Shown here piece by piece: positions 1 through 64,000 of a DNA stretch of 64,000 nucleotides (within the stretch, counting starts at the first letter, position 1; each line of letters starts with the position of its first letter). The stretch spans positions 1-64,000 of the forward strand of contig JACPWC010000013.1 in the NCBI GenBank assembly GCA_016197225.1, written 5' to 3'. The stretch is from Chloroflexota bacterium. Its GTDB lineage: Bacteria; Chloroflexota; Anaerolineae; Anaerolineales; VGOW01. Under the pieces are notes generated by a model that worked only from the letters and a program-made list of their open reading frames with translations, had not been told where the DNA came from and searched no databases. The position numbers and the translations under genes are program-made.

Positions 1-520
1 CGTCCGTCGAGCCGGGCGCATTGAGTTGCCTGAATTTTTCTTTGCCGGTTATCATTACTGTTCGCAAGCCGGCCTCGCGCGCGATTGAGAGAATCGTGGG
101 AACTGCTATTGCGCCGCGATCCGGCAGGTTATCGTTCCAGGTAAGGCCATGGCCTTCGGGGGTGTAGCCGGTGAGCATGGAGGCGTGCGAGGGCAAGGTG
201 ACGGGCGGGAAAATTGTTTGCGCCTTCCAGGTGTAAGCGCCGCGTTTGGCCAGCGCAAAAATATTGGGCGCATTTGCCTGAAGAAGCCCGTCGGGCCGCA
301 AACCGTCAATGGAGATGACGACGACTTTGGATGGCGGGAGCGGAGTCGGGGTGGCCGTCGGTGTGGATGTAAGGGTCGCGGTAGCAGTTATTGTGGGGGT
401 GGCAGTCGGGGCCGCTGTCGAAACAGGCGCCGATGTTGCGGTGAGGGTTGGGGGAACCGGGGCGGCGCAACCGGCGAGCACGAGCGCCGCGAGAGCAAGG
501 GTCAGGAGAAGTCTTTGCAT
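1..520 (-). CDS. Phosphodiesterase/alkaline-phosphatase-superfamily lipoprotein, 3' end outside the window
   Basis: The frame is open from an ATG at 518-520 to the window edge, so about 173 N-terminal residues are visible and the C-terminus is missing. It begins with a lipoprotein signal peptide ending in the lipobox LAGC, followed by a Thr/Pro/Ala-rich linker of about 35 residues. The start of the type I phosphodiesterase/nucleotide pyrophosphatase domain follows: VVISIDGLRPDG carries the first metal-binding Asp, and PVTLPSHASMLTG is where the nucleophile Thr lies in this family. It is probably an extracytoplasmic, membrane-anchored hydrolase of phosphodiester or phosphate-ester substrates; the substrate is unknown. 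It is divergent from the YitT gene at 576. Confidence 0.8.
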   Translation of the reverse strand, partial: MQRLLLTLALAALVLAGCAAPVPPTLTATSAPVSTAAPTATPTITATATLTSTPTATPTPLPPSKVVVISIDGLRPDGLLQANAPNIFALAKRGAYTWKAQTIFPPVTLPSHASMLTGYTPEGHGLTWNDNLPDRGAIAVPTILSIAREAGLRTVMITGKEKFRQLNAPGSTD

Positions 521-575
521 GAGTCAAGTCTAACATAGCTTGACAAGCAACCTAAAGCAAGATAAAAGGTGAGCC
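521..575. promoter_or_regulatory. Short divergent intergenic region
   Basis: This 55-base gap separates two divergent genes and must hold both start signals. On the plus strand TTGACA at 540-545 is a good -35 box, with GATAAA at 561-566 as a poor -10 after only 15 bases. The purine-rich AAAGGTGA just before the ATG at 576 can serve as ribosome binding site. No convincing minus-strand -10 was found. Confidence 0.3.
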
Positions 576-1439
576 ATGCGGCTCAAACAGATTCGTGACT
601 ATACATTGATCTTCATCGGCGCGAGCCTGCAAGCGGTGTGCTTCGCCTTGTTCCTGGTGCCGGGCAAGCTGGCGCCGGGCGGGCTAAGCGGGGCGGCGCA
701 AATTATTAACAGCTTTACCGGCTGGCCCATTGGCACGATGGTGCTGATTGCCAACATTCCTCTCTTCTTCGCCGGCTGGAAGTTCCTGGGCGGGCGGCGG
801 TTTCTGGCCCGGACGATTTTTGCTTCAATTGTATTTTCGGTGGTGTTGGATGGCCTGGTCCTGGTTCTGCCGCCGGGCGGTGTGACGACCGACCCGGTGC
901 TGAACGCGCTTTATGGCGCTCTGCTGGGCGGCATCGGCGGCGGGCTGGTCATTCGCATGCAGGGCACGAGCGGCGGCACCGAAATTCTGGCCCGGCTCGT
1001 CTCGCGGCGCTACGGCATTCCGCTCTCGCAAAGTTACATGTACACCGACGCGGTGGTGGTCTTCCTCTCCGGCCTGGCCTTCAGTTGGAACCATGCGCTC
1101 TACGCATTAATTGTGTTGTATGTGTGGGGCGTCGTCACCGACTTTGTGGTCGAAGGCCAGGGAGTGGTGCGCACCGTCGTTGTCGTCACCAACCAGGCCG
1201 AGGCCGTGTCGAACCAGATTATGGCCGACCTGCAACGCGGCGTAACGGCCTGGGCGGGCACAGGCATGTACTCCGGCCAGGGCAAGCAAATTCTGTTTTG
1301 CGTCGTCAGCCGGGCCGAACTCTCGCAACTCAAATTGATCATTCACGAAGCAGACCCGGACGCGTTTGTGGTGATTGGCCTGGCCCACGAAGCGCTGGGA
1401 GAGGGATTCAAGGCGTTGGCTGAAGAAGCAAGGAAATAA
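576..1439 (+). CDS. YitT family membrane protein (DUF161 + DUF2179)
   Basis: The product has 287 residues, normal for the family. The N-terminal two thirds hold about five hydrophobic membrane segments, starting at YTLIFIGASLQAVCFALFL, with the Gly-rich GTSGGTEILARLV segment typical of YitT proteins near residue 130. The C-terminal 80 residues form the soluble cytoplasmic DUF2179 domain (VVVVTNQAEAV, TAWAGTGMYSGQGKQILFCVV). The family's transport substrate is not established. The stop is followed 17 bases later by the creatininase-family start, so the two are probably co-transcribed. Confidence 0.88.
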   Translation: MRLKQIRDYTLIFIGASLQAVCFALFLVPGKLAPGGLSGAAQIINSFTGWPIGTMVLIANIPLFFAGWKFLGGRRFLARTIFASIVFSVVLDGLVLVLPPGGVTTDPVLNALYGALLGGIGGGLVIRMQGTSGGTEILARLVSRRYGIPLSQSYMYTDAVVVFLSGLAFSWNHALYALIVLYVWGVVTDFVVEGQGVVRTVVVVTNQAEAVSNQIMADLQRGVTAWAGTGMYSGQGKQILFCVVSRAELSQLKLIIHEADPDAFVVIGLAHEALGEGFKALAEEARK

Positions 1440-1456
1440 AGGAAATGGAGGGAAAC

Positions 1457-2272
1457 ATGACTCACTGGAGATACGATCGTTTGACCTGGCCGGAGATGAG
1501 AGAGGTCATCGCCCGCCGGCCTCAGCCGGTGGTGGCCGTGCCAATTGGGGCCGTCGAGGATCATGGGCCGCACACGCCGCTTTCAACCGACAACGATATT
1601 TTGGAAGGGGTGCTGGCCGAGTGCGGGCGGCAGGCCGGGGGCGATTTGCTCGTCTTGCCAACTATTCCGTTTGGCCTCGACGAGCATCACATGGATTTCC
1701 CCGGCACGATTGCAATTGATATTGAGACGACGCTGGCCTATCTCTCGCAAACGGCGATCTCGGTGGCCCGTCACGGCTTCACCCACATTTTGATTTTGAA
1801 CGGGCATGGCTCGAATCAGTCTATTTGCGATCTGGCGGCGCGGAAGTGTGTGTTGGCAACCGGCGTGATTTGCGCCGCCACCACCGTCAACGCCGCCGTC
1901 AACCCGGCGCTGGTGGCCGACGTGTTGGACGCCGAGCGCAAAGGCGGCTTCGGAAGCGTGGGCCACGCTTGCGAATACGAGACGGCGATGATGCTCCACC
2001 TTCACCCCGGCCTGGTGCAGATGGACAAGGCCTATCGCGACATCGGCCAGTTGAAACTAAAATACTTCAACTGGGATTATCCTGAGCCGAGCGCCTACGC
2101 CTGGCAGGACTGGTGGAGCCGGTTTTCGAAGGAGGGAATTTGCGGGGACGCCGCGGCGGCTACCCCGGAGTTCGGCAAGCGGATGTTTGAACTAACGGTG
2201 GAGCGTTTCGTCGAGATGGTGCGCGAGTTCCAGATGATCGAAATCAAACCGAGAGTTGACCATCATTCGTAG
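1457..2272 (+). CDS. Creatininase family amidohydrolase
   Basis: The product has 271 residues. I chose the ATG at 1457 over the in-frame ATG at 1445 because GGAGGG lies just before it at good spacing. Family motifs are present in order: GAVEDHGPHTPLSTDNDIL near residue 35 (metal-binding Glu, His and Asp), NGHGSNQ near residue 115 (metal-binding His) and HACEYETAM near 175 (Glu). Members are zinc or manganese amidohydrolases acting on creatinine, the mycofactocin precursor or formamidopyrimidines, so the substrate cannot be named from sequence. It follows the YitT gene and precedes an amino-acid ABC transporter with its own promoter. Confidence 0.88.
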   Translation: MTHWRYDRLTWPEMREVIARRPQPVVAVPIGAVEDHGPHTPLSTDNDILEGVLAECGRQAGGDLLVLPTIPFGLDEHHMDFPGTIAIDIETTLAYLSQTAISVARHGFTHILILNGHGSNQSICDLAARKCVLATGVICAATTVNAAVNPALVADVLDAERKGGFGSVGHACEYETAMMLHLHPGLVQMDKAYRDIGQLKLKYFNWDYPEPSAYAWQDWWSRFSKEGICGDAAAATPEFGKRMFELTVERFVEMVREFQMIEIKPRVDHHS

Positions 2273-2316
2273 GGGCAATTCACAAATCGTAGCGGCAATT
2301 CATGAATTGCCCCTAC
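2269..2316 (+). repeat. Word-repeat hairpin (GTAGGGGCAATTCA)
   Basis: Two direct copies of the 14-base word GTAGSGGCAATTCA (2269-2282 and 2289-2302) are followed at once by its perfect inverse (2303-2316). The right arm overlaps the -35 box of the next promoter. Confidence 0.75.
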
Positions 2317-2336
2317 TGCTTTCAAGGTGCTATAAT
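2307..2336 (+). promoter_or_regulatory. Promoter of the amino-acid ABC transporter operon
   Basis: TTGCCC at 2307-2312, an 18-base spacer and a consensus TATAAT at 2331-2336 preceded by TGC (extended -10). The start codon is 32 bases downstream, with AGGAGGAG as ribosome binding site. Confidence 0.65.
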
Positions 2337-2368
2337 CCAAACACACCAACTCTCTCAGGAGGAGAAAA

Positions 2369-3280
2369 ATGAAAAAGATTCATCTCATCATTAGCCTGGT
2401 TGTCCTGGCGGCGCTTGTGCTCACTGCTTGTGGCGGCGCGGCCACCACAGCAGCGCCCGCAGACCTGCTGGGCGAGATCACGGCTCGCGGCACGTTGGTC
2501 GTTTCGACCGACCCGAACTACGCGCCGCAAAGTGTGGCCAAGCCCGATGGCACGCGCACCGCAGGCACCAAGTGCGCCAGTGACCAACTCACCGCCGGTG
2601 AATTGGAAGGCTTCGACATTGACGTGGCCCTCGAACTGGGCAAGCGCCTCGGCGTGGAAACCTGTTTCGTCACTCCCGGCTGGGATATCATCACCGCCGG
2701 AAGCTGGGCCGACAAGTGGGACATCAGCGTTGGCTCGATGACTATCACCACTGGCCGCCAGCAGGTGTTGCACTTCACCACGCCCTACTATTACACCCCG
2801 GCTCAGTTCGCCGCCGCCGCTGACTCGGGCATTGCCTCGCTCGACGACCTCAACGGCAAAGCCATTTGCGTTGGCGTTGCGACCACCTACGAATCCTATC
2901 TCAACAAGAAGTTCGACGATCTCGGCCTGCCCGAGTCCAGCATCTATGCCCAACCGCCGGAAGGCGTTACGGTTGTGCCGCTCACCAGCGATCAGGACTG
3001 CGCCCAATCCATCGCAGCCGGCCGCACCGACTTCCAGGCTTATCTCACTTCAGGCACGGTTGTAGATCAAAACATTGCCAGCGGCGTGCCGGTCGTCAAA
3101 GTCGGGGGAGCGGCTTACTCCGAAGACCTGTCGGTGGCCATTGACAGGTCGCACAAGCTCAACCCGACCACCCTGGTGAGCAAGATTGACGACGCCGTCA
3201 AAGCCATGCACGCCGATGGCACGCTGAGCAAACTGTCCAACCAGTGGTTCGGCGGTGACCTGACGCAGGCGCCCAAGTAA
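2369..3280 (+). CDS. Amino-acid ABC transporter substrate-binding lipoprotein (family 3)
   Basis: The product has 303 residues and a strong AGGAGGAG site before the ATG. The N-terminus is a lipoprotein signal peptide with lipobox LTAC, cysteine near residue 21. The mature part is a bacterial family 3 solute-binding domain: GTLVVSTDPNYAP at its start, LEGFDIDVALELGKRLGV forming the ligand cleft, and the C-terminal LSNQWFGGDL typical of the fold. As first gene of a binding protein-permease-ATPase set it should capture a polar amino acid outside the membrane. An unusually long insert (TRTAGTKCASDQLTAGE) with a Cys precedes the FDIDVA motif; a disulfide with the later Cys is possible. Confidence 0.92.
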   Translation: MKKIHLIISLVVLAALVLTACGGAATTAAPADLLGEITARGTLVVSTDPNYAPQSVAKPDGTRTAGTKCASDQLTAGELEGFDIDVALELGKRLGVETCFVTPGWDIITAGSWADKWDISVGSMTITTGRQQVLHFTTPYYYTPAQFAAAADSGIASLDDLNGKAICVGVATTYESYLNKKFDDLGLPESSIYAQPPEGVTVVPLTSDQDCAQSIAAGRTDFQAYLTSGTVVDQNIASGVPVVKVGGAAYSEDLSVAIDRSHKLNPTTLVSKIDDAVKAMHADGTLSKLSNQWFGGDLTQAPK

Positions 3281-3298
3281 ATCCCACTCTCATTCACA

Positions 3299-3324
3299 TG
3301 GAAGCGGCCTCGAGGCCGCTTCCA
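3299..3324. repeat. 26-base perfect palindrome inside the ABC operon
   Basis: The arms TGGAAGCGGCCTC and GAGGCCGCTTCCA are perfectly complementary without a loop and sit between the binding-protein and permease genes. There is no T-run, so a stem that stabilises the upstream mRNA, allowing more binding protein than membrane subunits, is more likely than a terminator. Confidence 0.7.
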
Positions 3325-3337
3325 CGCTCTTAATCCT

Positions 3338-4300
3338 ATGGCCACCGTCACTGCTTCCGCCCCCTCCTCTGCGCCGGCCCCGAAGACTCAGGCCCAACTG
3401 ATTCTTGAGATGAATCAGCGCACTCGCCGCAGGTTTACGGCGAACGTCCTGGTTTCCTGGGTGGCGATGCTCTCGTTTCTGTTGTTTTTGTTTAGCGGGC
3501 TGAAGTTTGAGGCCGGCCCGGCCGGAACGCAAGTATCGGTTACCAGGTGGGTCGAAGCCGATGGCAGAAAGCAAAAGGTGGACGAAACGCTGTTGGCCCT
3601 GCCAATTTCTCTGCCGGGTCAGGTTTCGTTTTCGGCCATCCCTCTCGACTGGAGATTCATTAGCGGCAACCTGGAATTTATCTTTGGCGGCATCGGGCAA
3701 ACCATCGGCATATCGGCGCTCTCCATCTTGTTTGCCACCCTGCTGGCGTTGTTGGCGGCGCTGGGGCGGCTCTCACCCTTCCCGCCCATTTATGCTCTCT
3801 CGACATTCTACGTTTCGTTGATTCGCGGCACACCTCTCTTCTTGCAGGTGATCTTCTTCTTCCTGGCCCTGCCCCAGCTTGGCGTCAACCTTTCCGGCCT
3901 GTGGGCGGGCGTGCTTGCTCTGGGTCTGAACTATGGGGCCTACATGAGCGAGATTTTCCGGGCGGCGCTCCTGTCGGTAGGCAAAGGCCAGCGCGAGGCC
4001 GCCACCGCGCTTGGCATGACGCCAACGCAGACAATGACGCGCATTGTCCTGCCGCAGGCCCTGCGCTTTGCCGTTCCGCCCACCGGCAACGAATTCATTG
4101 CCATGCTCAAGGACTCGGCCCTGGTGTCCGTCACGGGTTTTGTCCACGAGATCATGTGGCGGGCCGGGGCCGCCGGCAAGCCTGTCAGCCGCAACTTCGA
4201 AGCCCTCCTCGTCGCCGCCGTGTTCTACTGGGTGATGACCATCCTCTTCACTTCTCTGCAAGACCGGCTGGAAAAATACATGGCCCGCGGAGACCGCTGA
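3338..4300 (+). CDS. Amino-acid ABC transporter permease
   Basis: The 320-residue product has an N-terminal membrane segment ([20 protein letters not shown]) followed by a roughly 80-residue extracytoplasmic stretch that short His/Glu-type permeases lack. The usual permease core follows, starting at [24 protein letters not shown]. The EAA loop that docks the ATPase is clear ([25 protein letters not shown] in the last third), as is the family stretch [14 protein letters not shown]. Only one permease gene is present, so the channel is probably a homodimer. Its TGA overlaps the ATG of the ATPase gene by one base (TGATG), indicating translational coupling. Confidence 0.92.
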
Positions 4301-5100
4301 TGGCTATCGTCAAAGTTTCCAACCTCGACAAATATTTTGGCCGTTTGCACGTCCTCAAAAATATCTCGCTGGAAGTGGCCGAGCGAGAGGTGGTGATCGT
4401 CATTGGCCGGAGCGGCTCCGGCAAGAGCACCTTGCTCCGCTGTATCAATTTCCTCGAAGAGCCGGATGCTGGAACGGTAGAAGTGGATGGCCTTACCGTG
4501 TCGGCTACGCACCACCGGACAGGTGAGCATCGCCAACAGGTTCACGACCTGCGCCTGAAGACCGGCATGGTGTTCCAGGAATTTAATCTCTTCCCGCACC
4601 TGAGCGTCATCGAGAATGTTGTCGAAGCGCCGGTCACGGTCAAAGGGATGGACAAGGCCAGGGCCACCGAGATCGGCTCAAAGTTTCTGGAAAAGGTCGG
4701 TCTGGCCGCCAAGCGCAACGAATTCCCCAACCGCCTCTCCGGCGGCCAAAAACAACGGGTCGCCATCGCTCGCGCCCTGGCAATGGAACCGCGCGTGATG
4801 TTATTCGACGAGCCGACCTCGGCCCTCGACCCGGAATTGATCGGCGAAGTGCTGGAAGTGATGAAGCAGTTGGCCCGCGAGGGCATGACCATGATCGTGG
4901 TCACCCACGAAATGGATTTCGCCAGGCAAATGGCCGATCGGATCATCTACGTGGACGAGGGCGTGATCGTCGAGCAGGGCAAACCTGAACAAATCTTCAC
5001 CGAGCCGGCTGACCCGCGCACCCGCCAATTCCTGGATCGTATTCTGGTAAAGGATATGATGCTTGTGCTCCAGGAAAGAAGCGCGGAGAAGGCGAAATAA
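4300..5100 (+). CDS. Amino-acid ABC transporter ATP-binding protein
   Basis: The product has 266 residues and starts at the ATG that overlaps the permease stop; the open frame extends upstream but only inside the permease gene. All nucleotide-binding motifs are present: Walker [10 protein letters not shown] near residue 37, Q-loop in [12 protein letters not shown], signature [16 protein letters not shown], Walker [15 protein letters not shown] and the switch His in VVTHEMDF. It matches the GlnQ/HisP type of ATPase that energises polar amino-acid uptake. It is the last gene of the operon; a hairpin follows directly. Confidence 0.94.
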
Positions 5101-5128
5101 AAGCGGCCTGCCTTCCGGCAAGCCGCTT
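5094..5128 (-). terminator. Intrinsic terminator of the tRNA-Leu gene, possibly bidirectional
   Basis: A GC-rich stem (AAGCGGC at 5101-5107 with GCCGCTT at 5122-5128, extended by TGCC/GGCA around the loop TTCC) lies 28 bases beyond the tRNA 3' end. Read on the minus strand it is followed by TTTTATTT, so it ends tRNA transcription best. On the plus strand the T-run is weak, but the hairpin directly follows the ATPase stop codon. Confidence 0.75.
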
Positions 5129-5156
5129 ATCAGATTCTGTCTGAATGATAAAAGAG

Positions 5157-5238
5157 TGCGGTCGGAGGGACTTGAACCCTCACGTCTTACGACACATGGC
5201 CCTCAACCATGCCTGTCTGCCAATTCCAGCACGACCGC
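5157..5238 (-). tRNA. tRNA-Leu (anticodon GAG)
   Basis: The minus strand folds as a class II tRNA of 82 bases. The acceptor stem GCGGTCG pairs perfectly with CGACCGC and carries discriminator A. The anticodon stem CATGG/CCATG encloses loop TTGAGGG with anticodon GAG. A long variable arm (TGTCGTAAGACGT) is followed by the T arm GAGGGTTCAAGTCCCTC. The long variable arm and A73 agree with leucine. CCA is not encoded. It reads CUC and CUU codons. Confidence 0.96.
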
Positions 5239-5294
5239 GTTGCGCAACTTTGGGTGACGCGCCGCTCATTATACGCGGCCACTAACCTTTGTCA

Positions 5295-5960
5295 ATGAAC
5301 ACCCCCGGCCCCTACGAACTTCCTCTCTTCCCTCTCCGAACTGTGCTCTTCCCCGGCATGCCCTTGCCGCTTCACATCTTCGAGGAACGTTACAAGGCTT
5401 TGGTGGGCGAGTGCCTGCGTAACCACACGCCGTTTGGCGTGGTGCTCATCAAAGCCGGAGCCGAAGTGGACGCGCCCGCCAAACCGCACCTCGTCGGCAC
5501 CAGCACCCGCATCACCAACGTCGAGCGCTTGTCCGAAGGCCGCCTCAACATCGAAACCGTCGGGCAGGATCGCTTTCGCATCCTCGAGCTGCGCGAGCAC
5601 CGGCCTTATCTTTCGGCGCTGGTCGAAAATTATCCGATGAGCGATTCAGATTCATCTTTGGCGCTGAAAGCCGCCCGCCACCTGCGGCCCTGGGTGTCGC
5701 GCTACATGACTCTGCTAGCCAAAGCTGCCGAAACGCCGTTCGACCCTGACCGCCTCCCCGCCGACCCGCTGGCCCTGGCTTACCTGGCGGCCATTGTTTT
5801 GCAGTCGCCGGTCAATACCAAGCAGGCCCTGCTTACCCTGCCGAGCACTGTGGACTTGCTCGACCACGAGCGGAACCTTTATCGTAGTGAGATTGTCCTG
5901 CTTAACGCCCTCCTCACCCAAATCCCCGAAGACGACCACTCACCCTTCTCAGCCAACTGA
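5295..5960 (+). CDS. LON peptidase N-terminal (substrate-binding) domain protein
   Basis: The 221-residue product consists only of the N-terminal substrate-recognition domain of Lon protease, without ATPase or protease parts. Diagnostic is the opening ELPLFPLRTVLFPGMPLPLHIFEERYKALV, followed by GRLNIETVGQDRFRI in the beta-rich core and a helical C-terminal half. Such stand-alone proteins are common in bacteria; their partner is unknown. I prefer the ATG at 5295 to the TTG two codons earlier; no clear ribosome binding site is visible for either. It stands upstream of plsX with an 85-base gap. Confidence 0.88.
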   Translation: MNTPGPYELPLFPLRTVLFPGMPLPLHIFEERYKALVGECLRNHTPFGVVLIKAGAEVDAPAKPHLVGTSTRITNVERLSEGRLNIETVGQDRFRILELREHRPYLSALVENYPMSDSDSSLALKAARHLRPWVSRYMTLLAKAAETPFDPDRLPADPLALAYLAAIVLQSPVNTKQALLTLPSTVDLLDHERNLYRSEIVLLNALLTQIPEDDHSPFSAN

Positions 5961-6045
5961 GGCAAGGCATTGCCAGGCCACAAGACCGATGAAAGTGCGC
6001 CAAGTCTGGTAGAATCTCGTCCAGTCCAATGCCAGGAGTTGATTC

Positions 6046-7077
6046 ATGCGAATTGTGTTAGACGCGATGGGAAGCGATAAATTCCCTGACCCGGAAGTTG
6101 AAGGCGCAGTGCTGGCCGCCCGCGAGTTTGGCGACGAGATCATTTTGACTGGCGACGAGGCCCGCCTTCGCCCCCTGCTTGAGGCACAACTCAAAAACGC
6201 GCCAAGGGCGAAAGTTAGTATCGTTCATGCCAAAGATATTGTGGAGATGGGCGACAAGCCCGCCTTTGCCTCGCGCCAAAAAGCCGAGAACTCAATGGCC
6301 GTTGGCATGCAGTTGGTGAAAGAAGGCAAAGGCGACGCTTTCGTAACGGCAGGCAACACCGGCGCGGCGCTGACAAATGGCTTGTTCATCTTCAAAAGAA
6401 TACGAGGTATCAAACGTCCGGCGTTGATGGTGTCACTGCCTACGCGCAAAGGCCGAACGGTTCTGCTCGATGTTGGTGCCAACGCCGACTGCAAGCCAGA
6501 GTTCCTGCTTCAATTCGGCATCATGGGCAGTGTATACGCCAGCAAAATTCTGAACATCGAAACTCCACGCGTGGCCACCTTGTCTAACGGTGAAGAAGAG
6601 GGCAAAGGCAACACGCTCGTCAAGGAAGCTCAACAGTTGCTCAAGAAAAGCAAATTGAATTACATCGGCAACCTGGAGAGCAAGGAGTTTTTTGCCGGAG
6701 CCGCCGACGTGGTCGTCACCGACGGCTTCACCGGCAACGTCTTTCTCAAAACCAGCGAGAGCGTCGCCTCATTGATGAGCGACATGATCCGCGAAGCTAT
6801 CGTCAAAAATCCGATCACGACGATAGGCGGCGTGCTGGTGCGCCCAGCCTTTGCTTCCATCAGAACCAAGATGGACCCGACCGAAGTGGGCGGCGCGCCC
6901 CTGCTCGGGCTGGACGGCGTGGCAATCGTCGGACACGGGCGTTCCAACGCCCGCGCCATTCGCAGTGCCATCAATGTGGCCCGCACTGCCGTGCAAGGGA
7001 AAATGCTGGACGCGATCCGGGCTGAACTGGCGGCACAACTTTCTGAAGCTGAACTAGCAGGAGCAAGCGATGAGTAA
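6046..7077 (+). CDS. plsX: Phosphate acyltransferase PlsX
   Basis: The product has 343 residues, the usual length. It starts with the family hallmark MRIVLDAMGSDKFPDPEVEGA and contains GNTGAAL, LDVGANADCKPEFLLQFGIMG and VTDGFTGNVFLKTSE. PlsX converts acyl-ACP to acyl-phosphate, the first step of the PlsX/PlsY route to membrane phospholipids, at the inner face of the membrane. Its stop overlaps the fabF start by eight bases (ATGAGTAA), the usual plsX-fab arrangement. A TAGAAT with an upstream TG at 6008-6015 is a possible extended -10. Confidence 0.96.
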   Translation: MRIVLDAMGSDKFPDPEVEGAVLAAREFGDEIILTGDEARLRPLLEAQLKNAPRAKVSIVHAKDIVEMGDKPAFASRQKAENSMAVGMQLVKEGKGDAFVTAGNTGAALTNGLFIFKRIRGIKRPALMVSLPTRKGRTVLLDVGANADCKPEFLLQFGIMGSVYASKILNIETPRVATLSNGEEEGKGNTLVKEAQQLLKKSKLNYIGNLESKEFFAGAADVVVTDGFTGNVFLKTSESVASLMSDMIREAIVKNPITTIGGVLVRPAFASIRTKMDPTEVGGAPLLGLDGVAIVGHGRSNARAIRSAINVARTAVQGKMLDAIRAELAAQLSEAELAGASDE

Positions 7078-8134
7078 ACGAGACAATGGAAGAGTTCGAG
7101 TCGTCATCACCGGCCTGGGCGCAATCACGCCACTCGGCCTGACGGTGGACGAATTTTGGGACGGGTTGTCGAACGGACGGAACGGCATCAATCGCATTAC
7201 GCAATTCAATGCTGAAGGATTCGATTGCCAGATCGCCGGCGAGATCAAGGGCTTCGACCCGGCCAAATACATGGACCCGAAAGAAGCGCGACGCATGGCG
7301 CGTTGCGCCCAAATTGCCGTGGCCGCCGCCAAAGATGCCGCCGCCGATGCCGGTCTTGACACGCCGTTGAGCGAAGAGAAGCAGGAGCATGTCGGCGTCA
7401 TTGTAGGAACGGCCATCGGCGGGTTTGACGAAGCCGACAAAGCCGTCAACGAGTTTCGGGGCAAAGGCTCGGTGCGGGCCAATCCGTTCGCCGTCACGGC
7501 CTGCATTCCCAACATGCCGGCCCACCACGTCTCGCGCACCTTTCTGGCGCGCGGCCCGCTGATGACGCTGGTGACGGCCTGCGCCACCGGCACACAGGTG
7601 ATCGGCGAGGGCACTGAAGTGATCCGGCGCGGCGCAGCCGACGTGATGTTTGCCGGCGGCACCGAAGCCCTCATCGGCGATTTTGCCATCGCCGGGTTTT
7701 CCGGCATGCGCGCCCTGCCCACTCACTTCAACGACGCGCCCGAGAAAGCCTCACGCCCGTTCGACAAGGATCGCGAGGGCTTCATCTTCTCGGAAGGATG
7801 CGGCATTGTGGTGTTGGAAAGTTTGGAACACGCCAAAGCGCGCGGCGCGCGCATTTACGCCGAGGTGCTCGGTCAGGCCGCCTCGTCGGACGCCTTCCAC
7901 GTGGCCCAGCCCGACCCGAGCGGCGAGGGCGCGATCCGGGCCATGAAGTGGGCGCTCAAGAATGCGCGAGTTGACCCGGGCGAAGTGGATTACGTGAACG
8001 CGCACGGCAGCAGCACACCCATTAACGATCCGCTGGAAACAATGGCCATCAAGAAAGTGTTCAAAATGCCTGCCTGGTGCTGGGCAAGTTTGAGGGCTAA
8101 AGATGCGGCTGATTACCAACGAATCACTTATTAA
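7070..8134 (+). pseudogene. fabF: 3-oxoacyl-ACP synthase II (FabF), truncated and fused to unrelated sequence
   Basis: Residues 1 to about 332 are a normal elongating ketosynthase: VVITGLGAITPLG at the start, nucleophile Cys171 in VTACATGTQ and the first catalytic His near 312 in VNAHGSSTPIND. Homology stops after IKKVFK (about 8066). The rest of the family, about 80 residues with the conserved Lys, the second catalytic His (KSMTGH-type loop) and the Gly-rich end, is replaced by 22 unrelated residues running into the next gene. Family members have about 410 residues; this frame has 354. In another frame the replacing bases read LVLGKFEG and stop two bases before the next ATG, like the tail of a different gene. 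A deletion or an assembly error is likely, so activity is doubtful. Confidence 0.85.
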
Positions 8135-8801
8135 ACGGAATGCGACGATTGGAAAATACACGGCCATCGGCGGAATGGCGGTGCTGATCGGAGGCCTGCT
8201 GATCTCGCTCTTCAAGAAAGAGCCGGAATGGCAACTCGTCCCGTTCATCACGCTGATCATCGGCTTCATCCTGTCGAACGTCGGCATTTACATGTCTAAT
8301 CGCTACGTCCGCCCGCCCCGCCCCGATCAAGTGCTGGACAATGCGCTCAAGGGCTTCGACGATCGTTACTATCTCTATCACTACCGCGCGCCCACGCCGC
8401 ACGTTCTCATCTGCCCGGCTGGCGTGTTTGCCTTTGTGCTCAAGTTTCAACCGGGTGAGGTGAGTTGGGATGGCAAACGCTGGCGGCAAGCTAAAGGCGG
8501 CAATTTTTTGCTGAGTCTATTTGGCCAGGAGAGTCTGGGCAACCCTAACGCCGAAGCCGCCGGGGAGGTAGAGGCGCTGTCCCGTTTTCTGGCCAAGAAG
8601 ATCGGGGCGGATGTGCCGCCGGTTCAGGCCATCATCGTCTTCTACAATCCCAACGTTACCGTCAACGCCAAGGACGCGCCCCTCCCGGCCCTGCACGTGA
8701 AGCAGTTGAAGGAGCATATCCGCAAACTGCCCAAAGGCCCTACCCTCTCCGCCGACCAGATCGCCAAACTTGACGAGGCGATCGGCATCGCCAATCTCTA
8801 A
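8103..8801 (+). CDS. NERD-like membrane protein
   Basis: The 232-residue product has two membrane segments near its N-terminus (YTAIGGMAVLIGGLLISLF and VPFITLIIGFILSNVGIYM). A cytoplasmic domain follows with a NERD-like pattern: HVLICPAGVFAFVLKFQPGEVSWDGKRW, then a helix and AIIVFYNPNVTVN. NERD domains are distant relatives of nucleases, but I cannot see a clear catalytic D/E-x-K set, so function is unknown. The start overlaps the aberrant end of the fabF frame, and the last codons lie in a word-repeat element. Confidence 0.6.
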   Translation: MRLITNESLIKRNATIGKYTAIGGMAVLIGGLLISLFKKEPEWQLVPFITLIIGFILSNVGIYMSNRYVRPPRPDQVLDNALKGFDDRYYLYHYRAPTPHVLICPAGVFAFVLKFQPGEVSWDGKRWRQAKGGNFLLSLFGQESLGNPNAEAAGEVEALSRFLAKKIGADVPPVQAIIVFYNPNVTVNAKDAPLPALHVKQLKEHIRKLPKGPTLSADQIAKLDEAIGIANL

Positions 8802-8856
8802 TCTCTAATTCTCCAATCTCGAATAGTTCGCGCCCGGTCAGAGAATTAGAGAATTG
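8793..8856 (+). repeat. Word-repeat hairpin (AATCTCT / AGAGAATT)
   Basis: Direct words AATCTCT, AATCTCT, AATTCTCC, AATCTCG run from the last three codons of the upstream gene into the spacer; inverse words AGAGAATTAGAGAATT follow at 8840-8855, just before the glycosyltransferase start. Confidence 0.7.
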
Positions 8857-8864
8857 TTGCGTTC

Positions 8865-9587
8865 ATGCGCCCTAAAAGCATCTCCGTCTTCTTCCCGGCC
8901 TACAATGACGCCGGCACTATCCCGACGATGATCATCCGGGCCATGCAAACCCTGCCGGAGGTGTCGGACGACTACGAGATCATCGTCATCAACGACGGCT
9001 CCACCGACGACACGGGCCGGGTGCTGGACGAGATGAGCCGCCACTATCCCCAACTCCGGGTCATTCATCACAACCAGCCCAGCGGCTACGGCGGCGTCTT
9101 GCGTGCCGGTTTTGCCGCCGCCAAAAAAGATTGGATCTTTTACACCGACGGCGACGCCCAGTATGACTCCCGCGAACTGGCTCTGCTGGCCCGCGCCGCC
9201 GATGACGGCGTTGACATGGTGCAGGGTTACAAAATCAAGCGTCACGACCCGTTTCACCGGGTCGTCATCGGCCTGCTCTACCAATACTTTGTCAAGCTCG
9301 TCTTCGGCCTGTCTATTCGCGACGTGGACTGCGACTTTCGTCTGATGCGGCGCGCCATCTTCGATAAAGTGCTTCTCGAATCGACGACCGGCACCATCAC
9401 TTTTGAAATGGTGAAGAAGATTCAGGACGCCGGCTGTCGAATCGTCGAAGTGCCGGTGCATCACTGGTATCGTCAGTACGGCCTATCGCAGTTCTTCAAC
9501 TTCCCCCGCGTGGCCCGCACTCTGGTGGCTCTGGTTGGCTGGTGGTGGCGGCTGGTGGTTGTGCGCGAACACCTCAAAAACAAATGA
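8865..9587 (+). CDS. Glycosyltransferase family 2 (polyprenyl-phosphate sugar transferase type)
   Basis: The 240-residue product is a GT-A fold family 2 enzyme: SVFFPAYNDAGTI at the start, IIVINDGSTDDTGRVLDE for nucleotide binding, YTDGDAQYD as the DXD metal motif near residue 95, and RDVDCDFRLMRR with the catalytic Asp region near 155. A weakly hydrophobic C-terminus (TLVALVGWWWRLVVV) may associate with the membrane. Size and pattern resemble dolichyl/undecaprenyl-phosphate sugar transferases. The next gene encodes a sugar aminotransferase, so both may serve surface glycan synthesis. Confidence 0.88.
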   Translation: MRPKSISVFFPAYNDAGTIPTMIIRAMQTLPEVSDDYEIIVINDGSTDDTGRVLDEMSRHYPQLRVIHHNQPSGYGGVLRAGFAAAKKDWIFYTDGDAQYDSRELALLARAADDGVDMVQGYKIKRHDPFHRVVIGLLYQYFVKLVFGLSIRDVDCDFRLMRRAIFDKVLLESTTGTITFEMVKKIQDAGCRIVEVPVHHWYRQYGLSQFFNFPRVARTLVALVGWWWRLVVVREHLKNK

Positions 9588-9590
9588 CAT

Positions 9591-9647
9591 CACAATTTGC
9601 AATGCACAACAACGAATTGTGAATTGAGCGTTGTGCCTTGAGTATTG
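9591..9647 (+). repeat. Word-repeat hairpin (CACAATT / GTTGTGC)
   Basis: CACAATT with its inverse AATTGTG and GCACAAC (9604-9610) with its inverse GTTGTGC (9630-9636) fill the spacer up to the next start codon. Confidence 0.6.
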
Positions 9648-9650
9648 CCC

Positions 9651-10739
9651 ATGATCCCTCAAGCCAATCCCGGCGCATCCTACCGCGCTCACAAAGCAGA
9701 GATTGACGAGGCCATCCGCCGTGTGACCGAATCGGGCTGGTACATTCTTGGCCCCGAAGTCGAAGCGTTCGAGGCCGAGTTCGCGGCCTACGTCGGCGTC
9801 AAGCACTGCATCGGCGTCGCCAACGGCACGGACGCGCTTCGCATTGCTGTTCAAGCCGCCATTCCATATCGCGGCGTGGAAGGCGTCACGGTCTCCATGA
9901 CAGCTACGGCCACCGTCGCCGCCATCGTCGAGGCCGGCTGGCAACCGATCCTGCTCGACATCCTGCCCGACGAATTCACCCTCGACCCGTCGGCGCTCGA
10001 AACAGCCTTGACCGCGCCGAGTATGTTCATCGTGCCGGTGCATCTATACGGCCAACCGGCGCGCATGGCCGAGATCATGCAATTGGCTGAAGAGCGCGGG
10101 GCGGTCGTGATCGAAGACTGCGCGCAAGCGCACGGCGCAATTTATCGGGGCAAACGAGTCGGCTCGTTCGGCGCGGCGGCGGCGTTCAGTTTTTATCCGA
10201 CCAAGAATTTGGGGGCGTTGGGCGACGGCGGGGCTATCGTCACCGACTCGGACGAAGTTGCGGCGCGGGCGCGGCTTCTGCGAATGTACGGCTGGCGCGA
10301 ACGTTACATCTCCGAGAGTCACGGCCTCAACAGCCGCCTTGACGAACTGCAAGCCGCCATCCTGCGCGTCAAACTTCGCCATTTGGACGACAACAATGCC
10401 CGCCGCATTCGCATCGCCGAAACGTACAACTCAGCCTTTGCCGGGCTTGACCTGAGGCTACCTCCAGCTGGCGGTGTCTACCATCAGTACGTCATCCGCC
10501 ACCCAAAGCGCGAGGCGCTTAAACAAGGGTTGGCCGCCAGCGGCGTGGGAACTTCGATCTTGTACCCGATCCCCGTTCACCTGCAACCCGCCTACGCCGA
10601 CGACCCGCCCCTCAGCCTGCCCGTCACCGAGCAGTTTGCCCGCGAGCTTCTTTGCCTGCCGATTTACCCGGAATTGAGCGATGCAGAAGTGGAAACGGTT
10701 TGTGAAGCAGTGAAAGATGCACTAACAAATCGAACCTGA
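9651..10739 (+). CDS. DegT/DnrJ/EryC1/StrS family sugar aminotransferase
   Basis: The product has 362 residues from the ATG at 9651; a TTG two codons earlier is possible. It is a fold-type I PLP enzyme: GVANGTDALRIAV binds the phosphate, VIEDCAQAHGA supplies the ring-stacking and ring-nitrogen Asp segment, and SFYPTKNLGALGDGG holds the PLP lysine, Lys185. The C-terminal part has NSRLDELQAAILRVKL, typical of the family. Members transaminate keto-sugar nucleotides in O-antigen, glycoprotein or antibiotic sugar pathways. The upstream glycosyltransferase fits a role in a surface polysaccharide. Confidence 0.9.
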   Translation: MIPQANPGASYRAHKAEIDEAIRRVTESGWYILGPEVEAFEAEFAAYVGVKHCIGVANGTDALRIAVQAAIPYRGVEGVTVSMTATATVAAIVEAGWQPILLDILPDEFTLDPSALETALTAPSMFIVPVHLYGQPARMAEIMQLAEERGAVVIEDCAQAHGAIYRGKRVGSFGAAAAFSFYPTKNLGALGDGGAIVTDSDEVAARARLLRMYGWRERYISESHGLNSRLDELQAAILRVKLRHLDDNNARRIRIAETYNSAFAGLDLRLPPAGGVYHQYVIRHPKREALKQGLAASGVGTSILYPIPVHLQPAYADDPPLSLPVTEQFARELLCLPIYPELSDAEVETVCEAVKDALTNRT

Positions 10740-10777
10740 AACTGAGCCCGGCGCTGGATGGGCTAAAATAAAACACT

Positions 10778-12706
10778 ATGACCCAACCGCCCACCAAAGC
10801 TGAAGACGAGACCGGCATTATTCACCGGGTCGCTCGCTACAAGCCACGCCTCTCGTGGCGCACGTGGCTCATTGGCCGCCCCATGCCCACCGCCGACGCT
10901 CCACACCAGACCATCAGCAAGGCAGTGGGGTTGGCCGTGTTTGGGGCTGACGCCCTCTCATCTATTGCCTATGCGCCGCAAGAGATGCTCGTCATTTTGG
11001 CCGCGGCCGGAACAGCAGCCTTTAGCTATGCCTTCCCTATATCGCTCGTCATCACCGCCCTGCTTGCCATCGTCACCATTTCATACCAACAAACTATTCA
11101 CACCTACCCCAATGGCGGCGGAGCGTATACCGTGGCCTACGACAATCTGGGCATATTGGCCGCGCAGGTGGCAGGCGCGGCCCTGCTCATAGACTATATC
11201 CTCTTAGCCGCCGTCGCTGTCTCATCGGGGATGGCGCAGATTGTTTCGGCGTATCCGGCCCTGTTTCCCTATCGCGTGGCGTTAGCCATTGGGCTGTTAA
11301 TGCTCATCACCATTGCCAACCTGCGGGGCGTTAAAGAGTCGGGCGCGGCTTTCTCGGTGCCCACTTATTTCTTTTTGGCGATGACCATCCTTGTCGTTGG
11401 CGTCGGTTTCTTCCGTTACCTGACGGGCACGCTGGGAGGAGTGATCTCACCGCCGCCTATGAACGTAGTCCACGGCTCGGAGCCACTGACGCTCTTTCTC
11501 CTCTTGCGCGCGTTCTCCAACGGCACCACCGCCCTTACCGGTGTGGAGTGCATTTCCAACGGGGTTACCGCCTTCAGAGAGCCACGGACACACAACGCGG
11601 CGCTGACAGTGCTCTGGATGTCGGCGATTCTGGGGGTGCTGTTCCTCAGCATCACCTACCTGCTCGGCGTGATTGGCGCTCTTCCGTCTGAAGAAGAGAC
11701 GGTGATCTCGCAACTCGCCCGCACCGCCTTCGGCAGCCGCGGCCTGCTTTACCTGGGCGCCATCGCGGCCACTACGATCATCTTGATTCTGGCGACCAAC
11801 ACAGCCTTTGCGGGCTTTCCACGCCTGAGCGCGGTCATTGCCCAGGATGGTTTTATGCCCCGGCAGTTTTCCTATCGTGGCAGCCGATTAGTGTTCTCTT
11901 ACGGTATTATCGCCCTCACGGTCATTGCCAGTTTGCTCATTGCGATCTTCCGCGCCAGCGTCACCGCCCTCATTCCGCTGTGGGCGGTGGGCGTGTTTCT
12001 ATCGTTCACCCTCTCGCAGGCCGGAATGGCGCGGCATTGGTGGAAGGCAGGCCGCGCCGCACGCGCCTCAGGGACTCTTGCTGAGTCGGGCTGGCAGTGG
12101 AAACTTGTAGTGAATGGCCTGGGATCTATCTGCACCGCTATCGTGACGCTGGTGTTTGCGATTACCAAGTTCCGCGATGGCGCATGGATCATTGCCCTGC
12201 TTCTGCCGACTGTGGTAGCCGGGTTCTTCGCTGTTCATCGCCATTATCAAAACCTGGCGCGCGATTTATCGCTGGAGGATTACGGCCAGCCGCCACGTGC
12301 GCGGCGGCATCGCGTCATCATACCGGTCAGCGGGATTCATCGGGGCACGCTCGAAGCGCTCGATTACGCCCGTTCACTCTCGCCTGATGTAACCGCTGTG
12401 CATATTTCCATTGATCCGACCCAGGCCGAACGGGTGCGCCAGGCCTGGAAATGGTGGGGCGATGGCGTGCGACTGGTGATTATCGAATCGCCCTATCGCG
12501 CTTTTCTAGAGCCGTTTCTGGAGTATGTAGATGGCGTGTGCGCTCAGCGCCAGGGCCACGAGCGGGTGACCATCGTGGTGCCGCAGTTCGTGCCGCAACG
12601 CTGGTGGCATAATCTTCTGCACACGCAAACGGCTTTCTGGTTACGGTTTGTGTTGCTGTTTCGCAATGGGGTTGTAATTACCGAAGTGCCTTACCAGGTG
12701 GATTGA
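10778..12706 (+). CDS. APC superfamily permease, KimA/YdaO-like (probable K+ uptake)
   Basis: The product has 642 residues, close to KimA-type proteins. About twelve membrane segments occupy residues 45-480, beginning with the conserved SKAVGLAVFGADALSSIAYAPQEML and YPNGGGAYTVAYDNLG. A cytoplasmic C-terminal domain of about 150 residues follows (HRVIIPVSGIHRGTLEALDYARSL) with a USP-like alpha/beta look. Characterised relatives in Firmicutes are proton-coupled potassium importers controlled by c-di-AMP. The older label amino-acid permease cannot be excluded from sequence. It is monocistronic and ends at a convergent terminator. Confidence 0.82.
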   Translation: MTQPPTKAEDETGIIHRVARYKPRLSWRTWLIGRPMPTADAPHQTISKAVGLAVFGADALSSIAYAPQEMLVILAAAGTAAFSYAFPISLVITALLAIVTISYQQTIHTYPNGGGAYTVAYDNLGILAAQVAGAALLIDYILLAAVAVSSGMAQIVSAYPALFPYRVALAIGLLMLITIANLRGVKESGAAFSVPTYFFLAMTILVVGVGFFRYLTGTLGGVISPPPMNVVHGSEPLTLFLLLRAFSNGTTALTGVECISNGVTAFREPRTHNAALTVLWMSAILGVLFLSITYLLGVIGALPSEEETVISQLARTAFGSRGLLYLGAIAATTIILILATNTAFAGFPRLSAVIAQDGFMPRQFSYRGSRLVFSYGIIALTVIASLLIAIFRASVTALIPLWAVGVFLSFTLSQAGMARHWWKAGRAARASGTLAESGWQWKLVVNGLGSICTAIVTLVFAITKFRDGAWIIALLLPTVVAGFFAVHRHYQNLARDLSLEDYGQPPRARRHRVIIPVSGIHRGTLEALDYARSLSPDVTAVHISIDPTQAERVRQAWKWWGDGVRLVIIESPYRAFLEPFLEYVDGVCAQRQGHERVTIVVPQFVPQRWWHNLLHTQTAFWLRFVLLFRNGVVITEVPYQVD

Positions 12707-12736
12707 TGAAGAACCGCTCTTCCAGCAGACAGGAAG

Positions 12737-12774
12737 CGGAAAGGCGGATGGAGCGCACACCATCCGCTTTTCCG
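12737..12774. terminator. Bidirectional terminator hairpin between convergent genes
   Basis: A 15-base-pair stem (CGGAAAGGCGGATGG with CCATCCGCTTTTCCG, one G-T pair) and an eight-base loop separate two convergent genes. The T-run is short in both directions. Confidence 0.65.
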
Positions 12775-12796
12775 TTTAGAAAGTTCATTGGAAGCT

Positions 12797-13351
12797 CTAT
12801 TGCCCGAACATCCCCGCATTCTGCTTTGTATACTCGTTCAAAAAGTATGTCGAGACGCCCACCAGCGCCCAGGTGAGCGGCACGGTACAACAGAAGGAAA
12901 AGCCAACTGTAAAGAAAGCAGCTACCAGACCAATCACGTTCCAGACCAGCACGCCCAACAACCACGCCAGGCCAACCGCGATATTGCCGCTGTACATCCA
13001 GCCAATGCCAAGAAAACCAAAGACGCCGGGCAGAACTTCCAGCACCAGAGCAATGGTGCGATCTTTTGCGCCAGCGGGCGCGGCGGCAGGCGGCGAATAA
13101 CTTGGCTGGGGCGGAGTGTATAAAGGGGGCGGCGGCGGTGGAGTGAAAGCCGGTTCGGGCGGTGGCGGCGAGATATATTCCGGCGGCACTTCGGGCGGAG
13201 TTGGCGCGGCGGGTGTTTCCTCAGAGGCGGTCGCCACTGAGTCGGTCATCAATTTCTCTTCGGTCGCCGTCGCCGTCAAATCCACGCCACAACTGATGCA
13301 AAACTTTCCGGTATCGGGATTTTGCGTACCACAAGACGGGCAGGTAATCAT
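12797..13351 (-). CDS. Zinc-ribbon membrane protein with proline-rich linker
   Basis: From the ATG at 13351 (AGGAGAG upstream) the product has 184 residues; an upstream in-frame ATG at 13387 lies inside a repeat hairpin and is less likely. The order is a zinc ribbon CPSCGTQNPDTGKFCISCG (residues 4-22), a Pro-rich linker with runs of four to six prolines (about 50-105), and a membrane domain with two or three hydrophobic segments (LVLEVLPGVFGFLGIGWMYSG, VGLAWLLGVLVWNVIGLVAAFF). The membrane part resembles small TM2-like proteins. It is the last gene of the five-gene minus-strand set at 12797-17699 and probably acts with it; its own function is unknown. Confidence 0.8.
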   Translation of the reverse strand: MITCPSCGTQNPDTGKFCISCGVDLTATATEEKLMTDSVATASEETPAAPTPPEVPPEYISPPPPEPAFTPPPPPPLYTPPQPSYSPPAAAPAGAKDRTIALVLEVLPGVFGFLGIGWMYSGNIAVGLAWLLGVLVWNVIGLVAAFFTVGFSFCCTVPLTWALVGVSTYFLNEYTKQNAGMFGQ

Positions 13352-13372
13352 TTCACTCTCCTGAAAAGAAAG

Positions 13373-13443
13373 AACGCTGATTTCCACAGACCTTCATCAA
13401 CGATCTGCGCCAATCAGCGTTCATCTGCGTTTATCCGCGTTCA
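13373..13443 (-). repeat. Word-repeat hairpin (AACGCTGATT, TCTGCGTT)
   Basis: AACGCTGATT (13373-13382) and its perfect inverse AATCAGCGTT (13412-13421) flank related words ATCTGCG and ATCCGCG. The element fills the gap between two co-directional genes. Confidence 0.7.
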
Positions 13444-13445
13444 CC

Positions 13446-14519
13446 TCAAGAGGCCAGGAAGTCGTCCAGCACCTTCTTGGAAATCTTGTACTGACTGCCG
13501 ATCTGCTTGGCCTTGATCTGGCCGTCGCTGATTAACTTCATCACGTCGGCTTCAGAGACTTGTAGATAGGATGCGGCCTGGGTCGGGTTCATCACATCGG
13601 GGGCCGGGCCGCCGCTCGGCGCGGCTGGGGCCACCGGGGCCGCTCCGCCCGCCGGCGCGGGCGGTTGCATCCCGCCCTGGAAGGCCTGGCCCATGATGTT
13701 GCCAATGCCAATACCGGCGCCGATGCCGGCAGTGAGGCCCGCGCCACCGCCCGGATTCTTGGCCGCGTCGCGCATAGCATCCGCCGCCTGCAATTGCATG
13801 TAAGTCTGCATGTCGAGCATGCCCATCGCCCGCAATTCTTCCGCCGACTTCGACGAAGGCTTGATGTTCTCGACGTAGAACGACTTGAGGGTGATGCCGA
13901 TGGCCTTGAAGTCGTCCTGGGCTTTGGCCCGCACGCCCGCGCCGATCTCTTCAGTGAGGCCGATGATGTCGAGCACCGACTTGCCCTGCTTGGTGCCAAG
14001 CTCGCCGAGCAGGTCTTGAAGCTTGGAGAGGATCATCGAGCGGAAGCGGCCTTGAATGTCGGCAGTGGTGTAAGCGCCCTGCGCGCCGACGATTTGAGCC
14101 ACGAACTGTTGCGGGTTGCTCACTTGAAACGAATAGGAGCCGAACGCTTGCAGAAGCGCAATGCCCAAACCCACGCCCGGATTCTTCACGATGATGGGTT
14201 GCGGCGTGCCCCACTTCTGGTCGGCAAACTCGCGCACGGCCACGTAATACACTTCGGCGGTGAACGGCGAGCGCTCGTTGAACAGCTTGCCCACCCAGTC
14301 GCGAACGAACGGGATGTTGGCGGTGGTGATGGTGTGCCGCCCGGGGCCAAAGGTGTCGAGCGCCCGGCCATCGCGGAAGAAGACCGCGTTCTGGCTCTCG
14401 CGCACGATCACCTGCGAGCCCATCTGAAAATCGCCGGGGCCAGACTCGGGAAAGCGATGCACAATCTCGTTGCGCATCTCATCGGGATATTCAATCACAT
14501 CAAAAATACGACGAGCCAT
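13446..14519 (-). CDS. SPFH-domain (YdjI-like) protein with C-terminal helix-turn-helix
   Basis: The 357-residue product starts with the YdjI/virion-core type of SPFH domain: VIVRESQNAVFFRDGRALDTFGPGRHTI near residues 35-65, then PIIVKNPGVGLGIALLQAFGSYSFQV, and a helical region to about 240. A Gly/Pro/Ala-rich low-complexity linker (about 245-305) leads to MNPTQAASYLQVSEADVMKLISDGQIKAKQIG, an excisionase/MerR-like helix-turn-helix of about 50 residues. SPFH proteins assemble on membranes; in Bacillus the YdjI relative works with PspA- and zinc-ribbon-type partners in envelope stress. The DNA-binding-like tail is unusual for the family, and the linker is compatible with a peripheral scaffold that also binds DNA. 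Confidence 0.85.
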   Translation of the reverse strand: MARRIFDVIEYPDEMRNEIVHRFPESGPGDFQMGSQVIVRESQNAVFFRDGRALDTFGPGRHTITTANIPFVRDWVGKLFNERSPFTAEVYYVAVREFADQKWGTPQPIIVKNPGVGLGIALLQAFGSYSFQVSNPQQFVAQIVGAQGAYTTADIQGRFRSMILSKLQDLLGELGTKQGKSVLDIIGLTEEIGAGVRAKAQDDFKAIGITLKSFYVENIKPSSKSAEELRAMGMLDMQTYMQLQAADAMRDAAKNPGGGAGLTAGIGAGIGIGNIMGQAFQGGMQPPAPAGGAAPVAPAAPSGGPAPDVMNPTQAASYLQVSEADVMKLISDGQIKAKQIGSQYKISKKVLDDFLAS

Positions 14520-14548
14520 GTAAGTCCTCCGTTGGGGTCAGTTCCTTT

Positions 14549-14584
14549 TTCCTTGATTCCTTCTTTTGCCGGGGAATCAAGGAA
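14549..14584. repeat. 12-bp inverted repeat between operon genes
   Basis: TTCCTTGATTCC and its perfect inverse GGAATCAAGGAA enclose a 12-base loop in the spacer before the SPFH gene. It may stabilise or attenuate the message. Confidence 0.65.
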
Positions 14585-14607
14585 ACGAGGGAGAGAAGGG
14601 AAATTAA

Positions 14608-15120
14608 CTATGAGGTAATCACATCTTTGCGGCGGTCGAAGGCGGTGACGCATTCGGCGCAAATGTTGGTCAGGTTGCGGATGGCGGCGGGGAGGCCGTC
14701 GGTGCCGACCGAGGCGTCCACGTTGTCCACGGCGCTGGTCACCCGGCCTACGCCTTCCAGCAGTTGGTTGTCGAAGTCGTAGAGCTTCGCCAGTTCGGCG
14801 TCGTTGATCTTCACTGCGCCGAACAGCCCGCCGTAACCGTAAGAGGCCGTCTTCATCCCGTCAATAAAGTTGCGAAGCTTGATGGCGGCGGCTTCCATGT
14901 TGTCAATCTGATCGATCATCCCTTCGCCAATCATTCGCCGCTGAATTTCAGAGATGCGCGCCCACTGTTCGTCGTAGCGCTGGGCCAGCGTCTCACGCAA
15001 CATTTTGTCGGCGGTGCGCCGCTGTTCTTCCTTGAGGTAGCCGCCGAAGCCCGGAACCTTGCCGGCGATCTTCTCAAGCAAGTTCTGTGAGTCAGTTATT
15101 TTAGAAAACATATCGGTCAT
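14608..15120 (-). CDS. Conserved helical cytoplasmic protein of the SPFH operon
   Basis: The 170-residue product has no signal peptide and no membrane segment. It is mostly charged helix, with KEEQRRTADKMLRETLAQRYDEQWARISEIQRRM around residues 30-65 predicted as coiled coil, a Gly/Tyr-rich loop (ASYGYGGLFGAV) and a single C-terminal Cys pair in LTNICAECV. I do not recognise a family. Its place between the SPFH gene and a winged-helix/zinc-ribbon membrane gene suggests a soluble adaptor. Functionally it occupies the position that PspA-like coiled-coil proteins have in comparable operons, but no PspA similarity is visible. Confidence 0.75.
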   Translation of the reverse strand: MTDMFSKITDSQNLLEKIAGKVPGFGGYLKEEQRRTADKMLRETLAQRYDEQWARISEIQRRMIGEGMIDQIDNMEAAAIKLRNFIDGMKTASYGYGGLFGAVKINDAELAKLYDFDNQLLEGVGRVTSAVDNVDASVGTDGLPAAIRNLTNICAECVTAFDRRKDVITS

Positions 15121-15212
15121 TGAGTGTCTCTCCTTCGTAGACTTAGACAGTGGACAGAACAGAATGTTTCAAGCCGCTTTTTGGGACAACGGATGAAACG
15201 AATGTAACAGAC

Positions 15213-15728
15213 CTATAAAAAGTACTCTGTGCCGCAGTGCCGGCACTTGATGACGCCTTTGCCGGCCAGCGACACCTGCCCGCCGCACCGTTTGCATTCG
15301 TGCAAGTCGCGCAATTGCGCGGCCTGGGCGCTGTACAGCACGCCATCTTCCCAGTTGATGTAGCCGCTGAACACGCCCATGCCCACCAGATTGTACACCC
15401 AATTTTGAACTTGCTCGCGCGTCGCCTTCAGCTCAAGCACCAGGTCGCTAATCCGCACTTCGCCGCGCGCCGCCACCGCGTCCAAAATCCGGCGTTGCTT
15501 GGCCATCACTTCTTCCTGCTGGCCTTCCTGCCCGGCTCTGACGACGAGAAAGATTCCAGCGCCAAAAAGCGGCAGGCTGATGATCATCAGCAGGATAATG
15601 CCAACGCCCAAACCGGCCACCGTCAGATCAGCCGCCACCTGGAAGACGAGCAAAACGGCCAGCCCGACGACGAACACCGCCGCCCCGCTCCCTGCCAGCA
15701 AAAATCCCATCACTCGACCAGATTTCAT
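15213..15728 (-). CDS. Membrane protein with winged helix and zinc ribbon
   Basis: The 171-residue product has two adjacent membrane segments (VMGFLLAGSGAAVFVVGLAVLLVF and VGIILLMIISLPLFGAGIFLVV). A cytoplasmic part follows with a winged-helix-like stretch, RRILDAVAARGEVRISDLVLELKATREQVQNWVYNLVGMGVFSGYI, and a C-terminal zinc ribbon CKRCG...CRHCG. The combination suggests a membrane-bound sensor or adaptor that binds protein or nucleic acid partners. It lies in the same minus-strand set as the SPFH and DUF2207 proteins, 15 bases after the DUF2207 stop. Confidence 0.78.
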   Translation of the reverse strand: MKSGRVMGFLLAGSGAAVFVVGLAVLLVFQVAADLTVAGLGVGIILLMIISLPLFGAGIFLVVRAGQEGQQEEVMAKQRRILDAVAARGEVRISDLVLELKATREQVQNWVYNLVGMGVFSGYINWEDGVLYSAQAAQLRDLHECKRCGGQVSLAGKGVIKCRHCGTEYFL

Positions 15729-15743
15729 TGTCGACTCTCCTCT

Positions 15744-17699
15744 TTACCGAAATCCACGCCGTCCGCCGCCGCTGGAGCCGCCGCCGCGAAAACCGCCGCT
15801 ACTGCGAAAGCCGCCACTTCGGGAACTGCCGCCGCCGCTCCGGAACGTTCGACTGCCACCGCTGGTGCCCCGGCTTCCCCCGCCACTGTATGTGTATTTG
15901 GGTGCTGGCGGCGTCGAGAAGGATCGCCCGGCGGTGTTCAAGGCGGTGATCAGCCCGTCGCCCATCTGGTTGAGGCCGCCGATCATGCTTTCACCCATTT
16001 GGTTTAGGTTGGGCATTTGACCCGCGCCAGTTGGCGAGGCTTCGCCGACGTTTTTGGTAATCGAGCCGGGCGGCGAACCGGTCAGGATCGGTCGAGGCCG
16101 GTAGGTGTACCAGCGCGGCGCGGGAACGACGATGTTGGGGGCTTTGGCAAAGGCGCTTACCCATCGCCGCTCCAGGCCAAAGGCAATGGCATAGGGCAGG
16201 TACTTTTCAAACTGATCCACCGCGCCGGCCACATCTCGATACTTCTGAATGTTGCCCAGATACTTCTGAAAGGCCATCCACTTGGCCGCCTCTTCTGCGC
16301 CCTTGCGAGTCTTGGCCGGCATCCTGCGGCTGAGAGCCGCCAGCCCGATGCCAAACATGACCAGCGGCACAAAGGGACAAATGATGGCCGAGGTGTACGC
16401 AGACCCAATTGCCGCTGCCACAAAGCCCACTATCAAAGTGATGATGACCACCACTACACCGCCAACAATGTAGTTGCCGCGCACGCTGTCCGGGTTGGCC
16501 TTGAACAGGCCCTCTTTTACGGTTTCGGCGTACAACGATGAATTGATGAACGGCAGTTTAGCGAAGAAACTTTCCGGCATCTGGTTCAAGGCGCGCTCGT
16601 TCTGCGTCGCAAAGACGGCGTCGTAGAGCGTTTTTTCGTAGCCGCGCAGTTTATCTGGCTCGCCGCTCTTCTTGAGTGTGAACGAACTGGCCGAGGTTCC
16701 AAACGCGCCCGCAGTTTCCTGAGCCTCCATCGTCACCAGGCCGCGCCGGGCAAAATCAATCAGGGTTGCCGTCAGGTCGCGCATGTCTGCTGTCTCGTCC
16801 ACCAGCGTCCCCACCAAACCCGGCGGCAAGTCCGAGGGCGGCTCGGTGATGTATTCTGGAACCAGGCCGGGGTTGGGATCGCGCCCGAATAAATACCAGA
16901 TCAAATACAGCCCGCCGGGAAGCGCCAGAAGCAGAACCAGGCCCAGGGCGACCAGCCCCAAATTCAGCAGTGGCTTGACAGTATCCTCGTATGTTGCCTG
17001 ACGATCAAACTCGGCCTGCCATGAAGGTTGTGGGCCGTTCACTGCGCCATGCTTGAAAGCCACGCCGATCTCAACGCTTTCATAGGGTTGAATCGTTCCG
17101 GCGCTGGCGTAGGTTACCGTCAGGCTGTCGGGGCTGGTTTCCCAAGCCATCAACGCCCCAAGCGATTCGGGATCGGTGACGACTTCACCGCCGGGCGGCA
17201 GGTGAACGGTGACGGTGGAACTGAGAGCTTGAAATTCAAACTGCTCACTGATCGCTTTGTACTGAAGAATGTCGCCGCTGTCATAGCGCCGGATTGCGCC
17301 GTGAACGGTGTAGGCCAGTTCAAACGTGCGAGTCACATTAGAAGTCGGCGGGAAGAACCAGTCCACGTTGAGTTCACTGCCGCCGCCGGAGACGGCGTAA
17401 GTGTAGTCGGAGTTGCTGGAGGTGTTGAGGTAAGCCTGTCCCGGCTCGGAGACGGCGATGTCGGTGATGCCGTCGGTGTTCTTGAGCGGGATGACGGCGA
17501 AGCCGCTGGTGAACGGCCCGCCGTTAAATTCAATGGCTTGCGTCTCCACCACATGTAAGTCGCCGTTCGGTTGAACGGCGATGTCCACGTCGAAGCGTTG
17601 CCAGGTCACCGACTTGGTCTGCGCCAGCGCCGTGTCCGCCGAAGTTGCCAGGCCGAGGAGCAAGAGGTAGACAATTAACAAAGACAGAGTTTTTCGCAT
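15744..17699 (-). CDS. DUF2207 membrane protein (first gene of the SPFH operon)
   Basis: I place the start at 17699, where GGAGGC precedes an ATG and a typical signal peptide (MRKTLSLLIVYLLLLGLATSADTALA); the frame extends eight codons further up. The product has about 651 residues. The extracytoplasmic N-terminal half is a DUF2207 beta domain (WQRFDVDIAVQPNGDLHVVETQAIEF). Membrane segments lie near residues 250 and 420-450, with a helical cytoplasmic stretch between them. The last 60 residues are a Gly/Ser/Arg-rich tail (GGGSRGTSGGSRTFRSGGG) that is low complexity. The family is widespread and uncharacterised; context points to envelope maintenance. Confidence 0.88.
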   Translation of the reverse strand: MRKTLSLLIVYLLLLGLATSADTALAQTKSVTWQRFDVDIAVQPNGDLHVVETQAIEFNGGPFTSGFAVIPLKNTDGITDIAVSEPGQAYLNTSSNSDYTYAVSGGGSELNVDWFFPPTSNVTRTFELAYTVHGAIRRYDSGDILQYKAISEQFEFQALSSTVTVHLPPGGEVVTDPESLGALMAWETSPDSLTVTYASAGTIQPYESVEIGVAFKHGAVNGPQPSWQAEFDRQATYEDTVKPLLNLGLVALGLVLLLALPGGLYLIWYLFGRDPNPGLVPEYITEPPSDLPPGLVGTLVDETADMRDLTATLIDFARRGLVTMEAQETAGAFGTSASSFTLKKSGEPDKLRGYEKTLYDAVFATQNERALNQMPESFFAKLPFINSSLYAETVKEGLFKANPDSVRGNYIVGGVVVVIITLIVGFVAAAIGSAYTSAIICPFVPLVMFGIGLAALSRRMPAKTRKGAEEAAKWMAFQKYLGNIQKYRDVAGAVDQFEKYLPYAIAFGLERRWVSAFAKAPNIVVPAPRWYTYRPRPILTGSPPGSITKNVGEASPTGAGQMPNLNQMGESMIGGLNQMGDGLITALNTAGRSFSTPPAPKYTYSGGGSRGTSGGSRTFRSGGGSSRSGGFRSSGGFRGGGSSGGGRRGFR

Positions 17700-17725
17700 A
17701 GAGTTAGCCTCCAAAACCAACAATG

Positions 17726-17753
17726 ATTATAGGCCAATGAAAGCAGGGCGCAA
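17726..17753 (-). promoter_or_regulatory. Promoter of the DUF2207-SPFH operon
   Basis: On the minus strand TTGCGC (17748-17753), a 16-base spacer and a consensus TATAAT (17726-17731) lie 27 bases before the start codon. Confidence 0.6.
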
Positions 17754-17758
17754 CTTTA

Positions 17759-17779
17759 CTCAAACACCAGGTGTTTGAG
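17759..17779. promoter_or_regulatory. 21-base palindromic operator candidate
   Basis: CTCAAACACC-A-GGTGTTTGAG is a perfect 10+10 palindrome around one central base. It lies between the two divergent promoters, just upstream of the -35 of one and in the -35 region of the other, where a dimeric regulator could control both genes. Confidence 0.6.
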
Positions 17780-17789
17780 CAACGGGCGT

Positions 17790-17795
17790 TATAAT
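17790..17795 (+). promoter_or_regulatory. -10 box for a probably leaderless NUDIX transcript
   Basis: A consensus TATAAT ends seven bases before the GTG start at 17803, so transcription should begin at or next to the start codon. No ribosome binding site is present, which agrees with a leaderless message. No good -35 box is visible; the palindrome occupies that region. Confidence 0.55.
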
Positions 17796-17802
17796 TCCCG
17801 CC

Positions 17803-18336
17803 GTGTCTGCTTCCGATCAAGGCGTTCACCCTGAACGCTATCAACTCATCCCGCGCGTGCTGTGCTTCATCATCCACGAGCGCGACGTGCTTTTGCTCAA
17901 AGGCGCGCCGGATAAGCGCATCTGGCCCAACAAATCCAACGGGGTGGGCGGCCACGTGGAGCGCGGCGAAGATTTTTACGCCGCCGCTAAACGCGAGATT
18001 GCCGAAGAGACCGGGCTGACCGCGCGCGATTTATGCTTTCGCGGGGCGATCAACATTGACGCCGGCGAAGCGACGGGAATCGGGATGTTCGTCTTCACCG
18101 CCGTCTCGGACTCGCGGGAGACCGTCTCTGGCGGGGAAGGGACTTTGGAGTGGGTTCCCTTCGATCAGATCGGCCAGCGCGACCTGGTGGAAGACCTGCC
18201 GACGCTCCTGCCCAAAGTGCTGGCGCTGAAGGACGGCGACCCGCCATTTTTTGGGCGTTACTGGTACGATGAGGCCGGGCGGCTGAGGATTGAGTTTAGC
18301 CAAGTTGATTCTTCGGACGCAGATGAACGCAGATGA
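17803..18336 (+). CDS. NUDIX hydrolase
   Basis: The 177-residue product contains a complete Nudix box, GGHVERGEDFYAAAKREIAEETGL near residues 48-71, matching GX5EX7REUXEEXGU. It should hydrolyse a nucleoside diphosphate linked to another moiety; the remaining sequence (RVLCFIIHERDVLLLKG) resembles MutT/8-oxo-dGTP diphosphatase-like members, but the substrate is unproven. The start is a GTG directly after a -10 box. The last seven codons (SDADERR) are written by a word-repeat element, so the C-terminus has probably been rewritten by the repeat. Confidence 0.9.
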   Translation: MSASDQGVHPERYQLIPRVLCFIIHERDVLLLKGAPDKRIWPNKSNGVGGHVERGEDFYAAAKREIAEETGLTARDLCFRGAINIDAGEATGIGMFVFTAVSDSRETVSGGEGTLEWVPFDQIGQRDLVEDLPTLLPKVLALKDGDPPFFGRYWYDEAGRLRIEFSQVDSSDADERR

Positions 18337-18355
18337 ACGCGGATTTTCGCGGATT
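18314..18355 (+). repeat. Ten-base word repeat at the end of the NUDIX gene
   Basis: Four ten-base words, CGCAGATGAA twice then CGCGGATTTT and CGCGGATTGT, run in tandem across the NUDIX stop codon. No inverted arm follows. Confidence 0.65.
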
Positions 18356-18451
18356 GTGTTTGTTTTTTATTTCACTTTGGAACTCCCCCACCCTGCTTCG
18401 CGTCTCACGTCCATCAATGTAACTACCCAATCTTCACCTCAGGAGGAGACT

Positions 18452-19693
18452 ATGAAACCCAAAATCCCGACTCTACAATCCAAAATGGCTCTGGCCGGGC
18501 TAGTCGCGCTCGTGGCAGTGCTGGCCGCACCGGCGGCCACACTCGCCTGTGGCGGCTTCTTCTGCACCACCAGCCCGATCAACCAACAAGTCGAGCGCAT
18601 CATCTTCACCCAGCGCGGGAGCGAGATCGCCGCTTACGTGCAAATCAACTACACCGGCGATGACGCCGACTTTGCCTGGGTGGTGCCCGTCCCGTCGGTG
18701 CCGGAAGTGGACGTGGCCGAGATGGATATGTTTCTGGAACTGGATACGATGACGGCCCCCATTTACATCGGCCCGCCCATTCCCGAATGTGCCCTTCAAG
18801 ACCTGGCACTGCCAGCCCTCTCCGTCGCCGAGGGCGCGGGCGGCGGCGTCACCGTGTTCTCCTCCGGCGAAGTCGGGCCGTTCGGCTTCGACGTGATCGG
18901 CTCGGAAGATTCAGAGGCCCTCATCAACTGGCTCAAGGACAACGGCTATCGCATCACGCCTGAAATGGAGCCGTTGGTTCACGTTTACGTGGAAGAGCAA
19001 ATGCTCTTTCTGGCCATGAAGCTCCGGCCCGGCGCGGGCGTGCAGGACATTCAGCCGGTGGTCATGAAATACAAATCCGACCGGCCCATGATCCCGCTCC
19101 GGCTCACCGCTGTGGCCGCCAACCCGAACATGGGCGTGCTGGTGTGGTTGCTGGGCAACACCCAGTACGAGTCCGACAACTACCGGAAGCTCGACATCCC
19201 CGACTCGGATATTCAGTTTTTCCCGTTCGGCGGAAGCAACTACTTTGGCTTGCGGACACAGGCGATTGACAACGTGAGCGGCCAGGGTTTCGTCACCGAG
19301 TTCGCCGGGCCGACGACGGGCCTGACCGCAGTGGACGAAGACTTGCGGGCGCTGTTGAGCGAATATCCTTACCTGACTCGCGTGTACACCGAAATCTCGC
19401 CCGAAGAGATGACGGTTGACCCGACGTTCCAGTACAACGAGAGCCTGCCGCCCCTCTCCAATGTTCACGACCTTTCCAACTCGCCGTCGCCTTACGAGTG
19501 CGCCCAGAACACGGTGGAAATCGCCGTGCCGACGGCGGTGCAACAGGCCGCGCCGGGCGTGGTGTCAGAAGTTGCGCCGCGTGGTGTGATCGTTGTTCCT
19601 AAAACGTTGATCTACTTCGGGGCCGCCGCGCTGGTGGGTGGCGCGCTTTTGCTGGCCGGGCTTTTCATTGGCCGGCGAGCGGGGAAGCGGTAA
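18452..19693 (+). CDS. DUF2330 domain protein, secreted and membrane-anchored
   Basis: The start at 18452 follows AGGAGGAG; the frame extends 54 codons upstream through repeat sequence. The product has 413 residues: an N-terminal signal peptide (ALAGLVALVAVLAAPAATLACGG), the DUF2330 domain with its conserved CGGFFC start and repeated hydrophobic beta stretches (FAWVVPVPSVPEVDVAE), and a C-terminal membrane anchor (TLIYFGAAALVGGALLLAGLFIG) followed by basic RRAGKR. It is therefore displayed outside with a C-terminal anchor. Cys pairs (CGGFFC, CAL, CAQN) may form disulfides. Function of the family is unknown. The insert LPALSVAEGAGGG near residue 125 is low-complexity-like. Confidence 0.85.
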   Translation: MKPKIPTLQSKMALAGLVALVAVLAAPAATLACGGFFCTTSPINQQVERIIFTQRGSEIAAYVQINYTGDDADFAWVVPVPSVPEVDVAEMDMFLELDTMTAPIYIGPPIPECALQDLALPALSVAEGAGGGVTVFSSGEVGPFGFDVIGSEDSEALINWLKDNGYRITPEMEPLVHVYVEEQMLFLAMKLRPGAGVQDIQPVVMKYKSDRPMIPLRLTAVAANPNMGVLVWLLGNTQYESDNYRKLDIPDSDIQFFPFGGSNYFGLRTQAIDNVSGQGFVTEFAGPTTGLTAVDEDLRALLSEYPYLTRVYTEISPEEMTVDPTFQYNESLPPLSNVHDLSNSPSPYECAQNTVEIAVPTAVQQAAPGVVSEVAPRGVIVVPKTLIYFGAAALVGGALLLAGLFIGRRAGKR

Positions 19694-19707
19694 ACCCCGC
19701 CATTTTC

Positions 19708-19737
19708 TTGACACATTCCACCCCCTTCCAGTACAAT
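19708..19737 (+). promoter_or_regulatory. Promoter of hppA
   Basis: A perfect TTGACA (19708-19713), an 18-base spacer and TACAAT (19732-19737). It is the best sigma-70-type promoter of the window and gives a leader of roughly 80 bases. Confidence 0.75.
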
Positions 19738-19746
19738 GTTCCCACT

Positions 19747-19769
19747 TTGCCCCTCTTTCCGAGGGGCAA
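19747..19769 (+). promoter_or_regulatory. Leader hairpin of hppA
   Basis: TTGCCCCTC and GAGGGGCAA pair perfectly around TTTCC directly after the transcription start, followed by TTTGTGT. It could be a 5' stabiliser or a weak attenuator. Confidence 0.55.
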
Positions 19770-19822
19770 TTTGTGTCTGCAATTCAACATTATTTCCGCT
19801 GAACGGAAGGAAAGCTCACTCT

Positions 19823-22081
19823 ATGTCGGATCTCAATTCATTTGAACAGATTGCCATTTACACTGTGCTGGGGGTGGCAATCCTGGGCCTGGGCTATGCC
19901 GTTTTCCTGCGCTCGCAAATTTTGCGCGAGGACAAAGGCACGGCCAAGATGCAGGAAGTCTGGGGCTGGATCAAGGAAGGGGCCAACGCTTACCTGGGTA
20001 AGCAACTACGCGCCATCCTGCCTCTCATCGGCGTGTTGACGGTGGCCCTATTCTTTTCGGTTTACATCGTCCCGCCCACCACTGAAGCCCTCGAACACTT
20101 CGCCGGGTCTACGCCGGATCAGGTGAAGCTCTACATCGGCCTGTGGCGGGCCTTCGCCTTCATCATGGGCGCCGGCTTCTCGCTCACCGTCGGCCAGATC
20201 GGCATGAGAATGGCCGTGGAAGCCAACGTGCGGGTGGCGGCTGAGGCGCGCAAGTCGTTCTCCGGCGCGCTTCGCATCGCCTACCGCGCCGGAACCATCA
20301 CCGGCATGTTGACGGACGGACTCGGCCTCTTCGGCGGCACCGTCATCTTCATCTTCCTTGGCAAGGCCGCGCCCGACGCCCTGCTCGGCTTCGGCTTTGG
20401 CGGCACGCTGTTGGCGCTCTTCATGCGCGTCGGCGGCGGCATCTACACCAAAGCCGCCGACGTGGGCGCTGACCTCGTCGGCAAAGTCGAATCGAATCTC
20501 GAAGAAGACGACCCGCGCAACGCCGCCGTCATTGCCGACCTCGTCGGCGACAACGTGGGCGACTGCGCCGGGATGGCCGCCGACATCTTCGAGTCGTATG
20601 AAGTGACCATTGTCTCCGCTTTGATCCTCGGCCTGGCCCTCACTGCCCTCACCGGGCGTAACGAGTGGATCGTCTATCCGCTCATCGTGCGCGGCATCGG
20701 CGTGCTCTCGTCCATCATCGGCACCTATCTGGTGAAGACGCCAGAGATGGAACAGGGCGGCGATGCGATGAAAGCCATCTTCAACGGCTTCCTGTCATCG
20801 GCGGCGATCTCGGTGGTGCTGTTTGGCATTGCCGGGTTCTTCTATCTGCAAGATGTTCCGGGTGGCTGGTGGCGGCCTGTGCTGGCCGTGGCCGTTGGCG
20901 TCGGGCTGGCGATCCTCATTGACCGCGTCACCGAGTGGTTCACCGGCACCCACGGCGCGCCGGTCAAAGACATTGTCAATTCGATGAACGGCGGCCCGGC
21001 CACTACCATCCTCTCCGGGCTGGTGCAGGGCTACGAAAGCGCGGTCTGGTCGGTCATCGTCATCGCCGCCACCATCTTCTCTTCCATTCTTATCTTCTCC
21101 GGCGTTGACCCGGCGAATCAAAACGCTTACATCTTATACGGCGTGGCTATGACCGGCATCGGCATGTTGACCCTCACCGGCAACAACGTGGCTATGGACT
21201 CCTTCGGCCCGATCTCCGACAACGCCAACGGCATCGGCGAAATGGCCGGGCTGGACGACAAGGCCCGCAAAATCATGAGCCAGCTCGACGCGGTAGGCAA
21301 CACGACGAAAGCGATCACCAAAGGCGTTGCCATCGGTTCAGCCGTCATCGCCGCCGTGTCGCTTTTCGGCTCGTTCATCACCGACGTTTCCAAAGTGGAC
21401 CCGACGGCGTTGGCCAACGGCATTCGCGTCTCGGTGCCGCAAGTTTTCATCGGCATGTTGCTGGGCGGGGCCTTGCCGTGGATGTTCTCGTCGCTGGCGA
21501 TCAACGCCGTCAATCGGGCCGCGCGATTGATTGTGAACGAAGTGCGCCGCCAGTTCAAAGCGGGCGTGCTGGAAGGCAAGATTCCGCCGGACTACAAGCA
21601 GGCGGTTGCCATTTCCACCAACGCCGCCCAGAACGAGTTGATCTCGCTGGCCCTGCTGGGCGTCATCCCGCCCATCCTGGTCGGCCTGTTCCTCAAGGTT
21701 GAGGCGCTCGGCGGCTTTTTGGCGGGCATCATCGTCTCCGGCCAACTGCTGGCGGTGTTCATGTCCAACGCCGGCGGCGCGTGGGACAACGCCAAGAAGG
21801 TCGTCGAAGACGAGCCGAAGAACCCGGCGCAGAACACGGGCAAGAACTCCGAGCGGCACAAGGCCGCCGTCGTCGGCGACACCGTAGGCGACCCGCTCAA
21901 AGACACCGCCGGTCCGGCGTTGAATCCGATGATCAAAGTCGTCAACCTGGTCTCGGTCATCATCGCCCCCATCGTCGTCACCTTCACCACCATCAACGTG
22001 TGGACGGTCGTCGTCGGCGTGGTTCTGATGGCCGCGTTGACGTGGGCGGTCATGAATTCGAAACGCGAATCCGTCGTGTAA
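19823..22081 (+). CDS. hppA: Membrane-bound proton-translocating pyrophosphatase
   Basis: The product has 752 residues and about sixteen membrane segments. Substrate-site motifs are all present: DVGADLVGKVESNLEEDDPRN, DNVGDCAGMAADIFESYE and, near the C-terminus, GDTVGDPLKDTAGPALNPMIK. The sequence GNTTKA has Lys where K+-dependent enzymes have Ala, which is the known marker of the K+-independent, H+-pumping class. It hydrolyses pyrophosphate and pumps protons across the membrane. Start chosen at 19823; GGAAGGAAAG lies upstream. It is monocistronic, with its own promoter and strong terminator. Confidence 0.96.
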   Translation: MSDLNSFEQIAIYTVLGVAILGLGYAVFLRSQILREDKGTAKMQEVWGWIKEGANAYLGKQLRAILPLIGVLTVALFFSVYIVPPTTEALEHFAGSTPDQVKLYIGLWRAFAFIMGAGFSLTVGQIGMRMAVEANVRVAAEARKSFSGALRIAYRAGTITGMLTDGLGLFGGTVIFIFLGKAAPDALLGFGFGGTLLALFMRVGGGIYTKAADVGADLVGKVESNLEEDDPRNAAVIADLVGDNVGDCAGMAADIFESYEVTIVSALILGLALTALTGRNEWIVYPLIVRGIGVLSSIIGTYLVKTPEMEQGGDAMKAIFNGFLSSAAISVVLFGIAGFFYLQDVPGGWWRPVLAVAVGVGLAILIDRVTEWFTGTHGAPVKDIVNSMNGGPATTILSGLVQGYESAVWSVIVIAATIFSSILIFSGVDPANQNAYILYGVAMTGIGMLTLTGNNVAMDSFGPISDNANGIGEMAGLDDKARKIMSQLDAVGNTTKAITKGVAIGSAVIAAVSLFGSFITDVSKVDPTALANGIRVSVPQVFIGMLLGGALPWMFSSLAINAVNRAARLIVNEVRRQFKAGVLEGKIPPDYKQAVAISTNAAQNELISLALLGVIPPILVGLFLKVEALGGFLAGIIVSGQLLAVFMSNAGGAWDNAKKVVEDEPKNPAQNTGKNSERHKAAVVGDTVGDPLKDTAGPALNPMIKVVNLVSVIIAPIVVTFTTINVWTVVVGVVLMAALTWAVMNSKRESVV

Positions 22082-22110
22082 GCATCACAGCCCCAAGCTT
22101 GTTTTCTCAG

Positions 22111-22151
22111 GCGGGGTCTGCGTCAAGAGACGCAGGCCCCGCTTTTGTTTT
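22111..22151 (+). terminator. Intrinsic terminator of hppA
   Basis: A 14-base-pair stem (GCGGGGTCTGCGTC with GACGCAGGCCCCGC, one wobble pair), loop AAGA, followed by TTTTGTTTT. Confidence 0.9.
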
Positions 22152-22221
22152 CGCCGAAAGGAAAGTTGCGGGAATTGCTGAAGTGGAATACTATCACCGT
22201 GCGGCTTGGGCAGAAAAGATT

Positions 22222-22286
22222 CAACGCCAGGGCGCAAAGTCGCCAGGGAGTAAGCCGGTTTTCTTTGCGGCTTTGCGGCTTTGCGT
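22222..22286 (+). repeat. Word-repeat hairpin (GCAAAG / CTTTGCGG)
   Basis: Words GGCGCAAAG and AGTCGCCAGGG on the left and three tandem copies of CTTTGCGG on the right can pair. The element lies in the 720-base gap between hppA and the large surface protein, which has no gene. Confidence 0.65.
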
Positions 22287-22397
22287 TAAATATTTGATGC
22301 AGTCTTAGAGAGAGCAACGATCAAGACTAATAAAGGCACTCGCAAAATAAATCTCGCGAGAACAGTTAGCTGCGGCAACACGGCTGAAGACGCGATA

Positions 22398-22475
22398 ACC
22401 GGGCAAACTTCAAGTTCAAATAGAAGACCCGGCTCCAAACGCCTGCTGGCGGCGGCCAGCAGGCGTTTTTTATTT
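22398..22475 (+). repeat. Two-hairpin terminator element, copy 1
   Basis: The first stem is CCGGG-CTTC paired with GAAG-CCCGG; the second, after GCTCCAAA, is CGCCTGCTGGC/GCCAGCAGGCG followed by TTTTTTATTT, a clear intrinsic terminator. The first 50 bases are almost identical to those at 26126. It may be the end of an RNA starting upstream near 22320, where I see no gene. Confidence 0.75.
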
Positions 22476-22521
22476 CCCCATTACGAGCTTTTCATAGTGT
22501 ATTGCTACTACTTAGGTAACA

Positions 22522-22551
22522 TTTACTCTTCATGCAAAATTGGAGTATTGT
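22522..22551 (+). promoter_or_regulatory. Possible promoter of the surface-protein leader
   Basis: TTTACT (22522-22527), an 18-base spacer and TATTGT (22546-22551). Both boxes deviate from consensus; support comes from the parallel arrangement at 26277. Confidence 0.35.
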
Positions 22552-22730
22552 GACCCTGTAATGGTGAATTCTAGGCGGAGTATGTGACTGCCTGACTATT
22601 CCCATCCTCTCCCTAATGTTCAGTTTGGCTCTTTGGGAGCAACAACATGTTCAGCAAGACAGGGATACTGTTGTAAAAGAAGCCGTCTCACTAGCGCAGG
22701 TATGCGCCAGGGGACGGTTTTTGTTTGTTA
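22552..22730 (+). promoter_or_regulatory. Structured leader 1 with terminator, upstream of the surface protein
   Basis: The leader carries an 18-base motif TTTGGGAGCAACAACATG at 22632-22649 that recurs with two changes at 26381. It ends in an intrinsic terminator (GCCGTCTC...GGGGACGG with an inner GCGCA/TGCGC stem, then TTTTTG, 22682-22722). The coding start lies 80 bases further. This is the layout of an attenuator or riboswitch; I recognise no known class. Confidence 0.5.
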
Positions 22731-22801
22731 TTGCCAGCCTATAGCGGGTCACATCGCCCCTCCAAATGACTGGCTTTTCGTTCAAGTCAAGGAGGATGTC
22801 C

Positions 22802-25800
22802 ATGTTTGCCTACAAATTACACCCCCAAAATTTAGCCAATGCCCGACGAGGGATCGTCCTCATTGTCGTGGCAACATTGGCGTTCGCCAGCGTAGGCCGC
22901 GCTCTGGCCGACCCGGTACCGAGTCAATCCAACATCCCTGTCTTTTGTTTCCGCATCACCGACATTCAGCGGGTGGCGGGTGACCCTGGCAACGATAAAT
23001 TCCGTTTCGAGTTCGAGGTCTTGAACTGGTCGAACGGCGAGGCCTTCGGCGTCTACATTGCGCTGGACGAGGGTACAAGCGCCGTGAGCGGCAGCGCCCC
23101 GTTTTTTGCGGGCGCGGATATTGATGCAGACGGGCGGCCTCTCGTATTGCTGGATGTCAATGGAGATGGAACGATTAATGACGCTGATCTGGAAGACGCC
23201 AATGGAAACGGCCTGCTCGATCCGGGCGAGGACATCAACGGCAATGGCCGGCTCGACAACGACCCCATTCCGGGAAACGTGAACCCGCCGAACGATTGGA
23301 CGGTGGCTTCCAGCACCGCCACTGCGATCTCATGGAGCGCGGGAACTACCGTGCCAGGGATTGACCTGATTGGTTTTGCTTCGGGTATACCTCTCCAGCC
23401 CGGCGACCCGGAAATCTCTTTCATGGACTTCACCAATCTGAGCGACCCGAACTCGGTTGTCATCGAGACGATTGACAATGGTCCTAACGTCATGGATGGC
23501 TTCGTCATTACAGTGGATGATTTCGACCCGGGCGAGATCCTCTCCTTCAACTGGTTCCTGACCGACATCAACGGGATCCCCATCGGCGACCCCAGTGGCG
23601 AGGGTGGAGGCAATCCCTACGGCTTTGGCGTGGTGAATCTCACTTCGCTTTCCGGAAGTACATTCCCCGGCCCGGTGTTTAGCGGCAACACCGGTTTCAG
23701 CCAATCCCCAAAGCTGTTCTTCGATAGCGTCTACCACATTCCGAATCCGGCGAACTTTGCGGCGGAGTTCGGCGCGGCTTTGACGGCGACATTCCAGAAC
23801 CCGGCGGATAACCTGTTCAATATTCCTATAACCACGCAGTTGCTCAATCCGCTCATCATTGATTTCGACCGGGACGCGACGGGGAACCCAATCCCCGACC
23901 GCACCCTGATTGGCGAACAGTACGCAGCCTGGGGGGTCCACATCACGCCGGTCTACTTCACCGGTTCAAGGCTCACTTGTTATCCAGGATATACTTCCGG
24001 CACGTCTCCAAACTATCTCGTAACCTTTACAGCGGCAGAAGCAGATCCCGTGAACTGCCGAGCACCCACACTCGGTCGGAACGAAGTGCTAACCGTTAGT
24101 TTAGATTTTCCTGCCAGTTCGGCGAGCATCGAAGGGTACACGCGCATTGATGACGTGGACGGCGATCGTCTCAGAATGCAGGCCTTCGACGCCGCCGGGA
24201 ATCTTGTAGACGAAAATCAGGTGCTCTGTTCCAACACACCAAATCCCAACCCTCCACCTCAATTCACCGAGGGGATATGTAAGCCTACAGTCAGCGGCAG
24301 CGGCATCCGTACCCTGAAGGTGTTCCCGAGGGCGGATTTGATAGATGCGCTTGACAATCTCGTTATCGCCATAGAGGTCATTCAGAAGCCAAAACTGATC
24401 GTCGTCAAGCACGTGATCAACGACAATGGCGGCACGGCAGTGGCGAGCGACTTCACGATGAGTGTGACCGGTACGAACGTTAGCCCGGCCTCGTTCCCCG
24501 GCGCGGAGGCTTCCGGAACAACCATCATGCTTGACGCTGGCGACTACAGTGTCGGCGAAACTGGCCCAAGCGGTTATGCCATGTCACTCTCGGCGGACTG
24601 CACTGGCACGATTGCCGTCGGCGAGACCAAAACCTGCACTGTCACTAATGACGACATCCAACCGACGCTGATCGTCGTCAAGCATGTAATCAACGACAAC
24701 GGCGGCACGGCAGTAGCCGCTGACTTTACGATGAATGTGACCGGCGTCAATGTCAACCCATCATCGTTCCCCGGCAGTGAGTTGCCAGGCACAACCCTCC
24801 TGCTCGACGCTGGAAGTTATAGTGTCAGCGAAAGTGGGCCGAACGGCTACACCGCCAGCTTCTCGGCGGACTGCACTGGCACGATCGCCGTCGGCGAGAC
24901 CAAGACCTGCACTGTCACTAATGACGACACCGCCAGCTTCTCGGCGGACTGCACTGGCACGATCGCCGTCGGCGAGACCAAGACCTGCACTGTCACTAAT
25001 GACGACATCCAACCGACGCTGATCGTCGTCAAGCATGTAATCAACGACAACGGCGGCACGGCAGTAGCCGCTGACTTCACGATGAGCGTGACTGGCACGA
25101 ACGTCAACCCGCCTTCGTTCCCTGGCGCAGAATCACCCGGCACGATGGTGGCTTTGGATGTCGGTAATTACAATGTGACAGAGAGCGGGCCGAGTGGCTA
25201 CACCGCATCGTTCTCGGTGGATTGCACTGGCACGATCGCCATTGGTGAGACCAAGACCTGCACTGTCACTAACGACGACATCGAGTCGCCCCCTGATTTA
25301 GTGATAGAAAAGAGCGACGGCCACGACACTGCCCGGGCGGGTGAAACCCTGACTTACACTCTCGCCATTAGCAACGTCGGCGCTCAGGCGGCTACCGGCG
25401 TTATTGTCGCCGACACCTTGCCAACGCTGACAAGGTTCGTCGCCGCCAGCGATGGCGGAACCGCCTCGGGGCGCCTTGTCACCTGGCCCGTCTTCGACCT
25501 GGCCGCCGGGGCCAGCGTCACTCGCACCGTCACCGTTAAGGTAACTGATATGCTCCCTGGTGGAAGCTCGACAGCCCGCATCCGCGATACGAGAACCTGG
25601 GAAGACCCTCGAGGCAGTGGCCTCCGCATTACCTTCTCCACGCCGGAACATTACTCTGGTTGCCGGCCACCGGCGACGATCACCAACGCCGCTACCGTCG
25701 CCGACGATGGCGCTCACGGCCCCGACCCGACGCCGGAGAACAATACGGCCAGCGACACTGACCGGGTGATCGCTTCCGATGTGATCTGGACGACGGGCAT

Positions 25801-26107
25801 CCCCAACAACTGGAGTCTGGTAGGCTGGGTGAGAGTCGAATACGTCACTGACACAGGCCGCATCCTGATTAAGCAATACCGGGTGAGACAAACTGGCAAT
25901 CTAAGATTGACGGTCACTTATCCACCGGTCAGTGAGTGGCCGGTGATGAGAAACGGGATCGCCGAGATCCACGTTGACCTGTCCATTGGAGTCTTCGATA
26001 ACAATGGGAGGCCGGTGAGATGGGTGGGCGGTGACCAACGTCGGGCGCCGGGCACCCTGGGGCCGGGTCAGGATTGGGATGTGTGGTGCCGCGTAGCAAA
26101 TCGGTAA
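22802..26107 (+). CDS. Large secreted repeat protein with Ca-binding-like and DUF11 domains
   Basis: The start at 22802 follows AAGGAGG at ideal spacing; product about 1101 residues. The order is a signal peptide (IVLIVVATLAFASVGRALA), a domain with Asp-rich dockerin/EF-like loops (DVNGDGTINDADLEDANGNG, DINGNGRLDND) near residue 130, and a beta-rich region to about 530. About three copies follow of an 86-residue repeat starting LIVVKHVINDNGGTAV and ending CTGTIAVGETKTCTVTNDD. Next are a DUF11-type repeat (LVIEKSDGHDTARAGETLTYTLAISN) and a C-terminal domain without LPXTG or membrane anchor. It is probably an adhesin or cell-surface structural protein. One repeat end is duplicated (see 24851). 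The stop lies in a run of 12 A. Confidence 0.82.
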   Translation: MFAYKLHPQNLANARRGIVLIVVATLAFASVGRALADPVPSQSNIPVFCFRITDIQRVAGDPGNDKFRFEFEVLNWSNGEAFGVYIALDEGTSAVSGSAPFFAGADIDADGRPLVLLDVNGDGTINDADLEDANGNGLLDPGEDINGNGRLDNDPIPGNVNPPNDWTVASSTATAISWSAGTTVPGIDLIGFASGIPLQPGDPEISFMDFTNLSDPNSVVIETIDNGPNVMDGFVITVDDFDPGEILSFNWFLTDINGIPIGDPSGEGGGNPYGFGVVNLTSLSGSTFPGPVFSGNTGFSQSPKLFFDSVYHIPNPANFAAEFGAALTATFQNPADNLFNIPITTQLLNPLIIDFDRDATGNPIPDRTLIGEQYAAWGVHITPVYFTGSRLTCYPGYTSGTSPNYLVTFTAAEADPVNCRAPTLGRNEVLTVSLDFPASSASIEGYTRIDDVDGDRLRMQAFDAAGNLVDENQVLCSNTPNPNPPPQFTEGICKPTVSGSGIRTLKVFPRADLIDALDNLVIAIEVIQKPKLIVVKHVINDNGGTAVASDFTMSVTGTNVSPASFPGAEASGTTIMLDAGDYSVGETGPSGYAMSLSADCTGTIAVGETKTCTVTNDDIQPTLIVVKHVINDNGGTAVAADFTMNVTGVNVNPSSFPGSELPGTTLLLDAGSYSVSESGPNGYTASFSADCTGTIAVGETKTCTVTNDDTASFSADCTGTIAVGETKTCTVTNDDIQPTLIVVKHVINDNGGTAVAADFTMSVTGTNVNPPSFPGAESPGTMVALDVGNYNVTESGPSGYTASFSVDCTGTIAIGETKTCTVTNDDIESPPDLVIEKSDGHDTARAGETLTYTLAISNVGAQAATGVIVADTLPTLTRFVAASDGGTASGRLVTWPVFDLAAGASVTRTVTVKVTDMLPGGSSTARIRDTRTWEDPRGSGLRITFSTPEHYSGCRPPATITNAATVADDGAHGPDPTPENNTASDTDRVIASDVIWTTGIPNNWSLVGWVRVEYVTDTGRILIKQYRVRQTGNLRLTVTYPPVSEWPVMRNGIAEIHVDLSIGVFDNNGRPVRWVGGDQRRAPGTLGPGQDWDVWCRVANR
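24851..25006 (+). repeat. Perfect 78-bp tandem duplication inside the surface-protein gene
   Basis: Bases 24851-24928 and 24929-25006 are identical and encode TASFSADCTGTIAVGETK plus CTVTNDD twice. The absence of differences shows a very recent duplication, in frame, of the last third of one repeat. Confidence 0.9.
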
Positions 26108-26125
26108 AAAAAAAAAATTAATGCT

Positions 26126-26207
26126 ACCGGGCAAACTTCAAGTTCAATTAGAAGACCCGGCTCCAAACGCCTGTTGGCAACCGCCAGCAGGCGTTTGTTA
26201 TTTTTTT
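26126..26207 (+). repeat. Two-hairpin terminator element, copy 2
   Basis: Nearly identical to 22398 in its first 50 bases; the terminator stem here is CGCCTGTTGGC/GCCAGCAGGCG followed by TTTGTTATTTTTTT. It lies 18 bases after the surface-protein stop and should terminate that transcript. Confidence 0.8.
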
Positions 26208-26276
26208 CTGCCGCTTTATCGCAGGCTCTTCGTCGTGATATTTGTTTTATGCCCTGCCACTGATTCTGAAAAATGC

Positions 26277-26306
26277 TTGCGCCTCACGGCCAAAGAGGAG
26301 TAATAT
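26277..26306 (+). promoter_or_regulatory. Possible promoter of leader 2
   Basis: TTGCGC (26277-26282), an 18-base spacer and TAATAT (26301-26306). Confidence 0.45.
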
Positions 26307-26470
26307 GATCTGTGGGAGCGGGTTATAGTTTTGCCCAACTGTTTTGTGAAGCCTCTACCGCTCTCTGTTGTAGCGTTTAGTTTGGGAGCAATAACGTGAG
26401 CTTTGGGCAGGCAGTTGGCCCAATCAAACCGTCCGCTGACGTTGAGTGAAACGTCGGGGGCGGTTTTTTG
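26307..26470 (+). promoter_or_regulatory. Structured leader 2 with terminator, upstream of the SnoaL-like gene
   Basis: It contains TTTGGGAGCAATAACGTG at 26381-26398, matching leader 1 in 16 of 18 bases. It ends in a long terminator stem (CCGTCCGCTGACGTT with AACGTCGGGGGCGG, then TTTTTTG, 26429-26469). The gene starts 133 bases later. The region 26108-26602 contains no protein gene. Confidence 0.5.
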
Positions 26471-26602
26471 TTTTCCGCCCACCGGGACACAGAAGGGAGG
26501 CAACCATCGAACGAACATGATCGTCAAACTGAGATGCAACATCCATCAAGTGGCCTACAAGGCCGGTGACCGGCTGAACTCCGGTCGGAAAGGAAACACA
26601 CA

Positions 26603-27034
26603 ATGTCAGAGCAAGAGAACGTCAAAATTGCGCAGATGTTTTTCGACAACTTCAATGCCCACAATTTGGACTGGGCTGATGGGATCGTCACCGACGATTA
26701 TCGGGCCGAGGGGCCAGGCGCGCCTGGCCCGATGACCAGAGAGCAGGTAAAAATGCAAAACCAGGGTTTTCTGACGGCGTTCCCTGATTTGCATTTTGAG
26801 GTGACGCTCACTCTCAGCCAGGGTGACTATGTTGTGCTACATTGGATAGGCACCGGCACACACACCGGGCCGCTCCCTACACCTTCAGGCGGCGCTATCC
26901 CGCCCACCGGCAAAAAGGGGACAGTGTCGGGCAGTGTCACCTATCAGTTCCGGGAAGGCAAAGTGGCCCGCGCCTGGAATTTCTGGGATATGGCCAGCCT
27001 GTTGGGGCAGTTGGGCTTACTGCCGCCTATGTAA
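26603..27034 (+). CDS. SnoaL-like ester cyclase / NTF2-fold protein
   Basis: The 143-residue product is an NTF2-like alpha+beta barrel of the SnoaL/aklanonic acid methyl ester cyclase type: KIAQMFFDNFNAHNLDWADGIVTDDYRAEGPGAPGP, MQNQGFLTAFPDLHFEVTLTLSQGDYVVLHWIGTGTHTG and TYQFREGKVARAWNFWDM are the standard segments. Most stand-alone relatives have no proven reaction; a small-molecule binding or isomerase-like role is all that can be said. The gene has a GGAAAGGA site and a structured leader related to that of the upstream surface protein. It is monocistronic. Confidence 0.85.
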   Translation: MSEQENVKIAQMFFDNFNAHNLDWADGIVTDDYRAEGPGAPGPMTREQVKMQNQGFLTAFPDLHFEVTLTLSQGDYVVLHWIGTGTHTGPLPTPSGGAIPPTGKKGTVSGSVTYQFREGKVARAWNFWDMASLLGQLGLLPPM

Positions 27035-27062
27035 CCACAACTTGATATTCAACCAACCCTCA

Positions 27063-27150
27063 GAGCCTGTTTGACAAATCGAGTTTTGGCCGATTTCTGT
27101 AGGGCGAATTGGCAATTCGCCCTACAATTTCTGAATTTCAAAACAGGCTC
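27063..27150. repeat. 88-bp nested inverted repeat (MITE-like)
   Basis: The outer arms GAGCCTGTTT/AAACAGGCTC enclose an inner hairpin TGTAGGGCGAATT/AATTCGCCCTACA. The structure looks like a miniature inverted-repeat element; no target-site duplication was found. Confidence 0.65.
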
Positions 27151-27221
27151 GCGGGTTGGCATTGTGCATTGTGAATTGTGGATTAGCGGCAAAGACTGTG
27201 GGAGCCGACGATGATTAAGCC

Positions 27222-27251
27222 TTGACTTCAGGCGGCGATTTTTGTTATAGT
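27222..27251 (+). promoter_or_regulatory. Promoter of the trp operon
   Basis: TTGACT (27222-27227), an 18-base spacer and TATAGT (27246-27251). It stands directly before the T-box leader. Confidence 0.75.
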
Positions 27252-27267
27252 GCCGTCAACCACATAA

Positions 27268-27600
27268 ACCAAAAACGTCGAAGAGGACGAGTATGCGCCG
27301 AAACGAGGCATAGAGAGTCGGACAGAAGTTGGTGGAAGCCCGACGCCCACGCTGACGCGGAATGGCCCTCAGAGTTGCAAGGCAAAAAGCTGTGAAGCTG
27401 AGTAGCCGCCGCCGGAGACGCCACCGTTATCAGGGCAGAGGGTATCGCCATAAAAGGCTGTGCCCGCAAAAAGTGAGGCTGGCCTACGCAAAATCTGTCG
27501 CATCGTCGGCAGATTTTTGTTTATGTATCCCACCGACCTAAACTGGGTGGCACCACGGAAGACTGCTTTCGTCCCAAAAGATGGAAGCAGTCTTTTTGAT
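27268..27600 (+). ncRNA. Tryptophan-specific T-box leader with terminator
   Basis: The T-box core AACTGGGTGGCACCACGG lies at 27541-27558. It is followed by a terminator AGACTGCTT/AAGCAGTCT with TTTTT (27560-27597). Upstream are the stem I features: the AG-rich bulge ATAGAGAG, the distal loop AGTTGGTGGAAGCC at 27327-27340 and a specifier-loop stretch GCGGAATGGCCCTC in which TGG at 27363-27365 is the tryptophan codon. A further hairpin AATCTGTCG/CGGCAGATT lies at 27491-27517. Uncharged tRNA-Trp should pair with TGG and the T-box and permit read-through into trpE. Confidence 0.92.
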
Positions 27601-27681
27601 TCTCGCAAAAGCACGGATTTCCAGAAGAGGCGGATCGCGATCTGTTCATTCTGAGAATCCGTGCTCTGAAGAGGCAATACT

Positions 27682-29166
27682 ATGGTGCTTGCTCAACCCA
27701 CTCTAACTCACCACTCTGACTTTTCCACGCACGTCACCGTCGCCCGCGAACTGCCCACCGATCTCGAAACGCCTGTCTCAGTCTACCTTAAACTTGCGGC
27801 GGGCGGCGGGCCGTCGTTTTTGCTGGAGAGCGTGACCGGCGGCGAGCAGGTGGCGCGTTATTCGTTCATCGGCGTCGAGCCGAAGGTTGCGCTCGTTCTG
27901 CGCGGGCGGACGATTGAGCGACACGCGGGCGGCCAAATTACCGATTACGAATTACCAAGCAACGTTGACCCTCTCGAATCAATCCGCGCCGAGCTGGCCG
28001 ATTACGCCGTCGAGCACGCCCCAGACCTGCCGCGCTTCCTCGGCGGCATGGTCGGCTATCTCGGTTACGAGACTGTCCAGTTCTTTGAGCCGACGTTTGA
28101 TTTGCCGAAAGCCGATCTGCCAGATGGCATCTTCCTGCTGGCCGACACGGTGGTAGCATTTGATCATGCGCGAGGGCGGACGCTGTTGATGACGACGGTC
28201 TCGACAGAGGAGCGAGAGGAGGCTGAGGCGCGGCTGGGTGCGCTGGCCGAAAAGATAAAAGCTGCCACTCCCCAAAAAACCCAGGCACCCAAACTCCCAT
28301 TCACGGAGAAAGGAGAGACGCGAACGCGATCAAACATCACCCGAGAGGCATTTGAGGCGAGTGTTCTGCGAGCGAAGGAGCACATCGCGGCCGGCGACAT
28401 TTTTCAGGTGGTGCTGTCACAACGGCTATCCCGGCAGACGGCGGCTAAACCGTTCGACATCTATCGCAGTTTGCGGCGGCTCAATCCGTCGCCGTACATG
28501 TTCTTCTTCGACTTTGGCGCTCTGGCCGGCGAGCCGTTGCATCTAATCGGCGCCTCGCCGGAAATTCTCACTCGACTCGAAGGGGCAACCGCCACGGTGC
28601 GCCCCATCGCCGGGACTCGCCCCCGTGGCCGGACGCCTGCCGAGGACGCAACCCACGAGGCCGACCTGCTAGCCGACCCTAAAGAGCGCGCCGAGCACGT
28701 GATGCTGGTGGACCTGGGCCGCAACGACATCGGACGGGCCTGCAAATACGGCTCGGTGAAAGTGTCGGAACTGATGACGGTTGAACGCTACTCGCACGTG
28801 ATGCACATTGTCTCGCACGTCACCGGCGAACTGAGCGAAGGGCGCGATGCTTACGATTTGATCCGCGCCACGTTTCCGGCAGGCACGGTGAGCGGCGCGC
28901 CCAAAGTGCGGGCCATGGAAATCATCGCCGGGCTTGAGGGCGAAGCGCGCGGGCCGTACGCAGGCCTGGTGGGTTACATCGGCTTCGACGGTTCGATGGA
29001 CACCTGCATCACCATTCGCACCTTGCTCATGCGCGGCCAGACAGTGAGCGTGCAGGCCGGGGCCGGCATCGTCGCCGACTCTGATCCGGCGAAGGAATAC
29101 GAAGAGACGATGAACAAAGCCAGGGCGCTTATTAAAGCTGTTGAGTTGGCCGAAGAATCTTTCTAA
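27682..29166 (+). CDS. trpE: Anthranilate synthase component I
   Basis: The product has 494 residues, the usual size. The feedback-site motif FLLESV (tryptophan binding, LLES) is near residue 55. The chorismate-binding domain carries AAGDIFQVVLSQR, PSPYMFFFDFG, the GTRPRGRT loop, HVMLVDLGRNDIGRA and FPAGTVSGAPKVRAMEII in family order. With TrpG it converts chorismate and glutamine to anthranilate. It is the first gene after the T-box. Presence of LLES implies allosteric inhibition by tryptophan in addition to T-box control. Confidence 0.97.
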   Translation: MVLAQPTLTHHSDFSTHVTVARELPTDLETPVSVYLKLAAGGGPSFLLESVTGGEQVARYSFIGVEPKVALVLRGRTIERHAGGQITDYELPSNVDPLESIRAELADYAVEHAPDLPRFLGGMVGYLGYETVQFFEPTFDLPKADLPDGIFLLADTVVAFDHARGRTLLMTTVSTEEREEAEARLGALAEKIKAATPQKTQAPKLPFTEKGETRTRSNITREAFEASVLRAKEHIAAGDIFQVVLSQRLSRQTAAKPFDIYRSLRRLNPSPYMFFFDFGALAGEPLHLIGASPEILTRLEGATATVRPIAGTRPRGRTPAEDATHEADLLADPKERAEHVMLVDLGRNDIGRACKYGSVKVSELMTVERYSHVMHIVSHVTGELSEGRDAYDLIRATFPAGTVSGAPKVRAMEIIAGLEGEARGPYAGLVGYIGFDGSMDTCITIRTLLMRGQTVSVQAGAGIVADSDPAKEYEETMNKARALIKAVELAEESF

Positions 29167-29171
29167 AGTCG

Positions 29172-29222
29172 GGTGGTCAGGTAGTCGAATAGTCGAACAG
29201 ACTACTCGACTACTCGACCACC
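29172..29222 (+). repeat. Word-repeat hairpin (AGTCGAAT / ACTCGACT)
   Basis: A 21-base left arm made of eight-base TAGTCGA-type words (29172-29192) pairs with 29202-29222 with two mismatches, between trpE and trpS. Confidence 0.8.
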
Positions 29223-29243
29223 AGACCAAGCGACAAAACGACC

Positions 29244-30290
29244 ATGACCAAACCCCGTCTTCTTACCGGCGACCGCCCCACCGGCCGGCTCCATCTCGGC
29301 CATTACGTGGGCAGTCTTGCCAATCGAATCAAACTACAACATGAGTACGAAGCCTTCTTCATCATCGCCGACTTACACACGCTGACGACGAGGCCGGAGC
29401 GCGACTTCATCCGCGAAATCCCCGGCTACATTCGCGAGATCGTGTTGGACTATTTAGCCGTCGGCATTGACCCGGAGCTTTCCACCATCTTCGTCCAGTC
29501 GGCCATCCCCGAAACTTACGAACTCAACCTGCTGTTCGAGATGCTGGTCACCGTGCCGCGCCTTGAACGATTGCCTTCGCTGAAAGACATGGCTCGCGAC
29601 GCCAACCTGGACACGATGCCGTTTGGTTTGCTGGGCTACCCCGTTTTGCAAGCGGTGGATATTCTGCTTCCACGCGCCAACATCGTGCCGGTCGGCAAAG
29701 ACAATCAGGCGCACGTCGAACTGGCCCGCGAGATCGCCCGCCGCTTCAACCTGCTGTACGCGCCCGTCTTCCCCGAACCTGAGGCGCTGGTGGGCGAAGT
29801 GCCGACGCTCGTCGGCACGGACGGGAGCGCCAAAATGAGCAAGTCGGCGAACAACGCAATTTATCTTTCAGATGACGCCGAAACAGTGGAGGCCAAAGTG
29901 AAGGTCATGTATACCGACCCTAACCGTCTGCGCGCCACCGACCCCGGCACGGTCGAGGGCAACCCGGTCTTCATCTATCACGACGCCTTCAACGCGAACA
30001 AAGACGAAGTGGCCGATTTGAAAGAACGCTATCGCAACGGCAAAGTGGGCGACGTGGAAGTGAAAGCCAAACTCGCCCAGGCCCTCAACGCCTTCCTCGA
30101 TCCGTTCCGCGAGCGCCGCGCCCACTACATGACGCGGCCACTGCTCCTGCAGGACGTGATCGCCAACGGCATCCGCCGGATGCAGGCCGAGGCCAAAGAG
30201 ACGATGTTGCTGGCGCGCGAGGCGGCAGGGCTGGGCTACGTAGCCGAGTTGTATCAGGACACGGTGGATATTTTTGGGGAGAGTGAGTGA
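29244..30290 (+). CDS. trpS: Tryptophanyl-tRNA synthetase
   Basis: The product has 348 residues. It is a class I synthetase: [18 protein letters not shown] contains the HIGH-type signature HLGH, and [15 protein letters not shown] contains the KMSKS signature near residue 200. [20 protein letters not shown] belongs to the Trp binding region. It charges tRNA-Trp. Its place inside the biosynthetic operon behind a Trp T-box puts both tryptophan supply and its activating enzyme under the same uncharged-tRNA signal. Confidence 0.96.
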
Positions 30291-30295
30291 AGAGA

Positions 30296-30324
30296 GATTG
30301 GAGATTAGAGAATTGGAGATTGGG
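30296..30324 (+). repeat. Direct word repeat (GGAGATT) before trpG
   Basis: Heptamer-like words GAGATT, GGAGATTAGAGAATT and GGAGATT fill the gap between trpS and trpG. No inverted arm is present, so only half of the usual element is seen. Confidence 0.6.
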
Positions 30325-30325
30325 C

Positions 30326-30892
30326 ATGATTGCGATGATTGATAACTACGACTCGTTTACTTACAACCTGGTTCAATATTTTGGCGAACTGGGCACGGAG
30401 ATGACCGTCTTTCGTAACGACCAAGTGACACTCAATCGCCTTGTCACCCTGTCACCCTCCCACCTTGTCATCTCCCCCGGCCCCGGCGACCCGAATGACG
30501 GCGGTATCTCCAACGACGCCATTCTCTACTTCACCGGCAAGATTCCGGTGCTGGGGGTGTGTCTCGGTCATCAGTGCATCGGCGCTGTCTTTGGCGGCAA
30601 GGTCAGCCGCGCTCCCCGGCTCATGCACGGCAAAACGTCGCCCATCTACCACCACGGGCAAGGTTTGTTCGAGGGCCTGCCGTCGCCATTCAACGCCACT
30701 CGCTACCACTCGCTCATCGTCGAAGAGCCACTGCCCGACTGCCTCGAAGCGCAAGCCTTTACCAAAGAAGGCGAAGTGATGGCCTTGCGCCACAAAGAAG
30801 GCCCGACCTTTGGCGTGCAGTTCCACCCGGAAAGTATTTTGACGGAGGGCGGGAAGGTGCTGTTGAAAAACTTTCTGGAGTTAGTCGGGTAG
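30326..30892 (+). CDS. trpG: Anthranilate synthase component II, glutamine amidotransferase
   Basis: From the ATG at 30326 the product has 188 residues; upstream codons of the frame lie in a word repeat. Class I amidotransferase motifs: [19 protein letters not shown] at the start, [13 protein letters not shown] for the oxyanion region, [16 protein letters not shown] with the nucleophile Cys and [15 protein letters not shown] with the catalytic His and Glu. It feeds ammonia from glutamine to TrpE. The same subunit may also serve 4-aminobenzoate synthesis, which cannot be excluded. The last codons run into a repeat element. Confidence 0.96.
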
Positions 30893-30982
30893 TCAGATGG
30901 TCAAGTAGTCGAGTAGTCAAGTGGCCGGGCAACGAGCCATCCGACTACCTGACTACTCGACTACAAGACTGCTTGACTTGTT
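30881..30982 (+). repeat. Word-repeat hairpin (AGTCGAGT), second copy family in the trp operon
   Basis: Eight-base words (GGTCAAGT, AGTCGAGT, AGTCAAGT) form a left half; GTAGTCGAGTAGTCA at 30905-30919 pairs perfectly with 30950-30964. It uses the same word family as the element before trpS. Confidence 0.85.
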
Positions 30983-30986
30983 CGCC

Positions 30987-32015
30987 ATGATCAAAACCGT
31001 CCTCCCCAAACTTCTCCGCCGCGAGAATTTGACTCAGGCCGAAGCGGAAAGCGCCATGACCGACATCATGGGCGGCACGGCCACCCCGGCCCAAATTGGC
31101 GGCTATTTGATTGCCTTGCGGATGAAAGGCGAAACGGTGGACGAGATCACCGGTAGCGCCCGGGCAATGCGGGCGCACGCCACCAAGGTGGCGCCGTCTC
31201 GCAGTGGCGGCCAACCCTTGTTCGACACCGCCGGAACCGGCGGCGACGGGGCAGGCACGTTCAACGTCTCCACGGCGGCGGCCTTCGTCGTCGCCGGAAC
31301 CGGGCGCAAGGTCGCCAAGCACGGCAACCGCGCCGCCTCGTCGGCCTGCGGTTCCGCCGACGTGTTGAGCGCGTTGGGCGTGAGCCTGGAACTGACGCCG
31401 GAGCAAGTGGCGAAGTGCATTGACGAAGTCGGCATCGGCTTCTTGTTTGCGCCCAGGTTTCATCCAGCTATGAAATTCGCCGTCGGCCCGCGCAAGGAGT
31501 TGGGCCAGCGCACCATCTTCAACGTGCTCGGCCCGCTCACCAACCCGGCAGGCGCGAGCCAACAACTGATCGGCGTGTACGACCCGGCGCTGACCGAGAC
31601 GATTGCCAAAGTGTTCGGCGAGCTTGGCGGGGTAGCGGCGTTTGTGGTGCACGGTCACGGCGGCCTCGACGAGTTGACGACGACCGGCCCGAATAAAGTT
31701 AGCCATCTCAAAGACGGCCAAGTGACGACATTTGAACTTGATTCGGAGTCGCTTGGTTTGCGCCGCGCCGGGCCGGGCGATCTCAAAGGCGGCTCACCGG
31801 AAGAGAACGCGCAGATAATGCGGCAAGTGTTGAGTGGCGAGAGCAATGGCGCTTTGAAGGACGTGGTTCTGCTCAACGCCGCCGCCGCCATCGCCGCCGA
31901 CAGCGGCGACCTGGCGAACGGCCTAGCCGAAGCCCGCCAAGCCCTCGAAAGCGGCGCGGCCCTGGCGAAGATGGAAGCGCTGGTCAAACTGTCTAGCGAA
32001 CTGAGGAAGGGCTAA
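30987..32015 (+). CDS. trpD: Anthranilate phosphoribosyltransferase
   Basis: The product has 342 residues from the ATG at 30987. Diagnostic motifs: DTAGTGGDGAGTFNVSTAAAFV (PRPP binding), KHGNRAASSACGSADVLSALG (anthranilate and PRPP contacts) and FLFAPRFHPAMKFAVGPRKELGQRTIFNVLGPLTNPA. It transfers phosphoribosyl from PRPP to anthranilate, the second step of the pathway. It is a stand-alone enzyme, not fused to TrpG. The gene follows trpG after a 94-base repeat-filled spacer. Confidence 0.97.
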   Translation: MIKTVLPKLLRRENLTQAEAESAMTDIMGGTATPAQIGGYLIALRMKGETVDEITGSARAMRAHATKVAPSRSGGQPLFDTAGTGGDGAGTFNVSTAAAFVVAGTGRKVAKHGNRAASSACGSADVLSALGVSLELTPEQVAKCIDEVGIGFLFAPRFHPAMKFAVGPRKELGQRTIFNVLGPLTNPAGASQQLIGVYDPALTETIAKVFGELGGVAAFVVHGHGGLDELTTTGPNKVSHLKDGQVTTFELDSESLGLRRAGPGDLKGGSPEENAQIMRQVLSGESNGALKDVVLLNAAAAIAADSGDLANGLAEARQALESGAALAKMEALVKLSSELRKG

Positions 32016-32081
32016 CCGCGAAGGCGCGAAGGCCGCTAAGTTTTTTCTTGGTTTTCTTTGCGTTCTTTGCGTCTTCGCGGT
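32015..32081 (+). repeat. Word-repeat hairpin (ACCGCGAAG / CTTCGCGGT)
   Basis: ACCGCGAAGGCGCGAAGG at the left and TTTGCGTTCTTTGCGTCTTCGCGGT at the right, with a T-rich loop, fill the trpD-trpC gap. The end arms ACCGCGAAG and CTTCGCGGT are perfectly inverted. Confidence 0.75.
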
Positions 32082-32088
32082 GAAAGAA

Positions 32089-32868
32089 ATGTCTATCCTT
32101 TCGGAAATCTTTGCCCACAAGCGTGCTGAGGTAGCAGAGCAGAAGAAGCGCGTGCCGATGATCGAGTTGCGGCGGCAGATTGAGACGGTTCGACCACCAC
32201 TTGATTTCCTGGCCGCACTCAAAGCCGCCCACCGCCCGGCGCTGATCGCCGAAGTAAAAAAAGGATCGCCGTCGAAAGGCGTGATGGTCGCCGACTTCGA
32301 CCCGATCCGGCTGGCGCAAACCTACGCCGCCAACGGGGCAACCGCCATATCGGTGTTGACCGACGAGAAATACTTTGGCGGCTCGCTCAGTTACCTTCGT
32401 CAAATTGCCAATTTGAATCTCGGCGTGCCACTGCTTCGCAAAGAGTTCATTTGCGATCCCTATCAGGTTTACGAAGCGCGAGCGGCGGGCGCGGACGCAG
32501 TTCTGCTCATCGTCGCCGAGTTGAGCGACCACGAACTACTAACGTTTCAGAGCCGGATTCGCCATCTGGGCATGGCGGCGCTGGTGGAAGTTCACACCTA
32601 TCACGAACTGGTGCGCGCCCTGAGTTGTGGCGCTACGTTCATCGGCATCAACAACCGCGACTTGCGCGACTTTTCCGTGAGCCTGGACACAACGCGCCGG
32701 TTGCGCCCTCTGCTCCCGCCGGGCGTTGCCGTTGTAGCCGAGAGCGGCATCCGCGTGCGTGAGGACGTTTGCGGCCTGGGTGTGGACGCGGTGCTGGTGG
32801 GCGAGGCAATTGTGCGGGCGGAGGATGTGGGGGCGAAGGTGAGAGAGTTGGCGGGGCGTATTGCGTAG
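32089..32868 (+). CDS. trpC: Indole-3-glycerol phosphate synthase
   Basis: From the ATG at 32089 (a GTG three codons earlier is possible, inside the repeat) the product has 259 residues. It is a TIM barrel with ILSEIFAHKRAEVAEQKKRVP, PALIAEVKKGSPSKGVM (catalytic Lys), SVLTDEKYFGGSLSYL, PLLRKEFICDPYQVYEARAAGADAVLLI and GINNRDLRDFSVSLDTTRRL. It closes the indole ring from CdRP. It is a separate enzyme, not fused to TrpF. Confidence 0.97.
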   Translation: MSILSEIFAHKRAEVAEQKKRVPMIELRRQIETVRPPLDFLAALKAAHRPALIAEVKKGSPSKGVMVADFDPIRLAQTYAANGATAISVLTDEKYFGGSLSYLRQIANLNLGVPLLRKEFICDPYQVYEARAAGADAVLLIVAELSDHELLTFQSRIRHLGMAALVEVHTYHELVRALSCGATFIGINNRDLRDFSVSLDTTRRLRPLLPPGVAVVAESGIRVREDVCGLGVDAVLVGEAIVRAEDVGAKVRELAGRIA

Positions 32869-32912
32869 TGCGTATTCCGTAACCTTCTACGGAATACGAA
32901 ATACGAAATATG
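32857..32912 (+). repeat. Word-repeat hairpin (CGTATTCCGTA / TACGGAATACG)
   Basis: The perfect 11-base arms at 32871-32881 and 32888-32898 are flanked by further CGTATTGCG and ATACGAAAT words. It lies between trpC and the GTG start of trpF. Confidence 0.8.
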
Positions 32913-32919
32913 AAAATAC

Positions 32920-33540
32920 GTGAAGGTCAAGATTTGCGGCATCACCACCATCAACGATGCTCTGATGTGCGCTGAAGCCGGGGCCGACTTCATCGGGCTG
33001 AACTTTTATCCGAAAAGCCCGCGCTATCTCTCGCGAGAGAGGGCGCGCCAGATTGCATCGGCTTTACGCGATCTGCCCAAGCCGCCCGTGCTCGTCGGCG
33101 TGTTCGTCAACGAATCGGCGGCGGCGATGAAGGCGGCGCTGGACGAGTGCGGCTTAGACCTGGCCCAGTTGAGCGGCGACGAGTCGGAGGACGTTTTACA
33201 TGCGATGGGCGAGCGCGGGTTCAAAGCAATACGCAACCACCAATTACCAATTACCAATTACCAATTACTTCTCTTCGACGCTCACGCCGCCGGTCATTTC
33301 GGTGGAACGGGGAAAACAGCCGATTGGACACTGGCGGCTCAACTGGCGAAGCAATGCCGGTTATTGCTGGCCGGCGGTCTCACCCCGGACAACGTCGCCC
33401 TGGCAATTGGCCGCGTCCAACCGTGGGGCGTGGACGTGGCCTCAGGCGTCGAGACGGCTCCGGGAGTGAAAGACCGGGCGAAAGTATTTGCATTCATCAA
33501 GGCGGCAAAGGATGTCTCTAATTCTAACTCCTCACTCTAA
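32920..33540 (+). CDS. trpF: Phosphoribosylanthranilate isomerase
   Basis: GTG start at 32920; product 206 residues. [35 protein letters not shown] is the family N-terminus with the catalytic Cys, and [15 protein letters not shown] and [16 protein letters not shown] form the phosphate-binding end. It converts PRA to CdRP. Oddly, residues 107-117 ([11 protein letters not shown]) are encoded by four tandem ACCAATT words that look like an inserted repeat in frame. The last codons overlap the trpB start by 29 bases. Confidence 0.94.
33238..33268 (+). repeat. Heptamer repeat (ACCAATT) inside trpF
   Basis: Four tandem copies of ACCAATT, of the short tandem repeat kind usually found between genes, lie in frame within trpF. 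Confidence 0.8.
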
Positions 33541-34714
33541 CTCCCCCGGCAAGTTCGGCCCTTACGGCGGCCAGTTTGTGCCAGAGACGTTGATGCCCGT
33601 GCTCGACGAGCTTGTTGCGGCCTACGGCGAAGCGCAGGCTGACAAGTCTTTTCATCGTGAGTTTCAACATTTGCTCGAAACTTATGTTGGCCGCCCGACG
33701 CCGCTCACTTACGCCAAACGACTCAGCCAGCAATTGGGCGGCGCGCAAATTTACCTCAAGCGCGAAGACCTGGCGCACTCCGGCGCGCACAAGATCAACA
33801 ATGCTTTGGGGCAAGCCCTGTTGGCGAAACGCATGGGCAAAAGGCGCATCATCGCCGAGACGGGCGCGGGGCAACACGGCGTGGCGACGGCCACCGCCTG
33901 CGCTCTGCTCGGCCTGGAGTGCATTGTTTACATGGGCACGGTGGACATGGCCCGGCAACAGCCCAACGTCTTTCGCATGAAACTGTTGGGCGCAGAAGTT
34001 CGCGGCGTGGAGAGCGGCACGAAGACGCTCAAGGACGCCATCAACGAAGCCATCCGCGACTGGGTGACAAACGTGGGCGGCACCTACTACCTGCTCGGCT
34101 CGGCGCTCGGCCCGCACCCCTACCCGACGATGGTGCGCGACTTTCAATCCATCATCGGGCGCGAAGCGCGGGCGCAGATTTTGGAGCAGACCGGGCGACT
34201 GCCCGACACGCTGATCGCCTGTGTCGGCGGCGGCTCGAACGCGATTGGCCTGTTTCACGATTTCATCGCCGACGAGAATGTTGAGATGATCGGCGTGGAG
34301 GCCGGCGGCGAGGGAATCGCCAGCGGCAGACACGCCTCGCGTTTTGGCGATCCGCGCGTGGGCCGCGTTGGCATTTTGCACGGAGCAAAGACCTTCGTTC
34401 TGCAAACGCCCGACGGCCAAATCGCCGAAACGCACTCCATCTCTGCCGGACTGGACTATGCCGCCGTCGGCCCCGAACATTCTTACCTTCACGACAACGA
34501 ACGCGCCTTCTACACCTCGGCCACCGACGAAGAAGCCTTAGCCGCCTTCTCGACTCTCTGCCGAACCGAGGGCATCATCCCCGCCCTCGAATCCTCGCAC
34601 GCCGTCGCCGAAGCCCTCAAGCGCGCTCCGACGATGTTGCCCGATCAGATCATCGTCGTCAATCTGTCGGGCCGGGGCGATAAAGACCTTGACACTGTCA
34701 TGAAGAGTTTATAG
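33512..34714 (+). CDS. trpB: Tryptophan synthase beta chain
   Basis: Start at 33512 with AAGG upstream; product 400 residues. [22 protein letters not shown] is the standard N-terminus, [16 protein letters not shown] holds the PLP lysine, [19 protein letters not shown] follows, and [15 protein letters not shown] binds the PLP phosphate. It condenses indole with serine. This is the ordinary TrpB1 type that pairs with TrpA, whose gene follows. Confidence 0.97.
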
Positions 34715-34764
34715 AGGATTGGAGAATTCTCCAATCCTCCAAATTCTCTAATCTCTTCTCTCCA
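34715..34764 (+). repeat. Word-repeat palindrome (GGATTGGAGAATTC)
   Basis: A perfect 24-base palindrome (34715-34738) is followed by TCTCTAATCTCTTCTCTCC words up to the trpA start. The same word family occurs at 8793 and 30296. Confidence 0.8.
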
Positions 34765-35535
34765 ATGTCTCGCATCGCTGCCGCCTTCACCCCTCGCCCC
34801 GCCCTCATGCCCTACCTCACGCTCGGCTATCCCGATCCCGAAACGTCGCTGGCTTGCGTCCAGGCCACCGCCGAAGCCGGGGCCAACCTCATCGAACTCG
34901 GTCTGCCGTTCAGCGACCCGCTGGCTGACGGCCCGGTGATTCAACATTCGACGCAAGTGGCGCTGGAGAACGGCGTCACCGTCGCCAAATGTTTGCAGAT
35001 GACGACTGAACTGAGGCGGCGCGGCGTGGTCGTTCCGCTTCTGTTAATGGGTTACTACAACCCGATCTTCGCTTACGGCCTGGCCCGGTTCGCCGGTGAC
35101 GCCGCCTCTGCCGGGGCAGACGGCTTCATCGTCCCCGACCTGCCACTGGAGGAAGCAGACGAGCTTGAAGGCGAGTGCCGCAAACACGACCTGTCGCTGA
35201 TCTATATGCTCGCGCCCACTTCGACGCCGGAGCGAATCAAAAAAGTTGCCGAACGCGCCAGCGGCTTTCTCTATCTGGTTTCGGTGACGGGCGTGACGGG
35301 TGAACGGTCGGGCGTGGCCGGAGGACTGAGGGAGTTTGTGGGGCGGGTGAAAGAGGCGGCCAGTGTTCCAGTGGCGGTTGGATTTGGAATCAGCACCCCG
35401 GCCCAGGCCGTCGAAGTCGGCCAATTCGCCGACGGCGTCATCATCGGCTCGGCCATTATCAAAGCCGCCAGCGGCAAAAAGCCGGTAGAAGGCGTAAAGG
35501 AGTTTGTCAGGCACATGCGCAAAGTTTTAGGCTAG
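34765..35535 (+). CDS. trpA: Tryptophan synthase alpha chain
   Basis: The product has 256 residues. ANLIELGLPFSDPLADGPVIQ contains both catalytic acids (Glu and Asp) in the usual spacing, and LLMGYYNPIFAYG, FIVPDLPLEEADEL, YLVSVTGVTGER and VGFGISTPAQAVEV follow in order. It cleaves indole-3-glycerol phosphate and channels indole to TrpB. It is the last gene of the operon; I see no clear terminator in the following 150 bases. Confidence 0.97.
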   Translation: MSRIAAAFTPRPALMPYLTLGYPDPETSLACVQATAEAGANLIELGLPFSDPLADGPVIQHSTQVALENGVTVAKCLQMTTELRRRGVVVPLLLMGYYNPIFAYGLARFAGDAASAGADGFIVPDLPLEEADELEGECRKHDLSLIYMLAPTSTPERIKKVAERASGFLYLVSVTGVTGERSGVAGGLREFVGRVKEAASVPVAVGFGISTPAQAVEVGQFADGVIIGSAIIKAASGKKPVEGVKEFVRHMRKVLG

Positions 35536-35592
35536 ACCCCCTCTTGAGTACTAACCACGTCACAAATATTTACCAAAAGCTGACCGATTTTT

Positions 35593-35601
35593 TGCTATAA
35601 T
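35593..35601 (+). promoter_or_regulatory. Extended -10 promoter candidate
   Basis: TGCTATAAT (extended -10) lies 85 bases before the next gene in an AT-rich spacer. No -35 consensus is visible, which extended -10 promoters tolerate. Confidence 0.5.
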
Positions 35602-35685
35602 TACTACCGCCAAAGTCCAAATTGATAAACAACCAAATATAACGGGCCAACTGTCAACAGATATGACCAGTTTCTGGTTTCGCTG

Positions 35686-36798
35686 ATGCGTCGCCTACAG
35701 CCAAACAACAAGGGCCAAGAGCAACCCAGAGCGGCCCAGCCTTCACTTCCTTTAGCGGTTTGGGTCATCATCACGCTTGCCGTTTCGATCTTTATTTACG
35801 GGGCTATTGCCGTGATAGGAATCGTATATAGCTCATCGCCTGTTTCAACCGCCCCCCCGACTCCTCAATCGAGTCTCGCCACGCCTTACCTTCCAACCGC
35901 CGTTCCAGTGGCCGCCGCCGCCCTGCCGACCATTGCCCCGCCGACATCCACAACACTCTCCTCCACCGGCCTCGCCCCCTCATTCACCCCCAGTTTCAGC
36001 CCTGCTTTTACCGCAACCCTCACCTTCACCAGCACGCCAACCTACACGAACTTTCCAAGCGCAACTTTCACGCCGACAAACGCCGCCCCCAGCCCGACCT
36101 TCACCCCTCCGAACACCTCTCCTGCTCAAGACACTGTAGCCCCGACTTTCACCTGGACACCCAGCCCCACCACCGAGTTGACCGCCACCCCGAGCGCCAC
36201 CTTTCAGCGCCCCACCCCCAGGCCGACTGACGCCGGTTTGTCGTTTGACAACGCGCGACTCCAAAGCGGGGCCGACGAACTGCTGATATTCGGCAATCTG
36301 GTCAACAACACCGGCGTTGCCCGGAAAATATTGCACATCACTGGAACTTTCTACGATGCTCAGGGCCAGGTGGTTGCCGACGACAGCGACCTCACCGATT
36401 ACTGGGCCAGCGATGTCGTTCCTGCCGACGGGCGGATGCCGTTCCAGTTGGTTGTTGACGGCATTCAAAACGTCGCCAGCTACAACCTGCGCGCCGAAAC
36501 CCAGTTGAGCAATGATCCGCCGCGCACGGACTTCGAATTTCTGGCCGCCAGGCAACAAAACCGGCAGAATGCCTACTGCGTCTCGGCAGACTTGCAAAAC
36601 TCCGGCAATGATCTGGAAGATTATCTGGTCATTGCCGCCGTTCTGTACGATAACCAGAACACCGTTGTCAACTTCGGGGATTGGTTCGAATCTTCCCCCA
36701 GCGGCATCGTCGGCGAAGACACTTACACCTTTGAAATTTGTGTGAACTCGCCTAACGCCGGGGCCGCCCGTTACGAATTGTTAGCCTGGGGACGGTAA
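35686..36798 (+). CDS. Membrane-anchored protein with Thr/Pro linker and FxLYD-like domains
   Basis: The 370-residue product has one N-terminal membrane segment (LPLAVWVIITLAVSIFIYGAIAVIGIVY). An extracytoplasmic Thr/Pro/Ser-rich linker of about 130 residues follows and is likely O-glycosylated or extended. Two beta-sandwich domains then resemble FxLYD (LSFDNARLQSGADELLIFGNLVNNTGV and DLQNSGNDLEDYLVIAAVLYDNQNTVV). The topology is N-in, C-out. Such proteins are typical of Chloroflexota surfaces; a binding or scaffold role is likely but unknown. It is probably transcribed alone. Confidence 0.75.
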   Translation: MRRLQPNNKGQEQPRAAQPSLPLAVWVIITLAVSIFIYGAIAVIGIVYSSSPVSTAPPTPQSSLATPYLPTAVPVAAAALPTIAPPTSTTLSSTGLAPSFTPSFSPAFTATLTFTSTPTYTNFPSATFTPTNAAPSPTFTPPNTSPAQDTVAPTFTWTPSPTTELTATPSATFQRPTPRPTDAGLSFDNARLQSGADELLIFGNLVNNTGVARKILHITGTFYDAQGQVVADDSDLTDYWASDVVPADGRMPFQLVVDGIQNVASYNLRAETQLSNDPPRTDFEFLAARQQNRQNAYCVSADLQNSGNDLEDYLVIAAVLYDNQNTVVNFGDWFESSPSGIVGEDTYTFEICVNSPNAGAARYELLAWGR

Positions 36799-36908
36799 CT
36801 CAGGCTGAAGGAGGTGAGGCCTATCAAGTTAGCCCGCAGATCAGGCAGGTTGCCCACAACCGTATGCACATTGGCCGAATTCTACACATAAGTTTGAGGA
36901 GGGAAAAT

Positions 36909-38753
36909 ATGAAATCGAATATTCGCCCGTTCCTGGCGTTAGGAATCGTGGCAATTCTTGTGGCCAGCCTCTTCGGGCCGCAAACAGTGCGCCGGGCTTA
37001 TTCAGAGGCCTTGCGGAACAACGTCCTGCAACATGCGTTGAATGTCGAACTGGGTTACGCGACGCCGGCGAAATACGAACAGCAACTATCGTCGGGGGCG
37101 ATGTATGCCATACTCGAACAGACCGGCGTGTTTGAAGATCGAGTCGCCGCCGCTATTCAGAGCGCGGGGCAAGGCTCTGACGATGACAAGGGCGGGTCGG
37201 CGCTCAGCCGAAGCAATACTCAGGGATGCCAGAATGTCTTCACCGGCGATGGGCGGCGCAACATCCGCGTCAACCAGGACTGCTCACTCCGCCGCCAGGC
37301 CGAAGAAGTGATCGCCATTGACCCGAATGACAACCGGCACTTAATCGCGGGCGCAAACGACAGCCGCATCGGCTTCAACCATTGCAGCTATGCCTGGTCG
37401 TTCGACCGTGGCCGGAGTTGGGGCGACTACGTCCCACCGTTCTGGCAGTTCATTATGGCCGACGGCCACACTTCTGATGCCTGTAGCGATCCCACTGTCA
37501 CCTTCGACGCCGACAGCAACGCTTACATTGCCGGCGTCATCTTCGACATTAACTCGGCGGCCAGCGCCTTTGTCGTAGCCAAAGCCAATGCCGACACCGG
37601 CGGCACGTTCTTCCACACCCCGGCGGCGCTCCCCTTCCAGGAATACCGGGACTTTCCGTTGGGCGTGGTCGCCAGCGACAACAACCCCAACGTCTTCCAC
37701 GACAAGGAATTCATCGTCGCCGACGACAACATGGGTAGCCCGAAGAAGAACAATGTCTATGCTACCTGGACGCGGTTTGACTTTGATACGGGCGCTGGTG
37801 TTGGCGCCCACAGTCCCATCTTCTTCAGCCAATCCACCAACGGCGGCGCAACCTGGTCGGCGGGCATCGAAATCAACGGCTCGAACGCTACGGACTGCGG
37901 AGTCTTCAGCGGCGAGGCTGATCCAAATGCCTGTGATCAGGATCAAGGCTCACATCCGATCGTCGGGGACGACGGCACGATTTATGTGGCTTTCGGCAAC
38001 GGCAACACGCCGCTTGTCGGCGTCAATCAAGTGATGATGGTCTCCTGCCCGGCCAGCGCGAATTGCTCGCTTGCCTCCAGTTGGACTGCTCCGGTCAAAG
38101 TGGGCGACCTGATTGACAATCATCCCACCGGCCCCAGCCCCGCTGGTTGCCCTGCCTTCCGCCAGTGCCTGCCGCCCAACGGCTACCGCGTGCCGGAGTT
38201 CACCTCGATATCCATTTCTGTGGACGAGGACAACAATCTCTACACCGTCTGGTCAGACTTCCGCAACGGCGGCGGAACATGCACCGGCTCGGCGGCAACG
38301 GCCACCCCGCCCTGCGACAACGACGTCTTCTACGCCTTCTCGACCGACGGCGGCGCAGGTTGGAGCGGCACGTTCCAGATCACGCCAGCCGGCAGCGCTC
38401 AGTGGCAGCCGTGGAGCGAAGTGACCCACGACGGCAAGGCGCTCTGGGTCGCTTACTACGACCGCTCCTTTGGCAACTGCGAGTTCACCGGTTGCAATGA
38501 CATCACCCTGGCCAAGATCAAGCACCCGGCTTCCAAGTCACCCAGCGTATCCTTCAAGCGTCTCACCACCGGCTCCATGCCCAACCTGACTCCGGCCAAC
38601 AACCCGCTTCAGGCGGGCTTCCTGGGCGACTATATGTGGGTTGACGTGGATCAGAAGGACAACCGGCCCTATGTGGTTTGGGCCGACACTCGCGGGCGAG
38701 GCACCGGCGCTGTCGAGGAAGACATTTACTTTGCCCTCGGCCCCAAGCCGTAA
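36909..38753 (+). CDS. Secreted sialidase-fold (BNR/Asp-box) protein
   Basis: The start at 36909 follows GAGGAGGG; product 614 residues. A signal peptide (FLALGIVAILVASLFG) is followed by a helical segment and a beta-propeller. Three Asp boxes of the S/T-x-D-x-G-x-x-W type are visible: SFDRGRSW, STNGGATW and STDGGAGW. Many Asp-rich loops (DDNMGSPKKNN, DVDQKDNRPYVVW) may bind calcium. The fold is that of sialidases and of non-enzymatic BNR proteins; catalytic Arg-triad residues could not be assigned, so activity is open. No cell-wall anchor is present. Confidence 0.8.
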   Translation: MKSNIRPFLALGIVAILVASLFGPQTVRRAYSEALRNNVLQHALNVELGYATPAKYEQQLSSGAMYAILEQTGVFEDRVAAAIQSAGQGSDDDKGGSALSRSNTQGCQNVFTGDGRRNIRVNQDCSLRRQAEEVIAIDPNDNRHLIAGANDSRIGFNHCSYAWSFDRGRSWGDYVPPFWQFIMADGHTSDACSDPTVTFDADSNAYIAGVIFDINSAASAFVVAKANADTGGTFFHTPAALPFQEYRDFPLGVVASDNNPNVFHDKEFIVADDNMGSPKKNNVYATWTRFDFDTGAGVGAHSPIFFSQSTNGGATWSAGIEINGSNATDCGVFSGEADPNACDQDQGSHPIVGDDGTIYVAFGNGNTPLVGVNQVMMVSCPASANCSLASSWTAPVKVGDLIDNHPTGPSPAGCPAFRQCLPPNGYRVPEFTSISISVDEDNNLYTVWSDFRNGGGTCTGSAATATPPCDNDVFYAFSTDGGAGWSGTFQITPAGSAQWQPWSEVTHDGKALWVAYYDRSFGNCEFTGCNDITLAKIKHPASKSPSVSFKRLTTGSMPNLTPANNPLQAGFLGDYMWVDVDQKDNRPYVVWADTRGRGTGAVEEDIYFALGPKP

Positions 38754-38815
38754 GCACCCGTCAAAGAAACTCTGTGGCGCTTGCAGTGGGCGCAAGTGAA
38801 ACCGGGTTTCCCTTC

Positions 38816-38851
38816 GAGCGGCAGGAAGAAACACTTCCTGCCGCTCTTTTT
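38816..38851. terminator. Intrinsic terminator between convergent genes
   Basis: A perfect 13-base-pair stem (GAGCGGCAGGAAG/CTTCCTGCCGCTC), loop AAACA and five T on the plus strand. It ends the sialidase-fold gene and may also serve the convergent lipoprotein gene. Confidence 0.88.
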
Positions 38852-38860
38852 GTTGAGGGA

Positions 38861-39481
38861 TTACGGCGCAGGACGCACCGACTCAATCATAGCCTCAAAC
38901 ACCTGGCGGTCGCCGCCTTTGAACAACGCCAGTGAGAGAAGTTGTTTCGTCCCGTCCGACAACTCTATTGGGATGCTGGCGCTGTAACTGCCGGAGAGGG
39001 TATCGAAGCACACTTGCGCCGTCAGGCCGTTAGCGGTCACGCGAGTCTCACAGCGCGTATTTGGCAGTTGGTTCTCGCGCGCGAAATCCTCCGGCAGAAG
39101 ATTCCCGGTGTCGAGCAGAGCAAGCTGAATGACTCCACCCTGCGGCGACTTGAACGTTACGACCGCCCCCTGTTCAACTGCCGACCAGTCCGACGGATAA
39201 TCTACCGCTATTTGCAGATTTGGGCTGACAAACATTTTCCAATCGCCGGCGAGAGCAGGCGGCGCAGTTGTACCAACCGCCGCCTCAACCGTAGCAGTTG
39301 ATTTCGGGGTGATGGTCACTTTTGGTTTGAGCAGGGGCGTCACCACAATCGGCCGGGCCGTAGACAGTGGCGTTCCCCCCTGATCCAGGAAGGGGATAGT
39401 TGGAACAGGTTGACTGCATCCGGCCAGCCCGAAGACAATCGCACCCATCATCAGCGACCAGAACCGCTTGTGTCTCATCAT
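38861..39481 (-). CDS. Lipoprotein with PsbP-like domain
   Basis: The 206-residue product has a lipoprotein signal with lipobox LAGC (cysteine near residue 22), a Thr/Pro-rich linker, and from about residue 80 a domain starting WKMFVSPNLQIAVDYPSDWSAVEQGAVVTFKSPQGGVIQLALLD, which resembles PsbP/DUF1795-like folds found in many bacterial lipoproteins. Two Cys (TRCETR, AQVCFD) could form a disulfide. AGGAGA precedes the ATG. Function unknown. Confidence 0.78.
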   Translation of the reverse strand: MMRHKRFWSLMMGAIVFGLAGCSQPVPTIPFLDQGGTPLSTARPIVVTPLLKPKVTITPKSTATVEAAVGTTAPPALAGDWKMFVSPNLQIAVDYPSDWSAVEQGAVVTFKSPQGGVIQLALLDTGNLLPEDFARENQLPNTRCETRVTANGLTAQVCFDTLSGSYSASIPIELSDGTKQLLSLALFKGGDRQVFEAMIESVRPAP

Positions 39482-39642
39482 GATGATCTCCTGTCAGCTT
39501 TGTGGTTCGAGTGGCAAGTTGCTGTTTTGTAGACGCGGCACAGCGCGGCGAAGTTCCTCTTGTGCTACACTGTCGCCCATCGTTCTGTTAAAACAACGCG
39601 CCGCAGAACTTGGTATACTTCGCTCCATCAGAAAGGTTTTCT

Positions 39643-40815
39643 ATGCCCGAAGAATTTTCTCCCGCCGAGTTCGGCGCATCCTGGCACAAGTTCATTGAGT
39701 TCGTCAACTCGCAAATTCCCCCGCCCGAACCGCCGCCGCCTCTGCTGGCCGACAAGATGACTGCTTTCCTCGGGCTTGACCCCACGCAGTTGGTCGTCGT
39801 CAAGGAAAGTTTTGCTGACCGAGACCTGCCGAACGTGCAGATCGCCATTGACTACTTTCTCACCGGCCCCGACCGATCCGCCGAGCAAGCCGGCTACCTC
39901 ACCGACCACGACTACCCCGGCTTCAGCCTGTCCACCATTTTAACCCGGCGGCAGTATCAGTTCGTCGCCGAAGGGCCGGTGCAATATCGCTCAGTGGAAT
40001 TGGCGAACGGCGAACGTTTGCAGTGCATGGAACGCGGCTTGTATTTGATTCGCGATCACGATGTGCGGCTGGTGATCTTCGTGCGCGACGCCGAGAACTT
40101 CTTTGGCGGGCAGGGCGTGACGCTGGAAGTTTTGTGCCCGCTCTCGGACTGGGCCGAACGAGTCCTCTCCGAGATTCGGCGGCTGGCCCACGAACACAAC
40201 GTCTATCGCGGCCACGTGCTTTCGCTGGGCGCGCACGGGCCAGACAGCATCGGCTTTCACAGCTTGCCGCAGATCGAGCGCGACTCGATTATTCTGCCGC
40301 CGGCCCTGTTGAGAACCATCGAGCGCAACACTCTGAGCTTCGTGGAACTTTCGCCGCGATTGCGGGCCGCCGGGCGGCACGTGAAGCGCGGCCTGCTCTT
40401 TCACGGGCCGCCCGGCGCGGGCAAGACGCTCACTATCATGTACCTGCTCTCGCAGATGAAGAGCCGCACGGTGATTTTGCTCACCGGGCGGGTGATGGGG
40501 CTGGTCACCCAGGCCTGCCAACTGGCGCGTTTGCTCGCGCCTTCGGTGGTGGTGCTGGAAGATGTGGATTTGATCGCCCAGGAGCGCGACCGCGAGAGCG
40601 CCGCCGGCCCTCTGCTTTTTGAATTGCTCAACGAGATGGACGGCCTCTCGGAAGACACCGACGTGCTGTTCCTGCTCAGCACCAACCGGCCCGTCATGTT
40701 TGAACCGGCGCTGACGGCCCGACCTGGCCGCTTTGATCAGGCCATCGAATTCCCCCTGCCCGACGCCGACTGCCGCCACAGCTTGCTAACGCTTTACGGC
40801 AAAGGGCTGGAGTGA
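39643..40815 (+). CDS. AAA+ ATPase, N-terminal and core part of a split gene
   Basis: The 390-residue product has an N-terminal helical domain of about 230 residues and a complete AAA+ nucleotide-binding core: Walker A HGPPGAGKT near residue 257, Walker B VVVLEDVDLI, sensor 1 STNRP and arginine-finger region RPGRFDQAIEFPLPD. The frame stops after LLTLYGKGLE, where homologous proteins continue through a helical lid. The lid follows in another frame at 40812. GTGA at the junction is both the stop of this frame and the start of the next. The upstream domain is not known to me. Confidence 0.85.
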   Translation: MPEEFSPAEFGASWHKFIEFVNSQIPPPEPPPPLLADKMTAFLGLDPTQLVVVKESFADRDLPNVQIAIDYFLTGPDRSAEQAGYLTDHDYPGFSLSTILTRRQYQFVAEGPVQYRSVELANGERLQCMERGLYLIRDHDVRLVIFVRDAENFFGGQGVTLEVLCPLSDWAERVLSEIRRLAHEHNVYRGHVLSLGAHGPDSIGFHSLPQIERDSIILPPALLRTIERNTLSFVELSPRLRAAGRHVKRGLLFHGPPGAGKTLTIMYLLSQMKSRTVILLTGRVMGLVTQACQLARLLAPSVVVLEDVDLIAQERDRESAAGPLLFELLNEMDGLSEDTDVLFLLSTNRPVMFEPALTARPGRFDQAIEFPLPDADCRHSLLTLYGKGLE

Positions 40816-41003
40816 GTTCGGCCTTCATTCGCGAGTTACTGCGCAAAGCCGCCCTCATCGCCGCCGACCAGAGCCGGGAGTCCACCGCGCCGCTGGTGGT
40901 TGCCGATACGCACCTGCGTGAAGCTCTGCAAGCCATTTTGGTCGAAGGCGGAGAGTTGACGCAGAAGTTGTTGGGGGTTGCGCCGGGGGCGCTGGCCGAG
41001 TAA
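40812..41003 (+). CDS. AAA+ lid fragment, second part of the split ATPase
   Basis: The 63 residues from a GTG start (SSAFIRELLRKAALIAADQ, then VADTHLREALQAILVEGGELTQKLLG) are the C-terminal lid of the same ATPase family. It overlaps the upstream stop by four bases. Compared with intact relatives a linker of perhaps 15-20 residues between the two parts is missing, so this is a small deletion with frameshift. Translational coupling could still produce a two-chain enzyme; otherwise the gene is dead. Confidence 0.7.
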   Translation: MSSAFIRELLRKAALIAADQSRESTAPLVVADTHLREALQAILVEGGELTQKLLGVAPGALAE

Positions 41004-41006
41004 CCC

Positions 41007-43880
41007 ATGCCTTTTTCTTTCGAGGGATCCAAAGACGAAGTTGCCCGGCTGGTGAAGCACTTTCTCACCAACAAGGCCACGTATATTGCCCCGGCTTATA
41101 AAGAAGCCCACGCCCGGCAGGAGTTTATTGACCCGCTGTTTATGGCCCTCAACTGGGACGTGCCGAACCGCCAGCGCGCCGCGCCCGACTACCGCGAAGT
41201 CATTGTCGAAGATTCGCTGGCTATGGAAGGCTACGCTTCGCGGAAAGCGCCCGACTACGCCTTCCGCGTCGGGCGCGAGCGCAAGTTTTTTGTCGAAGCC
41301 AAGAAGCCGGGCGTGGATTTGAAAACCGCCGCCGCGCCTGCTTATCAACTCCGGCGCTACGTCTGGAGCGCCAAACTGCCGCTCTCGATTCTCACCGATT
41401 TTGAAGAGCTGGCCGTCTACGATTGCCGCCTCCGCCCCAATGAAAAAGACAAGCCGGGCGTGGCGCGGGTGAATTACCTGACGTGCGAAGAATACGCCGA
41501 CCGCTGGCAGGAAGTGTGGGACGTATTTTCGCGGGAGGCGGTGTGGGGCGGTTCGTTTGACCAGTTTGCGCAAGCAGGCAAAAACAAACGCGGCACGTCC
41601 GAAGTGGACGCCGAGTTTCTGAAAGAGATTGAAGGCTGGCGGGAGGCGCTGGCCAAAAACATCGCCCTGCGCAACCCGCGCCTGACCATTGACGAACTGA
41701 ACGACGCGGTGCAACGCCTCATTGACCGCCTCATCTTTTTGCGGATGGCCGAAGACCGAGGCGTTGAAGACTACGGCCAACTGCAACGTCTGGCCGAGGG
41801 CGAAGGCATTTATGCCGGATTGCTGGCGCTCTCGCGCAAGGCGGACGCCAAATACAACTCCGGGCTGTTCGACTTTTCAAAAGGCGGCGACACCGTCACC
41901 CCCCGTCTCGCCGTTGACGACAAAGCCCTGCGCCCCATTCTGGCCGACCTGTATTACCCGCAATCGCCGTATGAGTTCAGCGTCCTGCCCGCCGAAATTT
42001 TGGGCAACGTTTACGAGCAGTTTCTTGGAAAAGTGATCCGCCTCACCGCTTCACATCAGGCCAAAGTGGAAGAGAAGCCGGAAGTGAAGAAGGCGGGCGG
42101 GGTCTATTACACGCCGGCTTACATCGTGGAGTACATCGTCAAAAACACGGTGGGCAAGCAGATTGAAGGCCAAAGCCCCAAACAACTCAAAGGCTTCCGG
42201 GTGCTGGATATGGCCTGTGGTTCAGGCTCTTTTCTGCTTGGCGCGTATCAGTATCTTTTGGACTATTACCAACACTGGTACACCGGGCATCAGCCCGAAA
42301 AGCACCCCGGCGCGGTGCGCCCACACGGCGAAGCGTGGCGGCTGACCACTGCCGAGAAGAAGCGAATTCTGGTCGAGCATATTTTTGGGGTGGACATTGA
42401 CCGGCAGGCGGTGGAGGTGACCAAGCTGAGTCTTCTGCTCAAAGTGCTGGAAGGCGAGAGCGATGAAACCCTGGGCAAGCAACTGGCGCTCTTGCAGGAA
42501 CGCGCCCTGCCCAACCTTGACCGCAACATCAAATGCGGCAACAGCTTGATTGGCCCGGATTATTTTAGCGGGCAACTGCTGAAGGATGACGACGAACTGC
42601 GCCGGGTGAATCCGTTTGATTGGGCGGCGGAATTTCCCGATGCGATGAAGGCGGGCGGGTTTGATTGTGTGATTGGGAATCCGCCGTATGTATTGATTGA
42701 TGATGCGATTGGCAAAGACCACTTGCGACAGAAGTACGTGTTATCTTCTGGCAAGCCTGATTTGTACAGATATTTCGTTGAATGCTCACTCGGTTTGAGC
42801 AAACGTGGCGGAAGATTTGGATTCATTATTCCCAACACAATACTCACGATTCCGGCGGGCAGGGATTTGCGTAAGTATTTGTTGACTGAAGGTGGGTTAA
42901 ATCTAATTGTGAACTTTTGGGGCCAAGTTTTCAACCGGGTTTCGGTGAATAGCATCATTCTCTTTACTGAAAAGGGTAAGTCCCATGATGCTATAGAAAT
43001 AATCGAAGACAAAAGCAATTTGCCAAATCATGGCACACTCGCACTTGCTCAACAACAGAGCAGGCTGGTTACAACAGCATCCTGGCTCGCTAACGACGAG
43101 TTCCAGATTCAATTGTCGTCAACTGCCAACGTGGATCTGCTCATTAGAAAAATAAAGGCGGCTTCAGTTGAATTGGCTTCAGTTGCCAAATACACATTGG
43201 GGATGCAGGTTTATCACAACTCAATGCACACAAAGCAACAAATTGAAGAGCGTGTTTACCATGCGCCAACAAAAAAGAATCGGTCGTTTTGGCCCGAATC
43301 CGGTGGGCGGAACATCGGCCGGTATTTCTTTCGTGACACCTTCAAAGAATATGTGTCCTATGGTGAGTGGTGCTACAACAAGCCAGATTGGGAATTTTGT
43401 TCTCAGCCCCGAATACTGATACGCGAAATTCCTAGCGGCAAGGGCCTGGTATGTGCTTTTACCGATACCGTCCACGTATCCAACAAGGCGGTCATAATTA
43501 TCATCCCTGCTCAATTGTCTGCAACATATTTGCTCGGCATATTGAACTCAAGGCTTATTGGCTTCTACGTGAGTGCTACTGGTGAGAAGGGCGCACAACG
43601 TCTATTCCCTCGCATATCACTTACTACTGCAAGAAGACTCCCCATCCGCCCCATCAACTTCTCCGACCCCGCCGACAAAGCCCGGCACGACCAAATGGTA
43701 ATGCTGGTGGAGCAAATGCTGGACTTGCACAAGCGCAAGGCTCAAGCCAAAGACGCCGTCGGGCAGGAGCGCCTGCAGAGGCTCATCGATTCCGCCGACA
43801 AGCAAATTGACGCGCTGGTTTATGAGTTGTACGAATTGACGGCGGAGGAGATTGCGGTGGTGGAAGGGGCTAATAAATAA
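41007..43880 (+). CDS. Type IIG-like restriction-modification enzyme (Eco57I-type methylase domain)
   Basis: The product has 957 residues in one chain. The N-terminal nuclease-like domain has PDYAFRVGRERKFFVEAKKPG, a D...ExK pattern of the PD-(D/E)xK fold near residues 75-98. The central gamma-class N6-adenine methyltransferase has VYYTPAYIVEYIV, motif I LDMACGSGSFLLGAYQ (about 398-413) and motif IV FDCVIGNPPYV (about 552). The C-terminal half, about 43200 onward, is the target-recognition domain. It methylates and cleaves DNA at an unknown site. The stretch from roughly 42690 to 43640 is visibly richer in A and T than the flanks, as if the recognition domain came from elsewhere. Confidence 0.9.
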   Translation: MPFSFEGSKDEVARLVKHFLTNKATYIAPAYKEAHARQEFIDPLFMALNWDVPNRQRAAPDYREVIVEDSLAMEGYASRKAPDYAFRVGRERKFFVEAKKPGVDLKTAAAPAYQLRRYVWSAKLPLSILTDFEELAVYDCRLRPNEKDKPGVARVNYLTCEEYADRWQEVWDVFSREAVWGGSFDQFAQAGKNKRGTSEVDAEFLKEIEGWREALAKNIALRNPRLTIDELNDAVQRLIDRLIFLRMAEDRGVEDYGQLQRLAEGEGIYAGLLALSRKADAKYNSGLFDFSKGGDTVTPRLAVDDKALRPILADLYYPQSPYEFSVLPAEILGNVYEQFLGKVIRLTASHQAKVEEKPEVKKAGGVYYTPAYIVEYIVKNTVGKQIEGQSPKQLKGFRVLDMACGSGSFLLGAYQYLLDYYQHWYTGHQPEKHPGAVRPHGEAWRLTTAEKKRILVEHIFGVDIDRQAVEVTKLSLLLKVLEGESDETLGKQLALLQERALPNLDRNIKCGNSLIGPDYFSGQLLKDDDELRRVNPFDWAAEFPDAMKAGGFDCVIGNPPYVLIDDAIGKDHLRQKYVLSSGKPDLYRYFVECSLGLSKRGGRFGFIIPNTILTIPAGRDLRKYLLTEGGLNLIVNFWGQVFNRVSVNSIILFTEKGKSHDAIEIIEDKSNLPNHGTLALAQQQSRLVTTASWLANDEFQIQLSSTANVDLLIRKIKAASVELASVAKYTLGMQVYHNSMHTKQQIEERVYHAPTKKNRSFWPESGGRNIGRYFFRDTFKEYVSYGEWCYNKPDWEFCSQPRILIREIPSGKGLVCAFTDTVHVSNKAVIIIIPAQLSATYLLGILNSRLIGFYVSATGEKGAQRLFPRISLTTARRLPIRPINFSDPADKARHDQMVMLVEQMLDLHKRKAQAKDAVGQERLQRLIDSADKQIDALVYELYELTAEEIAVVEGANK

Positions 43881-43898
43881 GCAGGAGGAAGGCGATGT

Positions 43899-44006
43899 CT
43901 CTAATCCGCTAGATGGCCTGGTTCACACTTCACCTTTGTTCCTGCGGCGGGAGCTTCCCAGCGGTATCCAGGCAATCGTTAGAAAAGGTTGTCGGGCGGA
44001 TTAGAG
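43899..44006. repeat. Long-range inverted repeat after the restriction gene
   Basis: CTCTAATCCGC (43899-43909) and its perfect inverse GCGGATTAGAG (43996-44006) enclose about 86 bases without a gene. The outer GTCT/GCGTC ends extend it imperfectly. Confidence 0.55.
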
Positions 44007-44023
44007 CGTCTAACAATCATCGT

Positions 44024-44353
44024 TTACCTCTTCCCGGCCGCCCACCCGCAAGCCAGCCCGAGGCCGCCGCTCACGCCCAGCGCAAAGAGAACATCAATCG
44101 CAAACGCCGCCACGTTGAAATTGGCGCGATAGGCAAAGCCGCCCTGCTCCAAAAACAACAGCGGGAAGCCCAGGCGCACAATATCATCCGCACAGCCCGA
44201 CACGCCCAGCACCGCCGTGATGCCACAATCCGATTGAAAGTGGGCGGCCACCAGAGTCAGGCCGGCAAAGGCCGCCAGCCCCAACCCGAAACCGAGGGCG
44301 AAGAACAAGAGGCGTCTTGGCAGTTGGCGGGCAAATTCGTTTTGCGCGTTCAT
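44024..44353 (-). CDS. Small membrane protein of unknown function
   Basis: The 109-residue product has three hydrophobic stretches: LLFFALGFGLGLAAFAGLTLVAA, a middle weakly hydrophobic one around IVRLGFPLLFLEQGG and VAAFAIDVLFALGVSGGLGLACGWAAG. Two Cys (SDCGITAVLGVSGC) lie in the first outer loop. No family recognised. Amino-acid composition and the lack of a competing frame support it as real. Confidence 0.65.
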   Translation of the reverse strand: MNAQNEFARQLPRRLLFFALGFGLGLAAFAGLTLVAAHFQSDCGITAVLGVSGCADDIVRLGFPLLFLEQGGFAYRANFNVAAFAIDVLFALGVSGGLGLACGWAAGKR

Positions 44354-44398
44354 CGCCGGAAGTTTATCAGCGTTGCCGGTTCAGGGCAATTGCGGGCA

Positions 44399-44457
44399 AG
44401 ACCTGCCGGGTCTGGTTGACAAGATGATGAATTAAGTTTGCCAGGCCCGGCAGGTCT
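44399..44457. repeat. 17-bp inverted repeat with 25-base loop
   Basis: AGACCTGCCGGGTCTGG (44399-44415) pairs with CCAGGCCCGGCAGGTCT (44441-44457) with one wobble pair, between divergent genes. It is a mobile-looking repeat rather than a terminator, since no T-run follows. Confidence 0.75.
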
Positions 44458-44545
44458 CATCGCCGGCAACGATTGCCGGTTGCAATCAACGTGCTTCCGG
44501 CGTATTATGGGCGCATTGCCTCAAACATCGGCAGGAGCATCCTTC

Positions 44546-44854
44546 ATGAAGTGGCAAGAAATCCGCAACCATTATCCCCAGCAATGGCTTCTGCTTGAAG
44601 CCATCAAGGCCCGCTCCAAAGCTGGCAAACGAATTCTTGAGCAGTTGTCGGTGGTGAGTGCCTATCCCGACTCGGTGACTGCCATGAAAGGTTACACCCA
44701 ACTTCATCGCGAAGCGCCGGAACGCGAACTTTATATTTTTCACACCGCCCGCGAGACTCTTGACGTTTCTGAGCGGCGCTGGCTGGGCATTCGCGGGGCG
44801 CACTGTCTTTTCGGCAGACAAAGTTCTAGCCATCGGCCTGAAATTGGAAACTGA
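44546..44854 (+). CDS. Small conserved protein, C-terminus altered
   Basis: From the ATG at 44546 (AGGAG upstream) the product has 102 residues, beginning MKWQEIRNHYPQQWLLLEAI and continuing through AMKGYTQLHREAPERELYIFHTARETLDV. No family name is known to me. The run up to ERRWLGIRG looks like a complete protein. The 16 residues after it (AHCLFGRQSSSHRPEIGN) read through the retropepsin sequence in the wrong frame, so they probably result from a deletion that removed this gene's stop codon and the start of the next gene. Confidence 0.65.
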   Translation: MKWQEIRNHYPQQWLLLEAIKARSKAGKRILEQLSVVSAYPDSVTAMKGYTQLHREAPERELYIFHTARETLDVSERRWLGIRGAHCLFGRQSSSHRPEIGN

Positions 44855-45101
44855 CGACGTTGTTCATCGTATTCGCGGCGTCGGCGGCGCAGAGTTTGTT
44901 TTCACCAAACGAATTAGCCGCCTGTCACTTGGCAAACTCGAAGCCAGCGAGTTTGAAATTGAAGTTGGCGCCATGGATTACGGCTTCGACATGGATGGAA
45001 TCATTGGAATGGATTTCCTCACCCAAGTCGGCGCAGTTATTGATTTGAAGCGGTTGGAAATTTACCAGAAACCAAAAGACGTGAAACGAAAGCGCCTCTG
45101 A
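44790..45101 (+). pseudogene. Retropepsin-like aspartic protease, N-terminal part missing
   Basis: From about SADKVLAIGLKLE onward the frame matches the second half of retropepsin-like bacterial proteases, ending with the hydrophobic loop DGIIGMDFLTQVGAVIDL. The family's catalytic Asp-Thr-Gly-Ala motif should stand just before SADKV but is absent; instead the frame joins FAGRTVF in continuation of the upstream gene. There is no ATG or ribosome binding site. A deletion fusing the two neighbouring genes explains both ends. Confidence 0.65.
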
Positions 45102-45196
45102 AGGGTTGATCATTTTCACAAGGAACCGGATGGACTAACGAAGAAGGGTTAGGCCCATTTCAAGAAAGAGAAGCTCATTTCCTAACAGGACACTCA

Positions 45197-47311
45197 ATGA
45201 CCCGACCCTCCGCCAAGATGGGCCAACCTGTCATCAAAGTTGAAAACCTTGCCATTGCCTACGAAACCCGGGCCGGCGACGTAAACGCCGTCCGCGATGT
45301 GTCGTTTGAAATTCATCGCGGCGAAACGCTGGGCCTGGTCGGCGAATCCGGTTGCGGCAAGAGCACCGTCGCCTACGGCCTCGTCAACTACCTGGGCCGC
45401 AACGGCAAGATCGTCAAGGGCGACATCCACTTTCAGGGCCAGTCCCTCGTCGGGCGCTCCGCCGAAGAGCTTCGCAAACTGCGCGGCGACCAGATCAGCA
45501 TGGTCTATCAGGACCCGATGACCTCGCTCAACCCGGTGCTCCGCATCGGCGAGCAAATGACGGAAGTGCTCACCGTCCATCGCGGCATTTCGCACGCCGA
45601 AGCTTACGAGCGTTGCCTCAAGATGCTGGAGCGCGTCTACATGCCCGACCCGCGCAAGGTGATGGATCGCTACCCGCACCAGGTCAGCGGCGGCCAGCAA
45701 CAACGCGTCGTCATCGCCATGGCCTTGCTCAACAACCCGGCCCTGCTGGTAATGGACGAGCCGACGACCGCCCTCGACGTGACGGTGGAAGCCGCCGTGC
45801 TCGACCTCATCGCCGACCTGCGCCGCGACTTCGACACCGCCATCCTCTTCATCAGCCACAACCTGGGCGTGGTAGCCCGCGTGTGCGAGCGGGTGGGCGT
45901 CATGTACGCCGGCGAACTGGTGGAGATGTCGGCCGTGCGCGAAATCTTCACCAGCCCCAAACACCCTTACACCCAGGGCCTCATCCGCTGCCTGCCCAAG
46001 ATCGGCAAAAGCAAAGACAGCAACACCCTTTATCCCATCCGGGGCCGTGTGCCCTCACCGGCCAACCTGCCGCCGGGTTGCGTCTTTGAGCCGCGCTGCG
46101 ACTACGCCCGCGACGCCTGCCGCGCCGAGCGCCCCGCCCTGCGCCAACTCGGCGAGACTCATTTCAGCCGCTGTCTGTTCTCGGAAGAGATCGAACCGTC
46201 GCAGTGGACTCCGCCTGCCGGCCTGATCATTCCCCCCGCGCCGGGCGCGAAGGTGACGCCGCCGACGAACGGGGAAACGATCCTCAACGTCACCGGCCTC
46301 AAAACTCACTACCCTCACGCCGACTCGTCGCCCCTCAGCCTGATCGGCCTGGGGAAGAAAGAGTACGTCAAAGCTGTTGACGGCGTCACCTTCCAGGTTC
46401 CACGCGGGCTGACTCTGGGCATCGTGGGCGAGTCCGGGTGTGGCAAGAGTACCCTCATCAAGTCCATCATCGGGCTGGAAGACGTGACCGGCGGCGAGGC
46501 CAAATTCATGGGCTTCGACATCAAAGACAACGTCGGGCGGCGCGACCTGTCGCTGATCAAAGAACTGCAAATGGTGTTCCAGAACCCGGACGCGACGATG
46601 AATCCCAGCTACAGCGTCGGGCAACAGATCGAGCGCCCGCTCAGGCGCTTCAACATCGTGCCTAAAGAAGGCGTGCGCGACGAAGTTATCCGCCTGCTTC
46701 GGGCGGTGAAGCTGGACGAGTATTACTATGATCGCCTGCCGCGCCAGCTCAGTGGCGGCGAGAAACAACGGGTGGGCATTGCCCGCGCCTTCGCCGGCCG
46801 GCCCGACCTGGTGTTGTGCGACGAGCCGGTGTCGGCCCTGGACGTGTCGGTGCAGGCCGCCGTGCTCAACCTTCTGCTCGAAATTCAGCAGGAGCATGGC
46901 ACGACGATGATCTTCATCTCGCACGATCTCAGCGTGGTGCGCTTCATCTCCGATTACGTGGCCGTGATGTACCTGGGCCAGATCATGGAGATCGGCCCGG
47001 CCCAGGCCATCTACGCCCCGCCTTATCATCCCTACACCGAATCGTTGCTGGCCGCCGTCCCCATTCCCGACCCGGACGTGGCCCAGAAACACATCCGGCT
47101 CGAAGGTTCTGTGCCCAGCCCGCTGAACCCGCCGAGTGGGTGCCGCTTCCACACCCGTTGTCCGCGCCGCCAATTACTGCCCGACGGCGGCAAGGTGTGC
47201 GAAACTCAAACCCCGCCCTGGCAGGATGCCGGCAACGGCCACCAAATCTTCTGCCACATTCCGTTGGAGCAGTTACATTCGTTGGAACCGGTCGTTACAA
47301 CACAAGAATGA
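45197..47311 (+). CDS. Peptide/nickel-type ABC transporter, two ATPase domains in one chain
   Basis: The product has 704 residues. The first ATPase (about 12-260) has GESGCGKST, LNPVLRIGEQMTEVL, VSGGQQQRVVIAMALL and LVMDEPTTALDVTV; the second (about 365-640) has GESGCGKST, LSGGEKQRVGIARAFAGRP and LVLCDEPVSALDVSV. Each is followed by an oligopeptide-transporter C-terminal domain with clustered Cys (GCVFEPRCDYARDAC and GCRFHTRCPRR). It is a DppD-DppF type fusion. No permease or binding protein gene is nearby, so its partners are encoded elsewhere. GGACACTCA precedes the ATG. Confidence 0.92.
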   Translation: MTRPSAKMGQPVIKVENLAIAYETRAGDVNAVRDVSFEIHRGETLGLVGESGCGKSTVAYGLVNYLGRNGKIVKGDIHFQGQSLVGRSAEELRKLRGDQISMVYQDPMTSLNPVLRIGEQMTEVLTVHRGISHAEAYERCLKMLERVYMPDPRKVMDRYPHQVSGGQQQRVVIAMALLNNPALLVMDEPTTALDVTVEAAVLDLIADLRRDFDTAILFISHNLGVVARVCERVGVMYAGELVEMSAVREIFTSPKHPYTQGLIRCLPKIGKSKDSNTLYPIRGRVPSPANLPPGCVFEPRCDYARDACRAERPALRQLGETHFSRCLFSEEIEPSQWTPPAGLIIPPAPGAKVTPPTNGETILNVTGLKTHYPHADSSPLSLIGLGKKEYVKAVDGVTFQVPRGLTLGIVGESGCGKSTLIKSIIGLEDVTGGEAKFMGFDIKDNVGRRDLSLIKELQMVFQNPDATMNPSYSVGQQIERPLRRFNIVPKEGVRDEVIRLLRAVKLDEYYYDRLPRQLSGGEKQRVGIARAFAGRPDLVLCDEPVSALDVSVQAAVLNLLLEIQQEHGTTMIFISHDLSVVRFISDYVAVMYLGQIMEIGPAQAIYAPPYHPYTESLLAAVPIPDPDVAQKHIRLEGSVPSPLNPPSGCRFHTRCPRRQLLPDGGKVCETQTPPWQDAGNGHQIFCHIPLEQLHSLEPVVTTQE

Positions 47312-47374
47312 CAAATGGAAAATGACAAATGACGGACGGGCACACATTCGTCATTTGTCATTCGTCATTGTCAT
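47308..47374 (+). repeat. Word-repeat hairpin (AATGACAAATGACG)
   Basis: Words ATGACAA repeat on the left; AATGACAAATGACG (47321-47334) pairs perfectly with CGTCATTTGTCATT (47349-47362). It overlaps the last codons of the ABC gene. Confidence 0.8.
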
Positions 47375-47382
47375 GACCTGCC

Positions 47383-48048
47383 ATGCTTGTCAAAGACTAC
47401 ATGACCCGCCACCCGATTTTGATTGAGCCGACCAAGCGCGTGGTTGACGCCCAACGGCTCATGGCCGAGAACAACATCCGTCACCTGCCGGTGGTGGACG
47501 ACGGCAAGATGTTGCTGGGTCTGGTCACGCGCCAGCGGCTCACCATTTCGCCGGAGAAACTGGGAAGCCTGGACGTGTGGGAGATCACCCGCTACCTGGC
47601 CGACCTGACGGCGAGCAAAGTGATGGTGACCGGCAAAGACCTTTGCACCATCGGCCCGGAAGCCACCCTTGAAGAGGCGGCTGAACTGATGATCCGCAAC
47701 AAGATCAGCGGCCTGCCGGTGGTGGACGGCGACGGGGCCGTCGTCGGCATCCTCACCGAAACCGATCTGCTCATCGAACTGCAAAACCTGCTGGGCGCGC
47801 AGGACGCGGGCTGGCGGGTGGTGATGCGCGTGCCGGATCGCAAGGGCGAGTTCAACAAATTGACGAAGGCCGTCTCTGAGAAGGGCTGGGGCATTATGGC
47901 CATGGGCAGTGTGCGCGCACCCAGGCAGCCGGATCGTTGGGACCTGGTGTTGAAGATTCGACACTGCACCAAAGACGAGCTGATGGCGGTGTTGCAAAAG
48001 ATCGAAGGACAGGAAATTGTGGACGTGCGGGAGACGGGCGGCGGCTGA
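47383..48048 (+). CDS. CBS-domain pair with C-terminal ACT domain (AcuB-like)
   Basis: The 221-residue product has two CBS repeats, MLVKDYMTRHPILIEPTKRVVDAQRLMAENNIRHLPVVD (1-55) and VTGKDLCTIGPEATLEEAAELMIRNKISGLPVVD (75-130). An ACT-like domain follows from about residue 145 (WRVVMRVPDRKGEFNKLTKAVSEKGWGIMAMGSV). It resembles AcuB-type proteins that bind adenine nucleotides as energy sensors. The regulated partner is unknown. The start follows a word-repeat hairpin, with no clear ribosome binding site. Confidence 0.85.
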   Translation: MLVKDYMTRHPILIEPTKRVVDAQRLMAENNIRHLPVVDDGKMLLGLVTRQRLTISPEKLGSLDVWEITRYLADLTASKVMVTGKDLCTIGPEATLEEAAELMIRNKISGLPVVDGDGAVVGILTETDLLIELQNLLGAQDAGWRVVMRVPDRKGEFNKLTKAVSEKGWGIMAMGSVRAPRQPDRWDLVLKIRHCTKDELMAVLQKIEGQEIVDVRETGGG

Positions 48049-48076
48049 GCTTGTCGAAGCCTGATCAACGACGGAC

Positions 48077-48403
48077 ATGGACACCCACCGCCGGAAACCC
48101 TGGGGGCTGTTCCTGCTGGGCTTGAGCATTGGCGGGCTGGCCCTGTTTCTCTGTTTGGGGCTGGCGGCTCACGGGCTGGTTGCCAACGAGGTGCGATGTT
48201 ATTCAGTCGGGCAACCGCTGACGCCGATGGAGAAAGTTCTGCTGGAGGGCCGCGCTGTGGATTGCATTGACAACCGGTGCTGGCTGGTGCTCAAGTTCAA
48301 CCGGGCCGGCGGCGCCAGTTGCTTCTTCTCGCGGACGGCGGCCTCTATGGCAGTCGAAGGCGAAGCCCGACCGACCGCATCACAAACACCATCCGGCCAT
48401 TAG
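48077..48403 (+). CDS. Small protein with one membrane segment
   Basis: The 108-residue product has an N-terminal membrane segment (PWGLFLLGLSIGGLALFLCLGLAAHGLV) and an outer part with Cys residues (VRCYSV, VDCIDNRCWLVL, SCFFSR) that could form disulfides. No family recognised. Its last 59 bases overlap the convergent gene at 48345. Confidence 0.55.
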   Translation: MDTHRRKPWGLFLLGLSIGGLALFLCLGLAAHGLVANEVRCYSVGQPLTPMEKVLLEGRAVDCIDNRCWLVLKFNRAGGASCFFSRTAASMAVEGEARPTASQTPSGH

Positions 48404-48764
48404 AGGTGTCGCACACCATCACGCTGGTCTGCCGTTCGATCACCGCCCACGTCGTCGCCTTCGCCATTTGAATACAGGCGCTCTGGGCCCACGTTTCCGG
48501 CCCCAGAGAAAACTGATTCGAGTACCAGTTGTAAACTTCAGGGAAAGGATCAGTGGTGCGGTAGGATGAGTCGCGCCGCATGACGATGTGAGGCACGTAC
48601 TTGTAAATCGTCTGGTCGCCCACCAGCGTCGCGCCGGGGTAATCGGCGGCGCGGGCGTATTGCACCAGCCACAGCGCAAACGCCGTGCCGCCCAGCGCCA
48701 GGGCCACGCACAGCAAGGTGGCCAGCCCGAACAACCAACGGCGATTGCTCAAGTAATTTTGCAC
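48345..48764 (-). CDS. Membrane-anchored protein of unknown function, probably leaderless
   Basis: I place the start at the GTG 48762-48764, giving about 139 residues; the open frame reaches 48809 only through a hairpin. One N-terminal membrane segment (RWLFGLATLLCVALALGGTAFALWLVQYA) anchors an outer domain with YPGATLVGDQTIYKYVPHIVM and QSACIQMAKATTWAVIERQTSVMVCDT, alpha/beta in look, two Cys. A TATAAT on the minus strand ends only six bases before the GTG, so the message should have no leader. Family unknown. Confidence 0.6.
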   Translation of the reverse strand: MQNYLSNRRWLFGLATLLCVALALGGTAFALWLVQYARAADYPGATLVGDQTIYKYVPHIVMRRDSSYRTTDPFPEVYNWYSNQFSLGPETWAQSACIQMAKATTWAVIERQTSVMVCDTSNGRMVFVMRSVGLRLRLP

Positions 48765-48770
48765 GCCGTC

Positions 48771-48776
48771 ATTATA
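48771..48776 (-). promoter_or_regulatory. -10 box for a leaderless transcript
   Basis: Consensus TATAAT on the minus strand directly before the GTG start at 48764, with no ribosome binding site. No consensus -35 was found. Confidence 0.45.
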
Positions 48777-48782
48777 CTGTAG

Positions 48783-48806
48783 AGACGCCCTCGGAGGCGT
48801 CTTTTT
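48783..48806 (+). terminator. Hairpin with T-run upstream of the oxidase gene
   Basis: AGACGCC/GGCGTCT around CCTCGGA, followed by TTTTC on the plus strand. It would stop transcripts entering from the left. A TATAAT at 48811-48816, 16 bases before the next ATG, is a possible -10 for the oxidase gene. Confidence 0.55.
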
Positions 48807-48831
48807 CAAATATAATGCGTTCCAGACACCT

Positions 48832-50025
48832 ATGAAGACAAACTACGACACCATCGTCATCGGCTGCGGCGGCATCGGTAGCGCCGCCCTCTACTGGCTC
48901 TCGCGCCGGGCGGGCCAGGACGTGCTGAGCCTGGAGCAGTTCGAGATCGGCCACACCAAAGGCGGCTCGCAGGATCACTCGCGCATCATCCGCCTGACTT
49001 ACGACTCCGACGAGTACACCCGTCTCACACCGCACAGCTACACCGCCTGGGCAACCGTCGAGGACGAATCGGGGCAGAAGATCGTCCACAAAACCGGCGG
49101 CCTGACGATGGCGATCAAGGACGGCCCGCACCAGCACCACATTCACAACTACGCCAGGTCCATGACTCACTGCGACATTCCCTTCGAGCGGTTGAACGCC
49201 GACGAAGTGATGAAGCGTTACCCGCAGTGGACGTTTGATGAAGAGGTGGATGCGCTGTATCAGGCCGACATGGGGCTGGCCGACGCCATTAAGGGCAACG
49301 GCTCACACATCGCCCTGGCCCGCCGCCGCGGGGCGACGATCATTGATCGTTGCCCGGTTACGGCCATCCGCCCCGTAAAAGACGGCGTGGAAGTAGACAC
49401 TGTAAAAGGGACGTTTTCAAGTCGGCGGCTGATCCTCACCGCCGGCGGCTGGACCGACAAGTTGTTGAAGAGCATCGGCCTCAGCTATCGCATCATCGTC
49501 ACTCAGGAGCAAGTCACTTACTACGCCACGCCCAACGTCCGCGAGTTTTCCATTGGCCGCTTTCCGACCTTTATATGGGAAGGCGAGATTCCGGCCTACG
49601 GATTTCCGGTGTACGGCGAAGTGGCGACCAAGCTCGGCATTGACTGCGCCGGGCCGGTGGTGGATGCCGACACCCGCGACTACATTCCAAGCGAGGCGCT
49701 GGAGCACATTTCGGAGTCGTGGCTCAAAAAGTATTGCCCCGGTTTCCTCGGCCCCATTCTTGTGACCAAAACCTGCCAGTACGACATGCCTCGCGACCGC
49801 AACTTCATTCTGGACGCAGTGCCGGAGCATCCGCAGATTTCCGTCTTTGTCGGCGCGGGCCATGCCTACAAGTTCGCCTCACTCGTCGGCAAAATCTTGA
49901 GCGAACTGGCTCTTGACGGGCAAACGCCTCACGACCTCTCGGCTTTCAAAGTCACCCGCCCTGCGATCACCGATCCCGATTACGCAGTTTCATTCCAGCA
50001 CCAGAGCGATTGGGGCGCAATGTAA
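48832..50025 (+). CDS. Monomeric sarcosine / N-methyl-amino-acid oxidase family flavoenzyme
   Basis: The product has 397 residues. The FAD dinucleotide motif is IGCGGIGSAALYWLSRR near residue 10, followed by QDHSRIIRLTYDSDEY, the family substrate-side loop. FVGAGHAYKFASLVGKILSELAL near the end is the typical FAD-contacting C-terminal segment, although GAGHAYKF replaces the common GFSGHGFK. Relatives oxidise N-methyl groups of sarcosine, N-methyltryptophan or related amines to formaldehyde and H2O2. It opens the methylated-compound region; the next gene is a larger demethylating oxidoreductase. Confidence 0.88.
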   Translation: MKTNYDTIVIGCGGIGSAALYWLSRRAGQDVLSLEQFEIGHTKGGSQDHSRIIRLTYDSDEYTRLTPHSYTAWATVEDESGQKIVHKTGGLTMAIKDGPHQHHIHNYARSMTHCDIPFERLNADEVMKRYPQWTFDEEVDALYQADMGLADAIKGNGSHIALARRRGATIIDRCPVTAIRPVKDGVEVDTVKGTFSSRRLILTAGGWTDKLLKSIGLSYRIIVTQEQVTYYATPNVREFSIGRFPTFIWEGEIPAYGFPVYGEVATKLGIDCAGPVVDADTRDYIPSEALEHISESWLKKYCPGFLGPILVTKTCQYDMPRDRNFILDAVPEHPQISVFVGAGHAYKFASLVGKILSELALDGQTPHDLSAFKVTRPAITDPDYAVSFQHQSDWGAM

Positions 50026-50030
50026 ATCTG

Positions 50031-50103
50031 CCAGGGACGCGGACGCGAAGCGCGCGGATAAACGCGGATTTTTATAACAAGGAATCGCGAAAACCCGCGT
50101 CCC
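50031..50103 (+). repeat. Word-repeat hairpin (GGGACGCG / CGCGTCCC)
   Basis: Outer arms GGGACGCG and CGCGTCCC (50034-50041, 50096-50103) enclose the words GGACGCGAAGCGCGCGGATAA and CGCGGATTT. The same CGCGGATT word occurs after the NUDIX gene. Confidence 0.75.
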
Positions 50104-50119
50104 ATATAAGGAGATGGTT

Positions 50120-52591
50120 ATGTCTAAAAAATATCGCGTCGTCGTCATCGGCTCCGGCATTGTCGGGGCCAGCGCCGTTTGGCATTTTGCCAAAGCCGGC
50201 TGGAAAGACATTCTGCTGATTGACAAGGGCGAGCTGTGGGAAAACGACGGCTCGACCTCGCACGCGCCCGGCGGCGTGGTCGCCTTGAGCCATTCCAAAC
50301 TGCTCACTCAGATGGCCGTCTACGGGGCCGACTTAATGGCCTCGCTCAAACCCTGGAGCGAAGACCGGATGACGTACAACGGCGTGGGCGGCCTGGACGT
50401 GGCCACGAGTGAACGGCGCTGGAACGACCTCAAACGCCTGCATGGCGAGTCAAAGTCTTACGGCGTTGAGGCGCATTTGCTCTCGCCCGACGAAGTAAAA
50501 ATCAAATCGCCTCTCGTCAACCCCGAAGAAATCTTCGGCGGCATCTTTATTCCCAAAGGCGCGATTGTGGCCGGGGCGCACGTCTCGGCGGCGCTGGTGC
50601 GTGACGCAGGCGCGATGAGCAACGTGGACGCTTACGGAAATACCGCCGTCACCGATTTTGAAGTCAAGGATGGCCGCATCGTTGCCCTGAGCACGAGCAA
50701 CCCCGAACTGCCCCGCATCGAATGTGAGTCGGCCCTGATCTGCGCCAACATCTGGTCGCCGGCCCTGTGCGAAAAACTCGGCATCCAGATTCCGTTGGTG
50801 GCCTTCGAGCATCAATACGTCATCACCACACCCATGCCCGAACTGGCTCAATATGCCGATCATCGCAAAGAAGACGAAGTCCATCACGTCGGCTTCCGCG
50901 ACGTGGATCACACCATGTACTGCCGCTTCCACTGGGACAGCATCGGCGTGGGCAGTTATTGGCACCGCCCGCACATGGTCTACTCGCGTGACGTGAAGAA
51001 AAGCGCCATGCACCCTTTCACGCCCGAAGACTTTGCCGGGCCGTGGGAACACTTCCAGAAACTCGCCCCAGCCCTGAAAGGCATCAATAGCTTTATCAAA
51101 TCCTTCAACGGCATGTTTGCCTTCTCAGTGGACGGCATGCCCATCATCGGCGAGTCGCACGTCAAGGGCCTGTGGGTCGCCACCGGCTCGTGGCTCACCC
51201 ACGCGCCGGGCGTGGCCAAGTGCGCCGTCGAATGGATGACGAGCGGCGAGACCGAGTGGGACATGCGCCAAGTCCACCTGCACCGCTTCCAGACTCACGT
51301 GACCACCAGGAACTTCATGGATCGCATCAGCCTCAAGAACTATCGTGAGATTTACGAGATCGTCCACCCGCGCCAACCGCTCAGCGAACCGCGCAACGTT
51401 CGCCTCACCCCGTTCTACCCGCGACACAAAGACCTCAAAGCCAGCTTCACCGCCTTTGCCGGGATCGAAGTGCCGAACTGGAATGAAGAGAACACGCGCC
51501 TGCTGGAAAAGTACGAGGACAAGATTCCGGCCCGCTCCGGTTGGGCCGCCGAATACTGGTCACCCGTCGCCGGGGCCGAGCACCTGGCCACCCGCGAGAG
51601 CGCCGGCCTCTTCGACCTCACCGGCCTGGCCCTCATCGAAGTGAGCGGCCCCGGCGCGCTCAAGTTCGTCAACTATCTTTGCAGTAACGACATGGACAAG
51701 CCGGTCGGGCAAGTGATGTACACGCTCTGGCTGACGAAGAATGGTGGTGTCCGCCGTGACCTGGCCGTGGCCCGGCTGGCTGAAGACAAATTCTGGATGA
51801 TGGTTGGCGACGGCACGCGCCCGCAGGATTTGGTCTGGGTGCGGAGCCACGCCCCGACCAACGGCTCGGTCGTCATCACCGATGTCTCCGACGGCTACAC
51901 CGCCCTCGGTCTGTGGGGACCGAACGCCCGGAACATCCTGAGCAAAGTCACCCAGGCCGATCTTTCAAACGACGGCTTCCCCTTCTACTCCTGCCAGTGG
52001 ATCGAAGTCGGCCCGGCCTGGGTGCTGGCCGTTCGCATTTCATACGCGGGCGAACTCGGCTGGGAACTGCACATCCCATTCGATCAGGACTTGCAGGTTT
52101 GGGATGCGATCTGGGAAGCGGGCCGCGAGTTTGATCTGATCTCCACCGGCATGACGGCTTTCGACACCTTGCGACTCGAAAAGGGCTACCGTCTCTGGGG
52201 TGGCGACGTTACCACCGAGTACAACGCTTACGAAGCCGGACTCGGCTGGACGGTGAAGCTGGACAAGCAGGATGACTTTCTGGGCAAGGCGGCGAGCAAG
52301 ACGATCAAAGAGAAGGGTCCTAAGAAGAAGCTGTGTTGCCTGACGCTCGACAACCCGCGCGGCGCGGCCTTTGGCTACGAGCCGATCTTCTCGAACGGCG
52401 CCTGTGTCGGCCACGTGACCAGCGCCAACTATGGCTACAGCGTGAGCAAGTATATTTTGTACGGCTACCTGCCCAAAGAGTACGCGACGGTCGGCGCGAA
52501 GCTGGAGATCGAATACTTCGGCGAACGCCATCCGGTCACCGTCGCTCCCGACCCGCTCTTTGATCCAAAGGGCGAAAGAATGAAAGCGTAG
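50120..52591 (+). CDS. Dimethylglycine/sarcosine dehydrogenase-like FAD protein with GcvT domain
   Basis: The start at 50120 follows AAGGAG at good spacing; product 823 residues. The first half is an FAD oxidoreductase: VVIGSGIVGASAVWHFAKAG and NDGSTSHAPGGVVALSHS, where the His is in the position that carries covalent FAD in dimethylglycine dehydrogenase. The second half (about 430-820) is a GcvT/aminomethyltransferase fold (RSGWAAEYWSPVAGAEHLATRESAGLFDLTG, ISYAGELGWELHIPFDQ) that binds tetrahydrofolate and captures formaldehyde as methylene-THF. Substrate may be dimethylglycine, sarcosine or another N-methyl amine. Confidence 0.9.
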   Translation: MSKKYRVVVIGSGIVGASAVWHFAKAGWKDILLIDKGELWENDGSTSHAPGGVVALSHSKLLTQMAVYGADLMASLKPWSEDRMTYNGVGGLDVATSERRWNDLKRLHGESKSYGVEAHLLSPDEVKIKSPLVNPEEIFGGIFIPKGAIVAGAHVSAALVRDAGAMSNVDAYGNTAVTDFEVKDGRIVALSTSNPELPRIECESALICANIWSPALCEKLGIQIPLVAFEHQYVITTPMPELAQYADHRKEDEVHHVGFRDVDHTMYCRFHWDSIGVGSYWHRPHMVYSRDVKKSAMHPFTPEDFAGPWEHFQKLAPALKGINSFIKSFNGMFAFSVDGMPIIGESHVKGLWVATGSWLTHAPGVAKCAVEWMTSGETEWDMRQVHLHRFQTHVTTRNFMDRISLKNYREIYEIVHPRQPLSEPRNVRLTPFYPRHKDLKASFTAFAGIEVPNWNEENTRLLEKYEDKIPARSGWAAEYWSPVAGAEHLATRESAGLFDLTGLALIEVSGPGALKFVNYLCSNDMDKPVGQVMYTLWLTKNGGVRRDLAVARLAEDKFWMMVGDGTRPQDLVWVRSHAPTNGSVVITDVSDGYTALGLWGPNARNILSKVTQADLSNDGFPFYSCQWIEVGPAWVLAVRISYAGELGWELHIPFDQDLQVWDAIWEAGREFDLISTGMTAFDTLRLEKGYRLWGGDVTTEYNAYEAGLGWTVKLDKQDDFLGKAASKTIKEKGPKKKLCCLTLDNPRGAAFGYEPIFSNGACVGHVTSANYGYSVSKYILYGYLPKEYATVGAKLEIEYFGERHPVTVAPDPLFDPKGERMKA

Positions 52592-52599
52592 ATCAATTC

Positions 52600-52673
52600 A
52601 CCACGAAGGCGCGAAGCCACAAAGATACACCAAGAATTCTTTGTGGAGCTTCGCGCCTTTGTGTCTTTGTGGT
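52600..52673 (+). repeat. Word-repeat hairpin (CACGAAGGCGCGAAG / CTTCGCGCCTTTGTG)
   Basis: Long imperfect arms: GAAGGCGCGAAGCCACAAAG on the left and CTTTGTGGAGCTTCGCGCC on the right. It reaches to within two bases of the mttB1 start codon. Confidence 0.85.
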
Positions 52674-52675
52674 TA

Positions 52676-54193
52676 ATGAGCCGTCGCCGAAGAAACGAAG
52701 CTGTAGACGCGACCACCGCGCCGTTTCGCCAACTGCAAACGCGCTGGCCGCCGCTGGAGGTGCTCTCGCCTGAACACCTGGAGCGTATTCATGACGCTTC
52801 GATGCGGATTCTGGAGAACACGGGTGTTGAATTGCTTGACGCCGAAGCGCTGGATATTTTTGCCAAAGCAGGCGCGAGCGTTGAGGTCGAGACCAAGCGG
52901 GTGAAGATAGATCGCGGCCTGTTGCTGGAGACGATTGCCACCGCCCCACCCTCTTTCACTCTCCACGCTCGCAACCCGCAGAAGTCGGTCGTCATCGGCG
53001 GGAACCACATTGTCTTCTCGCCAGTCGGCGGACAGGCCTACAGCACCAACTTTGACCGAGGACGCCGCCCCGGAACCCTGGCCGATCTCGAAGAACTGGT
53101 CAAGCTCATCCACAGCTTCAACGTTCTGCATCATGGCTCGGACACGCCGGTGGAGCCGACCGACCTGCCCGCCGAGACTCGCCACCTCGACACGCTTTAT
53201 ACGATGCTCCGCCTGACCGACAAGACGGTGATGGGGCCGGCCCGGGGCCGGGTGACGACGACGGATGCCATTGAGATGATGGCCCTGGTCTTCGGCAGGC
53301 GCGAGGCCCTGCTGGAGCGCCCGGCCCTGATCACCATCATCAACGTCAACTCACCGCTGAGGTACGACGACTGGATGCTGGGCGGGCTGATCACCTTCGC
53401 CCGCGCCGGACAGGTGAACGTCATCACGCCCTTCATCGCCGCCGGAGCGATGGGGCCGATCACTCTGGCGGGCGCAATTGCCCAACAGAACGCCGAGGCG
53501 CTGGCCGGTGCCATGCTGACGCAGTTGGTGCGGCCAGGAGCGCCCGTTGTCTACGGCAACTTCACCGTGGACGCTCACATGAGAAGCGGAAGCCCCAGCT
53601 TCGGCACGCCGGAGGGCGCGTGGGCGACGCTGGCCGCCGGACAGTTGGCCCGGCGCTACAAACTGCCCTACCGGAGCAACGGCTCGCTCTCATCCTCCAA
53701 CGCCCCCGACGCCCAGGCGGCTTATGAGACAATGATGTCGCTGTGGCCGGCGATTCTGGCCCATACCAATTTTGTCTATCAGGGCGCGGGCTGGGTGGAG
53801 GGCGGGCTGACGACGAGCTACGAGAAGTTCATCATTGACGTTGAGGCGCTGGCGATGATGGAAGCCTTGCTGACCGGCTACGACGTGAACGACGAGGCCC
53901 TGGCCCTGCCGTTCATTGATCAGGTCGGGCCGGGCGGCCACCACTTTGACACCGAGCACACCCTGTCGCGTTACAGCACCGCCTTCTACAATCCACTGAT
54001 CAGCAGCCGCCAGCAATACGGCAACTGGGTGGAGGCCGGAAGCCTGGACGCGGCGGGGAGGGCGCATTTGAGGTGGAAAGAGGTGTTGAAGAACTATGAG
54101 GAGCCGAAGCTTGACGAGACGATTGACGAGGCCTTGCGCGACTTCATGACGCGTCGCAAGCAAGAGCAGGCGGAGAAGGGGTTGACGGCGTGA
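52676..54193 (+). CDS. MttB family (trimethylamine/betaine) methyltransferase, paralogue 1, without pyrrolysine
   Basis: From the ATG at 52676 the product has 505 residues. The TIM-barrel MttB pattern is clear: PLEVLSPEHLERIHDASMRILENTGV at the start, HHGSDTPVEPTDLPAETRH, TIINVNSPLRYDDWMLGGLITFARAGQVNVITPFI, and GPGGHHFDTEHTLSRY near the end. The frame reads through without any amber codon, so it belongs to the non-pyrrolysine group, whose studied members methylate corrinoid proteins from glycine betaine, carnitine and similar quaternary amines. It is the most divergent of the three paralogues here. No corrinoid protein gene is nearby. Confidence 0.9.
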   Translation: MSRRRRNEAVDATTAPFRQLQTRWPPLEVLSPEHLERIHDASMRILENTGVELLDAEALDIFAKAGASVEVETKRVKIDRGLLLETIATAPPSFTLHARNPQKSVVIGGNHIVFSPVGGQAYSTNFDRGRRPGTLADLEELVKLIHSFNVLHHGSDTPVEPTDLPAETRHLDTLYTMLRLTDKTVMGPARGRVTTTDAIEMMALVFGRREALLERPALITIINVNSPLRYDDWMLGGLITFARAGQVNVITPFIAAGAMGPITLAGAIAQQNAEALAGAMLTQLVRPGAPVVYGNFTVDAHMRSGSPSFGTPEGAWATLAAGQLARRYKLPYRSNGSLSSSNAPDAQAAYETMMSLWPAILAHTNFVYQGAGWVEGGLTTSYEKFIIDVEALAMMEALLTGYDVNDEALALPFIDQVGPGGHHFDTEHTLSRYSTAFYNPLISSRQQYGNWVEAGSLDAAGRAHLRWKEVLKNYEEPKLDETIDEALRDFMTRRKQEQAEKGLTA

Positions 54194-54732
54194 AGATTAA
54201 TAGCTCAATCTTTCAACGGATGCCTTCGGCGAAACGGACAAACGGATATAAGGCCGGCATCCGCTTATCCGCTTTTGAATCCGTTGAAAGCCAACCAACC
54301 GCCAGCACCCCTTTCCAGCGGTCGGCTACGTGGGTTGCTCTCCTGCTCGCCTCCGGGCTGGTTCTGTCGTGCATCGTCCTGGCTTCGACGCTTCTGGTTT
54401 CAAAGTCTTCGCCGTCGGCCTATCCGCGTTGGAGTGTCAGCAACGTTCGCCCGCCCGTCAGCCACATAAGTCTGAACGGGTCGAGCCTGGAGTGGGTGAT
54501 GGTCAACAGAACTAATGCCACTTCGTCGGACTCGCCGACGCAGGTTCTTCAGTGGTTCAAGGATCAGGGCTGGATGAGCAACTTTAGATACGACGATTCG
54601 GTGATACGTCAAAGTAATCGGCGATTTGGGATTGTAGCCATTTCAACCGTGGAAGAAGTTTTTGTCGGGAGCCGTTCGCCGGGCGCTTACGTTACGTCTT
54701 CTACTCAAATGGTAATTGTTGTTGGACGTTGA
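54190..54732 (+). CDS. Small protein with one membrane segment, N-terminus written by a repeat
   Basis: The GTG start overlaps the mttB1 stop by four bases; product 180 residues. Residues about 7-34 are encoded by a perfect inverted repeat. A membrane segment follows (WVALLLASGLVLSCIVLASTLLV) and then an outer domain (ISLNGSSLEWVMVNRTNATSSDSPTQVLQWFKDQGW). No family recognised. A later start is possible; no ribosome binding site is seen inside. Confidence 0.55.
   Translation: MKINSSIFQRMPSAKRTNGYKAGIRLSAFESVESQPTASTPFQRSATWVALLLASGLVLSCIVLASTLLVSKSSPSAYPRWSVSNVRPPVSHISLNGSSLEWVMVNRTNATSSDSPTQVLQWFKDQGWMSNFRYDDSVIRQSNRRFGIVAISTVEEVFVGSRSPGAYVTSSTQMVIVVGR
54210..54290 (+). repeat. Word-repeat hairpin (CAACGGAT) inside a coding start
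   Basis: CTTTCAACGGAT (54210-54221) and ATCCGTTGAAAG (54279-54290) are perfectly inverted; ACGGAC, ACGGAT, ATCCGC words lie between. It shares its word with the element at 58264. Confidence 0.8.
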
Positions 54733-54752
54733 ACAGAAACGAGAATACAAGA

Positions 54753-55712
54753 ATGCTCATCGAAATCACCTCCCCCGCTATTTTGCCATTAGGCATCGTT
54801 CACGCCGAGGGCCGACCCGGCCTGCTCGGCCTTACCCTGCAACATCCGCCAGTTCAATTGTTCGCCCAATCATTTGACGGCCTCAAGATCACCGGCGCGC
54901 GGGCGGACGAGGCCCGCAAGCACGCTGAGCGTTTTTATGCTCATCACAAACTTGAGCCGCACGCTGAGGTGGAAATTGAGTTGGCGATCCCGAACTTTGT
55001 CGGCCTCGGCTCCAGCGCCATGCTGGGCCTGAGCCTGGCTCAGGCGCTGGCCTGGATTCACAAGCTGAACTTTGAAGACAAGGCCGGGCTGGCGCAACTC
55101 GTCGGACTGGAAAGGCGGCACGCGCTCGAAGCCCGCGCTTTCGAGCAGGGCGGCTTGTTACTGGTGGCCGAAAATGGCGATGTGATTCGTCGCGGCGTGA
55201 TTCAACATTCCAATGAACAGGCCTGGGCATTTGTCTTCGTCTTCCCCAAAACGCCGCCGGGCACGCAACCGGCGCTGGAAGCCGAACGCTTGCAGGCGCT
55301 TTGGGAGGTCGGGCAACACCTGAACGCAAACGCAACCCTCAATGCCAGTCTGTGGTCAGCGGTTGAGCGTGATGATATTGCGGCTTTCGCTTCGGCGCTG
55401 ATGACGATCCAGGAACTCAACCGGGCGGCGCTGGCCGGGGCCGGGAAAACAGTGACGGCTTCCCCTGAGGATCAAGCCCTTCTAAATATCATGCGCCAAC
55501 ACGGCGCGCTTGCTTATGGCAACAATCCAGCCGGCACCGGCTTGTTTGGCCTGATCCAGGGCGACACTGCCAGCATCAAACTACGCAAGCATTTGCAGGA
55601 TCACATAGGCTTCTTCGGCGGCACAGTCATGGCTTCCATTGCCGACAACGGCGGGGCGCGGCACGTCGTGAAGGACGACACACTCTATGCGCGCTCACTG
55701 AGGGATACGTGA
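54753..55712 (+). CDS. GHMP-fold protein resembling beta-ribofuranosylaminobenzene 5'-phosphate synthase
   Basis: From the ATG at 54753 the product has 319 residues. SPAILPLGIVHAEGRPGLLGLTLQHP is the typical N-terminus of the beta-RFAP synthase group, IPNFVGLGSSAMLGLSLAQALAW the GHMP phosphate loop near residue 85, and GNNPAGTGLFGLIQ the third motif. Archaeal relatives make the first committed intermediate of tetrahydromethanopterin from PRPP and 4-hydroxybenzoate/4-aminobenzoate. Bacterial members of the group are not all proven. In a methyl-transfer neighbourhood a pterin- or sugar-related role is possible. It ends with a four-base overlap with the next gene. Confidence 0.75.
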   Translation: MLIEITSPAILPLGIVHAEGRPGLLGLTLQHPPVQLFAQSFDGLKITGARADEARKHAERFYAHHKLEPHAEVEIELAIPNFVGLGSSAMLGLSLAQALAWIHKLNFEDKAGLAQLVGLERRHALEARAFEQGGLLLVAENGDVIRRGVIQHSNEQAWAFVFVFPKTPPGTQPALEAERLQALWEVGQHLNANATLNASLWSAVERDDIAAFASALMTIQELNRAALAGAGKTVTASPEDQALLNIMRQHGALAYGNNPAGTGLFGLIQGDTASIKLRKHLQDHIGFFGGTVMASIADNGGARHVVKDDTLYARSLRDT

Positions 55713-56626
55713 CGGACGTTCCGGCTGAGGTTCCCAAAGCGGCAAACATCCACTGGACAGGCTGGGCCATCGCCCTCGGTTCGAGCGTCGCCTTCAGTAT
55801 TTCCACGCCCATTGCCAAAGCGGCCATTCTGCTGGGCATGGCACCAGCCACCCTGCTGGTTTTGCGACTCCTCATTACCACGCTCTTGCTCTTCAGCACC
55901 ACCCTGCTCACCGAGCCGGTCCGGCTTCGGATTGACCGCAGGCATTTAATGTTTTGCATTCTGGCCGGCCTGGCGAATGGTGTCGGGATGCTGGCCTACT
56001 TTTCATCGCTCACTCGTCTCGACTCCTCCATCGCGGCCATGATCTTTTCCATCAGCCCGCTGGTGGTGCTGGGCCTGCTGGCCTTGCGCGGCGAGCGGGT
56101 CACGCCCCGCAACGGCGCGCGGCTGGCGCTGGGGCTGGGCGGCGTATACTTGCTCATCGGCCCCGGCGGCCAGGTAGACTTGTCCGGCGTGGCGCTGGTG
56201 ATGGTATCGGTGCTGGCTGTCCCGTTTCAACTGGTCATCATGCAATGGTATTTGCAGGCGCACGATCCGCGAACAGTGACGCTTTACATGGTGACGACAA
56301 TGATGGCAGTGGCCATCGGCTGGTGGCTGGCTCAAGGCGCGGAGTGGCATGATCCGGGTTGGCGCGGCTGGTTGCTTGTTCTGACCCTGGCCTTCTTCAG
56401 CACCTATCTGGCCCGGCTTCTGCTCTTCCTCTCGGTGCGCAAGATCGGCGGCGGGCAAACCGGCCTGCTGGCCCCGTTGGAGACTCTGCTCACCGTGATC
56501 TGGTCAACGATCTTTTTGAACGAGCGACTCACGACAGTGCAATGGCTGGGCGGTCTTCTGATCCTGATCAGCGCCGGGTTAGCCGTCAACGTGCTGGGGC
56601 GGGCGCAGCGGAGAAAACAGACCTGA
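55709..56626 (+). CDS. EamA/DMT family transporter
   Basis: The GTG start overlaps the previous stop (GTGA); product 305 residues. Ten hydrophobic segments in two EamA halves: AIALGSSVAFSISTPIAKAAILLGMAPATLLVLRLLITTLLL opens the first, VALVMVSVLAVPFQLVIMQWYL begins the second, and GLLAPLETLLTVIWSTIFLNERLTTVQWLGGLLILISAGL closes it with the conserved PLETLLTV...NERL motif. Such carriers export metabolites or amino acids. The coupled start ties it to the GHMP gene. Confidence 0.88.
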   Translation: MTDVPAEVPKAANIHWTGWAIALGSSVAFSISTPIAKAAILLGMAPATLLVLRLLITTLLLFSTTLLTEPVRLRIDRRHLMFCILAGLANGVGMLAYFSSLTRLDSSIAAMIFSISPLVVLGLLALRGERVTPRNGARLALGLGGVYLLIGPGGQVDLSGVALVMVSVLAVPFQLVIMQWYLQAHDPRTVTLYMVTTMMAVAIGWWLAQGAEWHDPGWRGWLLVLTLAFFSTYLARLLLFLSVRKIGGGQTGLLAPLETLLTVIWSTIFLNERLTTVQWLGGLLILISAGLAVNVLGRAQRRKQT

Positions 56627-56696
56627 CACGAAGATACCAGGACTCAAAGGCACCAAGCTGTTCCCTTTGTGGCTTTGTGTCTTCGTGCCTTTGTGG
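56627..56696 (+). repeat. Word-repeat hairpin (CACGAAG / CTTTGTGG)
   Basis: CACGAAG and CAAAGGCACCAAG words pair with CTTTGTGGCTTTGTGTCTTCGTG. It starts one base after the EamA stop and uses the same word family as 52600. Confidence 0.8.
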
Positions 56697-56719
56697 TAAA
56701 GACTACGGAGCAAATCTAA

Positions 56720-58255
56720 ATGGGAACTACACGTTCTGAGAGGCGGGCCGCCCGGCGGCAACAGCGGTCGGAAATTCCGCTGGCTAAACTTCCCTTCCAG
56801 GAATTACGCAACCCTTTCCCGCCGCTGGAAATTGTGCCGCCTGAAGGCATCGAAAAGATTCACAACGCCTCGTTGGACTTGCTCGAAAATACCGGCATCT
56901 GCGTGATGGACGAGGAAGCCCTGAGCCTGTTTGAGCACGCGGGCGCAAGAGTCGATCACCAGAGCCAAATGGTGTGGCTGGATCGCGGCTGGCTGATGGA
57001 GATCGTCGCCAGAGCGCCGGCGGAGTTCACCTGGCGCGCCCGCAACCTGCAACGCAACGTCCGCATCGGCGGGAACAACATTGCCCTGGCCGCTAACGGC
57101 GGCATGGCTTACGCCTCGAATCTCGACGTGGGGCGGCGGCGCGGCACTTTGCAAGACTACGAGGCCTTCCTCAAGCTCGGCCAGATGTGCAACGTCATTC
57201 ATATCAACGCCGGTGAACTGGTCGCCATTCAAGACATTCCGTCCTCGGCCCGTCACCTGCGCCGCCTGCTGGCCAACTTTCTTTACACCGACAAAGCCAT
57301 TCTCGAAGCGGCGCACGGGCGCGTCATCCCGCTGGACTGTTTTGAAATGGCCAAGATGGTCTTCGGCACGCTCGACGGCGACCCCGTGTTTGGCGGCGTC
57401 ATCAACGTCAGCAGTCCCTTGCGCTACGACAATCGCATGGCCGGCGGCCTCATCAGCTACGCCCGGGCCGGGCAAGTTGCCATTGTCACCCCGTTCATCT
57501 CAGCCGGAGCGATGGGGCCGATCACGGTCGCCGGCGCGCTCACCCAGCAAAACGCGGAGGCGTTGACGGGCATCGCCCTGACCCAGATCGTCAAACCCGG
57601 CGTGCCTGTCATCTACGGCAACTTCACCACGCCCACTGACATGAAGAGCGGCGCGCCCGCCTTTGGCACGCCCGAAGCCGCCTGGGCCACGCTGGCGAGC
57701 GCCCAACTCGCCCGCCGCTACAAGTTGCCGTTTCGCGGCAGTGGCAGTCTCAACAACTCCAAAGTGCCGGACGCGCAAGCAACGTGGGAAAGCCACTGGT
57801 CGCTGTGGCCGGCGCTGTTCGCCCACACCAACTTTGTCCTGCACTCGGTTGGCTGGCTCGAAGGCGGCCTCACTGCCTCATACGAAAAGTGGATCATTGA
57901 CGCCGAGACGCTGGCGATGTTCTTCCACTTCTTCAAAGGCTTCGAGATCAGCGACGAGACGCTGGCTTTGGACATGATCGCCGAAGTGGGGCCGGGCGGC
58001 CACCACTTTGGCACGCCGCACACCCAGGCCCGCTTCGCCACTGAGTTCTATCAGTCCACCCTTGCCGACCGGCTTGGCTACGAAACCTGGCACGCGGCGG
58101 GCGAGTGGGACGCCACCAAACGCGCCCACGCCATCTGGAAAGAAATGCTGGCTCACTACGAACCGCCGCCCCTCGACCCGGTTCTCCAGCAGGCCCTCAC
58201 CGAATTTGTTGCCCGGCGCGAGAAGGAACTGGAAGGAAAAAATCTCTACGATTGA
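56720..58255 (+). CDS. MttB family methyltransferase, paralogue 2, without pyrrolysine
   Basis: The product has 511 residues with no internal amber codon. It starts with a basic segment (SERRAARRQQRSE) and then PLEIVPPEGIEKIHNASLDLLENTGI. Shared family parts are GNNIALAANGGMAYASNLDVGRRRGTLQDYEAFLKLGQMCNVIH, INVSSPLRYDNRMAGGLISYARAGQVAIVTPFISAGAMGP, GSGSLNNSKVPDAQA and EVGPGGHHFGTPHTQARFATEFYQSTLADRLGY. It is much closer to paralogue 3 than to paralogue 1. Expected reaction: methyl transfer from a quaternary amine to a corrinoid protein. Confidence 0.9.
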   Translation: MGTTRSERRAARRQQRSEIPLAKLPFQELRNPFPPLEIVPPEGIEKIHNASLDLLENTGICVMDEEALSLFEHAGARVDHQSQMVWLDRGWLMEIVARAPAEFTWRARNLQRNVRIGGNNIALAANGGMAYASNLDVGRRRGTLQDYEAFLKLGQMCNVIHINAGELVAIQDIPSSARHLRRLLANFLYTDKAILEAAHGRVIPLDCFEMAKMVFGTLDGDPVFGGVINVSSPLRYDNRMAGGLISYARAGQVAIVTPFISAGAMGPITVAGALTQQNAEALTGIALTQIVKPGVPVIYGNFTTPTDMKSGAPAFGTPEAAWATLASAQLARRYKLPFRGSGSLNNSKVPDAQATWESHWSLWPALFAHTNFVLHSVGWLEGGLTASYEKWIIDAETLAMFFHFFKGFEISDETLALDMIAEVGPGGHHFGTPHTQARFATEFYQSTLADRLGYETWHAAGEWDATKRAHAIWKEMLAHYEPPPLDPVLQQALTEFVARREKELEGKNLYD

Positions 58256-58263
58256 ACCTGTTC

Positions 58264-58331
58264 GTCAACGGATTTACCGGATTAAACGGATTTGCTTAAA
58301 TCAATCCGCTAAATCCGTTCAATCCGTTGAC
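58264..58331 (+). repeat. Word-repeat hairpin (CAACGGATT / AATCCGTTG)
   Basis: GTCAACGGATT (58264-58274) and AATCCGTTGAC (58321-58331) are perfectly inverted; ACCGGATTAAACGGATTT and AAATCCG words lie inside. Confidence 0.85.
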
Positions 58332-58350
58332 GGCTCTTGCCTGACCACTC

Positions 58351-59547
58351 ATGGCTTACAACTTCGATCAACTCATCAACCGCCGCCCGACCAATAGCAA
58401 CAAGTGGAATTTTTACCCTGAAGACATTTTGCCGATGTGGGTTGCCGATATGGATTTTGTGTCGCCCCATCCCGTCATCAAAGCCTTGCGCCAAAAAGTT
58501 GAGCACGGCATCTTCGGCTACGAACTGCCGTCCGCTGAACTTATCGAAACCGTGTGTGACCGCATGGCCCGGCTCTACGGTTGGGCCGTCACTCCGCAAC
58601 AAGTCATCGCCCTGCCCGGCCTGGTCACCGGCGTCAACGTCGCTTGTCGGGCCGTCGGCGGGCCGGGCGACGGCGTGCTCATCCAGACACCGGTCTACCA
58701 TCCCTTCCTCAGCGCGCCCAAAAACAATGGCCGCCTCAGGCAGGATGCGCCGCTCACCTATGTCTCCGACGGCGATCATGCTTTTCATTACGAGATTGAC
58801 TACGACAGCTTTGAAACTGCCATTCAGGATAACACCCGCCTGTTCCTGTTTTGCAACCCGCACAACCCTACCGGCCAGGTTTATACGCCCGAACAATTGA
58901 CCCGGCTGGCCGAAATCTGTCTGCGCCATAATCTCGTCATCTGCTCCGACGAAATTCACGGCGAGCTTGTGCTGGGCAAGTCCACGCACACCCCGCTGGC
59001 AACACTCTCCCCCGAAATCGCCGACCGCACCATCACCCTCATCGCCCCCAGCAAGACGTTCAACATTGCCGGCCTCGGTTGTAGTTTTGCCATCGTCACC
59101 AACCCGGAACTGCGCCAGCAAGTGCAAATCGCCGCCGAGGGCATCGTGCCGCTCGTCAACGCCCTGGGCCTGGCCGCCGGGCTGGCCGCTTTCCGCGACG
59201 ACCCGGAGGTGAATGACTGGCTGACGGCCCTGAAGCAATACCTGACGGCCAACCGCGATGTCTGGGTTGAGACTATCGCCCGCGAACTGCCCATGCTCAA
59301 GACCGCCGCGCCCGACGCCACCTATCTGGCCTGGCTCGATTGCCGGGGCGCGAACCTTGATCTTGATCCGTACGAATTCTTTTTGCAGAAGGCCAGTATC
59401 GGGTTCAGCGACGGCGCGATCTTTGGCGCAAACGGCCAGGGCTTCGTGCGCGTGAATTTTGGTTGCCCGCGCCCGCGATTGATGCAGGCATTGGAACAGA
59501 TGAAAGCCGCACTGACAAACGACGGACGGACGACGAAGGACGGGTGA
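58351..59547 (+). CDS. MalY/PatB-type PLP-dependent C-S lyase or aminotransferase
   Basis: The product has 398 residues. LPMWVADMDFVSPHPVIKAL is the MalY/PatB N-terminus, NPHNPTGQVYTPEQL binds the ring and ICSDEIHGELVLGKSTHTPLA is the family marker. APSKTFNIAGLGCSFAIV holds the PLP lysine near residue 235. Members are cystathionine beta-lyases and aminotransferases. In this neighbourhood it could release methanethiol, ammonia and pyruvate from sulphur amino acids. The last eight codons lie in a repeat element. Confidence 0.9.
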   Translation: MAYNFDQLINRRPTNSNKWNFYPEDILPMWVADMDFVSPHPVIKALRQKVEHGIFGYELPSAELIETVCDRMARLYGWAVTPQQVIALPGLVTGVNVACRAVGGPGDGVLIQTPVYHPFLSAPKNNGRLRQDAPLTYVSDGDHAFHYEIDYDSFETAIQDNTRLFLFCNPHNPTGQVYTPEQLTRLAEICLRHNLVICSDEIHGELVLGKSTHTPLATLSPEIADRTITLIAPSKTFNIAGLGCSFAIVTNPELRQQVQIAAEGIVPLVNALGLAAGLAAFRDDPEVNDWLTALKQYLTANRDVWVETIARELPMLKTAAPDATYLAWLDCRGANLDLDPYEFFLQKASIGFSDGAIFGANGQGFVRVNFGCPRPRLMQALEQMKAALTNDGRTTKDG

Positions 59548-59593
59548 CGAACGCTTCGCGCTTTCGTCTCCCGTCTTTCGTCCTTCGTCACCC
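59516..59593 (+). repeat. Word-repeat hairpin (GACGAAGGAC / GTCCTTCGTC)
   Basis: GACGAAGGAC (59532-59541) and GTCCTTCGTC (59580-59589) are perfectly inverted, with GACGGACGGACGACG and TTTCGTCTCCCGTCTTTCG words around. The left half encodes the last residues NDGRTTKDG of the upstream protein. Confidence 0.8.
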
Positions 59594-59596
59594 AAC

Positions 59597-60823
59597 ATGG
59601 CCCGCAAAGACAAACGCATCTTCGGACAACACAACGCGCTGTTTGAACCCAATCTCGACTTCAGCCGCCTGCGCCACGAGCGTCTGGCAAAAGTCCAGCG
59701 CGAGATGGCCAAACGCGACATCGGCGCGCTGATCCTGACCGACATCATGAACATTCGCTATGCCACCGGCGTCAGCGTCATGCCGCTGTGGACGGCGGTC
59801 AATCTGGCACATTACGTGCTGGTTCCGGTCAACGGCGACCCCATCATTTACGAATACAACCAGTCGCGATTCATCGCCCGGCAATTCTGGTCGGACGTGC
59901 GCCCGGCGCATTACTGGCAACACCGCTTCGCCGATCAATATGCGCCCGACCTTTCCAACAGATGGGCTTCGGAGTTCAAAGACGTGCTTCAGGAAAAAGG
60001 GCTGGCCGGTTCCAAAGTGGGCGTAGACAATCTGGACTACTACGGTTTCACCGCCTTGCAAAACCAGGGCTTTCATCTAACGGACGCCGACGAGCCAATG
60101 GAAGCCGCCCGCGTCGTTAAATTGCCAGACGAGATCGAGCTTCTGCGTCAGTCCGCCGCTGTGTGCGAATCCGCTCTTTACGACGTGGAACAGGCCATCC
60201 GCCCCGGCATCAGCGAGAATGAACTGCTGGCGATCTTCTGGCATGGCATGTTGGCCCTGGGCGGCGAACACTGCTTCACCCGCCTCATCGCTTCCGGCCA
60301 CAAGACCAATCCCTGGTTCCACGAAGCCGGGAGCAAACTGGTGCGCCCCGGCGACCTGGTGGGCATTGACACCGACATGATCGGCCCGCACGGCTACGTG
60401 TGCGACATCTCGCGCACCTTCCTTTGTGGCGATGTCGCCACCGCAACCCAAAAAGAGGCTTACAAAGTCGCCTACGATTTCATTCAAGGCACAATTGAGT
60501 TGTGCCAGCCCGGCGTCGCCTTTTCCGATTTTGCCAGGCGCATCCCGACCGTCCCGGAAGCTTATAAAGCGCAACGCTACTCGGTCATCCTGCACGGCAT
60601 CGGCACCGACGACGAGCCGCCTTTCATTCCGTTCATTGATGATCTGAGGGGCGAAACCTTTGTGGACGGCGAGTTTCAAGAGAACACCGTCTTGAGCGTT
60701 GAGTTCTACGCCGGAAAAGTGGGCGAGCAGGACGGCGTAAAATTAGAGGAAGAAATCTGGCTTACCAAAGACGGGCCGGTGGTGATTTCGTTGTATCCTT
60801 ATGAGGAGAAGTTGTTGAGGTGA
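59597..60823 (+). CDS. M24-fold metalloenzyme resembling DMSP lyase DddP
   Basis: The product has 408 residues: an N-terminal creatinase-like domain (about 1-170, with NIRYATGVSVMPLW) and a C-terminal pita-bread domain. Metal ligands are Asp258, Asp260 and Asp270 (IDTDMIGPHGYVCDISRTF), His333 (ILHGIGTDDEPP), Glu369 (VEFYAG) and Glu384 (KLEEEIWLT). Ordinary Xaa-Pro peptidases have only the Asp pair eleven apart; D-x-D then Asp ten later, with equal spacing of the other ligands, is the DddP pattern. ASGHKTNPWFHEAG also resembles DddP. It may cleave DMSP or a related onium compound; another M24 function cannot be excluded. Confidence 0.82.
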   Translation: MARKDKRIFGQHNALFEPNLDFSRLRHERLAKVQREMAKRDIGALILTDIMNIRYATGVSVMPLWTAVNLAHYVLVPVNGDPIIYEYNQSRFIARQFWSDVRPAHYWQHRFADQYAPDLSNRWASEFKDVLQEKGLAGSKVGVDNLDYYGFTALQNQGFHLTDADEPMEAARVVKLPDEIELLRQSAAVCESALYDVEQAIRPGISENELLAIFWHGMLALGGEHCFTRLIASGHKTNPWFHEAGSKLVRPGDLVGIDTDMIGPHGYVCDISRTFLCGDVATATQKEAYKVAYDFIQGTIELCQPGVAFSDFARRIPTVPEAYKAQRYSVILHGIGTDDEPPFIPFIDDLRGETFVDGEFQENTVLSVEFYAGKVGEQDGVKLEEEIWLTKDGPVVISLYPYEEKLLR

Positions 60824-60824
60824 C

Positions 60825-62372
60825 ATGACTCTCGATTCTCAACGCTCCGAACGCCGCGCCGCCCGCCGCCAGCAACGCTCGGCCCTGCCCCTGCTCAAAC
60901 TCCCTTTTCGCCAACTGCGCAACCCTCTGCCGCCGCTGGAGATCATTTCGCCTGAACAAATCGAAAAACTGCATCAAGCCTCGATGCACATTCTCGAAAA
61001 CGTCGGCCTGGACTTTTTGGACAAAGAGACGCTGGACGTTTGGGAGAAGGCCGGGGCAAAGGTGGATGCTTCTGCACGTCACGTTTGGCTGGATCGCGGG
61101 CTGGTGATGGAGGCCGTCGGCAAAGCGCCCGCGTCGTTCACCTGGCGCTCGCGCAACCCGGAAAAGAACGTCTTTGTCGGCGAGAACGCGATCACCTTTG
61201 CGCCTAACGGCGGCGTGGCCTACTCATCCAACTTCGAGACGGGACGGCGGCGCGGCACAATGGCTGATTACGAAAACTTCCTCAAGCTGGGGCAGATGTG
61301 CAACATTTTGCACTACGCTGGCGAGCAACTGGTCGCGCCGCAGGAGGTGCCGTCATCCATTCGCCACCTCAGACGGCTGTTCGGCGCGCTGACCCTCACC
61401 GACAAGGCCGTGATGGAAGCGGCGCACGGGCGCGAGATCACGGCTGACGCATTAAAAATGGTGAGGCTGGTATTCGGTGATTTAATCAGTGACGGCGGCC
61501 CCGTTATCGGCGGCATCATCAACGTCAACAGCCCGCTTCGTTACGATGATCGCATGTTAGGCGGCCTCATCACTTACGCCCGCACCGGGCAAGTCACCAT
61601 CATCACCCCCTTCATCCTGGCCGGGGCGATGAGTCCGATCAGCATGGCCTCAGCGCTGGCCCAACAAAACGCGGAAGCCCTGGCGGGCGTCGCCTTGACG
61701 CAGTTGATCAGGCCGGGCGCGCCCGTCATCTATGGCGGCTTCACCACGAATGTGGACATGAAGAGCGGAAGCCCGGCCTTTGGCACGCCGGAGGGCGCGT
61801 GGGCGATGTCGGTCGGGGCGCAGTTGGCGCGGCGCTACAAGTTGCCGTATCGCGGCAGTGGCAGTCTCAACAATTCCAAAACGCCGGACGCACAGGCGGC
61901 TTATGAGACAATGTGGACGATCTGGCCGGCGATTCTGTCGCACACCAACTTCGTCATGCACTCGGTCGGCTGGCTGGAGGGCGGACTGACCGCCTCTTAC
62001 GAGAAGTTCATTATAGACGCCGAAAACCTGGCGATGTTCTATCACTTCCTCAACGGCTTTGAGATCAGCGACGAGACGCTGGCCCTGGACATGATCGCCG
62101 AAGTGGAGCCGGGCGGCCACCACTTCGGGACTCCACACACCCAGGCCCGCTTCGCCACCGAGTTCTATCAGTCCACCCTCGCCGACCGGCTGGGCTACGA
62201 AACGTGGCATGCGGCGGGCGCATGGGACACGGCCAAGCGAGCACACGCCGTTTGGAAAGAGATGCTGGCGCAGTACGAGCCACCGTCAATGGATGCCGGC
62301 GTGAAAGAAGCGTTGAGTGAGTATGTAGCGAAAAGGGAGAAGGAGTTGGAGGGGAGGAGTCTTTATGATTGA
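60825..62372 (+). CDS. MttB family methyltransferase, paralogue 3, without pyrrolysine
   Basis: The product has 515 residues without an amber codon and begins one base after the preceding stop. It shares long identical stretches with paralogue 2: GSGSLNNSK, HTNFVMHSVGWLEGGLTASYEK, GFEISDETLALDMIAEV and FGTPHTQARFATEFYQSTL. Paralogue 3 has EVEPGGHHFG where the other two have GPGGHH. Its stop overlaps the start of the core-MetE gene by eight bases, which links methyl removal from the substrate to a zinc methyltransferase. Confidence 0.9.
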   Translation: MTLDSQRSERRAARRQQRSALPLLKLPFRQLRNPLPPLEIISPEQIEKLHQASMHILENVGLDFLDKETLDVWEKAGAKVDASARHVWLDRGLVMEAVGKAPASFTWRSRNPEKNVFVGENAITFAPNGGVAYSSNFETGRRRGTMADYENFLKLGQMCNILHYAGEQLVAPQEVPSSIRHLRRLFGALTLTDKAVMEAAHGREITADALKMVRLVFGDLISDGGPVIGGIINVNSPLRYDDRMLGGLITYARTGQVTIITPFILAGAMSPISMASALAQQNAEALAGVALTQLIRPGAPVIYGGFTTNVDMKSGSPAFGTPEGAWAMSVGAQLARRYKLPYRGSGSLNNSKTPDAQAAYETMWTIWPAILSHTNFVMHSVGWLEGGLTASYEKFIIDAENLAMFYHFLNGFEISDETLALDMIAEVEPGGHHFGTPHTQARFATEFYQSTLADRLGYETWHAAGAWDTAKRAHAVWKEMLAQYEPPSMDAGVKEALSEYVAKREKELEGRSLYD

Positions 62373-63477
62373 AGCCCACACCGATGTCGTCGGCAGTTTG
62401 CTTCGCCCGCCGGAATTGTTGCAGGCGCGAGAGGATGTGGCGGCGGGCCGAATTTCGCAAGCCGAGTTCAAGCGCGTCGAAGATTGGGCGGTTGACGAAG
62501 CTATCGCGCTTCAAGAAGAGGCGGGGCTGGAGGTGATCACGGACGGCGAACAGAGGCGGCTGTCCTTTCAGAGCCAACTCCTGGAGTCGGTGGAGGGCGT
62601 TGGCGAGTGGGACATTGACGCTTTCTTGTGGGGCGACTGGAAGGGCATTGAGGGCGTGGTCGAAGACAAGAACACGCAACGCCCCAAAGAGCTGGGTGTG
62701 GTGAGCAAACTACGCCGCAAGCGCCACTTGTCTTCTGAAGAGTTTGTGTACCTGCGACGGCGCACGACGCGCATTCCCAAAATTACGCTTACCAGCCCCA
62801 GCCTGTACGCCAATTTGTGGTCGCCAGAAAAGTCGAAAGCCGCCTACCCGACCCTCGACAGCTTCCTGGCTGACGTGGTGGATATTATGCGCGACGAAGT
62901 CGCCGAGTTGGTCCGGCTCGGCGCGACCTACATTCAGATTGACGCGCCGCACTACCCGCTGTTGATTGACCCGAAGACTCGCGCCTTCTACGAAAGCCAG
63001 GGCTGGACATTGGAGCGATGGCTGGCGCGCGGCATTGAGATGGACAACGCCCTCATCGGCGATTTCCGCGAAGTGACGTTCGCCTTTCACCTGTGCCGGG
63101 GCAATCAGCACAGCCGCTGGCTGGTCGAGGGCGGCTACGATCTGATCGCCAAGCCGATCTTTCAAAACATTCGCGCCCAACGGTTGATGCTTGAGTACGA
63201 CGACGCGCGCTCCGGCACATTCGACCCGCTCCAAGAAGTGCCCGACGACAAGACGGTAGTGCTGGGGCTGGTGACAACCAAAAGCCCGCGCCAGGAAACG
63301 GTTGAAGAGTTGGCGGCGCGCATCAAAGACGCGGCGCGCTTCGTGCCGCTGGAACGGCTCGGCCTCAGCCCGCAGTGCGGCTTCGCCACCTCCATCGGCG
63401 GCAACGCCCTCACCCTTGAAGATGAGAAGCGCAAGCTGAAGACAATTTGCGAGACGGCGAAAGTAGTATGGGGATAG
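62365..63477 (+). CDS. Core-MetE type (cobalamin-independent methionine synthase C-terminal) zinc methyltransferase
   Basis: The 370-residue product equals only the catalytic C-terminal barrel of MetE and lacks the N-terminal folate-binding half. Zinc ligands are visible: His242 and Cys244 in FHLCRGNQHS, Glu277 in LMLEYDDARSG and Cys338 in SPQCGFATSIGGN. RSLLRPPELL-like HTDVVGSLLRPPELLQA starts the chain. Short core-MetE proteins can use methyl-corrinoid donors instead of methyl-THF. Coupled to an MttB gene, this enzyme may pass the methyl group from a corrinoid protein to homocysteine or another thiol. Confidence 0.87.
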   Translation: MIEAHTDVVGSLLRPPELLQAREDVAAGRISQAEFKRVEDWAVDEAIALQEEAGLEVITDGEQRRLSFQSQLLESVEGVGEWDIDAFLWGDWKGIEGVVEDKNTQRPKELGVVSKLRRKRHLSSEEFVYLRRRTTRIPKITLTSPSLYANLWSPEKSKAAYPTLDSFLADVVDIMRDEVAELVRLGATYIQIDAPHYPLLIDPKTRAFYESQGWTLERWLARGIEMDNALIGDFREVTFAFHLCRGNQHSRWLVEGGYDLIAKPIFQNIRAQRLMLEYDDARSGTFDPLQEVPDDKTVVLGLVTTKSPRQETVEELAARIKDAARFVPLERLGLSPQCGFATSIGGNALTLEDEKRKLKTICETAKVVWG

Positions 63478-63481
63478 AGAA

Positions 63482-63541
63482 AACCGCAAAGACGCAAAGG
63501 GCGCAAAGATTTTTCTTCGCGTTCTTCGTGCCTTTGCGGTT
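63482..63541 (+). repeat. Word-repeat hairpin (AACCGCAAAG / CTTTGCGGTT)
   Basis: Perfect ten-base ends (63482-63491, 63532-63541) enclose the direct words ACGCAAAGG, GCGCAAAG and the inverse TTCGCGTTCTTCGTGC. Same family as 22222 and 32015. Confidence 0.85.
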
Positions 63542-63557
63542 CAATTGGGAGGCTACT

Positions 63558-64000
63558 ATGGTTCTCTGGCTGACCGAAAAAGATGTTCGTTCATTGCTCA
63601 CGATGGAAATGGCGCTGGAAGCGGTCGAAGAATCGTTTCACGGGCTGGCCGAGGGCACGGCGACCAACATGCCGCGCCGCCGGATCAGTCACGAGCGCAA
63701 CACCTTCCACCTCATGTTCAGCGCCGTCGGCTCGCGCAATGTCATCGGCGTCAAGGCCTACAACACCTACGGCGGGCCGGTGGATTTTTTGATCCCGCTT
63801 TACAGCACTGAGACCGGGCGGCTGATTGCCTTGATTGAGGGCGACTGGCTGGGGCGAGTCCGAACCGGGGCCGCCTCCGGGGTGGCAAGCAAATACCTGG
63901 CCCGGCCCGGCTCGAAGACGCTGAGTCTCTTTGGCACTGGCAGTCAGGCCCAAACGCAAATGCTGGCTGTGTGCGCCGCGCTGGGCACGATCGAGCGCGT
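63558..64000 (+). CDS. Ornithine cyclodeaminase / mu-crystallin family protein, 3' end outside the window
   Basis: GGAGG precedes the ATG at 63558; 147 residues are visible before the edge. LTEKDVRSLLTMEMALEAVEESF is the family N-terminus, GVKAYNTYGGP the substrate-binding Lys region, and LIEGDWLGRVRTGAASGVASKYLARPGSKTLSLFGTGSQA runs into the NAD-binding Rossmann loop. Members include ornithine cyclodeaminase, alanine dehydrogenase and ketimine reductases; the specificity cannot be told from this part. It follows the core-MetE gene after a repeat hairpin. Confidence 0.9.
   Translation, partial: MVLWLTEKDVRSLLTMEMALEAVEESFHGLAEGTATNMPRRRISHERNTFHLMFSAVGSRNVIGVKAYNTYGGPVDFLIPLYSTETGRLIALIEGDWLGRVRTGAASGVASKYLARPGSKTLSLFGTGSQAQTQMLAVCAALGTIER

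Follow-up and report, generated by a model that had tools for sequence, protein, structure and literature searches.

The closest described counterpart of the locus presented here is an aerobic pathway published in 2025 for Ruegeria pomeroyi, in which MtgB, MtgC, MtgD, MtgE, RamA, DUF1638 and MetF2 are proposed to carry out glycine betaine demethylation and methionine synthesis, and in which mtgC and mtgD mutants lose both functions (PMC12478193). The Ruegeria genes are scattered, genomes of this kind carry up to seven MttB paralogues, and the pathway has been described in Alpha-, Gamma- and Deltaproteobacteria (PMC12478193). Chloroflexota are not mentioned in the main text of that paper, and the titles and abstracts of the literature on MttB in Chloroflexota yielded no description of this pathway. 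Single parts of the locus also have described relatives: the glycine betaine methyltransferase MtgB (DhMG) of the anaerobe Desulfitobacterium hafniense (2qne, 9yce), the DMSP lyase DddP (4rzy, 4b28; PMC4108388), and the core methionine synthases MesA to MesD, which consist of a single MetE catalytic domain (PMC7857596, PMC7005905).

The window, by which we mean the whole 64,000-nt stretch analysed here, lies on contig C13 (JACPWC010000013.1) of Chloroflexota bacterium GCA_016197225.1, a draft genome of 4.8 Mb in 126 contigs that is 98% complete, and it holds three of the six MttB genes in that genome. The initial annotation had read its right-hand end as an undescribed pathway for methylated amines or onium compounds, and the genes it named are all present where it placed them, on the plus strand, each a long ORF that matches its family strongly. 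The features are as follows.

45197..47311, plus strand: fused oligopeptide-type ABC transporter ATPase (DppDF-like), an ORF, upstream anchor of the locus
48784..48806, plus strand: GC-rich hairpin and T run, read directly from the sequence
48832..50025, plus strand: N-methyl amino acid oxidase of the MSOX/MTOX family (NF008425, 290 bits)
50114..52591, plus strand: dimethylglycine oxidase/dehydrogenase-like FAD and GcvT protein, DMGDH/DMGO-like (DAO, FAO_M, GCV_T, GCV_T_C)
52676..54193 (ORF opens at 52643), plus strand: MttB1, non-pyrrolysine MtgB-like methyltransferase (PF06253, 649 bits)
54190..54732, plus strand: hypothetical protein of 180 aa (ORF)
54729..55712, plus strand: GHMP-superfamily protein (Pfam GHMP_kinases_N, weak, 26 bits)
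55709..56626, plus strand: EamA-family transporter (PF00892)
56720..58255, plus strand: MttB2, non-pyrrolysine MtgB-like methyltransferase (PF06253, 606 bits)
58351..59547, plus strand: PatB/MalY-type C-S lyase (TIGR04350, 446 bits)
59597..60823, plus strand: DddP-like M24 metalloenzyme (NF043017, 258 bits)
60825..62372, plus strand: MttB3, non-pyrrolysine MtgB-like methyltransferase (PF06253, 641 bits)
62365..63477, plus strand: short single-domain MetE-like zinc methyltransferase (PF01717, PRK06520/PRK06233)
63558..64000, continuing to C13:64535, plus strand: ornithine-cyclodeaminase (OCD)/mu-crystallin-like protein (ORF)

From the MTOX/MSOX-like oxidase to the short MetE the genes follow one another in this order at distances of -8 to +95 bp, and the hypothetical protein, for which a Pfam search returned no match, overlaps each of its neighbours by 4 bp. 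Judged from its sequence, the hairpin with its T run is likely to be a terminator that parts the upstream genes from the cluster. A protein 79% identical to the DppDF-like ATPase flanks the equivalent cluster in a genome of the same genus, G004, and the ATPase is also found beside short MetE or GHMP genes in G484, G519 and G461; we have set the upstream DppDF and CBS genes aside as pathway parts because elsewhere in the Chloroflexota the two turn up together next to different genes. Downstream, the cluster runs on beyond the window end at 64000 with the OCD-like gene and then a SufS-like gene that ends at C13:65952, past which come a convergent phosphoesterase and a cobalamin riboswitch at 67289-67521. 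Behind the riboswitch, roughly 4 kb downstream of the short MetE, lie BtuF, BtuC, BtuD and PduO (L007, 7289-11204). A short repeat close to CTTCGTGTCTTTGTGG precedes MttB1, MttB2 and the OCD-like gene (window positions 52657, 56681 and 63524), three matches where 0.06 would be expected. Since the first codons of the ORF that opens at 52643 fall within this repeat, 52676 is probably the true start of MttB1.

The cluster opens with the two demethylating flavoenzymes that the initial annotation had recognized. The DMGDH-like protein matches dimethylglycine oxidase 1pj5 over its full length with 630 bits, and has kept the Asp whose counterpart in the paired entry 3gsi is Ala. The MTOX/MSOX-like protein exceeds the NF008425 cut-off (290 bits against 257) and scores best as an N-methyltryptophan oxidase; aligned to monomeric sarcosine oxidase, in what we take to be the numbering and residue roles of that enzyme, it keeps the equivalents of the covalent-flavin Cys315 and of Lys265 and Lys348 and does not keep that of His269. 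On the gene complement, a series from betaine through dimethylglycine and sarcosine to glycine is plausible.

The three methyltransferases are, as had been proposed, of the non-pyrrolysine kind: aligned with the MttB structure 7xcl, each carries Leu opposite the residue printed X (pyrrolysine), and none of the genes has an internal stop or in-frame amber codon. They are MttB-family proteins close to MtgB. MttB1 scores 400 bits against the glycine betaine methyltransferase (2qne/9yce) and 174 against MttB, and the scores of MttB1 and MttB3 are 400-415 bits against the solved glycine betaine methyltransferase and its homologue 4yyc and 150-174 against MttB. MttB1 and MttB3 align with the D. hafniense enzyme over about 475 residues at 400-413 bits, a likeness at the level of the overall alignment, and that enzyme, from an anaerobe, likewise has Leu at the pyrrolysine position. 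MttB1 belongs to one clade and MttB2/3 to another; MttB3 groups weakly with MttB2, to which it is 70% identical. A plain triplication within this genome is rejected, as MttB1 and MttB2 each have their own ortholog in G004. The remaining paralogues lie elsewhere. On contig C55 (L008, 11262-18273) a molybdopterin oxidoreductase gene comes after MttB4 and MttB5, and on contig C102 (L010, 9289-16706) MttB6 has two amine oxidases, a GcvT-like protein and a regulator of the IclR type as neighbours, a candidate for another demethylation cluster.

Separate clades would also suit a division of labour, in which the quaternary amine differs from one of the three MttB proteins to the next, with candidates such as proline betaine, carnitine or gamma-butyrobetaine, and the DMGDH- and MSOX-like enzymes act on other N-methyl products. 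We regard this as a serious possibility that falls somewhat short of an even chance. It has a precedent in Eubacterium, where MttB paralogues take different substrates and share one corrinoid protein, an arrangement also proposed for those marine genomes that encode multiple MttB proteins (PMC12478193), and the N-methyltryptophan oxidase score and missing His269 equivalent of the MTOX-like enzyme point the same way; the full-length match of the DMGDH-like enzyme to dimethylglycine oxidase, and the adjacency of two oxidases that fit the series from betaine to glycine, argue against it.

The initial annotation had further held that a corrinoid protein and its activase are absent, whereas known MttB systems keep both beside the methyltransferase. 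The absence proves to be local, as a search of the genome found two sets elsewhere, and adjacency is no rule, the Ruegeria pomeroyi parts being unlinked (PMC12478193). The claim of an undescribed pathway had rested mainly on the missing corrinoid system, for which this genome does have genes outside the window. One of the two sets is a minus-strand operon on contig C74 that has no MttB gene.

C74:10407-12473, minus strand: RamA activase
C74:9695-10390, minus strand: MtgC corrinoid protein (B12-binding_2 and B12-binding domains, DIHDIG at residue 111)
C74:8742-9629, minus strand: MtgE homocysteine methyltransferase domain (zinc cysteines)
C74:8080-8724, minus strand: DUF1638
C74:7292-7768, minus strand: DUF5981
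C74:6318-7304, minus strand: MetF
C74:5294-6448, minus strand: MtgD pterin-binding methyltransferase

MtgC carries the DxHxxG motif in the form DIHDIG. MtgE resembles the MetH domain, at 186 bits, more than BHMT, at 74 bits, and its zinc-site cysteines are retained. With MtgC, MtgD and MetF, an MtgE with its zinc cysteines, and RamA with DUF1638, the operon holds, in one piece, the genes of an MtgBCDE-type system other than MttB. Its MtgC is 69% identical to an MtgC-like protein from an alphaproteobacterial locus, L063, in which MttB, DUF1638, MtgC, a DddP-like gene, MtgE, RamA and another MttB stand together. Pterin-binding proteins are encoded on C64, C69 and C74; that on C64, the strongest match, is probably the dihydropteroate synthase. 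Contig C69 (L024, 5301-14030) bears the second corrinoid, pterin-binding and RamA set, with URO-D-like proteins and a RamA match split over two frames; it is possibly a separate methyltransferase system.

Overall, we believe it likely that the cluster supplies the substrate-specific half of an aerobic, corrinoid-dependent demethylation pathway of the MtgBCDE type whose genes are split between two loci. From gene content, conserved residues, synteny and co-occurrence we infer the reactions, their substrates and a direct interaction between MttB and MtgC. In this reading at least one of the MttB proteins would take a methyl group from a betaine, glycine betaine being the likeliest, and load it onto the MtgC encoded on C74, after which MtgD would pass the methyl to tetrahydrofolate for oxidation via MetF, or MtgE would pass it to homocysteine, yielding methionine, with RamA (and DUF1638) recharging the corrinoid. 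The dimethylglycine left over would be converted to sarcosine and methylene-THF by the DMGDH-like enzyme of the window, and the sarcosine to glycine by the MTOX/MSOX-like enzyme, so that these two genes fit the next two steps.

The comparison with Ruegeria speaks for this reading. The two systems share MttB-family proteins, MtgC, MtgD, MtgE, RamA, DUF1638 and MetF, with unlinked parts, as well as genes for dimethylglycine and sarcosine oxidation; the genome search found neither MetH nor a tandem MetE, and MetH is missing from about 70% of marine MtgBCD genomes too (PMC12478193). The conserved MtgC motif and MtgE cysteines, the preference of MttB1 and MttB3 for the glycine betaine methyltransferase and 4yyc over MttB, and the BtuFCD and PduO genes behind a cobalamin riboswitch are all in keeping with it. 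The systems differ in host, Chloroflexota rather than Proteobacteria, in the gathering of the core into one operon with DUF5981, and in the additional GHMP, EamA, PatB, M24 and short MetE genes of the MttB cluster. Against the MtgBCDE-type reading, the C74 core and the window lie on separate contigs in an assembly of draft quality, the C69 set could be the partner instead, and the roles of the GHMP, EamA, M24 and short MetE proteins are left unexplained.

The same pathway receives support from relatives. Raw counts over 201 genomes belonging to this order, in which shared descent is ignored, place an MtgC-like protein in 96 of the 103 with MttB and in 25 of the 98 without. When MttB is restricted to its close subfamily (at least 530 bits), a close MtgC is found in 13 of 18 such genomes as against 17 of 183 others; five of the 18 go without it, which counts against the reading, and three of these five are listed as at most 85% complete. 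Close MtgC proteins (67% identity or more) occur in 30 of the 201 genomes, and most of the neighbourhoods read also have core genes. Physical linkage is seen in G010, where a single stretch holds MetF, MttB, DMGDH, MTOX, DMGDH, RamA, MtgC, MtgE, MtgD, DUF1638, OCD and MttB, in G115, where MttB, MtgC and MtgE are adjacent, and in G004, where MttB4 adjoins RamA and MtgC. Since MttB adjoins the core in relatives, the C74 operon is a corrinoid core of the type with which MttB proteins work. At the same time, the core-linked MttB in relatives is mostly of the MttB4 type (on C55 here) and not MttB1-3, so that MttB1-3 may use other substrates.

Conservation of the cluster in related genomes, which the initial annotation had named as a check, was found in G004, and confinement to one genome is rejected. 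The order there is DppDF, MTOX (74% identity), DMGDH (85%), MttB1 (77%), GHMP (42%), EamA (60%), MttB2 (80%) and PatB (62%, locus L038). The G004 cluster is without M24, MttB3 and the short MetE, and the right-hand part of the cluster is sporadic among relatives.

It is in this right-hand part that MttB is joined to a core-MetE protein, as had been noted before: the MttB3 and short MetE genes overlap by 8 bp. The short MetE, the sole PF01717 protein in the genome, is a single MetE C-terminal domain that has the zinc residues H242, C244, E277 and C338 and the homocysteine residues S11, E62 and D193, all by motif, with E277 further from H242 than in MetE. It shares these features with the Mes families, and we place it in none of those described; the comparison covered MesD (3rpd), a weak match at 34 bits, and the closest PDB entry is 1ypx (163 bits), a YxjG-like type. 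The abstracts read on YxjG/YxjH give no function. The gene occurs in four of 201 genomes of the order and 10 of 396 of the class. Close relatives (72-75% identity) are encoded in G006, next to DMGDH and a class III aminotransferase, and in G519, at 3 kb from an MttB. In the latter (L173, 10341-10430) a remnant of 30 residues, which matches the C-terminus of M24 at 70% identity, stands directly upstream of the short MetE and suggests that an M24 and MetE pair has been lost.

The overlap, the zinc and homocysteine residues, the lack of any other PF01717 protein and these neighbourhoods invite the proposal that MttB3 and the short MetE form a direct shunt from a methylated corrinoid protein to homocysteine, bypassing folate, with PatB upstream supplying the homocysteine. 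Such a shunt would supplement the MtgBCDE-type model and not replace it, and we consider it rather unlikely: the corrinoid operon already contains a MetH-type homocysteine domain in MtgE, the short MetE is sporadic and missing from the same-genus cluster, and in Phaeobacter a core-MetE homologue fails to rescue the loss of mtgCDE (PMC12478193). The C-S lyase itself, like the EamA transporter (PF00892), was correctly identified from the start; PatB reaches 446 bits against a TIGR04350 cut-off of 340 and possibly supplies homocysteine from cystathionine, and EamA keeps its position in G004.

A DddP-like enzyme near MttB had likewise been predicted, and the M24 gene, directly before MttB3, bears this out. 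The protein retains equivalents of all six DddP metal ligands (Asp295, Asp297, Asp307, His371, Glu406 and Glu421) and of both proposed catalytic residues (Tyr366 and Asp377), as given in PMC4108388. It scores 206 bits against the nearest solved DddP and 258 against NF043017, where the curated cut-off is 600, and stands in a methylated-amine gene context; because of this score we do not assign it to DddP, although the resemblance stands. The retained residues give some substance to a sulphonium reading, in which M24 is a DMSP lyase and M24, MttB3 and the short MetE act on a compound such as DMSP, MttB3 being a sulphonium demethylase, and in L063 the DddP-like gene is flanked by MtgC and MtgE and shares the locus with MttB. 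We think this improbable, given the shortfall against the NCBIfam cut-off, the identical residue set in four further DddP-like proteins whose function is not known, and the rarity of comparable M24 genes, which occur in 10 of 396 genomes of the class, with no MttB beside M24 in the six Chloroflexota neighbourhoods read. Equally remote in our estimation is a folate-free shunt in which MttB3 loads the corrinoid from an onium compound, the short MetE, as an undescribed core-MetE family, passes the methyl to homocysteine, and a lyase-like M24 acts on the parent or demethylated compound.

The GHMP protein was described initially as like beta-RFAP synthase. Its AF2 model (pLDDT 84) gives ForT as the top Foldseek match, with homoserine kinase close behind; both RFAP synthase cut-offs are missed (40 against 328 bits, 24 against 113.5), and on these scores membership is not assigned while the resemblance stands. 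The gene recurs near MttB in G004 and directly beside MttB in G398, G521 and G416.

Of the original proposal, then, methyl removal from methylated amines is retained as the function that the genes suggest, and novelty of the basic pathway is not: this is most likely a pathway of a published type, in a phylum for which we found no earlier description of it. What is unusual is MttB3 overlapping a short MetE placed in no described Mes family, a DddP-like enzyme with the DddP catalytic residues and a recurrent GHMP protein, and the accessory combination of MttB3, short MetE, M24 and GHMP is not described in the literature searched. Regardless of the specific roles of these accessory proteins, the MtgBCDE-type system would extend the pathway and its demand for B12 beyond the Proteobacteria, with a close MtgC in 30 of 201 genomes of one Chloroflexota order, and the short MetE of this cluster offers a concrete case on the role of such enzymes in a genome where no MetH was found.

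Follow-up and report, generated by a model that had tools for sequence, protein, structure and literature searches.

The window analysed here, a stretch of 64,000 nucleotides from a Chloroflexota bacterium (contig JACPWC010000013.1), raises the question of what a protein with the metal signature of the DMSP lyase DddP does among genes of amine demethylation. The main gene studied (59597..60823, + strand, ATG start) encodes a DddP-like M24-fold protein of 408 aa, in which Pfam recognises the Peptidase_M24 and Creatinase_N domains. The original prediction took it for a DMSP lyase or, alternatively, a related lyase on another quaternary compound. DddP residue identity, fold, clade membership and operon context are directly established for this M24 protein. 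We propose, with a probability of about 0.5, that it would be a lyase with an onium carboxylate, though not DMSP, as its substrate. In broader terms, its probable role is to cleave or rearrange some betaine-like molecule, not DMSP.

Active site and predicted fold

All six metal-ligand positions are filled in the alignment to RlDddP (4rzy). Residues D258, D260, D270, H333, E369 and E384 fall exactly in the columns of D295, D297, D307, H371, E406 and E421, which are the published metal ligands of RdDddP (PMC4108388). The offsets of 37, 37, 37, 38, 37 and 37 given in the original prediction are thus correct, and the TNPWFxE stretch to which it drew attention is present. The codons of the ligands cover 60368..60748 on the + strand (D258 at 60368, D260 at 60374, D270 at 60404, H333 at 60593, E369 at 60701 and E384 at 60746; positions computed from the ORF start according to the RlDddP-numbered alignment). 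The likeness to DddP goes beyond these six residues, because W65, Y328 (codon at 60578), D339 (codon at 60611) and F241 align with W95, Y366, D377 and F278 of RlDddP. In DddP, Y366 and D377 are candidate catalytic residues (PMC4108388); a Trp and a Tyr hold the sulfonium, an Asp takes the alpha proton, Asp and Phe stand in for the two histidines of M24 peptidases, and inactivity on Val-Pro has been reported (PMC5395565). Both catalytic histidines of M24 peptidases, the second of which belongs to the HxGxxxHE motif, are likewise absent from the M24 protein, with F241 and D339 in their place. A chance origin of the D-x-D pair (258/260) was ruled out, D at position 260 being found in none of the 39 other M24 homologues.

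The ranking of solved structures is consistent with this picture. By sequence, the closest entries are four DddP chains (E 5e-60 to 4e-52), and the best non-DddP structure is a prolidase (E 5e-15). The AlphaFold2 model, built from an alignment of 24 D-x-D sequences without plasmid-derived rows, has a pLDDT of 87.8, with low confidence (below 50) in the W65 loop at residues 63-67. Its top fold matches are again DddP (TM 0.91, Z 44, 2.1 Å, 397 residues), as compared with Z 33-34 for prolidase, DoeA and creatinase. The predicted structure keeps the M24B peptidase feature of a pita-bread fold with D, D, H, E and E ligands. A plain peptidase was nevertheless ruled out by the missing histidines and by the DddP-first ranking of both fold and sequence.

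Relationship to DddP and the D-x-D clade

The M24 protein is not a DddP by score and clade membership. On the NCBIfam equivalog model for DddP (NF043017, cut-off 600 bits), it scores 257.8 bits, whereas the bona fide plasmid-borne dddP products of Loktanella and Paracoccus yeei reach 800 bits. Its nearest kin score 265.6 bits (Rubrobacter) and 278.9 bits (Obscuribacterales), and the remaining D-x-D proteins tested 317-441 bits. In the IQ-TREE analysis of 51 proteins, which was complemented by an additional tree of 83, the D-x-D proteins and DddP are united in a single group (94/88, not starred), within which the M24 protein, three Rubrobacter-group proteins and the Obscuribacterales protein constitute a clade (100/99). 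DddP lies deep within a separate clade of 26 proteins (100/100), its neighbours being proteins of same-class genomes and actinobacterial proteins (99/96). Under the AU test, which presupposes the model and the groups named beforehand, a forced grouping of the clade of the M24 protein with DddP is rejected (p 3.6e-44), as is a topology that excludes DddP from the group of all the other D-x-D proteins (p 4.4e-6). DddP is therefore nested inside a broad D-x-D clade. The placement in a peptidase or creatinase clade that the original prediction had set against itself was not seen, since the protein groups with DddP in the D-x-D clade, outside the sampled M24 outgroups.

The members of this clade are widely distributed. 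Close-match patterns run against 84,980 species genomes recovered orthologues from two Rubrobacter (one of them Rubrobacter taiwanensis, 63%) and from two MAGs, one actinobacterial (65%) and one of the Obscuribacterales (50%), the Rubrobacter orthologues being 63-66% identical to the M24 protein. Whole-genome searches added further actinobacterial members and, in the same class as the host, proteins nearer to DddP. Plasmid records hold members from Sinorhizobium, Rhizobium, Caballeronia, Paraburkholderia, Pseudomonas, Mesorhizobium and Rhodobacterales (33-39% identical), nearly all of which are labelled 'Xaa-Pro peptidase' where annotation exists. Among 83 homologues, the D-x-D pair is found in 3/3 DddP and in 41 further sequences, and in 0/39 others. 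The original prediction noted its absence from ordinary Xaa-Pro dipeptidases, and the other M24 homologues do lack the pair; its implied specificity for DddP did not hold, since the 41 non-DddP sequences make it the mark of a larger clade. In these 41 sequences H333 and E369 are invariant and Y328 is kept in all but one (40/41), and the position of D339 is occupied by D in 28, E in 7, G in 5 and N in 1. The chemistry may therefore vary among branches, although the M24 protein itself has D. It fits the traits of the clade in its D-T-D, NPW, Y328, H333 and E369 and in its common ancestry. Judged from residues and tree together, it is a member of a widespread branch separate from DddP, with a predicted DddP active site that is complete.

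Several variants were observed in and around the clade. A seven-member actinobacterial subclade (L109-L112, L115, L118, L119) carries Cys for D270, Gly for E384 and Glu for D339, substitutions that probably affect the second metal site or else the reaction itself. Gly occurs at the position of DddP D377, with Y366 kept, in S. meliloti pSymA, Shinella, Caballeronia and an actinobacterium (L043, L069, L040, L114, L125). In the sister group of the D-x-D clade, from the same phylum, D-x-H replaces D-x-D (L005/L129, L006, L009/L132, L016/L138, L130), and one genome (G013) has many D-x-H paralogues. A Rubrobacter-class copy (L108; G314:C2, ~299852-301068) is split over two frames with an in-frame TGA within the match, a possible pseudogene or sequencing error. 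No D-x-D homologue was detected at E 1e-20 on plasmids pRL10, pRL11 and pRL12 of Rhizobium leguminosarum 3841, the strain from which the DMSOP-negative host J391 presumably derives, a result for the plasmids that does not make this host a natural negative control.

These results bear on whether the protein could be a genuine DMSP (or DMSOP) lyase, binding DMSP and releasing DMS and acrylate as DddP does. All residues published as needed for DddP catalysis are found in it, DddP is its closest fold, the C-S lyase PatB adjoins its gene, and an MDR-type oxidoreductase is encoded in the Rubrobacter cluster. We nevertheless regard this reading as quite unlikely in view of the model score, the rejected grouping with DddP and flanking genes that belong to amine demethylation. 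Furthermore, no AcuI acrylyl-CoA reductase scores above the cut-off in the host genome (best 63 of 440 bits), whereas one control genome does. The missing AcuI would still be compatible with DMSP cleavage, because tight linkage between dddP and acuI is missing in Roseobacters as well (PMC3338564) and other routes for acrylate may exist. Other genomes of the same class have far closer DddP relatives, 44-50% identical to RlDddP. The specific call of a DMSP lyase thus finds no support here. The closer relatives were found in three genomes (G518, G655, G590; L097, L098, L099, L102) and keep the DddP catalytic residues, and the two that were scored (G518, G655) reach 513-519 bits against the cut-off of 600. 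Within this class, they are better DMSP lyase candidates than the M24 protein.

Gene neighbourhoods and quaternary amines

The window places the M24 gene in a tight run on the + strand. An MttB paralogue (56720..58255, 70% identical to the copy at 60825) is followed after 95 bp by a PatB/MalY-type C-S lyase (58351..59547, TIGR04350 above cut-off), which ends 49 bp before the M24 gene; the latter is followed after 1 bp by an MttB-superfamily methyltransferase (60825..62372), whose stop is overlapped by 8 bp by a core-MetE-like (Meth_synt_2) methyltransferase (62365..63477). The MttB at 60825 is without an in-frame amber codon and matches the glycine betaine methyltransferase 9yce at E 1.6e-122; the MttB proteins of the window score below the TMA-specific cut-off. 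Further upstream, on the same strand, are a monomeric sarcosine/N-methyltryptophan oxidase-like flavoprotein (48832..50025, NF008425 above cut-off), a dimethylglycine dehydrogenase-like (DMGDH-like) flavoprotein with DAO, FAO_M and GCV_T domains (50114..52591), and another MttB paralogue (52643..54193, 56% identical to the 60825 copy). Three of the six MttB copies of the genome sit in this region. An ornithine cyclodeaminase/mu-crystallin family gene (63447..64000, + strand) runs beyond the window end and is followed by genes for a class V aminotransferase, a BtuFCD-like importer and a cobalamin adenosyltransferase. The importer and the adenosyltransferase (contig C13, ~67660-71200) fit a corrinoid-dependent demethylase, and candidate corrinoid proteins were observed on contigs C69 and C74 of the same genome. 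Homocysteine could come from PatB and the methyl group be taken up by the core-MetE-like protein, which would agree with the coupling reported between betaine demethylation and methionine synthesis (PMC12478193). An Eco57I-like restriction-modification protein of 957 aa is encoded at 41007-43880, between the trp genes (27682-35535) and the methylamine region.

Comparable sets of genes surround the relatives. The Rubrobacter locus comprises a glycine-betaine BCCT transporter (above cut-off), a sarcosine-oxidase-like gene directly upstream of the M24 gene whose product is 50% identical to that of 48832..50025, a GbcA-like Rieske gene on the other side of the M24 gene, a BADH-like ALDH and an MDR. 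In Parasedimentitalea, the M24 gene lies between DMGDH-like and MttB genes, followed by a heterotetrameric sarcosine oxidase; in Terrarubrum, sarcosine oxidase, DMGDH-like, betaine-homocysteine methyltransferase, MttB and mandelate-racemase-family genes precede it. The Sinorhizobium and Shinella loci hold MttB, M24, isochorismatase-family, betaine ABC transporter and mandelate-racemase-family genes, with a DMGDH-like gene upstream. A Rieske gene and a reductase gene stand immediately before the M24 gene in Rhizobium, and a proline racemase and a proline/glycine-betaine transporter come after it. The Rhizobium Rieske protein matches entries 3vca and 4qup, the former of which we take to be linked to Stc2. 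The Caballeronia relative, like that of Rhizobium, is near a gene of the Stc2-like Rieske family, Stc2 being a proline betaine demethylase (PMC7948474). In Loktanella, dddP itself is separated by one divergent LysR gene from a Stc2-like Rieske gene of this same family. On the Loktanella salsilacus plasmid (L060 7857-15013), the bona fide dddP stands by this Rieske gene, a 2Fe-2S reductase and an NADH:flavin oxidoreductase, a gene set that looks like stachydrine demethylation.

The association is also apparent in counts. Within 8 kb, MttB is found near 8/35 D-x-D genes vs 0/27 other M24 genes, a DMGDH-like gene likewise near 8/35 vs 0/27, and a Rieske gene near 11/35 vs 1/27. When near-copies are collapsed to 31 lineages and MttB, DMGDH-like and Stc2/GbcA-like Rieske genes are counted together, 14 of the 31 D-x-D lineages have such a gene within this distance as against 1 of the 27 M24 controls (Fisher p = 2.5e-4), a comparison in which taxon and collection are confounded, because nearly all controls come from the host phylum and many D-x-D loci from proteobacterial plasmids or actinobacterial genomes. 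Independent of this taxon confounding, the non-D-x-D M24 paralogue of the same genome (contig C85) has no such demethylation gene nearby. On five plasmids with a single MttB, this gene lies at most 5.4 kb from the D-x-D M24 gene, a proximity with a chance of 0.3 to 3.8% each, evaluated post hoc and with two of the five sharing synteny. A nearby betaine ABC ATPase was dropped as uninformative, occurring at 13/27 control M24 genes and 12/35 D-x-D genes.

Two other activities can be weighed against these neighbourhoods. The protein could be a hydrolase of a C-N (amide/amidine) bond in a betaine or N-methyl conjugate, similar to creatinase, DoeA or prolidase and feeding the demethylation pathway. 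M24 enzymes besides DddP are hydrolases, and creatinase, whose product is sarcosine, and the ectoine hydrolase DoeA are fold neighbours; a sarcosine-oxidase-like gene is among the partners, and in Sinorhizobium and Shinella the isochorismatase-family hydrolase gene overlaps the M24 gene. We consider such a hydrolase unlikely, given that the two catalytic histidines are replaced as in the Val-Pro-inactive DddP (PMC5395565) and that the score on the DoeA model (TIGR02993) is 72.6 bits vs a cut-off of 613. It can also be imagined that the protein racemises or epimerises an amino-acid betaine with the help of metals, D339 and Y328 serving as bases on opposite faces of the alpha carbon. Its first step would be that of DddP, the removal of an alpha proton from a metal-bound carboxylate, and relatives adjoin proline-racemase- or mandelate-racemase-family genes and proline/glycine-betaine transporters. 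However, none of these genes adjoins the M24 gene of the window, the clusters of the relatives already hold racemase-family enzymes, and we know of no M24 racemase, which makes this activity very improbable.

Proposed function and comparison with known systems

The evidence is best accommodated by the second option of the original prediction, a related lyase on another quaternary compound, as the neighbourhoods of the relatives indicate quaternary-amine catabolism. We infer the reaction of such a lyase from DddP alone, because no characterised non-DddP member of the clade, that is, one with tested activity, was found in the open-access literature. The protein would be a di-metal M24 (pita-bread) enzyme with catalytic residues of the DddP type, not of the peptidase type. 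An onium carboxylate, that is, a betaine or an osmolyte of similar kind, would bind through its carboxylate to the putative metal pair, W65 and Y328 would hold its charged head, and D339 would remove the alpha proton. The outcome would be a beta-elimination, as in DddP, or, less likely, an isomerisation. A quaternary-ammonium carboxylate, or a product of it, is a likelier substrate than DMSP, and the flanking MttB demethylases and DMGDH-like and sarcosine-oxidase-like enzymes are presumed to handle the quaternary-ammonium substrate. Since glycine betaine lacks a beta leaving group, the lyase would need another substrate; beta-alanine betaine, which corresponds to DMSP with nitrogen in place of sulfur, is one example. 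No one substrate fits every D-x-D neighbourhood, some being of the glycine-betaine type, some of the proline/hydroxyproline type and others different again.

At the evolutionary level, it can be tentatively suggested, as a rather doubtful proposition, that the whole D-x-D clade arose for the catabolism of quaternary-ammonium carboxylates and that the DMSP cleavage of DddP is derived or promiscuous. The nesting of DddP in the clade and the Stc2-like Rieske gene near Loktanella dddP are consistent with such an origin, as are the millimolar Km of DddP for DMSP (PMC5395565) and the loose linkage of dddP to acuI. The matter is of wider relevance, since dddP reportedly outnumbers every other bacterial DMSP lyase gene in ocean surveys (PMC10686828, PMC13360808). 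The six-ligand set, so far taken as the mark of DddP, is common to a broad soil, plant-associated and actinobacterial clade often tied to betaine demethylation, and 'dddP' calls based on the motif or on loose homology would therefore be unsafe outside Rhodobacterales. The clade offers a graded series for the evolution of a peptidase fold into a C-S lyase, and it allows one to ask whether a so far unrecognised betaine lyase exists.

Among known systems, DddP (RlDddP 4rzy/4s00/4s01, RdDddP 4b28) resembles the M24 protein most, in its full-length fold, its six ligands and the equivalents of W95, Y366, D377 and F278. The M24 protein differs from it by an identity of ~30%, a separate clade, an operon shared with amine demethylases and a genome without AcuI above cut-off. 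The D-x-D proteins known as the 'Xaa-Pro peptidase family' in Rhizobium, Sinorhizobium pSymA, Shinella, Caballeronia, Pseudomonas, Parasedimentitalea, Terrarubrum and Rubrobacter share the D-x-D and NPW motifs, in many cases together with a quaternary-amine neighbourhood, but the proteobacterial ones are just 34-39% identical and some have G at D339. Xaa-Pro dipeptidase/prolidase (M24B) has the pita-bread fold and five metal ligands in common with the M24 protein, which is distinguished by the loss of both catalytic histidines, the sixth ligand D260 and a Z of 34 for prolidase vs 44 for DddP. DoeA/EutD and creatinase, the latter known for its link to sarcosine oxidase, have the M24 fold and act on osmolytes or N-methyl compounds, whereas the M24 protein combines this fold with DddP-type catalytic residues and remains far below the DoeA cut-off.
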